Source: Diprion similis
Taxonomy: Eukaryota; Arthropoda; Insecta; Hymenoptera; Diprionidae
DNA: 64,000 nt
Direction of reading: 5' to 3'
NCBI RefSeq assembly: GCF_021155765.1
Contig: NC_060106.1
Location: 13,666,031-13,730,030 of the forward strand
Below are positions 1-64,000 of the stretch, piece by piece (position 1 is the first letter of the stretch; every line of letters begins with the position of its first letter). The translations under genes and the position numbers were made by a program. The notes under the pieces were generated by a model. That model saw nothing but the letters and a program-made list of their open reading frames with translations. It was not told the origin of the DNA and made no database searches.

Positions 1-3000
1 CAAGGGCCAAATCAGAGGTGCAGTCTGTGTTATGATTGATACATTCGTGCACTGGATCTTGGATCCAGAACTTTGAAGACATCTCTAACTGCAGTAAGAT
101 AAGTGCAGGTTTCGCGTTGAGTGATTTTAAACAAGATGAAAATGAGCATGGTTATATGAATTGACTGAAATTCGATGTACGGAAAAAACCTTTTACCGCA
201 TGATCCGTTGATCGAAAATGACGGAATCATTAAAACTGCAACTGATTTATCACAGGCGAAGGGTATTTAGCCGATGCAGCGATGCAGGGGTATTCGGATT
301 TCAGAACGAGTAGCTATTATACCTAGGTATCGTTCGAGAGCTTTTGCTCTAAAGTCTAGTCGGGGCGCGTATCTCGCCCGTTGTCTCATGGGATACAGAG
401 TCGGGTTTCACCGGTAGCTGGAACGGACGGGAGTGAAAGAGAGAGAGAGTCAGGGAGAGAAAGACTGAGCGGGGGTGAGGAGAGTGGAGAGAGGAGAGAA
501 GAGAGAGTACGGCCGAGTTACGAGGATAATCGGGTTACGCGGTGACTGGATTACACCACGCCGCGCTTGCGAGCCGCGAGTGTGTTGGTAACAGCGTCAA
601 CGTCGTCCCTAACTACATCGTCCTGTACCTGCTGGTGGAGCCGCATCCTCCGCCCGCCGTGGTATTCGCCCAATTACCAATTTCTACCTGTCTCCACCGC
701 GCGGGTCGTGATAGAACCTTATGCCGAAATTAAGCGAAAATATCAGAGGTACAATGGAGGATTCGCCGCTTTTCTTATTCCCAGCTTCCAACATATCTGA
801 ATCTACCTACTCTTGTCACTCGTTGTCAGAAGTAATTGAACAATATTTGCTCAGGCAATTCGCCGCTGTCTTTACAGTAGTGGAAGACGTTGACTGGTTG
901 GATAATCAGGCCACTGCGTTCTCCATTTTCTTGCCAGTATGGCTGCAACTTTGTGCATTTTAAATGGTTTATCGCGTCCTGAATACGGGAAGAAAGGATG
1001 AATGAGCGGTGTTGGAAAGATTGATTCGTCGCGAACCATCATCGTGGAAAAGTAGGCACCGTTTTTATCAGAAAGATTAAATTTAACGCCAGAGTTGAAC
1101 TACCTTCGAAAATTGGAAAAGTTAAGCGCGCGTCCTTTACTGCAAGTTAATCCGCACAAATCTAACAAACTTCGTTTGGCGCCTTTATAAGCTCCGTGCA
1201 GTTTTGACACTCGAAGGGATATTCTATTCTATCACTCCGGATGATCATAACCATCATTTCACCATGATTTGGATTTGGCCTAGCTCGGAGGATTTTATTT
1301 GTTGTTTCTCTCGCGTAATTGTGATCCTCGGAGCCGTCAAATTTGCACCTTCCGATGAGCACCGAAGTTTTAGGGAGTGAAAACTCGAGCTTATTTGGAT
1401 CGTTCACTCCGTGTATATTCGTCAGAAGCACAGTCATCAAAGGATTCGGGGTTTGGCGGTACAGTGCTGTCACTCTGATTCGTGTACCTACACAAGCTAC
1501 CCTTTGAAAACTTTCGCGTTCGACTGTACTGTACGAGTATCCGCCAAACGTTAACTCCGTTAGACCGCACCAAATTACCGCCTAATACGATTTACGCACT
1601 GTGACACGCATTAGACGTGGTCCACGCCAACTGCCAACTGCTAGAACCATATATGTATATATATATATATATGTATATAACGTCATTCTGACTCGATCCT
1701 CCTAGATCCCTCGTGTTTTCATCGCGCTGCGCTGTAATTGGGCGTGAAATATTACTCCGCAAGCTCCATGATTCCGTCACCCTTAGAATAATGCAGCCTA
1801 TTCGTGAGATGTTTTCTGCCGTTGGTGGCTACGACGAAGTCAATTGCGCAACAAAATATCGAGTATCGAGATCTTTACTTGTTTAGACATCACGATACTT
1901 GCACACAAGTAGATTATAGAAGCAAGTGAGAGGGGGGCGAGAAAGCCGAAGATGACGAAAGAGAAGAAGGAGAGAGTATAAGTGAAAGAGGAAGATACGA
2001 GGGCGTCAGTCCGTCCTTCCGTCGGCGTCGCGGTGGTGGAAAGCGGGGGTGGGCCGCTAATATATAAAGTAGCTTAAAGTAGAAAATTGTGGAAGCGCCG
2101 TGATGCCTGGTGATTGCGTTACCCCCGGCTTTGATTTAAAATGCAACGCAGGCGGGTAAGGGTAGATCCCAGCGTTCGCGGAGCCATGTTGCTCCTCCGC
2201 TCCTGACGGTGGGGCGAGGGTTGACGGTTCGGGGCGTAGGAGGGACTCCGGAGGGTAGTTAGGCTGCAGGGGTCCACGTTACTACGAAGAACGAGAGGGG
2301 GGGGGGAGGGGGGAGGGAAGAAAGAGAAAGCTGGGTAAGTGGGAAATGGGAAATTGGAGGAGAAATTAGAGGAGGTGCACAGACCGACTAGATCTACCTA
2401 CCTTGTACCACACCGATGAATATAAAAGGCAGAATTTAACCGTCGTTGTACATACCTATCATAAAATTATAACAGACCTTTTTGCCTAACGCGATTTTAA
2501 ATACCAGTTAAAGAGCTTGCAGCGCTTTTCTCGGTAACGATACGACTTCTGGCGAGGTTTTGCATGTAAGCGTTTTAATTAGAGATTAATCGAAGGAAGA
2601 TGCACGTATAAGCAACTAAGTAACGCAAGAATCATCTGTTTTTATATTCTTCACAAATCCACGGGGTCTGGAATTTGAAGTAAAAATTTTTTGGCTGGAT
2701 TTTTCCTTCGAGCTTTAATTTCGTTTTCAGGAAAAGCTGGCTCGAAGCTTAGCGTTCATTGTACTGCAGTGACAAAAGCGTGCAGCGAAAGCATTCGGAG
2801 CAGTGGCCAAATCGCGTTGGCTTGTTCGCACGCGAGTTTCATAAATCCGCAGAACCTAAGGAGCCGTGCCATTTCTTCTACTGCAGACAAGTAGAGAGCA
2901 GTGAATAATTCGGCCTCGCAAATTGCCAAATAAGTAAATAAACGAATAAATGAATAAATACGGAGGTTGAGAGCGGCTCGCTGATACAAAACGCTGCCGG

Positions 3001-6000
3001 TATACGGCTGCTAATTTGACGCTCAACAATCCGGGGATTCCCAGAGGCACGAAGTGTTAAGTCTCGCCCTGCGATGAGTTTATCTCGCTCAGGGAAAGTC
3101 TCTGATGATGATCGCGCACCTGAACGCTGCGTGCTGCGCCAGCCGCGAGTCGGCGCTTCATCTCGTCGCTTCGTAATCGCGAGCAATTCCTGATTGGGCA
3201 CCACTTAGACGGTCCCGTGGGTTCTGCTTCCCGCATCCACGTCTTCCATGCTTTGAGAGCGCTGTTACAGTCGGTAAATTAACTAAGGACTTTGCCGAAA
3301 GTGGCATTGCTTTTATTCCGCTAATTCTCGTATTCCGTTCAACACCGTGTATAAGACACAAGGTATCTGCCGATTACCCGATTGTTTCCTAATTGAAATC
3401 AGGCCGCGGGATCCAAGATCCCCGAAGGTCAAAGGATTTCGGTGAAATTAAGAAATTACATTGGACCTCACTCTCCACCGCGGCTAGAGTGATACGTTCA
3501 TATATCTAGTACATATACGGGATGTCTGCTGCTTCTTAAGTATCCTTAAGTCCTGGAATTGTCGAGGAAAACAAAAATAACATCTCAAGTTCTGGAAAAG
3601 TATTGAAATATTTTGATTTATTACGGAAAAGATGACATAATACATTTTTCATTAAACACTGCGACATTACATTGGAAATAATGATAAATTTGAGCAATTC
3701 ACTCTGTATACAATAAACTACTGTATAATTTTTTCAGTCAATATTCGTAAGAAAACGAAATTAGGGACCTGAAATTTTTTAATTAATTGTCCCGGAAACT
3801 ACTGAAATCTAAATTCTCGATTGCATTAGACACACTCTGTACAGACTCGTTCGTAACTACTTCCCTTAGATCGTCGGTTTGCCGAGATTTTTTTCTGAGA
3901 TCATCTCGCAGCTAGCGCGCAGCGCTCGGTAATATCTACATTATACAGACCGCTTCAATTCCCAACTCGAACAGCTGTCTTTTTAATACACGTTGAACCC
4001 TTGAAATCTGATTAGATGCTGCAAACATTCCATTTTGCGGAACGAAGGGTCGGCACTAATGTGACGGGAAGAATGACAGGAGACAGACGGACGGATGAAC
4101 GAGCAGACAGGCAGTCGTTTCGACGGAGAGGCTGACGTACGGTTCGGCTCAAGCCGTCGCGTTAACGCTTGACGCTGTCGATGTGCGTCGCAGTCTAGTA
4201 AACGTAGATGTCTCTCAAAGTTCGGAGGCTGCGAGGGTGGCGGAGGGTAGACGCGAGGCAATCTCGTCTTTCGCTTTTATTCTTTTCTTCCTTTCTCCCT
4301 GATCGCTCTGAGCTTCTTGTACTCTTGCCTCGCGTTGTTGTCTTACCTCCGCTGCATCGCTATAACTGAAACGACGCGGCTGCGCGCCAACGCGGGATGA
4401 ACGAGAAAGCAAAAACAACAGCAAAGTTCTCAGTGCCCGGATTGAACAATTTCAAATTCATAGCTTTTATTCTACTATATATACTATATAACCCACCCGA
4501 TGTCTGGATGTCGTTTTTTCAAAATTACGCTTCGGGAAAAAGCGCCATGGATATATTTTTGAGGGGGGGGGGGATGAAGAGCTTGAAGATCATAGAACAC
4601 TACGTAGCGAATGCTTGGAATGTTGTTTTATCTGATTTTGTTTTTCAAGAAAATCGGTTCTTGCCCAGTACCTACTTCGGGTCTTATACAAAAAACCACC
4701 CGAAGCTGTCTTCAAAGTGTCGAAGGTGATCGCTATACCGTTAAATGTTGAATTTTCTTGATGCTTTATCCCGACGTTCTGAAATCTCTCGAATCATTCT
4801 GCCAGTCGCCGTTCGATCCCAGTGGGAAAAATCAGTCTGACGTTATGGGTGACCTTCGAGTGAATTTTCTGGCCTTCGACCTCACCCCCTCTCTGTCCTC
4901 CCTGTCAATCCATAACCGTGGCTCGGGATGCGATCCCTCGCTATCCTCTGCCGCCTTAAGGGGATGGGTTCCTCCGGGAGGACGATGAGAGTGGAAGTGG
5001 GAGGAACGTGAGGGTGGAGGTGGACTGCAGGAGATGTTGGAGCCAGCGGACCAACAGAATCTCAGATTCGATCCCCAAACCCGCGACGAGATACAAATTG
5101 TCACTTTATTTGTTCTACGAGAATCGTCGCTACCCTCCCCAAACTTCGACGTCGTTGTGTTGCAATTTACAAGATAAGATGCCGCGAGCCTAATGCGTGA
5201 AACAATTTTCTGTTTCTTCCTTTTTAAATTCGGATATCCAGACTGCCCTGGCAATATCGTGCAAATACCACTTTCATCCAATTACGCGAAAAGGTGAGTG
5301 TGTAACCCTAAATTTCGTCGAACCTTCTTCCATTTTTAACATCAAACACGACACACCCTCACGCGCGTACATATAAATATTTTCAAAGTATCTCACAGGC
5401 GCAAAGAAAGTGTGGAATCTCGGGTATTGCGTCCAATTAACTCGTGTCTGGCTGACCTCGGTGCCGGGGTAATTGATATCCCGCCACCCGTTTCGTACCC
5501 CCTTCTAAAATCCCAAGAGATCCCATATCCCGGCTAATATCAACTCGTAATCCGATCCCGTAGACAAGCCGGTGTTCCGCAAGCTCTGCAACGAATGCAC
5601 TGTACGTGTTATTCCGGATTGCCTGAAACATTTCCGAAACACCTTGCGCAACAGCTGTATTTAGAATATATAGTTTGTTAAAAAAATCAACCACAATAAA
5701 TTTAAAAAAAAAAAAATGAAAAAAAAATTACAGTCAACTCCAATAAGCGATACGTGTAGAGAGCAAAATCCGTTTCATGGTAAATAAAATCAGAAGTATG
5801 TTCAAAACCATTCGTCCGAATACATCGGTCCGAGGGAGATGAAACTCCTGGTGATTTTCCGACCCCCAGCTATACTATTTCGTATTCGTTGGACGCCGTT
5901 CTAACGCCATGCGCCGACGGAATTCTTTGAAAAACTACTTTGCAAATTGGAGCTGGGGAGGGCGGGCGGGGCTGCTGAATGAATAATAAATACGGTTATC

Positions 6001-9000
6001 GTTTAGTTGATATTTTCAGGGGCGGCGGCGGGGCGCAGGGGGATTGAGATCAAAGCCTCAGCCCCGGGGGCCGCCAAGCCGTCTCTTTCCGTTCTCCATT
6101 CTTCGTCACGTCAGAGTTCTCGCGTTCCGTCGTCGCTTCGGCCTCCCTGCAGATCGTCCGGGGCGCCAGTACCGCTGATCGAATTCTCAAACGAAATTCG
6201 CTACGAAACTCAACGATTTCGGTAGCATGCGGAATCGCCCCTTTGTTACCTGTCGTATAAATTGCAGGGCATCCGAGAAGCGGTGGAATTCGGTTCAAGT
6301 CTTGTTTTATGATTGGCTGTTGATTGATTGTTTTTGATGGGCAATTCCCCATCGGCTGTAACGAGTTCATTATAATGGCGTCGACAAAACTTTGGATGTG
6401 ACACGCAAATATCGTGGATTTGAAAAGTTTCGCACGACTACCATTTAGGTATGTAGAGAGTTGCAGCTTCTCGCTCCGTCCAGAGCCGATCGCTCCTGCG
6501 GTATTTCATGCTTCTCATGAATTTTGTTCAGCCTGCAGAATTGGAGAAACGGTGAAAAATGAAAGAGCAATTTATAGCTCCGGGGATCCCCATATGTGGT
6601 ATATGACCATCGATTCTACGATTCGGCGCGTCTAATGGACCGTGAAATCTTTGAAAAATGATAACCCATTTCTGAGCAATTTAGTCATCGCTTCGTAGAC
6701 CTACGCATCGACATATTATGTATTGCTTGATATACTCTGCAGCAAAGGAACCAACGAATCGCTTGGATCTTCGTAAAAAAAAAATAAGAACAAATATATT
6801 GTATCACAAAAATTGAACCAGAAGCTCTCTTCAGATTTCTTGAGTAGTCGTCGCTTCCAAGTCGCATAACGCAAAAGTATAATCATCAAACGCCAAGCTT
6901 TGAGGTTCTTTTTCCTCTATTTTGTTGCTCGTACGATTACTTTTGACATGGAATCCTATATTGCAAAGAGGACTAGGATAGCTGTGGGTGTTGGGCAAAC
7001 TTATTCTTAGGTATTCGTCGATACAATCCATACCAACGACACGTGATCGAGTGAAATTATCCGAAAATTCGTACAGAGCTTTGATGTTGTTGTTCCGGCC
7101 GCGTGTCAGGTAACTGAAACGGTTCGGAAGATATCCAGCTCGGTGAAATTTGTGGCTTTGACGAATCGATGTGGAAAAAATTGAATTTCCGAAACGGGGA
7201 GAAGTGACGATGCGGCAACAAGGTTTCATTCGACGTTCTTTAGCGGTCGTATCGTGGGTGCGTCGGGTGAGACGGCGCGGGTAACGACGATAACAATGCC
7301 AGAAACGATAATCGAATTTCAGCTTGGCGGCTTCAACGCTGATTGTTGGGGTTCGCGTAGCTATCCCAACGCCTGATTGGTCGGCTGGATGCCTACCGTG
7401 CTGGATAGACGGGACAGATGGATTCCAGTAACGAGCTAACAATGCGATGCAAATTGGTCGACTTGCTCGCTCGCTCATTCGCGATGGTGTTATTAACGTC
7501 GGTATGCTATTATGAAATTACGACGGTGGCTGCTCCGCGCGATCCGCGCTCTCTATAACCGTGAAGCACCACCACCAGCTACCCTGGCTTATGTATATCC
7601 ATTACACGCCCTTTCGCTCCGGGCGTTCAATCAGCTAACTTCGTCACTAGACAAGATGCGACGCCGGAGACAATGCTTCAACTTTACAACGAAGCACGCT
7701 CCCGGGCCTTCTGCTTCAGCTTCCAGGGTTACTTACACGTCTTATTCACCTAGTATAGTTATATACATACTTTATACATTCGCGGAAACACCTGCAAGAG
7801 AGTAAAAGCGTAGGTAGCTGAAAATCTGACGACCTGTTCCTAACGAAGTAAGGCCTTTCGCTATATCACTGGAAGAAAAGTGCGCCATGGACTTCTGTAA
7901 TATATTTTAGGCGTCAATTTAACACTATTTGATCGCAGTCTAATACTAGGTACTTGTTGTAAAAATTGTTCCATAGTAGTCCAGATCGGTCACTTTTAGT
8001 CACTTTTAGTAGTGAATTTTTTTTTACAGTTTACATTAATATTCTTCTTATGATTTCGCAATGATCAGCAGATTACTTTTACTATCGCTGTATTTCTTAC
8101 GATCAGCCATGGAAACTTTGATAATACCGTGGGTTGAATGTCAGACTTAAAAGTACACAACGATAATTGGAAAACATTTTTCAGTCATAAAGTATAATTA
8201 GATTTACTTGAATTGTGACGTTATTGTCTATACATTTACAATCTACATCCATGCACAAATATTTGATAGATCAATACTTATGGTCTTTGGTTACATAAAC
8301 AATGTCTGGATGCGTGGTGTTCTGAAAATTATTGACTTAAACATTTCAGGTACGTGTAATGTGTATACCCCTTATAAAAATTACGATCGACCTGAAGGTG
8401 GCATGGATATATTCCATAAAATTTTGCCGAGTTAATTAATGATCGCGAAGTGAAAGTTCTGTCCATGGATATTTACAAATTTATGAACTACCGTGAGTCA
8501 GCACATGTACGCACCCACGTTATGGCACCGTAAATACAGATACACTCGATAGAGCTACTTCGTAACATTTGTATAAATCATTATCGATCACTGAGTCAAT
8601 TACGTATTATGTCGTTACAATGCGATGTCAAGATCTGATTGCATACACATTAACGGGTTTTGGTTAGTGTGTCTCGGAAAGGCGTTTGATTAGATTAATT
8701 TGAAAACTAGTTAAATTCTTAATCTGAATTCAACGATAAAGACCCTTGATGCGGGCTGCTCATGGCAGTTTGAGGAAAGTTTTACCGTGATCCAAACAGC
8801 TGATTAAATTCCAATATCTATAAATCACTAATTATTATCAGAATACGCCGGTGTCTTATACAAGGCAAGGAAAAACAAACATGAAGATAAGAATAATTTT
8901 TGTAATTTTTATACAATTATCGCATTCTCAAAAGTAAATGGTGAATAATCTATATATAATCACCTGTCGATAAAATATATTTAATATCTTCGAATGTTTT

Positions 9001-9573
9001 CTTTTTTGGAAGCGACCGGTTTCTCCATGATTTGCACAGCGTACCTTCGATTGCTTGCTCTTCGCACTCTTTACGAGCGACAATCCACACAGAAATAACT
9101 CTTTTATCCTAAACAATCGGCTTCTCAAAACCGCGCGTTCCAGCTTCGCCTCGTCAGTTCGTGCTGTTTCCTGCATTCCGCCGTTCGTTATTGCTTCATT
9201 GAAAACTTTTCGTCTGATATCGAAGCATTTCTTTTTCTTTATTACATGTACTTTATTTCTATGGCAATCGGTGATAACAGGACCGGATCGGTATTTTTAA
9301 GGATAATTCAAGCGGGCATTATAAAGTAATATAGATTAACAGAGATAAAGAAGAAAAACACCTTTATTCAGCAGAAAATTTTTCAAATACACTAACAAAA
9401 CATTGCTCGTTCGTTACATTAATATCGAAAGTTGCATATTTCTATACGGCATTTGCACATCGTGTTCGAAATGTGATCGAAAGGGGGTGGTGGTTGGTAA
9501 TTCTTTTCGAATCAGATGTAAACAAGCGATCAATCCCCTCATCATGTAATCTTGCTCAACGTAACTCGTTACA
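1..9573. other. Upstream region with no supported gene
   Basis: Mixed AT-rich and CpG-rich sequence with purine-rich tracts (420-510, 1925-2005) and short simple repeats: a TA repeat near 1651-1676, an 11-base G run at 4563-4573 and an A tract near 5704-5716. Open frames exist, the longest 215 codons on the minus strand (6831-7478), but none shows a recognisable domain or convincing splice context. It may contain untranslated exons and enhancers of for. Confidence 0.6.
2061..2340 (+). promoter_or_regulatory. Possible TATA promoter and noncoding first exon
   Basis: TATATAAA sits at 2061-2068 inside a GC-rich island, and a perfect donor GTAAGT at 2335-2340 follows a purine-rich tract with a long G run (about 2297-2306). 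This would suit a noncoding 5' exon on the plus strand, with for as the nearest downstream gene. A second weaker donor-like GTAAGG is near 2156. No transcript evidence is available here. Confidence 0.25.
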
Positions 9574-9646
9574 TTACGTCACAAACCCAGCCAAACGACT
9601 GACGTCTTCAAACCGTATCTAGCGTTTCCTCTACGAGGAGACGTCA
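9574..9646. promoter_or_regulatory. Cluster of three CRE-like sites upstream of for exon 1A
   Basis: TTACGTCA (9574-9581), TGACGTCT (9600-9607) and AGACGTCA (9639-9646) each match the palindromic cyclic-AMP response element TGACGTCA at 7 of 8 positions. They lie within 73 bases, about 350 bases before the exon 1A start. Function is inferred only. Confidence 0.35.
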
Positions 9647-10000
9647 GCTGGAAAAACGATCTTTCTCGTTCGTAGTCGGTAGTCGGAGAAAATTTTATTG
9701 AGCTACGCAGGCACCCACGGTCGACGTAGCGTTGTTTCTAACGTTAGATCAGCCCGTTGTCGTCGCTCGCGTTTAAAGATCCCGCGGCGACCGACGGAGC
9801 AAAACTACCTTACCGACCGCGGGGAACACGTTTCCGGCTCCGCACCGCCAGAGGGCAACCAAAACGCATGCGCCGTGGACAGTGGCCGTCCGCGGGCTGG
9901 ACTTGTACCAACGCAACAGGTCATCCGTCGCGGGAGTAAACTGGCGGCTGAGTGAATGGACGGAGGCGAGTGTGGTCGTATCGCCGACGCCTGTGTGTCT

Positions 10001-10413
10001 ATGCGCGTGTGCTTCGACTCCTTGTGCTTCTCGTCGACGCAGCAGCGGCTGGCCGACGAGGAGGACGCCTCGCAGCTGGCCGCGTCCGTCGTCGCGGTGA
10101 CCGACGGTTCTGTGGCTCCACCGATCGGGGTTCAGAGCCCCAGGGGTCTAACGATGAGCACCTTACGGGAGCTCCAGGAGTTGCTGCGCGTCAAGGATGA
10201 GCGAATCGCCGAACTCGAGGCCGACGTCTGCCGTCGGGACGTCGAGATTTCGGAGCTGCGGAGTCACCTCGACAAATTCCTTAGTGTTCTGCCCTTTAAG
10301 TCGCCCCTCACGCCCGGGAAACCTCAGCCGAGGAAGCAGCGGGCCCAGGGAATATCGGCTGAGCCTCCTATGCAGGTCCTGGCCCCGCTGGTGATCATCG
10401 ACAAGAGCGACAG
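10001..10413 (+). CDS. for: for exon 1A: PKG I-alpha-like zipper and autoinhibitor
   Basis: First coding exon of the long isoform; the donor is GTTGGT after the partial codon AG, which is completed by the G of exon 2 to give Arg. I start at 10001 because [10 protein letters not shown] resembles the N-terminus I recall for the long fly For protein. An in-frame ATG at 9956 follows a TGA directly and would add 15 residues. A third ATG at 10154 begins [11 protein letters not shown], exactly where the vertebrate I-alpha zipper starts, and could give a shorter form. The heptad coiled coil runs to DKFLSVLPF, then a basic linker leads to RAQGISAEP, the I-alpha type pseudosubstrate. The exon is GC-rich with CpG. 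Confidence 0.9.
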
Positions 10414-13400
10414 GTTGGTAAATCATCCCGGACACATCTCCGCGGCGCGTCGCCCTCCTGATCCCAAAAATCCCCCCCCCCCCCCCCCCCCCCCTCTACG
10501 GTTAATTACTGTCTTGTTATTATCACGGCTGCATTACATCCAGACGATGTTCCTCGCCGCGCTACAGCAGAGGAGCAGAGATAGACAGAGAAAAAGAGAG
10601 AGAGAGTGTGTGTGTGTGTTTGTGTGCCTGCTGTCTGGCGCGCGTGAGAGAGACAAGGAGAAACGGAATGAGATGCGTGCGTATATCTGAGGAAATATGA
10701 ACCAGGCGCCAAGCGCCACCGACGACGAGCGACGACGGGGACGTAACGAGGATTCGACGTATAAACGCAGCGCGTGGTATCAATTGATTCAGTTTTTAAA
10801 AATCTTCTGGATTCAACGAGGAGATTGATCGTTTTGCAAAACAGTCGACTATCGAACGTTCGGTTGCTATTATGGCTGCCCTGGTATGCATGTCGGGTAG
10901 ATAAACACGGTGCTGTTCGGATTTGTGTACAGTTTTTGTTTCCCTGTTGTGTTCGAAGTACATTTGAAACGAAACGTTTCGGTCACGTCCGGACACAATG
11001 TGTATGAAAAAAAGATGCACAAATTCGAACAGGACCGTGTTTGTCCAATAGTCATTTTCACCAAGGCAATGCCAACACATGTGTGGGTGTGCCCGGCTCG
11101 CCGCCTGACTTTGATTAGCACCTCGTCTATCTCGATCCTGACGTGCCCGAGTTACTCACTTGCTGCTACTACTACTACTACTGTCACCACTACTACTATT
11201 ATTACTACTCGCTGCAGCGAGTTCACCGAAATAGCGTCTACTCTCCGAGCCGTCTAATTATGCAAAAAATGTATATAAATAATCCGTGCAATCGGAGTAA
11301 TTAGACACTATTCACGGCTAGGGCTCCGACGTTTTATAGCCTGTATAAAAGTACACGCATATCATGTATGACACGTTAACGCCGTCAACGCGAACGCGGC
11401 AAGGTGGCGGTGATGCCCCTGCGATTTCTCTGTCAGGGGGTTAAAGGTCACCCACCTTTTCACCGTTGGCAAATTGTTTTGAAATGCTCTCTTGTAAAAA
11501 CGTGTGTGCCCACACATCTAGGCGGTAGGCAGACAGCAGCCGGGTGAAGGTAGATCGAGGAGGATAGGTATGACAAATAGCTACGCGTATTATAACACCT
11601 GCCGGAGCCTCTCACCCCCTCTATTCCTCCCCCCTTGTCGCCCCACTCCCTCGGCTACGTCAAGTGCTTGTTTTGCACTTGCACTTACGTATACCCAGAT
11701 ATCCGTGTATGCACGTAATACGTGCTACAAGCGCACGGATACCAGCTCCTTTACAAACGAGAACGCGTGCGCCAGACGTCCTTGTGCGCTTTCTAAAAAG
11801 ATAATAAACCGCGCACGTAAGTAATATTTATAAATGCGATTAAAACTCGCGAATCGGTAAGTCAGCGGTAACCGGCAACCGCGAAGGAGGATCTTCTGGC
11901 TGCGGTGAGAAACGCTCGGAATTCGCGCCATGCGTTTAATCGGATCATGTCAAAGTTTGTTTTTTATCCGGACGTATGCAATAACTCTTTTCCAAGCCCT
12001 ATGCAGGAGACGCGACGCGTGGGTCAGTCTTACGTCACGTGCACGCTTATCGTTTTCATACGTTTCGTACGGATTTAACGTACCTACGTACGTACGTTAC
12101 GGACACGAGGCCTGTTGTATCGCGGCATTTGCCCGAGGCGACGTCGCCGTCGTCGTTCCTGTATATCAAGGGAGGTTCTTCTGGCCCACTTGCCGGCGCT
12201 GCCGTTGCCGCATTAATACGCGCTGCACTTGTGTCCGTGTCGAAACCAGTCGAGTGACGTCACGTATAATTAGTTCTTTGATTCTCTTATTTCCCGTCTC
12301 TCTCCGATTACCGATTCTCCGGCTCGCGCCGTCTCCGAAATCCCCCTCCAGCTGCCCGCGCTTATCTCGCCAAGAGCTAAAAATAGCTCCTGTCACGGCC
12401 ACTGGCGACATTTTAAAAGTTAAAACCACTCGCACACACGGCCGAAGACCAGCCGGTGCTGCTGACTCCTCGCCGTCGCCTGCCTACACAGAGCTCGGAT
12501 TCTCGCCTCTGTGTGTATGATGCTTTTTTTTTGTTATTTGCTTTTTTTTTTATTTCACACACATGCATGGATACCTATCGGCGGTAATCGCTTCGCGATG
12601 GATTCGCCGAGCGGTGGCGCCTTCTCGAGGTCAATCCTGTCGGCTTACTTCTTGGTCTTCTTTTCGACGTGCCTTGCTAGTAGCTGGTACGCTTATGCTG
12701 CATGCCCCTCGGCTCAGTCGGTAAAGAAATCTGTTCTTACCCTAAAACAAAGCTCGCTAAGTTCCCTGTTGTTTCTCCGTTATGAAACCTATTTGATTTC
12801 ATTTTTTTTACGATACCGATACAATCTCTGACTATCGCAGTGACGCCGTTGATAGTAATCGTCGTTTATTATTGTTATCGTACTGGAACCTCGCTTTACA
12901 TTCCAATGGCAACAGACGCGGTGTCAACGCTCTTTAACATCTAGCTCCTCTGGTACCGCGTGTACAGTCGGTTTTATTAATAATTACCATTACTCATTTA
13001 TCAACGCACCCGCGTATTACTCGCTCTGTTGTAATATCAATTCATTTTTACTACCTCGACTTCACTCGTACGGTAATTCAACACTTATATTATTGCGATA
13101 TCGGCTTTGCGATATATTTACTATTCATGAAAGGAGAATGAGCGAGCGTAAGTGCAGGGTAAAGGTCCGTCGTTATTAGTATAATTGTCCAACAAAATGG
13201 CAAACATTTAATTGGTTATCTCAAATGATTTTGGTTTAAGAATTTTGACTTATGCCGGATATCACTGCCCTACAAGTATCTTATACACAATGATCATTGG
13301 AATTCTGGAGAAAAATGTGGCATTATCATTATTAGAATGTTTCTCCATTCTTATTCGGTACATGATAAATAATGGTGAGAAAGAACTGTACAGTTTTTTT

Positions 13401-16400
13401 AAATCGCAATCAATATCAACTCTATTGGTAATGATATAAATTTTCCTTGATGGGAAAAAGTTACACCGCATGGTCAACCGCTTAATAGAGCAGCTTTATT
13501 ACTTTTATTACACACGCAACTGATACAACGAAGTCGCGGTCGGTAAGAAAATTCGCCCAACCAAGTGAAGAATGAGAAAGGTAAGAACACCAGTCGATGA
13601 CAAACTAAATCTGTATCAATTTTTTACAATTTTAGGCAATGAAATGATCAAAACCTTATTTGACATTCCGAATGATGTCAAATATTTTGCTTGCGTTTTG
13701 TATCAACTGGTATAATAGAGAAAGAATAGATTATCTGATCGTACATTCACTACGTTTTTATAAGCAGACTAATATTGTCCGATTTTCGTCTTACCTGCGA
13801 TTGATTTTCACTTCCAATATGATATCTCGTATAATTACACATACATTAGACACGAAATCAAATCTCTGTTCGATGCGGAGTTGCTATGTAAATTCTATCT
13901 GAAATAATTCCGGATCAAGACTATGTATTGTGGTTTTGCTACGAAGTCCGATTGTGCGAATAAGGTCTGGAGGTAACCACACTGAAGGTTGATAATTATA
14001 ATTATCACGTGACATGTCGGTTAAGCTGCTGGTTTAAATTAAGCAGTAATAATACTAAGAAATGTCCATTAAATTTCGCTATTGTGTCGTTTATTTTTAC
14101 ATGTCATTATCTTCTTCCCACTTGATTTACTAAACATGCCTGCAGTTGAACCTCGTCGGAAACTGAGAATGAGTCAATAAAAAATACAACTGATGAAATT
14201 AGACACTTGGAGCGTATAAATGGATATGAAAGTTTGTTTTAAATATAGAATTCAATGCTCCTATCAGCGTGGTTTTTCTGCTTAATGTTTACAATCACTT
14301 AACTTGTTATTTTTATACTCATCACGAAACGTTAGCCCATGGAGGAAAAAGGCTGATTAACTACGCGGCAGACGCGGCGATGGTTCGAATCATTAGTTTA
14401 AATCATCGCTCGCATAGTTTCATTAAAGAGTCGTTAAAATAAATCCGATATAATTAATAACCGACGATGAGACTACAGCAGGCGACCGCGCGTTGTCATC
14501 ATCTCTTATTGTTAGGCTAAAGCTGAAAAAACGCAGGGTGACCAAAAATCCAGTTGCTGGACCGCTCCGCGAGATGTTTATAATAATCGGCAAAATTTCT
14601 CGCCACCTAATCAAATTCCTTCGGAAATTATCGTTCCGCATACACGGCGTTGTATTGCAGTTTGCAGGCCGCACTTTGCAGGCATATGTGAAAAGATATG
14701 ATGGAAAAGGAGGTAAATAAGCGAAAAAATGCAAATTGCGCAAGACAAACTTGCAATCACCGCATTACCATGTAATACATAGGTGTACCTATGTGTTATA
14801 CCAGCTACGGCGTGTATAAGCAGCAGCGCTAACGATGACAGCCAACGCAGATTGCGGTCTTTGCCCGGTATGGAAAAACCGCATCAGGAAGGGGAAGGAA
14901 AGCGGGGAGAGGACAATGCCGGCCGGCTGGCTGGTTATGTTCCTTACGGCAAAAGTCACAGCCGAGCTAATATTGCGACCCAGTACGTGTCCGACTGGCA
15001 GTTATTCGGTACCGCACCCGCCTCCTTCTAACTAATACACGTGTCAGATACAAGAGTGAGTCGCGCCACTGATCCAAATTATCTCGCAAATTATCCCGCG
15101 GAAAAGTGAGCCTTAAAAAAAAAAAAGGTTAAAGAAACTGATGGTGACCATACCGCGAAGATTATAGGAAGAATCGCGGTGCAAATGGAAGAAAGTTGAT
15201 TAGAACTGTTCTAATTGTTTATTCTCTCGGAATGAAATTTTGACGTACACCCTTCCTGCTGGATAAAAAAAAGTAACCAAACAACTAAATTTCGTTTGAA
15301 GGGTTCCGCGCGTCACGGTAAAAGAGGGCAAATTTTTTATCTCCCGCAATGTTTCCATCGCTCTCTTAGTAGCGTATAATAAGTACGTCATTCGTCCTGT
15401 GCGGGTAAAATCGCCGCACATCGCGTGAACGCGATTCGTCGACGGAACGACCATCGTCGCCGCCGCGCATGGCAAACGGTCTTCAGTGAGCATCGTGAGG
15501 CGTTCACCATGGCCGTCGCGGCCGCGAATCTAGGGCGTTGCGGCTTGTGACGAGAGCCGGGGGCCAAGCAAATCACGTCGACTCGCGACTCGCACTTGAG
15601 AGGAGTTTGTGCGTTAGATACATCGGCAAGATAAAAGAAAAGGAAGAAACGAAAAACGCCCGTCATTGTCCCGAAGCATCGTCTTCGGCGAGGTGAAAGG
15701 GAGCAAGTTAGAAAGAAGGATAGAAATAAGGAAAGAAAGATCACCCGCGGCGGTCGTTGTTGAGCTCGTGAACGAGAGAGGCTAGATAGTCAGGACTCGC
15801 TTTTCGTACGACGTACATGCATATAGATATTGAACATTATTTTAAAAATAGAACGCCGTTCGTTCGGCCCTACGCTGCCTGCTGCTAGACCTCTTCCTGC
15901 CCGCCACCTCAGTCATCGACGCCCGCTCGCACCGACGCTCTACGCTTCCTATACTCGTAGCTCTACACCTAGCCGAACTACGATCATCCTACATACCGGG
16001 ACCTCAAACGCTTCGTACCTATATACCAATTGAATCCTTCGGGTAGCGAGCAACGCGTCGGGATGCGCGCCTTTCACAGAAACGCGGCCGCCACCGCCAC
16101 CGCCGCTGCGGCCTCCGGCCAACGTTTCGTGCCCCAGTAACGGCCAGAACAAGGACGACGATTTTCGGCCCGGCTCTCGACGCCCAGTCAGTGTACCGGA
16201 GTTATTTCACCGCTCGAGACGAGGCACCACGTGTCTCTGTCATTCATTCCTCGTTGCGGAGGATCGCGGTTAAGAATCGTCGACAAACTGGAAAAGATTT
16301 GTGTTAACGTGAAGAGTGGACGGTCAACGTCAACGAGTGTCATGGAGTCGGTCAGGGACTTGAAGAGGATCCTGTACGAGAGAACGGAGGCCCTTCGACG

Positions 16401-19400
16401 GAGAGACGAGGCCGTCGAGGCCCTTGAGAAGGCCCTCGATGAGCGAGACGACACTATTCGGTATCTCCAGAATGAGATCGACAAGTTTCGACAGATCGTC
16501 GAGTATAGCATGTCCTCTGGGCCCCTCAGGCCTGGGCAGAGGCCCAAAAGACAGGCCATCTCCGCCGAACCCATAAGGAAAGACTCCAGGCCCATTGCCA
16601 AGTTCAGCAAACCCCAAAGGTATAATTGACGAGCGAAAGACCGAAAGCGCCGGTTTTTTACCGATCATGTTTTTGAATCGACGCGGTGACAATGCCGGCC
16701 GCCGGTACACTAGATCCCTGCAATTTGTCGCACTGTTTGAACTATGCTGTTCATTTATCTTATGACGCATTCTTTGGCCCTTTATTATATCATATATCGC
16801 TTCGATGCTGCGGACGGTGGCTTTTCTTACTTGGGAAATCGCGCAATCGCGTATTTTCCTCGCTATATACGAGGATATCGGAGTTGCATACAAATGCGAC
16901 GCTGCGGAAATTTTTTCGGAACGGGATATCGCGATCTGCTGACGCAGACGACGTCGCTGTGCCCGTACATATCCGATTTTGCGGCGCTTCCGTTGACGTC
17001 TATATCGCATAATGCGAATACTAAACCGCGATTGTTATCTGAACAATACTTATACTCTCACCGATATTAGGTTATCATACATCATGTGTAAATATTTATT
17101 TATACATATAATACATTCTTCTTTCTTCATATTCGTTATGTCTAACGAGCTTTTCTTTTTAATGTCGGGAATGTCATGACGATAGTATAACGATGATGGT
17201 AGTAAGAACGAAAAACACTTGCATAGCTACATTTAACAGCACAAGGTAAATCGAAAAGTTTACAAATAATACTTGAAGCATGCGACCAACAAACCCAACG
17301 TTTCGTGGACATAATAACATACCTACTTATATGTGATTTCTTTTTTTCGTCTTATTCTTTCTTCATCTCGAGCGGTTCTATTCGCTCATAGACACTTCAC
17401 CGCAGGCTCTTCAAGGCTGCTAACATGAGTATCTCTTTATAAGAATATAGGCATGAGTGTATGTATATATAGCTATGCCGAGTGTCTCCGATGGCGTAAT
17501 ATATTAACGAGCAAATGTATCCGTGCGGAGTCCATTTAAGGACTATTAAATGCGAAAATCACGTAAACTCAACGCACATGGATTTCGCGAATGATCTATG
17601 ACGCCATCGCGTTCTATCGGTCTTAATATAAGCGAATGTATTATACGTACAAGTGGATATAATGGAAAGAAGGGGGGGGGGGAAATTATGTAGGGTCTGC
17701 ATTTTTTGTATCAGCAAAATTAAAAAATTTTTACTAGCAATTATTTAGTGATTAATGAAAATCACAAATCATTAAAATTATCTGACAAAGTTTTTCTTGA
17801 TAGACGTTTTCGGAGAATATTATAGACTTGCGAAAGAAATGAACTCCTGTTCACGCTTTTATCCTCTATGGGGAAAATGCTCATTTGTTTTCTGAAATTT
17901 CGACGAAATCTGTAAAAGAAAGTCGTTACAGATCAGATATTTGTTATAAACGTTGGCGATCATAGAATCGCACGTAATCGGACGCGATCGAAATTTATAA
18001 AAAATAAAACACTTCCAAGTGCAGATTACGCTGTTTGCTTAATTGAGATTCGAATTCATTCGGCTGTACTACCAAACGTATAATAACTGCAATTTAATAC
18101 GTTTACACGGTGGCGCGTATACGACAAACATGAAATACTCGCAAGGCAATAATAAGAGTGGCGTGTCTCGAAGTTTTTTTTTAGAAACCTTCTGTCAGTT
18201 GTTGGCGTGCTGGATTAAAACATTCTTATTGGACGGATGTAGATTTTTGCGCAAGTCTTTGTTCAAAATCACGTAAAATTATACCGTGGCTGGGATCCTT
18301 TCATTTTCTTTCTTTGACTTTTTTTTTCCTTTTTCCCACAAGAAGCTAGATTACAATCGCCCGGTATTATATCTATATTGTACCCCGATCATCGAAACTC
18401 TTCACGATCGGTGGACCGCCTAAATTGCAGCTCCGCGCGAAACTTGATATCCTGAAAAAAAAAAATATTGAACCTGCTTGTTTATTCATTTAATCTGGAG
18501 AGATCGCTGTGTTTATTCCTGGCATATATCCGTAGTTATATACACACTTTCACACACACGCACGCACACACACACACACACACAATGTGTAGTGGTTAGT
18601 CTTTCCGGGCAATGATAAGCGTCTATAATTAACTAGAGTATGCTAGAGAAACGAAAAATTGCCGCGTAAGAGGTCGTTGAGTGATAACCGCAGAAGCATA
18701 AATTACGTATCGGTATATACATATATATCCATCGTCATCTAGTTTCTCAACATCTCAAACGTCCGCGTACTTGTATTATTATACATATTCGTAGGTTCAT
18801 GAAAAACGCAATGCTACATACGCAGGACTCGAGTTTCGAAACAATTCTCACGTATACCATGACTCGGTTTATAACCTACCTACTGTGCATGCATGGGACT
18901 TTCATAATTACGATATTCATTTCCCCCCGCTTTGCGTTTAATATTATAGAGAGTCCAGGTCAGGCAAGGGATTCAAGGACGTGCTGTGAAAATTTTGAAA
19001 ACTATCTGAAATCTCCAGAAACGAGTTTATTGTTCGCAGTAAAGCGTGTCGGGTATTGTGAAGTATTAACGTCTCGCATTATGTCCCTGAAACCGCCTGC
19101 AAGGAACTTTGCATACGGTAGTTTGATTTGGTTTTCTAAATAAAGTGCTGATAGTAGAAAAAAAAAATTACCAAGTTTAAGAAATTAATACAGTTTTTAT
19201 AAAAATATCTTAGATTCTTTGAACTAGAAAAGAGAAAGTAATTAGGTAAGATACCGATTAGCGGCGATTGAGTCTTAAAGAAAGCCTGCAACTTTCGTTA
19301 AATGTTGCGAATTCATCGCTGTGCTTATCATACGCAGATCGGCACATATATTATTTGCGAGTTCAGTATTTTAATTCTTGCCAATTAATTATACGGATCG

Positions 19401-22400
19401 CGATCGAGAGACGGTACTTGACTTCAATGATAAAAGACTTTAAAATCGATCTAAGGTATCGCGATCGCGAACGACATCTACCTCCACCTTGTACATCCTC
19501 CGTTAGTAAACTGCAAGCTGCATAAAAATAGACTGCATGGCGTGCATCACACTTTGATTTTCACTCTTCGACTTTCACTACTAGAACAGGATGATTCATT
19601 CTATTCAGTGAGCACGATCATCGTGTGCCAATGCAAGCGTGTAATGTATTTGCACGACACATTGATCATCGCGAATTCAATAGTTTCGTTTTCTTCGTTT
19701 CAACACAAGATTATTGGAACAGGTGGTGACAAACCGTCCTTGCAAGGACGCCGATTCTTTGGTAACGGTGCGATTGATTATAAATTTACTTGCTTACCTA
19801 TTTACTTACTTACTTACTTACTTGTGGCAACAGCTCGCAGCGTCTATTCAACCGAGTCCGTATCGTCGGGCCCCCCCTTTCGATACGTCCGACTAAAATC
19901 GCGGGCCCCACTACCTGCTGCATACTTACAGCTGGTGCGCAGGCGTGTTTCGCGCCAGCTTTTCATGGCTCTCAATTTCGATGTCGATAGGGACTTGAAG
20001 GTTGCCGGTGAAATGAAGGAATGAAACCAATAGTGGGCAGGAAAGGAAACGAACTGAAAATGAAAAAGGACTAGCTGTACGTATGGTGTAGGTCTTCCGT
20101 GATGTGCAGGTATAACGCGATGGTAGGACTCGTTTTGCACGAGTCTTTCATGCTTCATGTTTACACATTTTTTTTTCATTCCAATTTTCAAACTATGGAA
20201 TTGAAATTACTGAATTTAGTTTTTTTTTAATCGCCAAGGTCAGATAAATATCTGTGAAAACATAAAAGTGCTTTTTATGTTTTCAATATTCATGTAGGGT
20301 GATTACCTGTGGAATTACGTTGTACATAATTAGATATAAGCCTCTATATTACAATGCACTAAGAATTGTTCAAAAGTTTTCTTGATTTTAATAAGTTGAA
20401 GCTTTCAAAGTTTTCCTCGAATATGACTAACCGACCGAAGGTTTCATGATTCGAATAATCGAAATGTAACCTTAACCGATTCATTTGTTTCCTCTTTCGT
20501 GAATGATAAGTGTTTATGTATAAAGTACATGCACAGTGTAAGGTATTGTGTTTAAAAGCAAGCCACGCATACTTTGTTAAATAAACTCCAGGCAAGCGTG
20601 CTGTCTCAACGGAGCTACTAAAGATACTTGAGAATTAAGAACCAATTAAACGTGATGTCGCTTCTGCCGCAGCGGCAATTATTCGTGATTGTTAGTAATA
20701 AAACGGAGTTTTACAGCCGTGCTCGTGTGAAAAAAAAAGTCTATACCATCCGGAGTTTCGGGATGATAATAGTTACACCTTTACCTTTGCACATTACCAC
20801 ACATTATTATACACTTTTATTGCTCACTATGAAATGATACGAAATGTTGAATCTGATACGGCGTGTACAGACCGTATTATAAAGATTATTAAGAGATCAG
20901 ATATACCAACGGCAATACCTGTACTAGCATAATATCCATGGAGTATATCTCAATTACCAGAAGTAATATCTTAATGTTTTTTCATTCTTTTTATCATCAA
21001 GGTCACGCGAACTGATCAAGGCTGCGATTTTGGACAATGACTTTATGAAGAATCTGGAGCTCACCCAGATCCGGGAGATCGTTGACTGCATGTACCCCGT
21101 CACATTTCCGGCTGGATCGGTGATCATACGCGAAGGAGATGTCGGTTCCATCGTCTTCGTCATGGAGGGTGAGTTGTTATTAAATTCCGACGCTGATAGT
21201 ACAATCCATATCCATACGATCAGTGTCACTTTCAACGTCATTGAAAGAGAAAGGAACTGTGACTGCAGTCGTCGCACGGTTCTCTCAATACCTACCTTTA
21301 TTCGGGAACCTTGAAACCACCGCTGCAGTGCAGTATAGGTTATCACAATCTTTTTCTTGTGTCTCCAACTCTACCTTCACAGGACTTACATTGTACATCC
21401 ATGTATACTCGCGGCGTCGTTCGTTTGTGCATGTTCAGGGTATGCCGAACAATGTTTTAGAAAGATTCGGGTTGGCGGCCATTGGTGATCTTGAATTTGA
21501 AAATGAATCCTTGTGGTTCACAGTAACGAACAAACACATCTCCCTTCGAAGAGCTGAGCACTTCTCAATCATGCAAAGATGCGGGTTCATTCTTATAGAC
21601 GATACCAAAACGTTATTATAATTGGAACACTCGCGTGCAAAGGCAAATTAACGTTTCGCTTGCTGGATCATTGTTATTATTGTTATTACATACCTGCGCA
21701 GCCCGAGGAATGTGCAAGCACAATGCGGTGGAGCTTACCTGCGGTAATAACAGGCGAATCTCTCGTACCCATGCGGAAAACGACCGTGAGACTGAACACT
21801 GCACGCGGGACACCGTCTATATACAATATACGAGTACATTAATACATACACGTGTCGTTACCAGCGGATATTGAAGTACAACCAACTCGCCGAATGAGAA
21901 CCGCTGTCCTTTCTCTCTCGCGTTAGCGAGCGGCGAGTAGAGTAGCAGTGGGAGCTGGTGAATAGCCGGCCCCGTGGTGGCTGGAGAGGGTACGCGGGGC
22001 AGAGTGGGTCTTCGCGGGCGTAGTTTTCACCAGCCCCGGGTCCCTCCGTCAGTGAAGTCTATACGTGCCGAGAGGGCCCACACCATGTCCGGCATGGCAC
22101 AACCTGCAGCTCGTTGTCCTTGCCAGACTGACGGCTGACGGCTGACGCGGAGTGTAAGTCAACGTCAGCAGCTGCACCGTCAGCATCAGCGTCTTCGTTT
22201 ACAAGTTCTGTGAAACGACGACGGTTTTCAGTGAAATCGAGTTCCGAGGTCGCTTACACCGCGTGATGAGTCGAGATACGTTCGTTTCCTCGTTGTTTCC
22301 GAGCAATTCGAAAGTGAAATCATCCTTGGTCGTCGAACGTTTAGTATTCGGATTACAGTAGACGGAGTACAGTGTCTCTAGTGGTCTGCAGGTTCGTAAT

Positions 22401-25400
22401 CGCGTTCATGCTCGTGCGGACGACGTTTAAACTCGTTCGCTGATCACTGCAGGCAGACGGGCGTATCTTGCCGGTGAATTTTGAATAACCGTCTTTTGTG
22501 CACCGCGTATTCCTCCCACATCTAAATGTACCGCTAGTCGGTGGTTTGTTCGCTCCTTTTCGCCTGCCCGACTGCTTCTTGACTGCTTGGACTGCGCCCG
22601 CCTACGAGCTCCGGAGCAACGAGCCTGCTTCGCCGTTCTCGCTCTTGCAACTTGCACGACAGTGGACCTCGCGAATAACAAAGGAACTTGGACGATACTG
22701 CTATAAGGCGGCTGTCGGGACGCAACCGGATCTCTCCGCCTGACACGAGTCGACTCGCTGCTGCTGCTGCTGCTGCTGACGCTGGTGGTTCAGGTACCAT
22801 CCGACACTGTGATACGACATTTTGGAAGAGAGGTTGACGCAACCCACGCGGAACATGAAGGTCCGAAATTACCCGGGTCGCGCCGTCCTCGAGGACCCGG
22901 AGCTGCTCCTGGACCCGGATGCGACTCGAGGCCGCGCTATGGAACTACTGTACGAAGCCAGCTGGCGAGAGTGTGGCGTTAATTGGACTAACACCTCGAG
23001 AAGTTCGTCGGTGACACGCAATTCCGAGGGAGATGTTAGGCAACCGTACGCCAAGGTGATATCCCAGCTCGAAGGTGTTCTTGACGGTGATTCCGCATCC
23101 CCTGAACAACACCGTTCGCCCAGGTCGAGCAGCGAGCTCACCACCGACAGCGACGCTTCGGACAGTAGTCAGAGCAAGGGGACCAGGACTAATGGGAACG
23201 GGAATGGCCAGGGTGGATTCTTGATTCCTAGACCCAGACTTATCGTGCCTGTTCACACCTACGCAAGGAGAAGACGGACCGGTGCTCCTCCTGCGAGAAG
23301 ACGTCCCCATCAGGAACGCGAAGGTATCGGGAAACGGGATGGGCCGTAATTTTTAATGCGCGGCTTTCGTTTCATTGGTAGTAGCAGTAGTGGTAGTAGT
23401 AATAGTAGAAGTAGTATTCGTATTAATGGTAGTAGTAGTAGTGGTGGATCATGATGAAGTTTGTTTGGACGGGGATGCGCGTTATACGAAGACGACGACG
23501 ATGACACGGGATGGGAGATGGGCTGGCCTAGTGCCAGTTTCAATTTTATCATCCCGCGTCAAGTTTAAGATCCTCCAATTACTTGTATGTCAAATAGAAA
23601 ATGAGTGATAAATTTTGATGAAAAAAAACTCTGGAGAAGACACGGAGAGTTTTTTGATCTTGGGATCAATGATTTTAAATCGATAAATTCACGCGGGCAG
23701 GTCAGTCAAACGGTAGAGAGCGGGAAATATTTTACAAGGTGAAATCGGTAAACAGCTCGACAATTTTATAGGTTGATTTGTGAAAATTTCTTATATTATA
23801 GTCGATGAATAGTCAAATTTATTCCAAACTGCAGGTATATATACAACATATATCTGTTGCACCATTTAGGTAAAGTCGTTAGCTGCCCAAACTCATTACA
23901 GACGGCGAAAGTAGGAAGAACTTCGCAGCGTTAAATATAAAAAAGTATGAAAGAGTATGTAGAAAAATATGCTTGCTTTTTATTCTCAAGTACAACGCAT
24001 GTGGCACATACATTTTCATATAAATCAGAAAGATTCGTGAAATATGTGTCGTGTTTGAGAAAAAAACTTGGAAGAAACGAAAATAATCGACTCAACTAAA
24101 GGCCAGAGTTCACGGATCATCTTTCAATATAATTTGCGTTCCTCGCGAGAATATGGAATACCTTTAAACCGGTTGACGATTTTTTCAACCATACCGATTG
24201 GTTTCAAAGCCTTAGAATTCATCCAGTCACCTGCTCGTTACCGCCATTTTATATTATGTGCAGGTATATACACGAGGTGAATCAAAGTATTCGTCATATG
24301 AAGAATCTGATCGACAGCTGCTCGGATTTTACGGTCATTTGCAGGTTTTCGCTTGTTAGAAATGACTTCTTATATGCAGTGGTCATTTGCAACTTTCGGT
24401 ACTATATATGTAGAAAGGTATTTGAAAGTTTTGAAATCGAAAGTTGACATCCTGTGCAGGTATACTTCATAAATTTCTCTGATTATTATCTTTTCAAATT
24501 TAATCGATCTAAAAAAACGATGAGTTCGCATCCCGCGAATGTGACTCTTACGATATCGACGTACTCTATACGTGACCGAGGTGCAATTGGCATCAGGTAC
24601 GCGAAAAACGCCGCGGGTTACACAATGCATCGAAGTTTTTGGTTGCGGGAGAAGGAAACGACGTGTGGTCAAAATAGTTCATGTCGTCGGAAGCGCGTCA
24701 ATTACTTTTCGAAAACAGGAAGTAAAAATGTGATGAAATTTCTTTCGAAACGTGTAGCCACTTCCGGCTCATGAACCGACTCAAACTGGGTTTTCACCCT
24801 CCCCCCTCCCCTCTCTTTGTCTTCTCTCTGGTTTTTCTTTTTTATTTTCATCCCGAGTATTAAGAGGCACTCAACCTCAACTTTTATACCCTGTATTTTA
24901 AAGTTTTCAACTCTTTGTACGAACCGTAACAACGCGGGTTCAACGGTATCATAAAGTCGGTCACAAGCCGCGTGTTACATGCAAGCGGTGAACTCTTTGT
25001 TCGGTTACATGTATTATGTACGTTACTTCGTCGTCATGCTAGGCTGTCTACGGTTCTTCAACATCCTGCAGAGCCATGGTATACCGGATAAGCGGAGCAT
25101 GCTTGAAAAATTTTCATCCTCATCCTCCTCCTCCTCCTTCTTCTCCTCCACCTCCTCCTTCTCGTAACCCTCTTTCGGTGCAGGGTCACGACTTTGTAAT
25201 CGTGCAAGCGTATATATAAAAAAGACGTAGCCAAAACTTTAATGCAACAGAATTTACGTCATATGTTAGACAAGATCGTTTCGGACTTTTTGTTTCTGCA
25301 TCGCGTCTGCATTATCTCTCGAGTAAAATAAGTACTGTGTTTCGTTTTCTTTTTCATTTTTGTTTTTATACCATACAGTTTCACAAGCCTTACAAGTTTC

Positions 25401-28400
25401 TCAGGTTTTTTTTTTTTTTTTTTGTATCCGTGTTCCTTGTTTTGTTCTATCAGATAAAGAAAAGTCGCTCGACCTACAATGATACGGCATCACATATCAC
25501 GTATTTCCTGCGTGGAAAAAATGATGCAGTGACTTAATTCCACCACTCTGGTTGAAGATTATATAATTATATGCATTCACGGAAAGAAATCAGATTCATC
25601 GTTGCTCGAGCTTTACTTTAGTCTTTAGGAAAGATCCTTGGGTTAGAGACAATTATGACAATTATACTCGGTACCGCAAGAGGATAACTTTAATTAGCAA
25701 ATTCAATGTAATTTTTTTTTCCTCTCAGTTTTCTTTGTACAAAATAAGAAGCTTACTTGCCGGATTGTATGATGTTCAGTTCATCGTATAGAAGCAATTT
25801 TAACAAAGTATCTCGGCCTGAAGCGAGCAAAATTCCTATCATTCCGACCTCGTATCTATTTTCTTAATGATCAGACACTCCAGTTGCTCTTTTTAAAAAC
25901 ACTCCTTATCGCAGAATGCATGATTAAAGTATTCAGTTTGATGAAAAAGCACGAATAAAAGGGAGAAAAAAATTAAAAAAAGAACGCAAAGAAAATAACG
26001 TTACGTGTCCCCTAGATCACGGCTCTCGATAAATTGCACAATACCCAGAGCGATATATGTATATTCAGATCCTGTGCCCACGAGGTTATTCGATAAATCT
26101 TTCAAACCAGCGTACGTAACTCATGTATAATAATATCCCTGCAAACTTGCAGAGCTGTCAACGTTCCGAACCGATCTGAAAGTAAGAATAAAAATGATGT
26201 TTGAAAAAAAAAAAAAAAAAAAAAAAAAAAACATGTGATATCAAGTTAACTTGTATCGTCGTCGACGATGAGGCACAGGCGTCACTCGAGATCTGGACGG
26301 GTCAGATTACTCTCGACTTTGTCGCATGGAGGAGCTTGCAGTATAAACGCTGAGGTATGGACAGGAGCCCTTGCTCTCCAATCTCCAATCTGGACTTTGC
26401 TTCCTTCTTTCTCTGTCGTTTTCCCTTCTCCCGCTCTCTCTCTTTCGCTCTGTCTGGTAACCAGTTCGACGGCTCCAGAGAACAATTGAATTTGCCGGAC
26501 AACGGGTCTACTGCCGACGCGTTTATATTCGTCAGGCGTGTCGCCTTCGGCTTTGAACGGGGTGAGCGAGCTGAAAAAGAACGATGCATGGCATACCGTT
26601 CGTGTAATGTAAGTATGATAGCCGTGTCGTGTGTGCGCGGGGCGCAGAGTGCAAAAAATCGGATGATTTGCAATCCGTTGGTATCTCTGACCGTTAGGCT
26701 ACGCACGTGATAGTGCAGAGAGGGAAGAAATATCGAGAGAATGAGGTAGGCATGAGGAAATGAATCGATTAGTTTCTTTTTAACGGGAAGTTGGAATAAT
26801 CGTTGGCTTTACGGTTTGGCCAACCAACCATCGTTATCCGTCATCGTTCGTGTCACGGTGATCTGTAATGTACTGTACACACCACGTACATATACATCAT
26901 ATACACTTACTTACAATTAGTGGTTGCCTTGGAGCAGCTGTAGGTACACCTAGTGCAGGAGATTTGCTCGCCGACACGCTTAACTCGGGAAAACGTATCT
27001 TCCGGTGGAGTGTGAGGCCGAGAAGATCACCAGATGTGACTAATCGCGACTAAATCCGTCTCTTACGAATAGTTGTATGTATACCTGTAAAGCAGTATAT
27101 CCTTGGAAGAATCGCGCCATGCAGCATCGAAACCGGTTGATATTAAAAATGAACCTTGAACCGCTAATTCGTACTCACCAGTATCGCTGCAGGTGAATGC
27201 AGTCACGTATTTATTATTAGCTGCTGTTTTCGATTGTGTCGCGGGAGCGGAGAAATTCTTTTTTAACGATTGCCCAAATTAGCGGTTAAATTTTTGCCAT
27301 TTGTTTTTTCTTCTTCCCTTTTTTGCGAACGATTATATTATATTTATGTGCGCTAATGTTGTATAGGTATATATATATATAGAGAGAGATTGGCGCGAAT
27401 GTGATTATGCATACTCGTCGCGTGTAGATAAATAATAAACTATTACGTACGTGTATGAGTAAATTCGTTCGTGTCGCGGTTAAATTTACCGTAAATTTAT
27501 TCATCGTTATAATATTCTGATTTTCTGCTGCGTTATAAAGTATGTGTGTATAAATCTTACAGGCAACGGATCGATACATCCAGTATTCATCGCGAGTAAT
27601 TAGCGCCTCTAATTCCGAGGCCAGTTTTAGTAATACATGCGTATGCAGTCAAATTTCGGTTTAACCAAACCGAAGCATGAGTTCCCATACACATTCTGTA
27701 TATGTGTAAGAGTTGTAAAAAAATTAATCGATTTTCGTAGCGGGCAGAATTCTTGTTGCTTCCACGTGTACGTATGGTTAGTTAGTTTTTGCTACCGCAG
27801 CCATCTAGACGAACCTATAACTTATACTCGAGTTACCGTGCATCACTTTTGTGTTCTGCAATATACTTTGATCGAGCGATGACGTTTAATTATATAGAAG
27901 CTACCGGTTCAGCGCCGTATATAAAATTGCAGGATAGCCATGAAATAATAGTATATTGTATAACAAGGAGGCAAACTCTGTATTTTCGGGCCGATCGTAA
28001 ATTTGCAATATCAGTTGTATGTGAGACAAAGTCGAATATTGCAAATACGCCAGGCGAAAAGCTGTACCCTTTTTATTGAACACGATTCTTTATATAACAA
28101 GAGAATTCTCCGCGTTTTTTACGCAGCACGAAAGTGAGGTTAGAGTCGCGCAACGTTAGATTTGTTCGCATCAGCGCATGCGCGCAGTACAGAAAAGAAC
28201 GCTCTTAACTCCTAGGACTTAAAAGTGGTCTTATCTGTACTCCGTGCATCCGCATTCGCAGACTCACTCTACCGTCATAGCAACGAGGTCTTTCTGTACG
28301 AAAAACACGCACAGAAAAACGCGTGAAACATGCTCGCGTTATATAAATACATATATTTTCTCTCTTCCCGCGGCTTGTTACGTGTAGAACATAACTACTT

Positions 28401-31400
28401 TCTGCCAAAGGAAAATAATAATGAGAAAAATAATAATAAATAATAAATGAAAAAAATTATCCCATGACAATTGAATCGTAACGCGATAATACAGCGGGCT
28501 AATATAGTCGCGGTACAGCTCTTGGGCATTCACAGTTAAAGTTATTATGAAACACGATACCAGCTGGACAGACAATGGCCAGCTTGACTCCCTGTAACAG
28601 AGCAAGGAGAACGCGTGAAGTATCTTATTTTATCTCTGCGAGCTCCAGCTCTCGAACGGTATTGAATTACGAGTTAATTTCAGTTCAGTTATAAACTGTG
28701 TACGTATATACGTACACATTCATACCTGGATGTGGCGGAGAAGAAGCCCGCGTTGTACACGCGGTTTAACACCGCGAACTCGCGTGCATCGCTGCGCAAT
28801 TATATATGAAGGAGTTAGGTGGGTTTCGAAAGTTCAAAAACAGCTTATTTTCACTAATTTTTTTCGCATGATCTATCAAATGAAATATTTTATGTAAACT
28901 TTTTAGCATATACGAAAGATACATATCTGATGGACACTTTGTGAAATGTTCGTTTTTCATTATTTTTTAAATATTTCATTTGATATATATGCGAGAAAAA
29001 AATTAGTGAAAATATGCTTTTTTTCAGCCTTCGATACCCGCCTAACCCATTAAGAACAAATCAGGTTTAAACGATTCTGCAGAAAATCTTGACGCGGCAT
29101 CGGCTAATCGTCGAGGAGGAGCGAATGCACACAAATGTAGGTGGCAATAGGCTGAGAATCCTCGCGGTTCGAATAACCTTTCACCAAGGTTGCGCGATTT
29201 CATTATACATATCTATGTATACCATATACTGTGAATGTATACATGTATTATGTGTCATTTTTATCCACTTATAACCCGTCTTTGCTACCGCAGCAGCAGT
29301 TTATATAATTTATAGTTATACCTACAACGTGCATCCGTATATATATAGCAATTATGCACGTCCTTTTTTAACGTCGCTCTTGTCTTGTGACTGCTTTGAT
29401 CTTTTATTTCGACCAAATGCAGCAGTAGTGCGTATTATACTACAGTCACCATACATCGAATTTCATGAGCTTCCATTAAAAAGTAATTGAATGCATCTCC
29501 TCTCTGTATACACACTATTACATGTGTGATCGGTAAACTTTTAAAACTTTGGTAACTAATTCGGGGTGGAAAAATGAATAAGTATTACTTCTAACCGTTA
29601 CTGTTGATCCTCGAGCGAATTGGCGAGATGGAGTCTATTATTTGGCAATGAAAATATCGTAACGTGAACTGCAGGATTTCACCGTTCGTGAAAGGTTCTG
29701 CAGTGTAAATCTGAATATAAATGAACGGTGACAAGGTAAAACGATGTAGTCTCTCTCGGGAATCAGCCCTGAACTTTTGTAATCAATCAAATTTTGGGGG
29801 AGTTTCTTTGCTTGTCTGGAAAATCTTAATGATGGCACTTGCACAGTTCTGCCTTGATTACCCTTCAAATATACCCTTAATTAGCGACGATAGGATAAAT
29901 AACGCGGTAAAGGAAAGAGATTCTTCTATTAATACTATGAATACTATTTACTATTCATTCATCCTCTCTCGAATCTTTTTCGTTATTTATATTTTAATGG
30001 TTGAAAATTTATCCCCGCGCGATTGTGAATCAGCCGTTGACGTTTACGACATACTAAAATCTATCTTAAATATAGATACACTTGCCAGTAGCAACGTTCA
30101 TACACGTCGACGTATTAATTGCGAATTATTTTACTATCCCGCCTTTTTGTACGAAGAGAAACACGATTGTCAATCGTCTTCGTTGTTCTATAAATATCCC
30201 CACTTTATTATGGGGGGGACTACAGTGAAATTTTGATAGGTGATTGAATTTTTTTTTCAGGACACATACTACCGTAATATAATTTTTGTTGCGAGGAATT
30301 TTTGATCACATCTTTTATAGTCGTTTCAAAAATCAAAAACTCGATATTATCAAAATTTCACTGTAGTTCCCCCTTAATGAAACATTTACTCTGTATATAC
30401 ACACACGTACGTGCATATATACACCTTTACGTAGATGTACAACAAGATTATGAAATATACAGTTGTGATGAAAAAACGTCGCAAATCTATTGCCACGCGT
30501 TAATATCAAATAATTTTAATAAGGCACGATGTGTGTAATAATATGACGTAAGTCGAGGTTTTTATTAAGTACATTAGCGACAGTGTCATAATTTTTTCAT
30601 TCAACTCGTTACACTGCATCGTGTGCACAACGGCCCCTTCCGTCGCTCCTCAGGATTTATTATACACACGATGACACAGCGAAAGTCGACATTTGCCTGT
30701 AAAAGTTATAACACCTCGCTGTACGGTATGATTTATATGTATAAAGGAAAGAATATCAACAAATTTCAAAGAATTGGGACATCGTGCATGTATGTATTAT
30801 ATACTTGCTGCGTGAAAAGAATCGTCTAACCGATAAAAATCGTCTTAATATTCTCCAGAGACACTAAATCCGAAATTAAATCGATAAATAATCCGAAGAA
30901 AATTATACGCAAAGACACATCGTGCGAGTGGATTATATTTTTAGCGTTTACCGCGGTCTTAACAAATTTGCGAAATATTAAGAGACGATGAAACGCACGA
31001 AGCGGACTCTCGACCTGCCGATCGGCCCACGAAGAACGCGAGAAAGTGAAAGCAGTCTCGTGAACAATACATGTTAACCGATGCTAAATAGTTGGGTATC
31101 TATATAACAGAGCACCACGTATAAGGAATGAGACCTCGGACTTCCCCAGTCGGTGCAAAAATTTTCTCCCTAAGGTTGTGCCTGCATGCACCTCGTTTTA
31201 TATTACGTTCAAGAAGCACGAAAAACCTTTTGGCTTACTTAATCGTGCAGTCGCAGCTTGGGGAACAAAAGTTTGGTTTACAATTGCGTTTCGCCAATAT
31301 AATTCTTCATCACAGGTTAACCTTTAAAGAGTTGGAATTTTTCCCGCCAAATTTAATGTTTTTTTTTAGAGGTATCATTCACACGAGATTGAACCTAGCA

Positions 31401-34400
31401 GCTGGAATTTGCTACAAAATGTTGTAATGTTCGTTTGAATAAGTTGATGAAATCCAAAAAAAAAAAAAAAAAAAAAAAAATGCTTTTATAGAATTACAAG
31501 GATAAAACTGAACTGCATTTTTTTATTTATAAAAAGTTGAACACATTTAGCTGCTAATTTTGTCTGTGCCAGATTCAGCTCCTTATGATTTATGTATATA
31601 AATAGTCAACACGTTCGGTGGAGTTTCCGAATTACTTGCTGGCTCCTTTGGGACACTCCGGCACTCTAAAGGTTAAGTGCAGCAGGTAGTTAACGATCCG
31701 TCTAATTCCATGTTCAAAATTCATCTCGATTCTCTATAATATATCTATTCAATAGAATGTTCCTGCAATGTTTTTATATAAACATATATAAATCCAGCGA
31801 TGAGCACCAATATTATAGATAAATTCCAACCTACATAAGTGCGCGAGATCTTTCGCTGTGTTTATGCTGCGTCAGATGTGATGTGTACTTGTAATTCTAT
31901 TCTATAACGTAAGTTGCTGTATAGCTGTACTGTGGAAGGGAACCGCTAGATAGAAACTGGAGCTCGGTTATCTTGGCCTAGTTTTCTTCCCGTGATGTCA
32001 TCGGAGATGGCATATTTCTCTCTCTCTCTCTCTCTCTCCCTCATTCTTCATACATGTACAGCGAATCCGCAAGATCTGACGACTTGGACATCGTCTATAA
32101 GCGTGATATGCATACAAATGCATAGAATATGCAATCTTTAAAGCTCATCTCGTAATCCAGTTGAATAAAATTGAGACCGTAATACGACACCTACGCAAAT
32201 CCTACTTCTTTGAGATTCTTCGTCGCACTTCTATAGGTATAATACAGATTCTTGAAAATAATCTGCAACGGCAATCCAAGTCCGTTTCAATTGGATGATT
32301 AAACTGACCACGGCGTAAAATTAACAAGCCTCTACGTCACGCTGGTCACATTTAACGTTTCAACGCATCTCGGTCACCGTTTTATAAATTCGTTTAGCAA
32401 AGTCGTGATATCTTGCCATTATTTTATTTAATTTTTTTTATTTCAACTTACTCGCAACTGATAATTTTGCCGATGAAAGGCAAAAATACGGGGTCTTTCT
32501 CTCGTAATTTATATATCTAGAGATGCGTGTCAGTTAATTTGAATGTATAAGGTATAGTACGTATATGGATGTACGTAACCCATATTTCCCACTTATGGAT
32601 ATTCGAAATGTTTACTCGACTCACTATGTATATATATATATATATATATTATGTATATCACCCCGGACGGTGTATTCGGTTGATAAATATTTGCGAACGC
32701 CGATTAACGAGTGAATTTATTGCCTTTATCATCGCGAAAGCTTCGCGCTGGATTGCGGATAATTATAAAAGCGATTCAAGTCGTGGAGTTATCCAACTTG
32801 CGAGAGCTGTTCCGGTCTGGGAAACTGGACGGAAGCCTCTTGCCTCAAGTGCGAGAACTTATTACGTCTATATCTCTGACACCATAGACTGAGAATCCTA
32901 CTTTACGGATCTAAACAATTCCAGAGCTTTGTATAAATTATTTTTTCTTCCTTGGCCATTGGTGTATATGGGAATCTCTTTTTATTACATGATCCATTTT
33001 GAAATTCGAGCAAATTTTTACCCGAAAAGGGTGCTGATAATGATGAATCTAGTAGCAATTCGTATCGACGTAGCGAATAGGAAAAATGACAAGAATAATT
33101 TCGAGCAGTAAGTCGATAAAGTTTAAAAGAATTCTATCACGGATATGATGTTTATTATGCAGCTGTCATAAAGAGGAAAACATTTCATTAGTTATCGCGG
33201 TTTGACATGTATAAGAATATACTCAGGCAGGATGTGATAAAAATTCTTCAAACATAACCGGAAATTATACGTTTAGTTACAGAATATTGGAAACGTGATT
33301 TATTAGGCGATTCAAAAGCAGATGAATACGTGCTTAAATTGAAGTCATTCTATTCGTGGAGACTGAGTTTAAACTTTAAAGATTAATCGACACGATATAG
33401 TTAAATTCCGATAGTTAAAAATAGAGAATACATAAAATCGATTTAAATAAAGTACTAAGTTTAAGAAGTGAAACCAATAAATTTCATAGACTTGTGTTCA
33501 GATCACATTAATTGTGATCAATTCCCCTTAAAAAAAAAGGAGAAATTTGGGAGTTTTTTCTCACGTAACAGCATCTATATCCACACGTGTAGGTCATATC
33601 TAAATCTCGCAATAACCAAAAAAACTCGAAATACATAGGAAATGGTGGATCTCGATACTGGCACAACATACTTTTATTTGTGGGTGTTATTATTATCATT
33701 AACGTTTATGTACACGAAACGACCGCAGGTGAACAGCCTGAGATATAAAGCAAAGTTGAAACAATATTTGGGAATGACAAAGCACGAATTTAGGTATCTT
33801 ATTTGTACGTATGATCGTATATTGTACACAGTGTCGCCGGTAAACCGGAGTTCGTAACAACTGTTTCCCAATCCTTGTATGTCAACACGGTTTTTCAGTG
33901 TAAGTAACGTCCATATGTACTTCTTACATGCCGCGAAAGTATATTATGCACTTGGGATATAGATATACGTGTGAATATTACCTACGTGTCGCACGTAATC
34001 GAGAAATTTATACAGCTGAAATGAACAAATAAATAAATAAACTTGTGCTGTTGATTTCTATTGCATAATATAACTTCACTTAGTAACAATTGTATTGCCC
34101 TCGATCTTGCTCTCCATCTTTATAGCAGGGGGGTCTTGACGAAATTGTTTCGGACGGCTGTCGTGCGTGTATTCAATAAATTTCGAATCAACGTCAGACG
34201 AAGGATGGTTCATAGTTTAACGATAGTGGTCAACATGCTTCGTATCTTTTCTTGATATATTCGATAAACGTTCATGGAACTACTGACTTGTATATACATA
34301 TATATGTATAATAATTCTTCGGTGGGCATTGTTCAATCGAATGAGCGCGTGTATTTATTAGCGTATCTCATACGCATGTTTCGTTATAATTTATGGCTGC

Positions 34401-35570
34401 ATGGAATCTAGTAATATCTCGTCGATAAATTATTCAGATTATTATACAGAAGTGAAAGACATCGTTGTTGAATTTTTATAGTTCCTCGATTTGAGAATTA
34501 ACTCACGGTTGTCGCAAACTTAGAAAGTCGGGAAAGTCGGGAAAAGATCTAATAAGTTTACTTCACCGGGAAAGCGTGCAGAAGGAAACGTTGCAGAGAA
34601 TTTAATCCAAAAGTATCTTGACACTACGCTATAAATTATACAAATACCGATATCAATTTTGTGATCGAAAATTTCTAACGTGAACCTGTAATTTGAGGAT
34701 AATTTTTTATATTACATTCGCCCCAGACTTCTCATCATTTTTCTCGTCTCACGGTCTCCCGCTTTTTGGATCCTGGGTTGTAGCAGCTGAGAGGCTCCTA
34801 ACGATGTGTGATCTACTCCAAGATAGGAATTCAACACATTCGAGACACATTCGCTCGATTCACATGTAATCGATATCCAGCTCGCGATCTGCATAAATTC
34901 ACGATCTTTTAATTTCCCGCGTGTCGAGGCAATGCCAATATAATTTACATTTCACTTTCCTCGTGGAGAGTAGTAATCACGTGGTTCCGAGTTCACGTCG
35001 TGAAAGCTTTCGACAACGAGTTAGACATTACGCCTTATACTTGTAAGGAGCTTACTTGTCTCGCCTGCACTTCCGTTCACCAGCTTCTATGGGCGTATAT
35101 CGACACGTAGTCGATTGGCATAATAATTAGTATCGCAAAATTTATAACTGTTGAACTAAACGTTGTTACTCGTTAACCATAATGATACGACATAATAGAC
35201 GTCGTCGTCACGGGCGGTGCAAACGTATCATATTTTATGCCCGGCGGATAAAAAGTACTTAGCTACTCGCTTAAAACTGCTCGACCGTTCCAAAAACTTA
35301 TATCCTATGTGTACCAACGAGCATTATAAAACCTTGGTTATAGTTTGTTTATTTTCCACAGGCATCGTAACTTCGCTGCCTGTTTGCACAGCTTGAAAGG
35401 CATCACACATATAAAGGGTTCCATTTAGCCGACCCTTTATCTCTGGCTTCTTCACCGCTTAACAACCGTGTCTTCTTCTTCTTTTCTTCTTTTTATAACC
35501 ACTTTCTTTTCGTTGGCCGGTAACCACGTATAGGGAAAACTTCGTATTACAGCTCTGGTTCTTTTGATAA

Positions 35571-35616
<46 letters not shown>

Positions 35617-38600
35617 CTCTCTCCCTCCCTCCTACCTCCGCCCCTGTTTTCTTCCGTCTTGCGTTTAAATAGCTGGTCCTTCTTCTTCTTCTTCATCTTC
35701 TTCTTCTTCTCCTTCTTCTTACCGCGGTTATTGCCTTCTCTTCCAACCAGCCCGGCTTTCAAATCCCAGACCTACCTCACGTTGCGCCTTATTACTGTAC
35801 CTCCACTCGCACGCTTATCTTCACGGGTTCTTGGATGGTTTCGATGAGTCCTATTCATAGGCTGTTAATTGTTGCTTGGCGGGTTGCGGATATATTTAGA
35901 AAAATGAATACACTAGGCTTATATCGTAGAGTAGGACTAATACCGCAGCATTGTATATCAATTTTATTCTATCGTACGTAGCAGCAAATTGGAAGAGAAT
36001 TAGTTAATGACACGTCAATCGAATACCTATATTTAATTGCTGTAATAAGATTATACTATAGGTATCCTGGAACAGTGATAAGCCTTGAATTGCTACGTAC
36101 AGTGACTTTGTCAACTGTAAACTATTCTTATCAGGTCTCCTCACCTGGTAAACTGAAGTGAATAGGTCAACTTGTTTTTTGAAATCTTCAAATATCCGAG
36201 AATTGGTCAATTCGTCCCATCTGTTGGAAAACCAACCATTATGATGATGTGGTCGCCTTCACGAGAGGTGCACGTTGTCCAAATTTGTCTACGTATAATG
36301 TCAGTCCTGTATTCGTGTTTTTTTATGTTATCCTCGTTCCAGTTTACAAAATTTGTTTATAAAATTGCGGTGAGCAATTTGAAAGTGGCACGATAAGAAA
36401 TCTCTGTTAAATCGCTGGGCCGGCATTCGCCGCGATTTCGAGTTGCCCAATTCCGCGTTACCTAATTCAGCGCGCACGTATACGTATAATCTATCTACCA
36501 CGAGTGGTAATTCTTGCAAGTACGAGTTAGTTCACAGAACACGTGCATGTAATGAAGGAAGGAGAGAAAAAAAGAATAGAGTTTGGTTTTACTTTCATCG
36601 CGGCAACGGCTGCGAATGTTTTATTATACGTGGAAGGTATATAAATTATATACGTATCCAGCTTTGTATATCATGCTCGGGCTGCAACTATAATTACACA
36701 CACACTTATTTGTTGACACACGATTGGCTTCAAACGTAAGCAGTTATCTATTTCTCGGAACACTTTGAAACGTTTTCCTCACGATAAACATTTCCTGTAA
36801 TAACAATCGGTGTATAATATTTTATAACAGATTTATAGCTATACTAGTTACGTTTATAAATAATTGAAAAGGATAGTGAAATTGATTTCCTTCACTAATA
36901 ATAAAAATGAGAATACTGAAATATTTAATTGAAAAATTAATCAATTAACGTTGTACTTGCAGGTGAATAAAAAAAAATATTCACAAAGGAAAATGACACG
37001 GATTTGGAAATTTTTAGAATCCCTTGTGACTTCACCGTTAACATATGTATGATTGATTTATTGTCTTCTAATTTCGAATAAAATTTTTTTTTTATTTTAC
37101 AGAGGGCAAGGTCGAAGTATCGAGAGATGGGAAATACCTCAGTACACTGGCGCCGGTTAAAGTCCTCGGTGAATTGGCAATTTTATACAATTGTAAAAGA
37201 ACAGCCACCATAACAGCTGCGACCGACTGCCAATTGTGGGCCATTGATCGTCAATGCTTCCAGACTATCATGATGAGGACTGGACTTTCTCGCCAAACCG
37301 AATACACCGACTTCCTCAAGAGGTAATTTCTTATTATACACACGTTACCGTCTCAAACTTTGTTGAATTAGAATCAAGTCAGACACGTGACATCCGTAAA
37401 TTTACTTAACAAAACCCGTTGTCATCAAAGCGGTGATTCTTTCATCCGTTAATTTATTGGCCTGAATAGATACACTTGTTTTACAATGAACAATTATTAT
37501 CCTCAAGTTCATAATGCGAAACGTTGCTGAATTTACTTTCGAGCGTAATGTGTGTGTGTGTGTGTGTGTGCGTATAGTTTATTCTTTCCATGAGAATAAT
37601 AATAAATACGAAAATGGCACAAAGTATTTATGTATACTATATAAATAACATTCATCAGATTATAAGTTGGATTGAGTTGACAGATTTACGCGGCAGGCAA
37701 AAAACACGAAAAGCTTTGCGACTCTGTATAAACGCTGGAATGTTTACTGAAATGCAGGTTATTTTTCAATTGCGTAATCCGTTGAAAGGATACCAAAACG
37801 ATTGAATGGATTTTAAAATAGAACATCACCGGCAAATTTGGTATACCTCACACAAACACTTACCCTCCCCCAACACATTTACACACTCACTGCTGCTTAG
37901 AAAATGATGGAGTCGCGAGGTCTGGACCGGCGATTTGACATGCTGAAAATAATAAATTGAGGACGGGCAAGCTCTTTGAGATGGTACGAATACGTGTATG
38001 CTATATAGATAGGGTGAGCCAGCTGTATAAATAGCGCAAATGATCTGCAGCCTCATCACTCTGCCATTTACAAATTTTACCTTTTCACCTGACTGCTTTG
38101 TCAGACGGCCAACTTCGATTGAGAGTCAACGCACTCCTGAAATACTCGGAAATTTTTTTGTTATTTTTACTTTTTACATTTATCTTGCTGTCATCGAAGC
38201 TTCTTCTTAATTTCCTTTTCGTCTTTCATATTATTCCTTAGTCTTCACACACGTTTTAATTTGCGAATCCGTATTGTATAGATTGAGCTTTTTGTTAAAA
38301 AACATCGTTCTTTTTTTTCATATCTAACGATTTTAACAAGCTATGTCGACGATACGTTGCTAATTGTGCGATATTTTTATTTCGTAAATGTATAAGGTAA
38401 TCAATGTGGAATCTCAAAAGTACCACACTTGGGCAATATTGCATCGTAAATATAAATTATTCAGGTCTCAGTAATACGTGTAAACGGCAGAATCCGAAAA
38501 GAATTGTAATGAACGGACATAGTATAAGTATCGCTTATTTTATCTGGTTAATTTTTTCTTTTTTTACGCCTCAATTTTTTTATACCAGCTAAGCAAATTT

Positions 38601-41600
38601 TGTGCCTAAAATCCCAACAGATGTAAAAATACTCAGATCCATAATTAGACGGTCATTAGTAGAGCAATGGAACGACAGAAGAAAATAATATGTTATTATT
38701 ATTCGTGAGACAACTTCAATATGCTTATAACGTACAGGTATACACGAAAAATGTGCCAGATAATTTATCAATTTGATCATTCATTGTAGAGAATTTTTAA
38801 TAATTTGTATCACTGCGTTTTCACGTTAAAGCGCAATACTTGTTTGCTAAATATTCAATGCTATGCAATGAAAAGTAACGATTCTCGCGCAATACACAAG
38901 AAAGTGTGCTTTTCTGTAAATAACATATGTGATGAGTGAGCATGTAAAGTGTAAATATACCAACGTATAATTTTTATAAGCATATATATCATTAAAACAA
39001 TGAATGTTTTATGTTTGTTTAATTTCAGCGTTCCCATCTTCAAAAACCTGCCCGAAGAAACCCTCATAAAAATCTCAGACGTTTTAGAAGAGGTGAGCAT
39101 CGTAAATAATATTTTGGAACAGTGAGTCAAGATGACGAAGTAATATTAATCTGCCAGAGTTGGAGTAGAATCAACGGAATTCAACGCTGTGTAGTAGAGT
39201 GTCAATTTGTTGAATTGGCTTTTGCCTCGTGTCGTAATATTGTTACACTGTCACATTTTGGGCATAATTGAGAAGACAGATTTTATAACTAAGCCATCCA
39301 TACGCCGCGTTTTCTTGACAATATGAACTGTTATTTATTACAGACTTTCTACAATAACGGAGATTACATAATCAGACAAGGTGCAAGAGGCGATACGTTC
39401 TTTATCATAAGTAGAGGGCAGGTGCGCGTCACGATTAAACAACCTGATACCACTGAGGAAAAGTTTATTCGAACCTTGAGCAAGGGTGATTTCTTTGGAG
39501 AAAAAGCTTTGCAGGGGTAAGTTGTTACTATTTAATTTTTACAAAAATATTATGCCTCAGAAATGATTGGCTTTTGGAAATTACCCAAAATAAATATTCT
39601 CTGCTCTAAAAAAGCAGTTTCATGATGCGGAACTGATCGATCTATTTACTTTCCAGGGACGATCTTAGGACTGCCAATATTATAGCTGATGACCCAGATG
39701 GTGTGAGCTGCTTAGTTATAGATCAGGAAACATTCAAACAACTAATTTCCTCTTTAGACGAAATTAAAACTAGATACAGGGATGAGCTGGTAGTACGCAG
39801 AAGGTAATTATTACGACATTTTTTTAATTTATACTATTCAATCATGGGTTTATTATCATCTCAAAGTGCAATTATCTTGCCAAAGTTAACGCTTTACACT
39901 AATTAGTGAACAACTTAATAACCAAATAATGAAAAAATCTATATTAAAACTATGTTTCATGCTTAACTCAAGAAGTGTGTTATATTGTCTGTCTATTAAT
40001 TCTAAGGATTGTAGGATGGGTAAATATGATGAACTTATTCTCTGTATGCATTTGTGTCTTGACTTGTTTGTTGTCTAGCATTTTCCAACCTACTGCTACC
40101 AACCTTTGCTTATTTCCTAGCTTTAGTTCTTGCCAGTGATGCCAAGCCCATACGCTTCAGAGTTGTGACTAACAATATCATATCCGATTAAAATTGTGGA
40201 TATGCGGAAACAGCGCCTAATAATATTGCTAAATGTGAAAAGTATCGTGTACCCCGTACAAACTTGTATTTGCAGTATGTGTTCCAGCACAAAAAGCTAG
40301 TACAAATTTGTGCAGTACGAAGATATCTTCGATTTTTTTTTTACAGGATAGCTGTTATGTCAGAGCATGTCTGTTTTGATTTCTTATTCCTAATAGTGCT
40401 TACACTTGAACCTAACACTTTTTACTACAGTTTTTCTGGAATATCGATTTCAATAAACTCTGTGCTTTAGTTGGTGAGATTTATAGATTAGAGTACTATC
40501 TAGTGAAATAATTATACTAGTTATTATAGACAAGAATGGCATACTTGTGTAAAAGTGAAGTATGCAATGAAAGTAAACCATTTTCGCTCATGTCATCAAG
40601 GTGCTCAATATTTTAACACGATTTTTCTGTTCCTGTGAAAATAGGCTCAACGAGGAATTCAGAGATTTGCGGTTGCAAGATTTACGTCCATTGGCGACTC
40701 TTGGTGTTGGTGGTTTTGGCAGAGTAGAACTGGTACAAATTGCCGGCGACAATAGCCGGTCGTTCGCGTTGAAGCAAATGAAAAAGTCACAAATCGTAGA
40801 AACTCGTCAACAACAGCACATTATGTCTGAAAAAAAAATTATGGGAGAGGCTGACTGTGACTTTGTGGTCAAATTGTTCAAAACCTTTAAAGATAGGAAA
40901 TACTTGTACATGCTAATGGAGGCTTGCCTTGGCGGAGAATTGTGGACGGTATTAAGGGACAAAGGACATTTTGATGATAGCACTACCAGATTCTACACAG
41001 CATGTGTTGTGGAAGCTTTCGATTATCTTCATTCGCGGAATATTATCTACAGAGATCTCAAGCCTGAAAATCTTCTCTTGGATAGCCAGGGGTAAGTTAA
41101 AATTCTCTCTTTTCAATTTATGAACATTAAAGTACGTACATCGTAGTCCAATTACTGTGAGTTTATCTATGCCGCATTTTGTAACTTAAATCAATTTCTA
41201 CTTCAGATATGTCAAATTAGTAGACTTTGGTTTTGCCAAGCATTTGGATAACGGAAAAAAAACCTGGACGTTCTGTGGCACTCCAGAATATGTTGCGCCG
41301 GAAGTAATTCTCAACAAAGGACATGACATCAGTGCAGATTATTGGTCCCTTGGAGTTCTGATGTACGAACTCTTAACAGGCACACCACCGTTCACGGGAG
41401 CCGATCCCATGAAGACCTACAACATAATATTAAAAGGAATAGATGCCATAGAATTCCCAAGGTCTATTACACGGAATGCAACTGCCCTAATAAAAAAACT
41501 GTGCAGGTACGATTCTAATTATATTATAAATTATGCACACACTATATTTAGTGTTGGTTGAAAAATCGTAATCCGTACTGAGTCGGCATTGAACGCTGTG

Positions 41601-42003
41601 TGAGTGATTCACGTATTGAATTATAATTGAGTTCTTAAAATAGTAGATAAACTAAGAGCTATTCATATAATTACTGATTAAATTTACAGGGATAATCCTG
41701 CAGAACGCCTGGGATATCAAAAGGGTGGTATTAGCGAAATACAAAAGCATAAGTAAGTAATTCTGAGATGGAGATAAAATTCAGTGTCACCATTTTCATT
41801 GAATCTTTAATTTTCATCCACTTTTCGTATTAATTAGGTGGTTCGATGGCTTCAATTGGGAAGGATTGCGCGCAAGAACACTGGAGCCTCCAATCATGCC
41901 TCGAGTTCGCAATGCAACAGACACTACAAACTTTGACGAATATCCACCAGATTCGGATCCGCCACCTCTTGATGACGTTTCGGGGTGGGATAATGATTTC
42001 TAA
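10001..42003 (+). CDS. for: foraging: cGMP-dependent protein kinase, long (1A) isoform
   Basis: Serine/threonine kinase activated by cGMP, acting in the cytosol and at membranes; in insects it controls feeding and foraging behaviour. The model is join(10001..10413, 21002..21168, 37103..37322, 39029..39092, 39344..39516, 39657..39803, 40645..41091, 41207..41506, 41690..41752, 41838..42003). All junctions are GT-AG, phases match, and the sum is 719 codons plus stop. Domain order: leucine-zipper coiled coil (about residues 52-98), pseudosubstrate RAQGISAEP (about 114-122), two cyclic-nucleotide pockets ([13 protein letters not shown] and GEKALQGDDLRTA), and kinase with [12 protein letters not shown] lysine in FALKQMKK (K438), [14 protein letters not shown] (D550) and the activation loop [14 protein letters not shown]. 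The AGC tail ends in WDNDF. All catalytic residues are present. Length and order fit animal PKG I. Two further first exons give 674- and 682-residue isoforms. Identification is very secure; UTR limits are unknown. Confidence 0.95.
10472..10494 (+). repeat. C23 homopolymer
   Basis: Twenty-three consecutive C bases, 58 bases after the exon 1A donor. It is prone to sequencing error and length variation. Confidence 0.9.
11161..11210 (+). repeat. CTA/ATT triplet repeat
   Basis: Interrupted runs of CTA and ATT triplets in the for 1A-1B intron. Confidence 0.8.
12255..12262. promoter_or_regulatory. Perfect CRE palindrome in for intron 1A
   Basis: TGACGTCA is present. About 220 bases upstream, at 12031-12041, a CRE-like TACGTCA overlaps an E-box CACGTG. 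The stretch 11400-12500 is GC-rich like the promoter zones around exons 1A, 1B and 1C, so it may be an enhancer or a further promoter. No coding exon was recognised here. Confidence 0.3.
16188..16221 (+). promoter_or_regulatory. Candidate Inr plus DPE core promoter for for exon 1B
   Basis: TCAGT at 16188-16192 is an insect initiator core with A+1 at 16190. AGACG at 16217-16221 fits the DPE consensus RGWYV at exactly +28 to +32, the spacing such promoters require. It implies a 152-base 5' UTR before ATG 16342. No TATA box is seen at -30. The sixth initiator base is G instead of a pyrimidine. Confidence 0.5.
16342..16619 (+). CDS. for: for exon 1B: PKG I-beta-like zipper and autoinhibitor
   Basis: Alternative first coding exon, starting [18 protein letters not shown]. 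It encodes a heptad coiled coil to about residue 55 (EIDKFRQIV), a Gly/Pro linker and the pseudosubstrate KRQAISAEP, which matches the vertebrate PKG I-beta type rather than I-alpha. The donor is AG|GTATAA, with the same phase as exon 1A, so it joins exon 2 to give [11 protein letters not shown]. There is no upstream in-frame ATG in the open frame, and ATGG gives a good start context. The resulting protein is 674 residues. A candidate Inr/DPE promoter lies 152 bases upstream. The minus strand is also open over part of the exon, which I treat as a shadow. Confidence 0.9.
18551..18584 (+). repeat. CA dinucleotide microsatellite
   Basis: CA repeat with two CG interruptions near its start, in a for intron. 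Confidence 0.9.
19787..19823 (+). repeat. TTAC tetranucleotide repeat
   Basis: About nine imperfect TTAC units; they make the plus frame encode Leu-Thr-Tyr repeats, which I regard as non-coding. Confidence 0.85.
21002..21168 (+). CDS. for: for exon 2: start of first cGMP-binding domain
   Basis: Common exon for the 1A and 1B forms, encoding [20 protein letters not shown] through VFVME. It carries the start of cyclic-nucleotide-binding domain A ([20 protein letters not shown]). The acceptor is ATCAAG and the donor is G|GTGAGT, leaving phase 1. Sequence beyond 21168 stays open but is intron. Confidence 0.95.
21900..22854 (+). promoter_or_regulatory. GC-rich 5' zone before for exon 1C
   Basis: Sharp rise in GC and CpG relative to the flanking intron, similar to the zones preceding exons 1A and 1B. 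It holds two TCAGT initiator cores (22049-22053 and 22228-22232), neither with a DPE match at +28, and a CTG repeat close to the exon 1C start. It fits a promoter plus 5' UTR for the exon 1C transcript. Confidence 0.4.
22757..22778 (+). repeat. CTG repeat upstream of for exon 1C
   Basis: About seven GCT/CTG units, 77 bases before the exon 1C ATG, in the presumed 5' UTR. Confidence 0.85.
22855..23323 (+). CDS. for: for exon 1C: candidate third first exon, bypasses exon 2
   Basis: The frame opens at ATG 22855 ([18 protein letters not shown]) and ends at donor AAG|GTATCG in phase 1. Joining to exon 2 would give a stop within five codons. Joining to exon 3 at 37103 is in phase and restores the same Glu that exon 2 supplies, reading [15 protein letters not shown]. 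The 156 codons are acidic and Ser-rich in the middle, then basic ([15 protein letters not shown]). The resulting kinase is 682 residues without zipper or pseudosubstrate, and the N-terminal third of the first cGMP pocket is replaced. The GC-rich stretch upstream (21900-22850) fits a promoter and 5' UTR. The alternative is a separate unrecognised gene with an unseen second exon; transcript data would decide. Confidence 0.65.
23377..23446 (+). repeat. GTA trinucleotide repeat
   Basis: Imperfect GTA array starting about 50 bases after the exon 1C donor. Confidence 0.85.
25113..25163 (+). repeat. TCC/TTC triplet repeat
   Basis: Pyrimidine-only triplet array in the large for intron. Confidence 0.85.
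26204..26231 (+). repeat. A28 homopolymer
   Basis: Twenty-eight consecutive A bases. It could mark an old retroposition tail, but no element was recognised upstream. Confidence 0.9.
28814..29046. mobile_element. Long inverted-repeat (foldback or MITE-like) element
   Basis: A left arm of about 77 bases (28814-28890) is nearly the reverse complement of a right arm (28968-29046), separated by a spacer of about 77 bases. Shared blocks include GTTAGG at the outer ends, TTTTCACTAATTTTTTTC in the middle and ATCAAATGAAATATTT at the inner ends. There is no coding capacity. A clear target-site duplication is not visible. It could be a foldback transposon remnant or a transcribed hairpin within the for intron. 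Confidence 0.7.
30212..30373. mobile_element. MITE-like element with 27-base terminal inverted repeats
   Basis: The left end (30212-30238) and right end (30346-30373) are reverse complements over about 27 bases with few mismatches. The core is CAGTGAAATTTTGATA, flanked outside by TA on both sides. CAGT ends next to TA are typical of pogo/Tc1-mariner type elements, which duplicate TA. The G-rich flank (GGGGG) is also mirrored, so the repeat may extend outward. The interior is about 107 bases with no coding capacity and a smaller inner hairpin. Confidence 0.7.
31456..31480 (+). repeat. A25 homopolymer
   Basis: Twenty-five consecutive A bases in the large for intron, with no recognisable retroelement upstream. 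Confidence 0.9.
32627..32650 (+). repeat. TA dinucleotide repeat
   Basis: TA array in the large for intron. Confidence 0.85.
35574..35632 (+). repeat. CT dinucleotide microsatellite
   Basis: Uninterrupted CT repeat for about 37 bases followed by degenerate CT/CCT units. Confidence 0.9.
35679..35720 (+). repeat. TTC triplet repeat
   Basis: TTC array about 50 bases after the CT microsatellite. Together they form a pyrimidine-rich block that could adopt triplex (H-DNA) structure. Confidence 0.85.
37103..37322 (+). CDS. for: for exon 3: cGMP pocket A
   Basis: Encodes [13 protein letters not shown] through YTDFLK, including the phosphate-binding cassette [14 protein letters not shown] and the helix [13 protein letters not shown]. 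The acceptor follows a long T-rich tract (TTTATTTTACAG); the donor is AG|GTAATT, phase 2. It follows a 14-16 kb intron and accepts either exon 2 or exon 1C. Confidence 0.95.
37550..37571 (+). repeat. GT dinucleotide microsatellite
   Basis: Eleven GT units in the intron between for exons 3 and 4. Confidence 0.9.
39029..39092 (+). CDS. for: for exon 4: linker between cGMP domains
   Basis: A 64-base exon, AATTTCAG to GTGAGC, encoding [21 protein letters not shown]. This is the highly conserved helix that enters cyclic-nucleotide domain B. Confidence 0.93.
39344..39516 (+). CDS. for: for exon 5: cGMP pocket B
   Basis: Encodes [19 protein letters not shown] through FFGEKALQG, the core of cyclic-nucleotide domain B with its phosphate-binding cassette. 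The acceptor is TTATTACAG and the donor GG|GTAAGT, phase 2. Confidence 0.95.
39657..39803 (+). CDS. for: for exon 6: end of domain B
   Basis: Encodes [18 protein letters not shown] and the C-helix ([17 protein letters not shown]) to VVRR. The Arg-Thr-Ala after the cassette is the cGMP-contact position. Acceptor TTTCCAG, donor AG|GTAATT. Confidence 0.95.
40645..41091 (+). CDS. for: for exon 7: kinase N-lobe and catalytic loop
   Basis: Encodes [13 protein letters not shown], the glycine loop [11 protein letters not shown], the ATP lysine in SFALKQMKK, the C-helix region and the catalytic loop [13 protein letters not shown]. Acceptor AAAATAG is preceded by a weak pyrimidine tract; the donor is GG|GTAAGT. 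Confidence 0.96.
41207..41506 (+). CDS. for: for exon 8: activation segment and C-lobe
   Basis: Encodes [13 protein letters not shown], the activation loop [33 protein letters not shown] and the C-lobe helices through ALIKKLC. Acceptor ACTTCAG, donor AG|GTACGA. Confidence 0.96.
41690..41752 (+). CDS. for: for exon 9: end of kinase domain
   Basis: A 63-base exon encoding [20 protein letters not shown], the conserved arginine-containing end of the AGC kinase fold. Acceptor TTTACAG, donor AA|GTAAGT. Confidence 0.95.
41838..42003 (+). CDS. for: for exon 10: AGC C-terminal tail and stop
   Basis: Encodes [19 protein letters not shown], the tail [20 protein letters not shown] and the terminal DNDF, then TAA. 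This matches the closing tail of metazoan PKG I. Confidence 0.96.
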
Positions 42004-45000
42004 CCCAAACTCCATGAATAGCCAGAAGGCTCTCTATACAGCTGTTTACCCATCACTCGGATGACCGCGTGGTTGGCAGAGTATATTTTTATAATTAATT
42101 ATAACTATTGATGACTTGCCTCGAGTATTTTTTGCAAATATCTCATGGCAGGTTTGACACTAAAGAACAGCAATTGGACGGATTAACTTCGATCGCTTTG
42201 GTGTGAATGCTGTATCAGGTAGAATAAAACTTGCCACGGTCACTTCTCTCATAGCTATTCCCTAGACGGCAACGCCTTAAGAACTCTACAGGATCTAGGT
42301 ATCTCATTTTTGAAATTAACTGCAGATGATGGTAATATCATTGATCGATGCGACATCTCTGTGGCGGCAGCTTTTACGATGAGTTTTACTGTACAAGGGT
42401 CCATAGATATTTACGAGAATTGAGTAATTGCATTTGAAAAAAATTGTATTCTTTTATACGTCCAAGTTTAGTCTTTTGAGTATTTTTTCTTTTTCGCCAA
42501 AAAAATTTAATTGCGCATGTTACAAGTAATTGAATTTGGAATTTAGAAGTTGTAGCTTTAAAATCTGCTGTATTCTCGTCAATTTTCATGTGATCGAAAA
42601 AGAAAAAAAAATTACCCGATTATTTTTGGTTTCTCTGCTCAATACGCCTTCAATATTTTTTCATGCAAATTAGACTCGATTGAAGGTTATCAGTTAGTGT
42701 CCAATTAGGGATGAGAGTGACTCAGAATATAGTGGAATATTAGAAAAGGATAGTTTGCGAAAAAGACTTTGATATCAGCACAAGTCCGGGTGAGAATCCA
42801 ATCGTAATTGGCTATGCGGTCTGATGAATGTCTAGAAAGCTTGCTGCTATATTGTAATATGCAGATTAGTTCCTTCATTAAATAAGTGACAAAAAGGAAT
42901 TATAGGAAGACGATGATGAGGAAAAGAACCAGTTCCTTATTTATCATGTTCAAAACTACCACCCAGAAAGTAGGAAACGTTGATACACTCGACCCACACG
43001 ATATTTACATACGTACAACAGTAGAAATGATTTCCCGAAAACTGTATCATTGAAAAATAATCAGGATTGTTGTAATTGCTAAAAAAATGTGACGTTTATA
43101 AATATGTAAAATTTGTGAGTATCCATAAAAGAATCGTGGTTAGCAACTTCAAGTTAGCGCATGTATGAATCCAAAAAATATAGTATTCAGTTCTGAGCGA
43201 TTATTCATAATGTAATAGGTATCCAACTTCAGTAGATTAGTAGGTATATACAATGTGTAACATATTAGGGAATCAATGAGTGGGCCTATAGTGATAAATT
43301 TGAGGCCATATATACAGTTATAATCTTCTGCATATATTTGTTCATACGCCCTATGCTGTGCAGAGTTTCATTAATCTGTTGGGTTTAATTGTTATTGTTT
43401 ATGTAAAAATAATCTTTATCTTCGAATATTACCAAATTTCGTTATTGGCTGAGCTACAAGGTTGGGTTTAATAGTGGGATTTGGAAATATGCGTAAACTT
43501 GCATCCTTGATCCCTCCACTTTTTACTACTTTTCTTCATTTCTCTCATTTCGTTCAATAGTAAAAATTCATGTTGAAATCATATTATATTTTTTGCGGAA
43601 TTCATTGCTTGAAAAATAGTGGTGAAGGATGGAGAGACATGGAAAGTTATTTTATGACATCGTTAATGCTAATATCGTTTATTCTTGTAAATAAATTGAA
43701 TAATTTTACTAAGTTTAAATACGACCAGACTGCAGCTAATTTAGAATTCTATAATTGTTTTATTAAAAAAATATTCGTTAACTATCTCGGAAAATTGGTG
43801 AATTTTTGCACATCTGTAATCAAGTCTTAAATCATGTCCCAAGTCGTAACTATTGATCTGTTTTTTTTTCTTCTAATTCTATGTATAATAATTCCTTACA
43901 ATGCAAACGGGATTTTAAACCATTGTTAGAACTTGATCGCCCACATTTCATTGCCTAAAGATAAACATCAGAAACATGCCAGTGTGCTAAGTGCCATTAT
44001 TACTTGTAAAAACTATGTAAGTGCGCGGACATGAATACGGAAAATCGTAAAATCAGCTCAAGTTAAAACGTTCTCTTGCCATCTGTACCGCAAGCTGCCG
44101 TTAAGAAATTCAAACAAAATATCATTTTAAAACACCATCAAGTCTCACGCACAGGTAAATTAAATTATTTGTTGTTTGAATCATTTTATAGTCTATTATT
44201 GTAATTTCATTCTAAATAATTATTTGAAGTAAAAACCATGTAAATAAATATTATAAATATTATGAGAATATAAATGAATAAATATATATTATAAATAATT
44301 ATGCATGTATACAGAATAAAGTTTTCATAATACGATTATCCATTGTTTTGGCATGTAATATTTCATTCGATATCACTATCTAAGCATAACATATCACAAA
44401 GTCCAATTTATTTTTCAAAGATTAGTATTAGATTTTACAAAATGTGCTAAACAATCTGTCATTGCATAGTCAAGGGTTCAACAATTAAAGCTACATTAGT
44501 CTGACTCACTAATGGTGTTAAAACTTGGCATGCTCGTACAGCAGTCGACAATATTCAATATATATTTTGTTCATATAGGCAGTGGTTTAACCATCTCAAA
44601 TTGACCTCCACTTGATCTTGGCAGCTTTGACCAAGGTCAATCGAGTACCAGAAATTAATATATTTTGTGAATCCTTGCAACTTTTGTACAACGTACGTTT
44701 TTTTGAAAAGTTTTGTGTTCAACGATCTTCTAAAAAGTTGAAAAAAAAAATTGGCGAATTGAATAGGAGCAGCTTTCCTTGTCAATATCATCAATAATAT
44801 TCTTATGTAACCCAACATTAAAAATATGAAAGCACACAATAATTGCAGACTAAGCAAGTGAAGGATTACAGTGGCCATCGCTAAGGATATCGGGCCACTA
44901 CAGTGAATGTTAACATATGAAACATAGAAAACCAATCATAAACCCAGAAGTAATTAACAGCCGACTTTTGGTTTATTCACCACACGTGCAAAAAGTAAAA

Positions 45001-45145
45001 GCGTTGGTGACAGTAAAGGATATGCAATATTGCTCACGAGTACAAACTTATAGTCTATACACGAGTCACGATAATTTTTTAATTTTTTTTTTTATGTGAT
45101 GGCAGATTTACACGTTATATTTTCTTATCCATAATTGAATATCTT
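42004..45145. other. for 3' UTR and intergenic region
   Basis: AT-rich with no supported gene. AATAAA motifs at 42223-42228 and 44315-44320 are candidate proximal and distal polyadenylation signals for for. A hydrophobic 126-codon minus-strand frame (44555-44935) is unrecognised and probably chance. Confidence 0.55.
42223..42228 (+). terminator. Candidate proximal poly(A) signal of for
   Basis: First AATAAA after the for stop codon, 220 bases downstream. Others occur further on, for example at 44315-44320, so several 3' ends are possible. Confidence 0.4.
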
Positions 45146-45151
45146 TTTATT
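45146..45151 (-). terminator. Poly(A) signal of the minus-strand candidate gene
   Basis: AATAAA on the minus strand, 72 bases downstream of the TAA at 45223. It supports a transcript ending here, convergent with for. Confidence 0.5.
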
Positions 45152-45222
45152 CAGGTTTGGTTCTTCGTAGAAACGCCATATGATACGTCATTCGACCATA
45201 TCCAACCATATCATCTTTCAGT

Positions 45223-45684
45223 TTATTTGTTTACGTCAGCAATGGTATGTTCAGGATACTTCCTGGGTATGTGATACGACCGATACGACGCAGACACAAC
45301 TGAAGGCTCAGTAAGGAACTTCAAAGTGCCGATGACTGTGCTGAGCACGGTCTTCAGTGCGTTGCCGACGGTGGCCAATGGTTGGCCTTTTTTCTTCAGT
45401 ACTTGATGCCACTCATTCCAACACCTTTTCACTCCCTCAATCCGCAGCCTTTCGACGTTTACGACACAGGGGAGGATGTTTGGCGGTTCGTCTTCAGTCG
45501 ATTACGGACCGTCAACAGGATCGGACCGTCGCGATCTTAGTGCGAGTTGATGTGAACAAACTATCCAACCTTTGATTTCATCTTCAGCACCAACGGGAAT
45601 ATCTCTCACTGCATTGTGACGTATACGCATTACAAGAGAACTGTAATATTCGATACGTTCAATCAATGGATTTCCTCTAGACAT
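45223..45684 (-). CDS. Candidate two-exon gene, product unrecognised
   Basis: Minus-strand frame in two parts: 45684-45570 and 45491-45223, joined by a 78-base GT-AG intron (45569-45492, AAAG|GTTGGA to CTGAAG|AC) that removes an in-frame TAA. The model is 127 residues, starting MSRGNPLIERIEYYSSLV and ending HTIADVNK before TAA. It contains CWNEWHQVLKKKGQPLATV and a mildly hydrophobic stretch TVLSTVIGTLKFL. AATAAA lies 72 bases past the stop, and an in-frame TGA lies just upstream of the ATG. Alternatively the first part begins at acceptor TGTCTAG (45676) and continues from upstream exons. I do not recognise a family. Amino-acid composition looks like real protein, unlike neighbouring chance frames. 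Confidence 0.5.
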
Positions 45685-45792
45685 CAATCGGTTTCACAAT
45701 CAAACTTTTGTCACACTGAGTCGAGTCCCGTAGAATCAGCAAAAGGAACTGACTGTTTCTGTTATCTGCCTGCCGGAGCTCATCAACTAGAC

Positions 45793-45944
45793 GTAAGTGT
45801 ACGCAGCATCACATAGAACTGGTCAGTATTCTTACGATAATATCTTCGATAATCAGAATTGCGTAATCGGTACGATGGCGTCTTGTAGACATCGCGTGCA
45901 TACTGCAAATGTTGCATTGCACGCGAGACGAGCGTCGGTCCCAT
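45793..45944 (-). other. Possible upstream exon of the minus-strand gene
   Basis: A minus frame from ATG 45944 reads MGPTLVSRAMQHLQYARD through DQFYVMLRTL. Ending at 45793 in phase 2, it would fit the acceptor at 45676. The donor there (GTCTAG) is poor, so this extension is tentative. Confidence 0.25.
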
Positions 45945-46110
45945 GCCGATTCGAAATCGGTATCAGCAGAGTTGCCGGTTGCCACGAGCCACTGATCCCA
46001 CCAGGAGGCCGCGTTGGAAGAAATATACATACACATAGTTGCTGATATGGACGAATCTATCAAACTTTCAACTTTTCCTTTTCCGGAATTTTGCTTTTTT
46101 CTGTACCTAC

Positions 46111-46208
46111 CGTCCGTGAGCACACACTCCAGGTTCGCGTATGTTTTCAAATGACTTCCGAGGCGAATAATTCTCGTACTACTTTCAAGTGGCGGCGTTA
46201 TAGTTGAA
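46111..46208 (-). other. Possible exon with strong splice sites, minus strand
   Basis: The acceptor is preceded by a clean pyrimidine tract (TTGTTTTTTTCCAG) and the donor is GACG|GTAGGT. One frame only is open (STITPPLESSTRIIRLGS and onward, phase 2 in, phase 1 out). It does not connect in phase with the ATG exon candidate at 46448-46531, so it may be a 5' untranslated exon or belong to a longer form. Confidence 0.3.
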
Positions 46209-46447
46209 CTGGAAAAAAACAATTTTCATATGAAATGCATTTAATTCATATCGAACGAAATACTTTAATATTGAGCATGACTTTGTCAGGATAATTTAAC
46301 AATAATATTATACATCATACGTAAATATAATATGAAGATTGAAAAAATAGCGCTACAATATCTCTGTGTACAGTCTCCCCTTCTCAGTCGATTCTGCGTA
46401 CAAGAAGTGCGCAGAGACGTGTCATAAAAAATCCCACGAGCACTGAC

Positions 46448-46531
46448 CTGGGTTCGGCCTGCCCTGTCTAAAGATTGTTTATCGTTGCATTCGTGTGTAA
46501 TAACTGGAACCACTGAGATGAGGAACGCCAT
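46448..46531 (-). other. Possible first exon, minus strand, head-to-head with AGO3
   Basis: ATG 46531 opens 28 codons (MAFLISVVPVITHECNDKQS) that end at a good donor CAG|GTCAGT. The start is 76 bases from the proposed AGO3 ATG on the other strand, which would make a compact divergent promoter. No in-phase partner exon was found with certainty. Confidence 0.25.
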
Positions 46532-46607
46532 AAACAATCACATTGTAGTGTGAATAGGAACAGTATCGCTTAGTTGTTTGTTGATTGTAGCAAAGCTTTG
46601 AAAAATT

Positions 46608-46614
46608 ATGTCAA
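46608..46614 (+). CDS. AGO3: AGO3 exon 1: seven-base coding start
   Basis: ATG TCA A followed by a perfect donor GTAAGT. Joined to the acceptor TTTTTGTCACTTAG at 46973 it gives [16 protein letters not shown] in phase. The alternative is translation from the ATG at 46976 alone, or from in-frame ATGs at 46940 or 46946 if exon 2 starts at the acceptor before 46923. Confidence 0.6.
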
Positions 46615-49600
46615 GTAAGTTTATCTTAAGTTTCACTATGATTCTCAAGCAATCTAAAGAAGATTGTTTTCTCGTAAACCACGTGTTACGCCTTGAACAG
46701 TCGCGGCGTGGGAATAAGGCGGTCGGAACGATTATGTGAAATGTGTTTTCATATTTCAGTTATTAACCTTCATTTTCGATTATAGGTTAGATAGTAAGGA
46801 AAACCGATTGCAGATTTTTTGCACAAATCTAATAGAAATTCTGTCTTAATACTATCAGAATTATTCAATTGGGAAATCGCGCTTTATTAGGATGATTAAC
46901 GAAGTGAACGATTTTTACTTCAGGCTTTATTTAGAAGAAATGATCATGCTTCAACTTGATTTTTGTCACTTAGATATGGCTGATGAACGATTAAGGCCGA
47001 TCGGACGTGGTGGTCCGATGGGCCGGGGCTCGCTTCTGGATATGTTGAAAAAACAGAACAGCAGAGGAGATGCTCCCATTCCACCTCCAAGTCTCACGCC
47101 AGTTGCCGTTTCTAGTCCACTAACTTCGGCCCCAACTTTGGGTCGTGGTCGTGCTGCGCTCTTACAGCTCGTTAAAAAATCGCCTGAAGGGCCAGTTCAA
47201 ACTGTTCCAAGTTTTGAACCAGCCCCAATATCGACAATTTCTCAGCAACCTGCATCAGCTCAAACATTACCAATATCTGAGCAACTTCCACAAGCTCGCG
47301 GCAGAGCGTCACTTCTTGGTTTGATGAAAAAGCCAATGCCGTAAGTCTAACTTTGAGTTATCCATTATGCCAAATCAATCAATTAAAATTGAAGAGATTC
47401 ATGATCATGAATAATACTGATTTTTTCACACTTTGACATCTTCATAATTTGAACAATGGTTACTTGGGTTCTATTTAATGAAACAGGTTTCAAGGGACGT
47501 CGCAAGCTTCAATGCAATACACCCCTCCAGGACCCTCGGGTGACTTACCAAGTCGGGCGATTAGTGCAATGTCTAATCTGACAATTACTGAGTCTGTTGC
47601 TGAATCTGAGCCAATATCACGGAAAGGTGTAAGCGGCACAATGTGAGTACAAATCTTTGACTGTAAATATGCTGAGCATTTGTTGAAATTTTTATCTATG
47701 GTTAGATTTGTATTAAATATAAAATTATAGAGTTGATATCATATTCATGATCAAAACTGGTGCCTTCATATACTTATAGAGTTAATTTGAGTGCCAATTA
47801 TATACGCCTGAACGTGGACCAAGGTAGAGGTGTACATGAGTATGAAGTCAAGTATTCTCCTGACCTGGATTCACGTCCTTTACGAAGTAAATTGTTGTAC
47901 CAACATTCAGTGACCCTTGGTGAAGCCAAAATATTCAATGGAGTAACTTTACACCTCGCCCAGCCATTACCACAAAATGTAAGTATTTCATACTTTGTAT
48001 GGTAACTTATGGCCATGTTTTTAATCGAGTATGATACTAATGGCAAGGAGTTATGTAGAGGACAGAGCTGCAATCACAACACCCGATGGATGGGTCTATC
48101 GTAAAGCTAACGATAATTTTCAAGAAACAGCGTCGACTCGGTGAACTCCCCGGACTATTCAATGTTTTATTCAAGCGTGTAATGTATGCCCTGGATTTGG
48201 TACAAATTGGCCAAAAGCATTTCAACTCCAGGGCAGCTCATTCTGTGCCCCAGCATAGGCTGGAATTGTGGCCAGGATACGTTACTGCCATTGACGAATA
48301 TGAGGGTGGCCTTCAACTTTGTCTTGAGAGCACTCATAGAGTCTTGCGCACAGAAACTGTGCGTGATCTCATGTAAGTGTAACTTGAGGGAGAGTTATAT
48401 GAGAAATTTACGATTTATGAGGTTTTTTTTTGCTGATGTGACAGTTAACTGTCATCTGAATAATTTTATGTATTTCATTACTAGCAACCAAGTGTATACC
48501 AAACATTCGTCTGGTCATTTTCGAGATGCAGTTATGAAAGAATTAATGGGTGTATCCGTATTAACCCGTTATAACAACAAAGTTTATCGTATTGATGATA
48601 TAAATTGGGATGAAAATCCTCTTAAAGAGTTTACTTTGAGCAAAGATCCACAAAGCAAAATGAGCCTTTACCAGTATTACAAGAATCACTGGAATATTGA
48701 AATCAGAGACCAAAAGCAACCTCTCCTGATACATAGAGCAAAAAAAAGACTCCCCTCTGGCGAGGTAAGATAGACATTAAGTCCAATATACTTGAGATTG
48801 TTTTTTTAATCTCCTTCAATAAATCGATAATGGTCCAGTATCATATGTTTTCCGCGACAATTATATTAAATACATTGCTTATATTTGAATTTAGTAATAG
48901 GGAGTAGTGCCTGATATATTCAGCAACTTGTATACTTTGCGATTAAAATATTTGGTACTTGCAAATAAAAATCTATTCCGTTTCGTTACATGAATCAACA
49001 GCAAGTTGAGGAAATTCTTGACTTGATACCAGAGTTGTGCTACCTGTCCGGCCTCACTGAGTCTATGCGACAAGATTTTAAAGTGATGAAAGACGTATCA
49101 GAAGTGACCAGAATATCACCTGAGCACCGTGTTAATGTTGCTCACCGGTTTGTTCAAGAAGTAAAGAAAAATGAAATTGCTCGCAAATTGTTAGCCAGCT
49201 GGGGATTGAACTTGGCTGATCACGTCGTTGACCTTCCTGGAAGAGTCTTAGCAGCAGAGACAATTTTCTTCGGAAATAACAAACTAGTCAAAGGTTCGGC
49301 TAATGCTGATTGGAACAGTGCTGCATGTCGTTTACCAATGCTGAGTACAGTAAGTTCTATCTTAATAATACACATGACACTATAACAAATACTTCAATGG
49401 CTTTATAATCAATAAAAAAGTTTCTTTTCTCTAATATTACAACTGATTGAAAAAAAAATTTGGTGAATGGATAATTTTATTCTGTTCAATCAGTCACTAA
49501 TATAGTTGGTTGACTAGCTCAATATTTCATGTTTGAATTCTCTTCATTGCCTGCTTACTATCAATGAGACCTCACTTAGTCTCTTCCGTTATAGCCTGGT

Positions 49601-51281
49601 CTAAAAAATTGGTGTCTCATTTACTGCCAAAGAGATTCCAAGTCAGCAGAAGACTTCGGCCAGATGTTCCCAAAGGTCAGTGAGGCCATGGGAATGCAAG
49701 TTTCTAGTGGCCGTCTAATTAAGCTAAGAGATGATCGAACCGAAACTTTCCTAAGAGAGTTAAGACAAAATATTGCCCCGCAAATGGAAATTATGGTTAT
49801 TGTGTTTCCTACACTTCGCAATGATAGATATGCAGCTGTCAAAAAGTGAGTAGAAATACTGACCAAGGTTAACATGGTAGATAACTGAATGTTCATAACC
49901 GAACGGAAATATGTTGGTATTATTGTTGTTCGTAATCACTATTTATATATTATTAATAAATTTTTCCCAGACTTTGCTGTGTTGAAATGCCAATTGCATC
50001 TCAAGTGATAATTTCTAGAACAATAAATCGTCCAGACAAGCTCAAAAGTGTTACCCAGAAAATTGCCTTGCAAATAAATTGCAAGCTTGGTGGCACTCTA
50101 TGGGCCTTAAAATCACCCATGGTATGTTGAATTGAAAAATATAAATTTTGTTACATTTATTTTATTCACCCTTTTTACTCGACATTTTTAATTCGTGTCA
50201 AGTTAAAAATTGTGGTTTTATACTTGTACAGGATAATGTTATGGTCTGTGGGATTGATATACATCATGCAGGTGCCGGCCAGAGCAAACATGGAAGTGTT
50301 GCTGGTTTTGTGGCCAGTCTTGATAAACCTTTCACACGATGGTTCAGCAAAGTTTGTCTGCACAGACCTAATCAAGAGTTAATTGACGCTCTAAAAGTGT
50401 GCCTGATTTCTGCATTGAAGGTTTATTTCAAGGTACTTAATGTAACCTCGTAACATGCATTAATTATGTAATGCAACTATTGTGCAATTGCTAACTTTCC
50501 GTAGTTTCTTCTTACCTACTTTTCCAAGCAAAAGATTAGACAATACTCACTTTTTGGACAACTCCAATACACTTACTACTCTTACTTACATTACTTACAC
50601 ACGTACCCATTCTCAGGTTAATCAGCGTTTTCCTACTCGAATAATAATATATCGTGATGGTGTGGGCGATGGTCAATTGGAGGTTGTCAAAAATTTTGAA
50701 GTGAAGCAACTGGAAGAATCCTTTGTGTTGATTGCCCCAGACTATAAGCCCACGCTTACTGTCATCATCGTACAAAAGAGGATCAATACAAAAATTTTCT
50801 TGAACGAGGTGAGAATATACCACGTGTAAATTTGTAAACTTTTACAATCTAGGTATCCGGGAAGTTCGTGTAGTACAGAATACCTGTTGTCGATTCATTG
50901 GAAAATACCACTAAGACTAATTACTTCAATGTTTTAATTTTTGTATTACAGGGAAACCGTTTGGCTAATCCTCCCCCTGGAACAGTGGTGGACCACACAA
51001 TAACACGTCGTAACTATTACGACTTTTTCTTAGTTAGTCAAAACGTTCGTCAAGGTACCGTTTCACCAACTCACTACTTGGTTATTCATGACACAAGTGA
51101 TATGAAGGCTGATTATGTGCAAAGACTGAGCTTTAAACTCTGCCACATGTACTACAACTGGCCAGGTACCATTAGAGTACCTGCCCCTTGTCAATACGCG
51201 CACAAACTTGCGTTTCTAGTCGGTCAGAGTATACAAATGGATCCTGCCCAAATGTTGGCAGAAAAACTTTTTTATCTGTAG
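46608..51281 (+). CDS. AGO3: Argonaute-3 (Piwi clade), piRNA ping-pong slicer
   Basis: Piwi-family endonuclease that binds sense piRNAs in germline nuage and slices transposon and precursor RNA in the ping-pong cycle. The model is join(46608..46614, 46974..47340, 47487..47642, 47780..47978, 48059..48372, 48485..48764, 49002..49349, 49595..49845, 49971..50121, 50232..50432, 50617..50808, 50952..51281): 931 residues, all GT-AG, all phases matching. Order: RG-rich N-terminus (1-125), N domain ([13 protein letters not shown]), PAZ (about 325-450, with [18 protein letters not shown]), MID (to QINCKLGG) and PIWI. Catalytic Asp700 (VCGIDIHH), Asp772 ([11 protein letters not shown]) and His906 (YAHKLAFL) are present, so slicer activity is expected. 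It ends EKLFYL, as AGO3 does. Assignment to AGO3 rather than Piwi/Aubergine rests on remembered similarity across the N-terminus and MID. Small introns (73-359 bases). Confidence 0.93.
46974..47340 (+). CDS. AGO3: AGO3 exon 2: RG-rich N-terminal tail
   Basis: Encodes three copies of an RG-x-LL-x-x-KK motif (residues 19-29, 59-71, 110-122) separated by Pro/Ser/Gln linkers. RG dipeptides in Piwi tails are substrates for symmetric arginine dimethylation and bind Tudor proteins. Donor CC|GTAAGT. Confidence 0.92.
47487..47642 (+). CDS. AGO3: AGO3 exon 3: linker to N domain
   Basis: Encodes [19 protein letters not shown] through RKGVSGT. Acceptor AAACAG, donor AT|GTGAGT. Confidence 0.92.
47780..47978 (+). 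CDS. AGO3: AGO3 exon 4: N domain
   Basis: Encodes [17 protein letters not shown] through HLAQPLPQN, with [16 protein letters not shown] typical of Piwi N domains. Acceptor CTTATAG, donor AAT|GTAAGT, phase 0. Confidence 0.93.
48059..48372 (+). CDS. AGO3: AGO3 exon 5: start of PAZ
   Basis: Encodes [35 protein letters not shown] and the PAZ strand [17 protein letters not shown] through VRDL. Acceptor TATGTAG, donor AT|GTAAGT. Confidence 0.94.
48485..48764 (+). CDS. AGO3: AGO3 exon 6: PAZ 3'-end pocket
   Basis: Encodes [34 protein letters not shown] and [18 protein letters not shown], the PAZ core that holds the piRNA 3' end. Acceptor ATTACTAG, donor GAG|GTAAGA. Confidence 0.94.
49002..49349 (+). 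CDS. AGO3: AGO3 exon 7: linker 2
   Basis: Encodes [18 protein letters not shown], the [14 protein letters not shown] motif universal in Piwi proteins, then [16 protein letters not shown] and [15 protein letters not shown]. Acceptor CAACAG, donor ACA|GTAAGT. Confidence 0.94.
49595..49845 (+). CDS. AGO3: AGO3 exon 8: MID domain
   Basis: Encodes [20 protein letters not shown] through NDRYAAVKK. The true frame starts at the acceptor CGTTATAG. Another frame is open across the acceptor and is a shadow. Donor AA|GTGAGT. Confidence 0.93.
49971..50121 (+). CDS. AGO3: AGO3 exon 9: MID to PIWI
   Basis: Encodes [18 protein letters not shown] and [20 protein letters not shown], which carries the basic and polar residues that anchor the guide 5' phosphate. 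Acceptor TTTTTCCCAG, donor ATG|GTATGT. Confidence 0.94.
50232..50432 (+). CDS. AGO3: AGO3 exon 10: PIWI, first catalytic Asp
   Basis: Encodes [18 protein letters not shown] (catalytic Asp700), [18 protein letters not shown] and [19 protein letters not shown]. Acceptor TTGTACAG, donor AAG|GTACTT. Confidence 0.94.
50617..50808 (+). CDS. AGO3: AGO3 exon 11: PIWI, second catalytic Asp
   Basis: Encodes [18 protein letters not shown] (Asp772) and [18 protein letters not shown]. Acceptor CATTCTCAG, donor GAG|GTGAGA. Confidence 0.94.
50952..51281 (+). CDS. AGO3: AGO3 exon 12: PIWI C-terminus and stop
   Basis: Encodes [38 protein letters not shown], the catalytic His906 in [14 protein letters not shown], and ends EKLFYL followed by TAG. 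Confidence 0.95.
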
Positions 51282-53622
51282 GAACTTGCGCCGTTTTCTC
51301 GAGTACAGAGTAATTGGCGCAGTTACCCACGTGGGATACACGTGAAAACAAAGTTCATTAGATTTTTAAGACTGTTTTTCAGACTATCGTATACACGATG
51401 ACCCAAGCATCCTTGAAGCATCGGCTTTTCTATTCAGATAATCCGCGTCTTCCTTCAGTAGACTACGAATTCGTTCGGTAATGAATTTTAATGCAGTATT
51501 AACTGAAAACTATCAATGTTTCAATTTATATAAAAAAATTTCGTTACCAGCTCATGTCTACAATACAGGACAGAGCCTTTTTGTCAGTCAGACAAGACCA
51601 TTACGTGTTGCATAAATACGTAAAGCTAAACTACAAGTGGTTCGTTTTTTTTTCCGTTTTTGTTATTAATAATTTTACTATTATTTAAGAACGAGATCAT
51701 GTCGTTATGGCATACAATATGTGAGTGTCATGTATGCCACTTACAGATTCTTTCTACTGTCGATATATTTGTGTTTAACATTCGATTCTTAAAAAAAAAA
51801 ACAAGCCATGATAAAGCTTCAAGGCGAAAATCTAGCATTTCTAATCACTATATAATACTCACAAAAAAATTGATTTAAGTCAAATTTGTTATAGTACCTA
51901 AACTAGGATAACTTGAAGAAAGTTCTGTTGTATTCATCAATTAATTTTATTTCTCCAACCTCGACACGTGTCGGATAAACCTAGATAACATTAATATGCT
52001 ATACCAAATATTATGGATATATCTAATTGTTGTTACCCAACGCTAAAGCTGTGACTAAAATCGTTGATAAGGTCTTACTTATCTTGATATGTCTTCAGAG
52101 CTAGGATAAAGATATAATGTTAGTATTACGAATTAATCGTGAACGTAATTACTATTTCCTCGTTTGAATTAATTGTTATCAAAGAGTTATATTATTTCAC
52201 AACTTTTATAATAATGTAGAAACAAAGAATCTCCATTATTAAAACTCTAAAGAAAGCTAATTTTCGGTATGAAGTGATAATCCAATTTTCTTTGCTCGCG
52301 AAAATATATTCTATGTAGAACTCTTTTTTATACAAATAAATTAATGCATACTAATTTTATTGTACCCAATTCCTTACACATGCGTATAATGTTTCAAAGA
52401 TTAGAAAGTATTTTCAAAAACAAGATAATTAAGGGGTCTGACTGAGCCTGGAAATCACAAATTTTCTAGATGCTTAAAGAATTATTCAACAAAATTATTA
52501 TGTGTTCATTTTCCCGCGTAAGCTCCTGATCTGAATCGTGAAGTGGAATTTTTTCCATTGCATGACTTGGAGAATCTAAGTGCGAGATTTATTAAGTAGA
52601 ATGAAAAAGTATGATTAGAGCGATCGAAGATTCGCCTCGTCCGGGAAAAACGATCTTCAACATACCCGTGCGAAAAAAAGGCACAGACGGCACAGAGAAT
52701 CATTTTACCCGGACCATAGATTTCCTAAATACATTATTAGCATTCTTTACTTCGGGCGAACAATTCTGCTCGCATACACTGGAACACGAGGGGCCCATGT
52801 GGCGTATAGCTAGTATCGCGTATCGAGTCGCGCTGCCTTCGGTTGAGCGAGTAGCGCCTGCGTACAGCTTGTTTACAACTGCGGAGCTTAACCATACACA
52901 TGACCTTTCCAAGATGGATACGAACGCCTATTTTATTGCCTAGCGTGTAATTAGAAAATCTGTGCGTACCGCGGATCTGTGACGCGTTGTTTTGTATCCG
53001 TCGTAAGCAGTGGAACGTCGTGTCTTGTCCCTTGATTATCATTGATAATGCACGGGGGTTTGCGGACTCGAATTCGCTCCAAATAAGGAATTTCTGCACT
53101 CGTCAAATTTTCACCTCGCGGCAGATGTGACCACTCTATGCATATTTTTCGAATATACCTTTACGAGTGTTTTTATTCGCGGGTGGATCTTACATGTGTG
53201 GAAAAGTATTTCAATTTAGATATATTTAGGTATCTGCCTTACATGCCTCTCATTTACCTTACACACGACGTGTTTTGGTATTGCCTCGTATTGCGCATGA
53301 AAAATTACCCTGCCCTTGGCAGTAGCCTATTTACTCGGCAAGCATTTTACGCAAGTCGCGATTGTGAGTTCAACCACCCACCCACCTGCGCGTATCGTCC
53401 TGCTACTACTGTTCCTCGGCACAACCTGCTTAATTCAAAATTGTACGAATTTTTGACTCGGGCGCGGTTTATGATCGGGAGCATGTAAAGCAACACCTTC
53501 GTGCATGTGGAACGGCGGCGTGGAATGTAAATGGTGCTCCTCGTAATCGCCCCCGCGTTCATAATCCATCACCAAGAACGCAATTCCTAACCTCAATTCG
53601 CTATCCTCGATCCTCGGGCGGG
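51282..53622. other. AGO3 3' region and chico 5' region
   Basis: AT-rich to about 52500 (AGO3 3' UTR; an AATAAA occurs at 52335-52340), then more GC-balanced sequence that should hold the chico promoter and 5' UTR. Open frames at 52611-52943 and 53138-53488 are unrecognised and lack splice context. No TATA or initiator/DPE pair was found near the chico start. Confidence 0.5.
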
Positions 53623-54007
53623 ATGTCTTCGGGCAGGAGCCCAGTTTCCCCGTCGGGCGGTCCGGTCATTAAATCCGGTACCCTACGGAAGCTCAAAACT
53701 ACCAAGAAGAAATATTTCGTACTTCGCGGCGAGGCTCCCGGATTTAGCGCGTGTTTGGAGTATTATGACAGCAAGAAGAAATTTGAGAACAAGCAGCCTC
53801 CGAAACGAAGTATATCATTGCACAGCTGTTTCAACATCAATAAGCGCGTTGACACCAAATATCGTAACGTCATTGCTCTTTATACCAAAGACGAATGCTT
53901 CTGCTTGATTCTCGACAGTGAAAAAGAACTCGACGATTGGTTAAACTCTATGCTTCTTCTCCAAGGAGGAGATGTCCCCGATGGCGAACAGCCTCGTCCT
54001 ACGTTTG
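53623..54007 (+). CDS. chico: chico exon 1: PH domain
   Basis: Encodes MSSGRSPVSPSGGPVIKSG, the PH core LRKLKTTKKKYFVLRGE and the closing helix SEKELDDWLNSMLLLQ. Donor G|GTGAGA, phase 1. The PH domain targets IRS to membrane phosphoinositides near the receptor. Confidence 0.95.
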
Positions 54008-57000
54008 GTGAGATTCGTTGCTATTTTCTTTTCGAATTCCATTCAGTGATCTTAATTAACTTGTGTACGATCATCTTTTTTTGCATCAATTTTCAGAACA
54101 CGTTTGGCAGGTCACGATGCAGAAAAAAGGACTTGGAGAACGCAGAAACATTCAAGGACCATACAGACTATGTCTAACTGATCAAACATTAAGCTTGGTC
54201 AAAATCGGAGCTAAAAACAACTCAGACTCCATCGTATTTTCTGTAAGTGAATTGATCTTGATGTGATCATCGTTTATTACAAATATCTTTGTATCTCCTT
54301 TTGAAAATTATCTAGCATTGCAGATATATAATATCAGAATATTTCATCAAATACAAATCTCTTTTTCTCATATTCTCATTCATTTCTTTCATGCAGCTGA
54401 TGTGCATCAGGCGATGTGGCTACATGGATCGCATTTTTTATATGGAGGTGGGCAGGTCGGCGGTGACAGGGGTAGGAGAATTTTGGATGGAAACGGAAGA
54501 TAGCAACATTGCGCATAATATGCATGCAGCTATTTTAAACTCTATGAGCAACACGAGTAGTAGTAAAGAGGAATTTGGGCCACGACCGAGAACACGCAGT
54601 TCCTCGGCAAATGAAGCCAGCAAGCCAATATCTGTACTTCAACGTCGCCCAACTCACACTGGGCAAAAACTGCACGGCTTTTCTCCATCAGGTGAGTTTT
54701 GGATTTGATAGTTTTTTGACTTTTTTATATATCGAAGACTTTCTATAGTGTAGTGTCGATGAAAGTTTTTTAACGGTTCATCGCAGAGTGTCACTTAGTT
54801 TACATTTTTATTCGTGTGAATAGTTTTCAAATGACGTGTTTATTGTGTGCAACATGTTAGACATTATGATTAACTGTTCCAGTCTAGATGTATTGAATTT
54901 TTTCGTAACTTTCAATGTTACTGTCATTATTATTATGATGATGATGATGATTATGATGATGATGATGATATGACAATGATTGTCATATGAAACAAGCTAT
55001 GATGATGATCATAATGATGACGACAATGATAACCATGATAACCACGATGGCGATGATGGCCATAATGGACTCTGCTGTAATAGTAGTGATAAACACATTA
55101 GCTTCCCGAATGTCATTTATGCTGAGTACATACCTTATATATTAACAATCATATAATTTTGTTGGTGGGTTCTAAACAATAGGAATTGGACACCATAATA
55201 CTTGGAACAAGAATAATAGCAAGTCGCGATCAGTTTTTGTCACATTCTTCAAGAACTTTTCACTTCAGTCACGTTTCTTATTGTACCATAATTATACGTG
55301 TATGAACAGTTTCTTCTGCTTTTTTGTACCGCTGTTATATGTCTTATATTAGTGCAAAAACAGAGTGTACTGAATGTTTTTTATATATGAATCATTGCGG
55401 TAATTATGTCACATGTTTTCCAATTTTACTGAGGTTAAGCATATAATTTGAATTACGCAGAAGATTATTTGAATGTGAATTCGAATTTGAATCCTAATAC
55501 ACCATTTTGTTATAAGATGGTATATGCTCGTTACTGATCGAGAAAGCTAGGATAGGTCAGAGAATTGTATTCAAAGTATAGATGCATTTATAAATTGATA
55601 ACTTTGTTCGAGAAGAATGAAAGTAAGATCTGAGATATTTCCTATAACCTACAGTATGATTACAGTTGGTAACGAAAACTTTTATCACAGATTCTCAAGA
55701 TCAAAGTTATTGAAACCATGTCGAAACAGTAAATTGGTAGCAGTAAAGTCAATAAAAATCATGTGAGAACTAGGATTTCTTCATGTTACAATTTCCAGGG
55801 AATTTAGTCCCCTTCAAATTATTACTTTTCTTACTGCTACCAATGGCTTGACCCCAACTAGTGATGCCTCAATAACATTTTCATCACGTATCCGCAATTC
55901 CATTCAAGTGGAAGGCAGTCAATACTCATAGGATGTAAAAGATAAAAGTGGTTATACTAAAATTTCTGAACAAAAGATATTACCAAGCATATTGGATCAT
56001 GCTGGACTTTAAGATCAAGCCGGTCTTTAAAATTTAGACAATTCAATTTTTCGAGTTTCAATCAAATGTAAATTCAGTTCAGTGAACACTGTAATCAATG
56101 TAGGCAACAAAGTCGTGGCTTTTTGAAGTGTTTAATTTCTCATCAGTTTAAATCTAAATATTGCTTTGCGATGGACCATGATCAAGTTATGAAGCGCACA
56201 CGCTTTTGTATTGCCTATGCCATGCGTCGGGTATCGTTGTCTCGAATTGTTAGGACATGGCACAGCACAACTTAGCTTTAGAGTAACACACCTGGGTTGC
56301 GGGCTTTACAGAGGAACAGAAGACTTGCAAGGAACAAGCGGATCCGTTGAGGGAGCTGAACAACCCTGCCTCTGCTCCTTCGCAGAGTAGTCATTCACAG
56401 AGTATCTCCTCTTCCAATACACTCATGGGTCTGTTTTCTGTCACAGTAGTTGTACAGTCCTCTCTTCTAAAGTGTCGAGTTCATTTGAGATCCAGTCTGC
56501 TGATGCTGCTGGTGGCTATGGATTTATTCAATAGCTTGTTGCTCAATCCTTGCTTGCCACCGGGCGTATACGGATCTCGAATAGACTATACATATATTGA
56601 TTCGACTAGTTTTTGCTTTTTGTAACATCGCTGAGTACGGGAATTTTTCACTTTTGAATAGTAATATTTGGCATAGAGTGTGATTATTTCCATGCTTGGC
56701 AGTCGTTGCTTAGAGCATGAACGGATTCCTACAGAGTAATAATCGTACTTATTGATGTTTAATATTATTCACAGGGGTATACGTTCTTTTATGTTGTCTT
56801 TTACACAAAAATGGTATCTGGTGGTTTTGGTCTTGGTTATCCAAAATGATCTAATGAATTCAATGTGTCATCACAATCAATCATCACCATTTGAGTTCAC
56901 TTAACCATTTATGTGTAACTCCAAATTAATTGTGCATAATTAACCGAAAATATTTATTGAAATTCATACAATTTCATTCAATTTATTGTTTTATAAGCTT

Positions 57001-60000
57001 ATGCTGAATTTATACAAAATTTTACAACATTTAAAAGATGGCCAATGCGAAACATTTGATTATTACAACTTTTCATTACTCCATTAAATGATCTAAACTT
57101 TCTTTTCATATTTTCTATTGTTTCAATTTATAATCGATTGCCAGGGGTTGGTGAACAAATTTAGCTTACGATACGACTATATATTTTCTACATAAAATGT
57201 GCCAATAATTGTATTTTTTTTGAGAAATGCGTACTCAAAAGTTTTTGCCAGGTGACAAACAGTAGAATCTTAATATACATAGGCTGAAGTTCTTTTTCAA
57301 CCAAAAAGATAAATTTCCGTTGGTTTGTGTTGCATCTATCAAAAATATATTATTGTAATATGTTATTGTGTGATGTGAAGTATCAACGTTGGGTGTTGTC
57401 TCATTGTGGCAATGATTGTTAATGTCATTGTGAGTGATAGTCGATCGAAGTAGTCTTCAATCGAGGGTGTCGAGACAGTTAGCTGTATGGTTTACAGCGC
57501 TTGCTGCTGCTGGGACTGGGGTTGCTGCAGGACATACTGGGAGTACCTTGACTAATGCCAACACCACCGCGAATAGACGTCGTCACTCAGTTGCCAGTCA
57601 CCCTCACCCTGCCTCCTCTCAATCTAATCAAATCACAATCACCACCGCCTCGACCACAACTACGACAGCTACCACCACATTATCCCATCAGAGAACCTTG
57701 TCGCTGCCCCTAGCTGCTGCTGTTGTCAATCAATCGCAACCATCTAAAAGATCCGTTTTACGCTGTATGTATTTTAGTTTCAATGTAAATCAGCCACACA
57801 TTTTTTCTTAAGGTGTCGAGCAATAATAGTCGAAATTGCCAATTATGTTAGAATTTTTTTTTATACACTGTTAAATTGAATGATTGAATTGAATATCATT
57901 TATGTACATGATTGGATGTTTGGTAGTTCCAAGAGTTGTGAAACTTGTTAGGAATGTTTATCACTGATCATAAATTGTTTGGATTGTCCAGATTCTCAAG
58001 AAAATTCTTCACAATAATATTTGTAAATGTTTTTTGTTTCGTATCATGCAATGTTATTCGTATTGTTCGCATTGTTGTATCATAGGTGATTACTTCTAGA
58101 TGAAGAATCCGAATAACCAAACATGTATTTCAGTGTTAACGTCATATAATAACCTCTGCATGTGGCACAACCTGAGCAATTCGCACAAAAATGATTTATG
58201 GCTTACATGTATCCGTAATATGTAATTAACTGTGGTATTAGTTATTAAAGTATACAGTGAGGATGAAAGTTTTCAGTCACTCACATCCTAATAAAAAAAA
58301 TTTCTTTTCAGTTTATGCAATTTTAATTAGAAGCATTGAAGTTGATTAAATTTTTCTACCATGAAAAAATACGATGAAATTTAATAGAGTACATGAAATT
58401 AATTAAATTGTCATGCTATTAAGCATTTTTTTTACAGTTGCGCTTCTCTCTTGACTACTAATCACCAGGCATTTTTTTGATATATTTTCTTTATCTAATG
58501 ACTATTTTCACTTCTTTAAGTAGCTTCATTTTTTTATTCAATCATGTAATATAATGCTTGCTATAAATATTTATTACTGTGTGTATTTGTAAATGCAAGT
58601 AACCAATACTGAGCTAATGCTGGGACAGTGTGCTTTTCGGAAAATTATATTCTTTTGCTTTCCAACTATAATATCAGTAATATTCATTGCAGGTACAACA
58701 GGGCGTGAACGATGCGACAGTCTTCCATCAAGAGCACGTACTTCAAGCGAGGGTCATCCTACGATCATAATGGGTCATTCAAGAGCAGCTCACCTTGCAC
58801 CCAATATACCACGACCTCATTCTATGTGTGGTAAAGGATTGTCCTATTCTCCACCAGTTTCTTCTATGCCAATAAGCCCTGCATCTGGGGCTTGTTCCAC
58901 GGATTCTGCGGGCTCTTCACTTTCTATGGATGACGGAGGAGAAAGCATTTTGGAGGAAGGGCCAGCCTCCAGATATGGTCATTCACTGACACCTGATGAA
59001 CCGGTTATTATGGAAGAAAATGGTGATGACTACACTATTTGGTCTTCTGGAAATCCTCAGCATAAATATTCACCTCTATTCAAGTCTCAGTCACCTTCTC
59101 AAGTATGTATGTTATTTTAATGTTAAAACAAGAAAAAAAAATTTGACGAGTTTACAATTTTTATTAGATTTTAACCGTTGTCTTGCAACATACTTCTTTT
59201 GTTAGTAGGGTCTAGAAAGTACTAAGTAGTAAGTTCACTTGACACAGAAATATTTGGAGATTACTAATCATCTGTTTTGTTAACAGCAGAGTTCTTACAT
59301 GGAGATGTATAGTCCTTGTGGTTCAAGTCCTGGCAAGGGGGGAGCTTACATGCCTATGAGTCCTGCAACCAATGCTCATTCGCATTCTCGAGCGTCATCC
59401 CTCGTGGAGGAAGTAACCACAATACCTGATGGCTATGTACCTATGGCACCTGTTGGCGACGATGGTTACGTTGACATGGATCCTGCCAATCCTAACAACG
59501 GCCATTTTCCTGATGATATGTCTCAACATGGAGGTAGCAGCTGTTCAGTCACATCTGGGACTCCCAGTACAGATTTAAGGTTCTCCGAGTATCACCTGGA
59601 CAAGGTGACCAGTTATCTTGCACCTGGTGAGGACTTACAGTCCAGGCCCACCAGAGCATACTCCGTTGGGTCTAGACCAGAACCTGCCAACAGACAACGC
59701 AAGAATAGGTAAGTAGCTTATACATAGGACGACGATTAAGAAACTTTTTTTTATTGTTCTCATTATATTTATACATGTTTTGTTTAGTCTAAAATTGAAC
59801 CGAACAAATTCGAATGCTACAAGCGAAAAATTACTTTGCTTCCAGACTAGAAATAGCGCAGCAAGAGTCCGTAAGGGTTCGAGCATTTTCGGTAGGAAGT
59901 CGATCGAAGAGACCCGAAATTGGGAGGTTAGCAAACGTGGTTGCTACTCCTCTGCCTGTTGGTTCGGATCACTCTACTTCAAGCAAGTCTAACTCCGCCC

Positions 60001-61819
60001 CACTGTTGTCCAGTTCCTGGGGTCACAACTCTGGTTGCTCAGGGGCATCAGAGCGCATGGAAGACCTTATGGAATTGGATTTTACAAGGCCTAATGCCCT
60101 GTCACCTCTATCTTCTCCTGTCTCCTCGTATACCCAGTCGCAAACGCAATCATATTCCACTGCCACTGACACCAGTTCCTATGTCGACATGTCGCCTGGA
60201 CAGCCACCTGTATCTACTACTGCCTCCTACGTAGATATGAGTGGTCTAAATAAGGTTAGTAATCACTGGAAATATCAGTGAATTTACTTCCTGTGTCGAT
60301 AATGAAAAAATTTCCTTGATTCATAGTAAATAGTTTCATTTATTTTTTTATCGATGTACTATATTACATTTTCAATTTATCTATTGCAGGCGAATAGAAA
60401 CAACAACAATAATACCATCACTGCCAATCATAATCACAGTCATGCACCAGCAAACTCTTGCACCCCGAAACCAGTGATAACAACACTCAAGCCAGTAGAA
60501 GAGGCTGAAGGGCCTTATCTAGAGATGGGAGGTGTGAGTGAAGGCTGGCACAGACCTGGTTCAAGTCCTAAACAAGTTCCATCTCCCATAAATGATGACT
60601 ACATGCAAATGAACGGACCTCCAGGTACAATTTGTTTCGAAACGCAAAAAGTTTGCAAAATACGAATATTTCTGAGAATTTCATTGTTTGATTCAAATAA
60701 TCAAATCCAAAATGCGTAACACCATTTCACTTAAAATATTCAGAGTATAATTGTTAAGGCTCACTTCGATGATGTTAAACTCTCTTTAAGAATGCCAAAA
60801 AAATTGAAGTTTGAAACGATTACTTATTTCCTTCAGGGGTAACGAGAACGGCACCTGTCGATTTGCCGCAACCTAGACGCCCGCCGGAAGGCTATGTAGA
60901 GATGACGTTCAAACCGAGACCAAGCCCAGTAGCGACACCTGAGCAAGACTATATTAATATCAATATGAATATCGGTGGAAATAGCCTTAATAATCGCAGT
61001 GTGAGAGGAGGTAGTCGTAAGGAGAAGTCTCGTTCTCAACCGATTGCGATTCAGGCGGGAAGTAAGCCGGTAAAGGCACCAAGTTTTTTACCGCTAAATG
61101 GGAGTCCGACAACCGAAAGCTTGGCGAGTACTCCTGCATCGCCGCCGCGGGCTACTCCTACCGGTTCTTCTGCGACGATATTTCCCTTTTCTTTGAACAG
61201 CCCGCAGTCGCCGATAAAACCGTTCACTCCCCAATCCGAGATCGGAAAATCTTCAATGATCGATACGAGTGGTGAATACGCGGTAATGCGACCCACTAGA
61301 AAGCTCTCTGTAACAAACTCTGTTTCACTTGTGGACAGTTCGTTGCCTAGAAAAGGCAAAGATATTAATCCAATCAATTCAGCCGTCAAAGATACTGGCC
61401 ATTTATCATCATCTTCAAACGTTTCTCAAGACCAATCGTTGGTTCCTCTAATCAAACGGTTCGCTGAGTTTACGATCTGTAAACCACGACTAGTTACTGC
61501 CTCTCCGACTGCTACAAGTCCTAATACCTCTGTGTTCAAACCGGTGCAAACTAAACCGTCGTCTCCTAAGTTATTTGACGATACTCCTACCCCAACACCC
61601 ACGCCAACTCCAACCCCCACACCAACTCCAACTCCTACACCCACTTCTTCTCCTCTCGATAGTGAGGGATATGAAAAATTACAACCAGGTGCTAGTATTT
61701 TGCACTACGCTAGGTTGGACCTCCCGGAAGTGGACGGGGTACCACCAGTATCCCCTATACCACCCCAGGAGGGTTTCAGCTATGCAGAAATTGACTTTGC
61801 AAAGTTGAAACACAACTGA
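53623..61819 (+). CDS. chico: chico: insulin receptor substrate (IRS) adaptor
   Basis: Cytoplasmic docking protein phosphorylated by the insulin receptor; it recruits PI3K, Drk/Grb2 and the SHP2 phosphatase. The model is join(53623..54007, 54097..54242, 54397..54691, 58693..59102, 59287..59708, 59846..60254, 60390..60624, 60837..61819), all GT-AG and phase-matched, 1,094 residues. PH domain residues about 13-125; PTB domain about 128-235 (EHVWQVTMQKKGL to NIAHNMHAAIL). The long Ser/Pro tail has ten YxxM PI3K sites (Y416, 433, 462, 473, 665, 681, 732, 760, 787, 915), one YIN Grb2/Drk site (Y806), and C-terminal YARLDL and YAEIDF that match the SHP2-binding pair of vertebrate IRS. It is longer and richer in YxxM than the fly Chico I recall. 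Start chosen as the ATG just before the PH domain. Confidence 0.94.
54097..54242 (+). CDS. chico: chico exon 2: first half of PTB domain
   Basis: Encodes EHVWQVTMQKKGLGERRN and YRLCLTDQTLSLVKIG through IVFS. Acceptor TTTTCAG, donor TCT|GTAAGT. The PTB domain binds the phosphorylated NPxY of the insulin receptor. Confidence 0.95.
54397..54691 (+). CDS. chico: chico exon 3: second half of PTB and basic Ser-rich linker
   Basis: Encodes LMCIRRCGYMDRIFYMEVG, GEFWMETEDSNIAHNMH and the phosphorylation-prone RPRTRSSSANEASKP. Donor G|GTGAGT, phase 1, compatible with either exon 4 or the candidate cassette exons. Confidence 0.95.
54929..54970 (+). repeat. GAT triplet repeat
   Basis: ATT/GAT units in chico intron 3. 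Degenerate GAT/GAC units continue to about 55060 after a short palindromic TGACAATGATTGTCA block. Confidence 0.85.
56312..56428 (+). CDS. chico: Candidate chico cassette exon (weak donor)
   Basis: The acceptor GGCTTTACAG opens a frame in the required phase 1 (EEQKTCKEQADPLRELNN and a Ser/Gln-rich part SQSSHSQSISSSNTL). It can leave in phase 1 only at ATGG|GTCTGT, which is a poor donor. Composition resembles IRS linker sequence. Low confidence. Confidence 0.25.
57531..57764 (+). CDS. chico: Candidate chico cassette exon, 78 codons
   Basis: Bounded by acceptor GGGGTTGCTGCAG and donor CGCT|GTATGT, phase 1 on both sides, so it can be inserted between exons 3 and 4 without changing frame. It encodes HTGSTLTNANTTANRRRHSV, a long Thr/Ser-rich run and QPSKRSVLR. 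RRRHSV is a typical basophilic-kinase/14-3-3 type motif of IRS linkers. The pyrimidine tract before the acceptor is weak. Confidence 0.5.
58693..59102 (+). CDS. chico: chico exon 4: Ser-rich linker
   Basis: Encodes TTGRERCDSLPSRARTSSEG, the SDS/SLPSR type motif shared by IRS proteins, SYSPPVSSMPISPASGACS and DEPVIMEENGDDYTIW. Acceptor CATTGCAG, donor CAA|GTATGT. Confidence 0.93.
59287..59708 (+). CDS. chico: chico exon 5: four YxxM sites
   Basis: Carries YMEM, YMPM, YVPM and YVDM (Y416, Y433, Y462, Y473), each followed within four residues by Pro (as in IRS), and the EYHLDKVTSYLAPGED block. Acceptor GTTAACAG, donor AG|GTAAGT. Confidence 0.94.
59846..60254 (+). CDS. chico: chico exon 6: two YVDM sites
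   Basis: Carries RAFSVGSRSKRPEIGRL, MEDLMELDF and two SYVDMS sites (Y665, Y681) close together, suited to bivalent binding by tandem SH2 domains. Acceptor GCTTCCAG, donor AAG|GTTAGT. Confidence 0.93.
60390..60624 (+). CDS. chico: chico exon 7: YLEM and YMQM sites
   Basis: Begins with an Asn/His-rich stretch, then EGPYLEMGG (Y732) and NDDYMQMNG (Y760). Acceptor TATTGCAG, donor G|GTACAA. Confidence 0.93.
60837..61819 (+). CDS. chico: chico exon 8: YVEM, Grb2 site, YAVM, C-terminal tyrosines
   Basis: Carries GYVEMTFKPRPSP (Y787), QDYININMN (YxN for Grb2/Drk), GEYAVMRPT (Y915), a Pro-Thr repeat, and the C-terminal HYARLDL and SYAEIDF. Acceptor TTCCTTCAG; stop TGA. Confidence 0.95.
61583..61645 (+). 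repeat. In-frame Pro-Thr coding minisatellite in chico
   Basis: CCAACN-type hexamer array coding for about ten Pro-Thr pairs inside exon 8. It is likely to vary in length between individuals without breaking frame. Confidence 0.9.
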
Positions 61820-62148
61820 GAGCTAGCTTGAATGGCAAGTACACGCTGTTTGTAGATACCACACACTACTGAGTTTCTTGATTCGTGTTTTGATGATTTG
61901 TTACTTATTGCCTGTAACCAAACCATGGGCAGACAGTGGAGAAAAACACTAAACCACCATATTATCGTGGGTATATTAATATTGCGCTTTTTCGTATAAA
62001 TTATGAAACGCCTGAATACTTTGAAGTAAGCATCATTATACATATACATATATACATACGAAGCATCTATACATAAGTAAATATATAAATATGAATATAT
62101 ATAATATACATATTATTATATACAGTACATATAATAATATTAATAATT

Positions 62149-62175
62149 AATAAACGTATAATATAAATTAATAAA
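62149..62175 (+). terminator. Candidate poly(A) signals of chico
   Basis: AATAAA at 62149-62154 and at 62170-62175, about 330-350 bases after the chico stop, within very AT-rich sequence. Confidence 0.5.
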
Positions 62176-63391
62176 AGTATTTATTATATCGTTATGAATC
62201 CTCGCGTCTGTTGCAATGTGACAACCACGTGCAACAGAATGCACATATGTAATATTAAGATGTATGCTGTACATAGGTATATACCACATAATCGATTTCC
62301 TTATCTTATTTTGAACGTTAAGCCACCCGTTTGCGATTATATCTATAAAGTTAAGTATCGTTCGTTGGATTAGTTTTATCAGCTTGATGGATACACTCAG
62401 ATCTAAAAATGTTGTTTTGGCTAACTTTTATCGGATGGCGACTCATGATTTTTACTTTTGCTGTCAGCTGTTGGACTTAGGGCGAATCAAAATCTGTCTA
62501 CAACAGAAGGTGACCGATGGCATGCGCCCGGTAGCAGCGACCGACTACAACCACTTTTGATTAAAAATCACCCATATTGAAAATGTGTGTGTAATTTCAA
62601 ATCCACCTTGTACAAATAACAAGTAACGCGGACAGCTAATCCAGGAAAAAGAAACACTGTACTTTGTTCACATAATTTTCATTGGCAATTAAAAACAACC
62701 AGAAAAACCACAGTGTGTTATGAAGATCCTGGTTATCTGTACATTACTTCATTTTTAACCATGATATTTTTTAAATAGGTTGGTACTATCCACTGCCCAT
62801 TGGCATTCATGTCTAGAAAAAAATGCTGTTATGCCAAGTATACATTTTGTACTGGCACCAAAAGTTTTCAAAATTCTGAAAGTAATATCTATCATCTAAA
62901 GTTATGTGGAATCGATCATTTGCAACGATTGGATGCATTTTGTTCACCAAAGCCATATGTATATAACTTTTGTTTTACAATGATTTGGAGATATGATTAT
63001 TCACTCTGGAAAATTATGAAATTCTGAGAAAATCCTTAATTGCTCAGCCACTGGGCTGGACCTCCTGTAGGGGTTCTTTTCTTCAATCTTGCGAGTCTGA
63101 TTACTTCGGGAAACGTTATATCGCCTTATAACGCTTCTATGTATGCAGTACTGCTGAAGGAGAGGGAATGGAGAAATGGAGGGGAATGTTCACCTAGTTT
63201 GCGGACCGTCTTCCGGGTTCGCGGGAGACCTTGAACGTTGTTGAATCGATTCGAGCGTGGGCAAAGTGAGCGAAGAGCCGTTTGACTGACTTTTGCAACG
63301 CGACAGGTGTTGTACAGTGATCATTCCGTGACTTAAGACAACTAAATACCTAATATATCTTACGTCAGTTGCTTTTTATTGTTAAGGAAAT
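62176..63391. other. Intergenic region after chico
   Basis: No supported gene. Short open frames at 62800-63027 and 63040-63234 are unrecognised. The last 150 bases probably include the promoter and 5' UTR of the gene that starts at 63392; a TCATTC initiator-like sequence is at 63321-63326 without a DPE match. Confidence 0.5.
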
Positions 63392-63542
63392 ATGAGGAAT
63401 ATTTCCGGTACCGGGTTATTTTTGATGTTTCAACTTTTCGCATCTACTTTCGCGTGGCCGGTTTTCAACTTTTGGCCTCTCACTCCAAGTCTACCTCTCA
63501 ACACGTTTGATCTCTTTGACGGCGGTGGTCGCGACGCACGTG
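63392..63542 (+). CDS. First exon of a secreted-protein gene (partial)
   Basis: ATG opens 50 codons: MRNISGTGLFLMFQLFASTF followed by AWPVF. The hydrophobic core (residues 8-20) and the Ala-Trp boundary fit a cleavable signal peptide of about 21 residues. The mature start is aromatic and Pro/Leu-rich (NFWPLTPSLPLNTFDLF), then GGGRDAR. It ends at donor G|GTAAGC in phase 1. The rest lies beyond the window. Family not recognised. Confidence 0.6.
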
Positions 63543-64000
63543 GTAAGCAACTATCTTTTTGTCCAATAAACATTTGGAACATGCAAATATTATTTTTTTT
63601 GGTTTTGGTAATATTGTAATACCCAAAAGGGTTCGAAATCGCCTCAAAACAGCAGTTCCAAAGTTACAAGGTCCATTACTTTACAGGAGAATGATATAAA
63701 TGAATTCAATAGTAAGTAGAGATTGATCGATGATTATTGTAAATTTATTCTATCATATAATTACTGTTCAGACTTCTGATGCGTTTAAATTCAGTATTTC
63801 TCTTAGTATGTCAGTGTGAATCAGCTGAGAATATGAGGGTCAAGTGTATACAGTAAGCAGAATGTTGCGAAAGTAATTTTTCAATTTTCACATTACTTTA
63901 TATTCTTGACTTTTAAGTCAGTTGAAATCTGAACGACAGTAAATTCGTAATCACAACGTCAAAATTTTCTTTTTTTTTAGTATTAAATTTTTTTCCCGTA
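63543..64000 (+). other. Intron of the partial secreted-protein gene
   Basis: AT-rich; no downstream exon in the required phase was seen before the window ends. Confidence 0.4.

Follow-up and report, generated by a model that had tools for sequence, protein, structure and literature searches.

A third coding first exon of the foraging gene (for), here called exon 1c, was located at positions 22855..23323 on the + strand of the window, by which is meant the whole 64,000-nucleotide stretch of Diprion similis DNA that was analysed. It is highly likely to be the first coding exon of a short form of the promoter-4 type (P2/P4-type). Transcription of this form would start within the intron between exons 2 and 3, and exon 1c would be spliced to exon 3 inside the same split Glu codon as is used by the zipper forms. 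The 682-residue product would carry an N-terminus that is probably mostly disordered and that ends in a conserved basic block; the second part of CNB-A, the whole of CNB-B and the kinase domain would come after it. A third coding first exon had been proposed in the first-pass annotation of this DNA, and exon 1c indeed takes that place beside exons 1a and 1b.

The gene in the window is insect for, the PKG I/PRKG1 orthologue, and its domain order, two CNB domains and then a PKG kinase domain, is that expected of PKG I. Exons were placed from their reading frames and splice signals and by aligning their products with human PKG I, and all lie on the + strand. Exon 1a (9956..10413) and exon 1b (16342..16619) are first coding exons that encode a zipper together with RAQGISAEP (PKG I alpha-like) and KRQAISAEP (PKG I beta-like), respectively; two ISAEP words were found in the window, one in each of these exons. 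Both exons finish in phase 2, as needed for a join to exon 2 (21002..21168), which encodes the first part of CNB-A, is confined to the zipper forms and lies upstream of exon 1c. Exon 3 (37103..37322), which is preceded by a pyrimidine-rich phase 1 acceptor (TTTTTTTTTATTTTACAG, 37085..37102), matches the phase 1 ends of exons 1c and 2. Exon 3 is the first exon common to all three forms and encodes the second part of CNB-A, as judged from Pfam (PF00027, positions 26–88 of 89) and the human PKG I alignment. Exons 4–10 (39029–39092, 39344–39516, 39657–39803, 40645–41091, 41207–41506, 41690–41752 and 41838–42003) are likewise common to all forms and encode CNB-B, the kinase domain and the stop. Open reading frames downstream of for were taken to be aubergine-like and insulin-receptor-substrate-like; a PH domain in the region of the latter was backed by Pfam.

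Exon 1c encodes 156 residues, and one further base begins a split Glu codon. The exon was delimited using its open frame and upstream stop, its codon usage and a block common to fly P2. The frame starting with the ATG at 22855 is preceded by a stop at 22810–22812 and, if left unspliced, runs to a stop at 23347–23349. The last base of the exon is 23323 (AAG/GTATCG; donor GTATCG at 23324..23329), in phase 1. When 23323 was joined to 37103 (TTTTATTTTACAG/AGGGCAAG), the Glu was restored and 682 residues were read through to the gene's own stop, confirming the earlier proposal that the frame ends in phase 1 at GTATCG and fits exon 3 exactly. Nine joins of exon 1c were tried (to exon 2 and to each of exons 3–10), and the kinase frame was kept with exon 3 only. 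Joins to exons 2, 4, 5, 6, 7 and 8 met a stop at codon 161–184, while those to exons 9 and 10 gave a short joined sequence that lacked a stop yet was in the wrong frame. The early stop that had been foreseen for fusion to exon 2 was found at codon 161; such a join is not an ordinary cis-splice, since exon 2 lies upstream of exon 1c. As exon 1c starts downstream of exon 2, the earlier description of it as bypassing that exon does not stand: the start is intronic and nothing is skipped.

The exon 1c donor is weak. On a general donor matrix it reached 0.53, which placed it 10th among the 11 donors of the gene (only that of exon 1b was lower) and 275th among 3782 GT sites of the + strand. Of the three GT sites that lie between RRRRTG, the motif that ends the conserved block, and the stop, it scored highest. 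A stronger donor (CAG/GTCAGT; last base 23700; score 5.18) lies past the stop of the 1c frame. Were it used, the 1c frame would be an upstream open reading frame ending at 23347–23349 and translation would start from a Met in the shared exons, giving a shorter kinase, for which fly P6 (54 kDa, from promoter 4) offers a comparison; promoter 4 of fly for yields P2, P4 and P6 according to the available text of PMC10299703. We regard this as quite unlikely as the main use of the exon, because neither the close match between the block and fly P2 nor the phase match at 23323 would then be explained as a feature of a protein, although transcripts using the 23700 donor may coexist with the main 1c form.

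Neither a TATA box nor an Inr word was found at 22300–22855, which counts against the proposed start. Use of exon 1c as a cassette or internal exon of a longer transcript was weighed against its use as a first exon. Six AG sites are present at 22700–22855, one of them preceded by 69% pyrimidines, and upstream non-coding exons are possible. However, only the AG ending at 22828 is in frame with exon 2; its tract is poor, with 50% pyrimidines against 56–88% for the nine real acceptors, and insertion of exon 1c at this point would be expected to split CNB-A between its two parts. Moreover, each of the three coding starts has its own GC-rich segment; the one at exon 1c spans 22.0–23.5 kb and is what supports a promoter there. 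An internal position of exon 1c is thus very improbable, and the reading of 1c as a first exon with its own, putative, promoter is retained.

Exon 1c is real, and the telling evidence for this is codon usage and the conserved block, not the length of the open frame. A frame of at least 178 codons on either strand was present in 51 of 1000 dinucleotide shuffles of 22501–23500 and in 78 of 1000 shuffles of 21751–23500; length alone is weak evidence, given that 51 of the 1000 held an equally long frame. These counts, and a 121-residue frame that overlaps exon 1c on the opposite strand, are the arguments for a frame that GC-rich DNA holds open by chance. To judge codon usage, a score was trained on 14 exons of three genes of the window, and the first 120 codons of exon 1c were scored with the conserved block excluded. 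The 1c score (−0.058) was the best of the six frames, was not reached by any of 2000 base shuffles (mean −0.422, s.d. 0.104) and exceeded the maximum of 81 upstream frame-windows (−0.192). It was below all 14 training exons scored by leave-one-out (0.005 to 0.203) but above both exon 1a (−0.228) and exon 1b (−0.082), and was matched or exceeded by 2.9% of 1719 windows of the + strand. The in-frame codon usage, the match of the 1c phase to exon 3 and the 22 of 23 residues that the block shares with the fly P2 peptide reduce the likelihood of a chance frame to a negligible level. That candidate was rejected, being regarded as already refuted by the match to the fly peptide.

The conserved block (23215..23283, + strand) comprises residues 121–143 of exon 1c and was compared with residues 286–362 of Drosophila FOR P2, an antibody antigen given in Table 1 of PMC10299703. 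It is identical to fly P2 residues 329–351 at 22 of 23 positions, where the best of 300 shuffled peptides reached at most 10 of 23. The remainder of this 77-residue fly fragment contributed only 12 aligned identities outside the block, and conservation here means one other species. RRRRTG closes the block, after which exon 1c encodes 13 more residues; the published part of the fly P2 peptide extends at least 11 residues beyond the block. When exon 1c alone was searched, no Pfam family was found at E 1, the block included, and no PDB match at E 10. In the animal's own genome (a 269-Mb assembly of 60 contigs), a 157-residue query of the exon and a 37-residue query of the block were each found once at the search sensitivity used. 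A profile search for relatives gave 17 pattern matches in viral contigs and 33 in genome contigs, none of them confirmed; these collections are not meant for insect genomes, and the result is silent on conservation. A 13-residue string from the block occurred, within the full text searched, in the fly paper alone (PMC10299703).

In the spliced 1c protein, Pfam recovered Pkinase (positions 5–263 of 263) and two cNMP_binding stretches, that of CNB-B covering positions 3–87 of 89, and no PKcGMP_CC coiled coil at E 0.001. Exon 1c holds no ISAEP pseudosubstrate, so that neither the N-terminal coiled coil nor the pseudosubstrate of a zipper form is found in it. The Pfam result, the positions of the two ISAEP words and the partial PF00027 match of exon 3 agree with the earlier description of a kinase that has no zipper, no pseudosubstrate and an incomplete first cGMP pocket. 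The shared core begins at about residue 160–161 of PKG I beta, a figure obtained by adding exon 2 (55 whole codons) and the split codon to the 104-residue unique N-terminus of human beta, the alignment to the human beta chain having no gap. Mammalian PKG gamma is reported to be without residues 1–167, to have an incomplete CNB-A and to be constitutively active (PMC10299703). Nearly the same core is predicted for the 1c form, with incomplete CNB-A, full CNB-B and kinase but no zipper and no autoinhibitory sequence; the two differ in that PKG gamma is made by proteolysis of PKG I beta and has no added N-terminus, whereas 1c is an alternative first exon. Since the shared core begins only about 7 residues before PKG gamma, loss of autoinhibition in the 1c form is plausible. 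By this analogy, and with the zipper and the ISAEP segment gone, the 1c form would make no zipper dimer and would show raised basal activity and looser control by cGMP, with CNB-B still binding cGMP. The authors of PMC10299703 likewise infer that fly P2/P4 are monomeric and partly cGMP-independent.

The earlier wording that such a kinase lacks its autoinhibitor may nevertheless be too strong, since the conserved RRRRTG may have a regulatory or targeting role of its own. RRRRTG fits the kinase consensus R-R-x-S/T and can also be read as a nuclear signal. Candidate roles for the block are to act as a stand-in regulator, to direct docking or localisation, or to serve as a phosphorylation site. 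Accepting a genuine P2-type start, it is conceivable, if on the whole unlikely, that the block works in cis as a substitute regulator, or else marks the kinase for docking or for the nucleus; its activity would then be redirected and not merely released. The concentration of near-identity in the block, and its position 13 residues before the junction here and at least 11 before the end of the published fly P2 peptide, are consistent with this, and the biochemistry of P2/P4 had not been done according to the available text of PMC10299703. Against it, the Thr of RRRRTG could be phosphorylated instead of acting as a pseudosubstrate, the block matches neither a PDB entry nor a Pfam family, and RRRRTG may not reach the active site because, as counted on the sequences, it lies 14 residues before the split Glu, the ISAEP of the 1b form lying 72 before it. 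Only tentatively, then, can the block be put forward as an undescribed regulatory module that would replace the PKG pseudosubstrate or redirect the kinase, which would leave the behaviour-relevant promoter-4 form differently controlled rather than unbraked. The block provides a defined peptide with which the control of the promoter-4-type form can be probed. Release of the kinase from its zipper-form control is kept as the expected behaviour of the 1c product.

A report on the fly (PMC6067849) attributes the rover/sitter difference in adult feeding to promoter-4 transcripts of for alone, and a part in feeding behaviour might by extension be expected of the 1c form. A promoter-4-type counterpart in another insect means that expression studies of for should be read form by form. 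The primers of an ant assay (PMC3180247) had their best matches in the present gene in shared exons 8 and 9 (17 of 24 and 16 of 20 bases), and because these exons are shared the assay, as described in the available text, would be unable to tell the forms apart. At least one published ant for assay therefore appears to be blind to differences between forms. Within the mostly open-access literature searched, no description of a P2/P4-type form in Hymenoptera or in other non-fly insects was found.

The pea aphid has a single for gene with alternative 5′ exons, giving Apfor1 and Apfor2 (PMC3667181). As in the layout of exons 1a–1c, the 5′ exons of one aphid form lie inside an intron of the other. 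Because both cloned aphid forms, unlike 1c, keep the zipper and the autoinhibitory domain, their proper counterparts here are exons 1a and 1b, not 1c. In the same study, a Northern blot hinted at two further transcripts that were not cloned.

The closest counterparts are fly P2 and P4, which are encoded by exon 7 from promoter 4 and are without the conserved zipper, the Ai sequence and a complete CNB-A (PMC10299703). With 22 of the 23 residues of its block matching the fly P2 N-terminus, exon 1c very probably corresponds to fly exon 7, which promoter-4 transcripts use. The N-terminus had been called new in the first-pass annotation, which had also asked for its comparison with short for isoforms of other insects; that comparison returned the fly block, and since fly FOR P2/P4 already carries it the N-terminus is not new. 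The 1c form and fly P2/P4 each have an N-terminal exon of their own that contains the block, no zipper and no ISAEP or Ai sequence, and an incomplete CNB-A with full CNB-B and kinase. The junction residue also agrees, by arithmetic on published numbers and not by alignment of splice sites. The N-terminal domains of fly P1 and P3 count 560 and 215 residues, respectively, with the start of P3 at P1 residue 346, and a fragment beginning at residue 477 would have 611 residues (PMC10299703). The shared part in the fly accordingly runs from P1 residue 561 to about 1087 and amounts to 527 residues, compared with 526 from the split Glu here. The fly exon-7 N-terminus is longer, its block standing at P2 residues 329–351 as opposed to 121–143 in exon 1c, and outside the block exon 1c bears little likeness to the available fly P2 fragment. 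The Diprion similis gene further adds a PKG I beta-like zipper exon, where a single zipper group (P1, P1 alpha and P3) is named for the fly in the available text of PMC10299703. This kind of for product is thus already known in the fly, and the 1c form is a further example of it.

A strong donor (CAG/GTCAGT, 23701-23706) lies past the stop of exon 1c, the zipper-less third coding start of the foraging (for) gene, and its use would turn the exon 1c frame into an upstream ORF. Downstream of for, the ORFs at 46892-51281 resemble an aubergine/piwi-type gene, and those at 53623-61819, with a PH domain matched at 53623, resemble an insulin receptor substrate (chico-type) gene. The CNB-A exon matched two further places in the genome (L004 and L005, 44% and 32% identity), both of which likely encode further kinases or regulatory subunits of the cyclic-nucleotide type.

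The harvester-ant for qPCR primers and probe were taken from PMC3180247, where the amplicon is given as 130 bp. The best primer matches fell in two common exons, exon 8 (17/24) and exon 9 (16/20), spanning 41396-41712 and implying a product of 134 bp against the 130 reported; the exon 9-matching primer is given there in the orientation of the forward primer. The top match of the probe within the window (18/24, at 53565) was outside the for exons, with 16/24 in exon 8.

The best match of exon 1a (9956-10413), carrying a zipper and RAQGISAEP, was 1zxa, the zipper of PKG I alpha; that of exon 1b (16342-16619), carrying a zipper and KRQAISAEP, was 3nmd, the zipper of PKG I beta. The coiled-coil score of exon 1b was 28.1, under the Pfam cut-off of 35, and its KRQAISAEP was identical to the human beta chain 7lv3 in alignment. 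Mammalian PKG I alpha and beta are thereby mirrored here by exons 1a and 1b, respectively. The alpha/beta zipper pair may have originated before the insect–vertebrate split.
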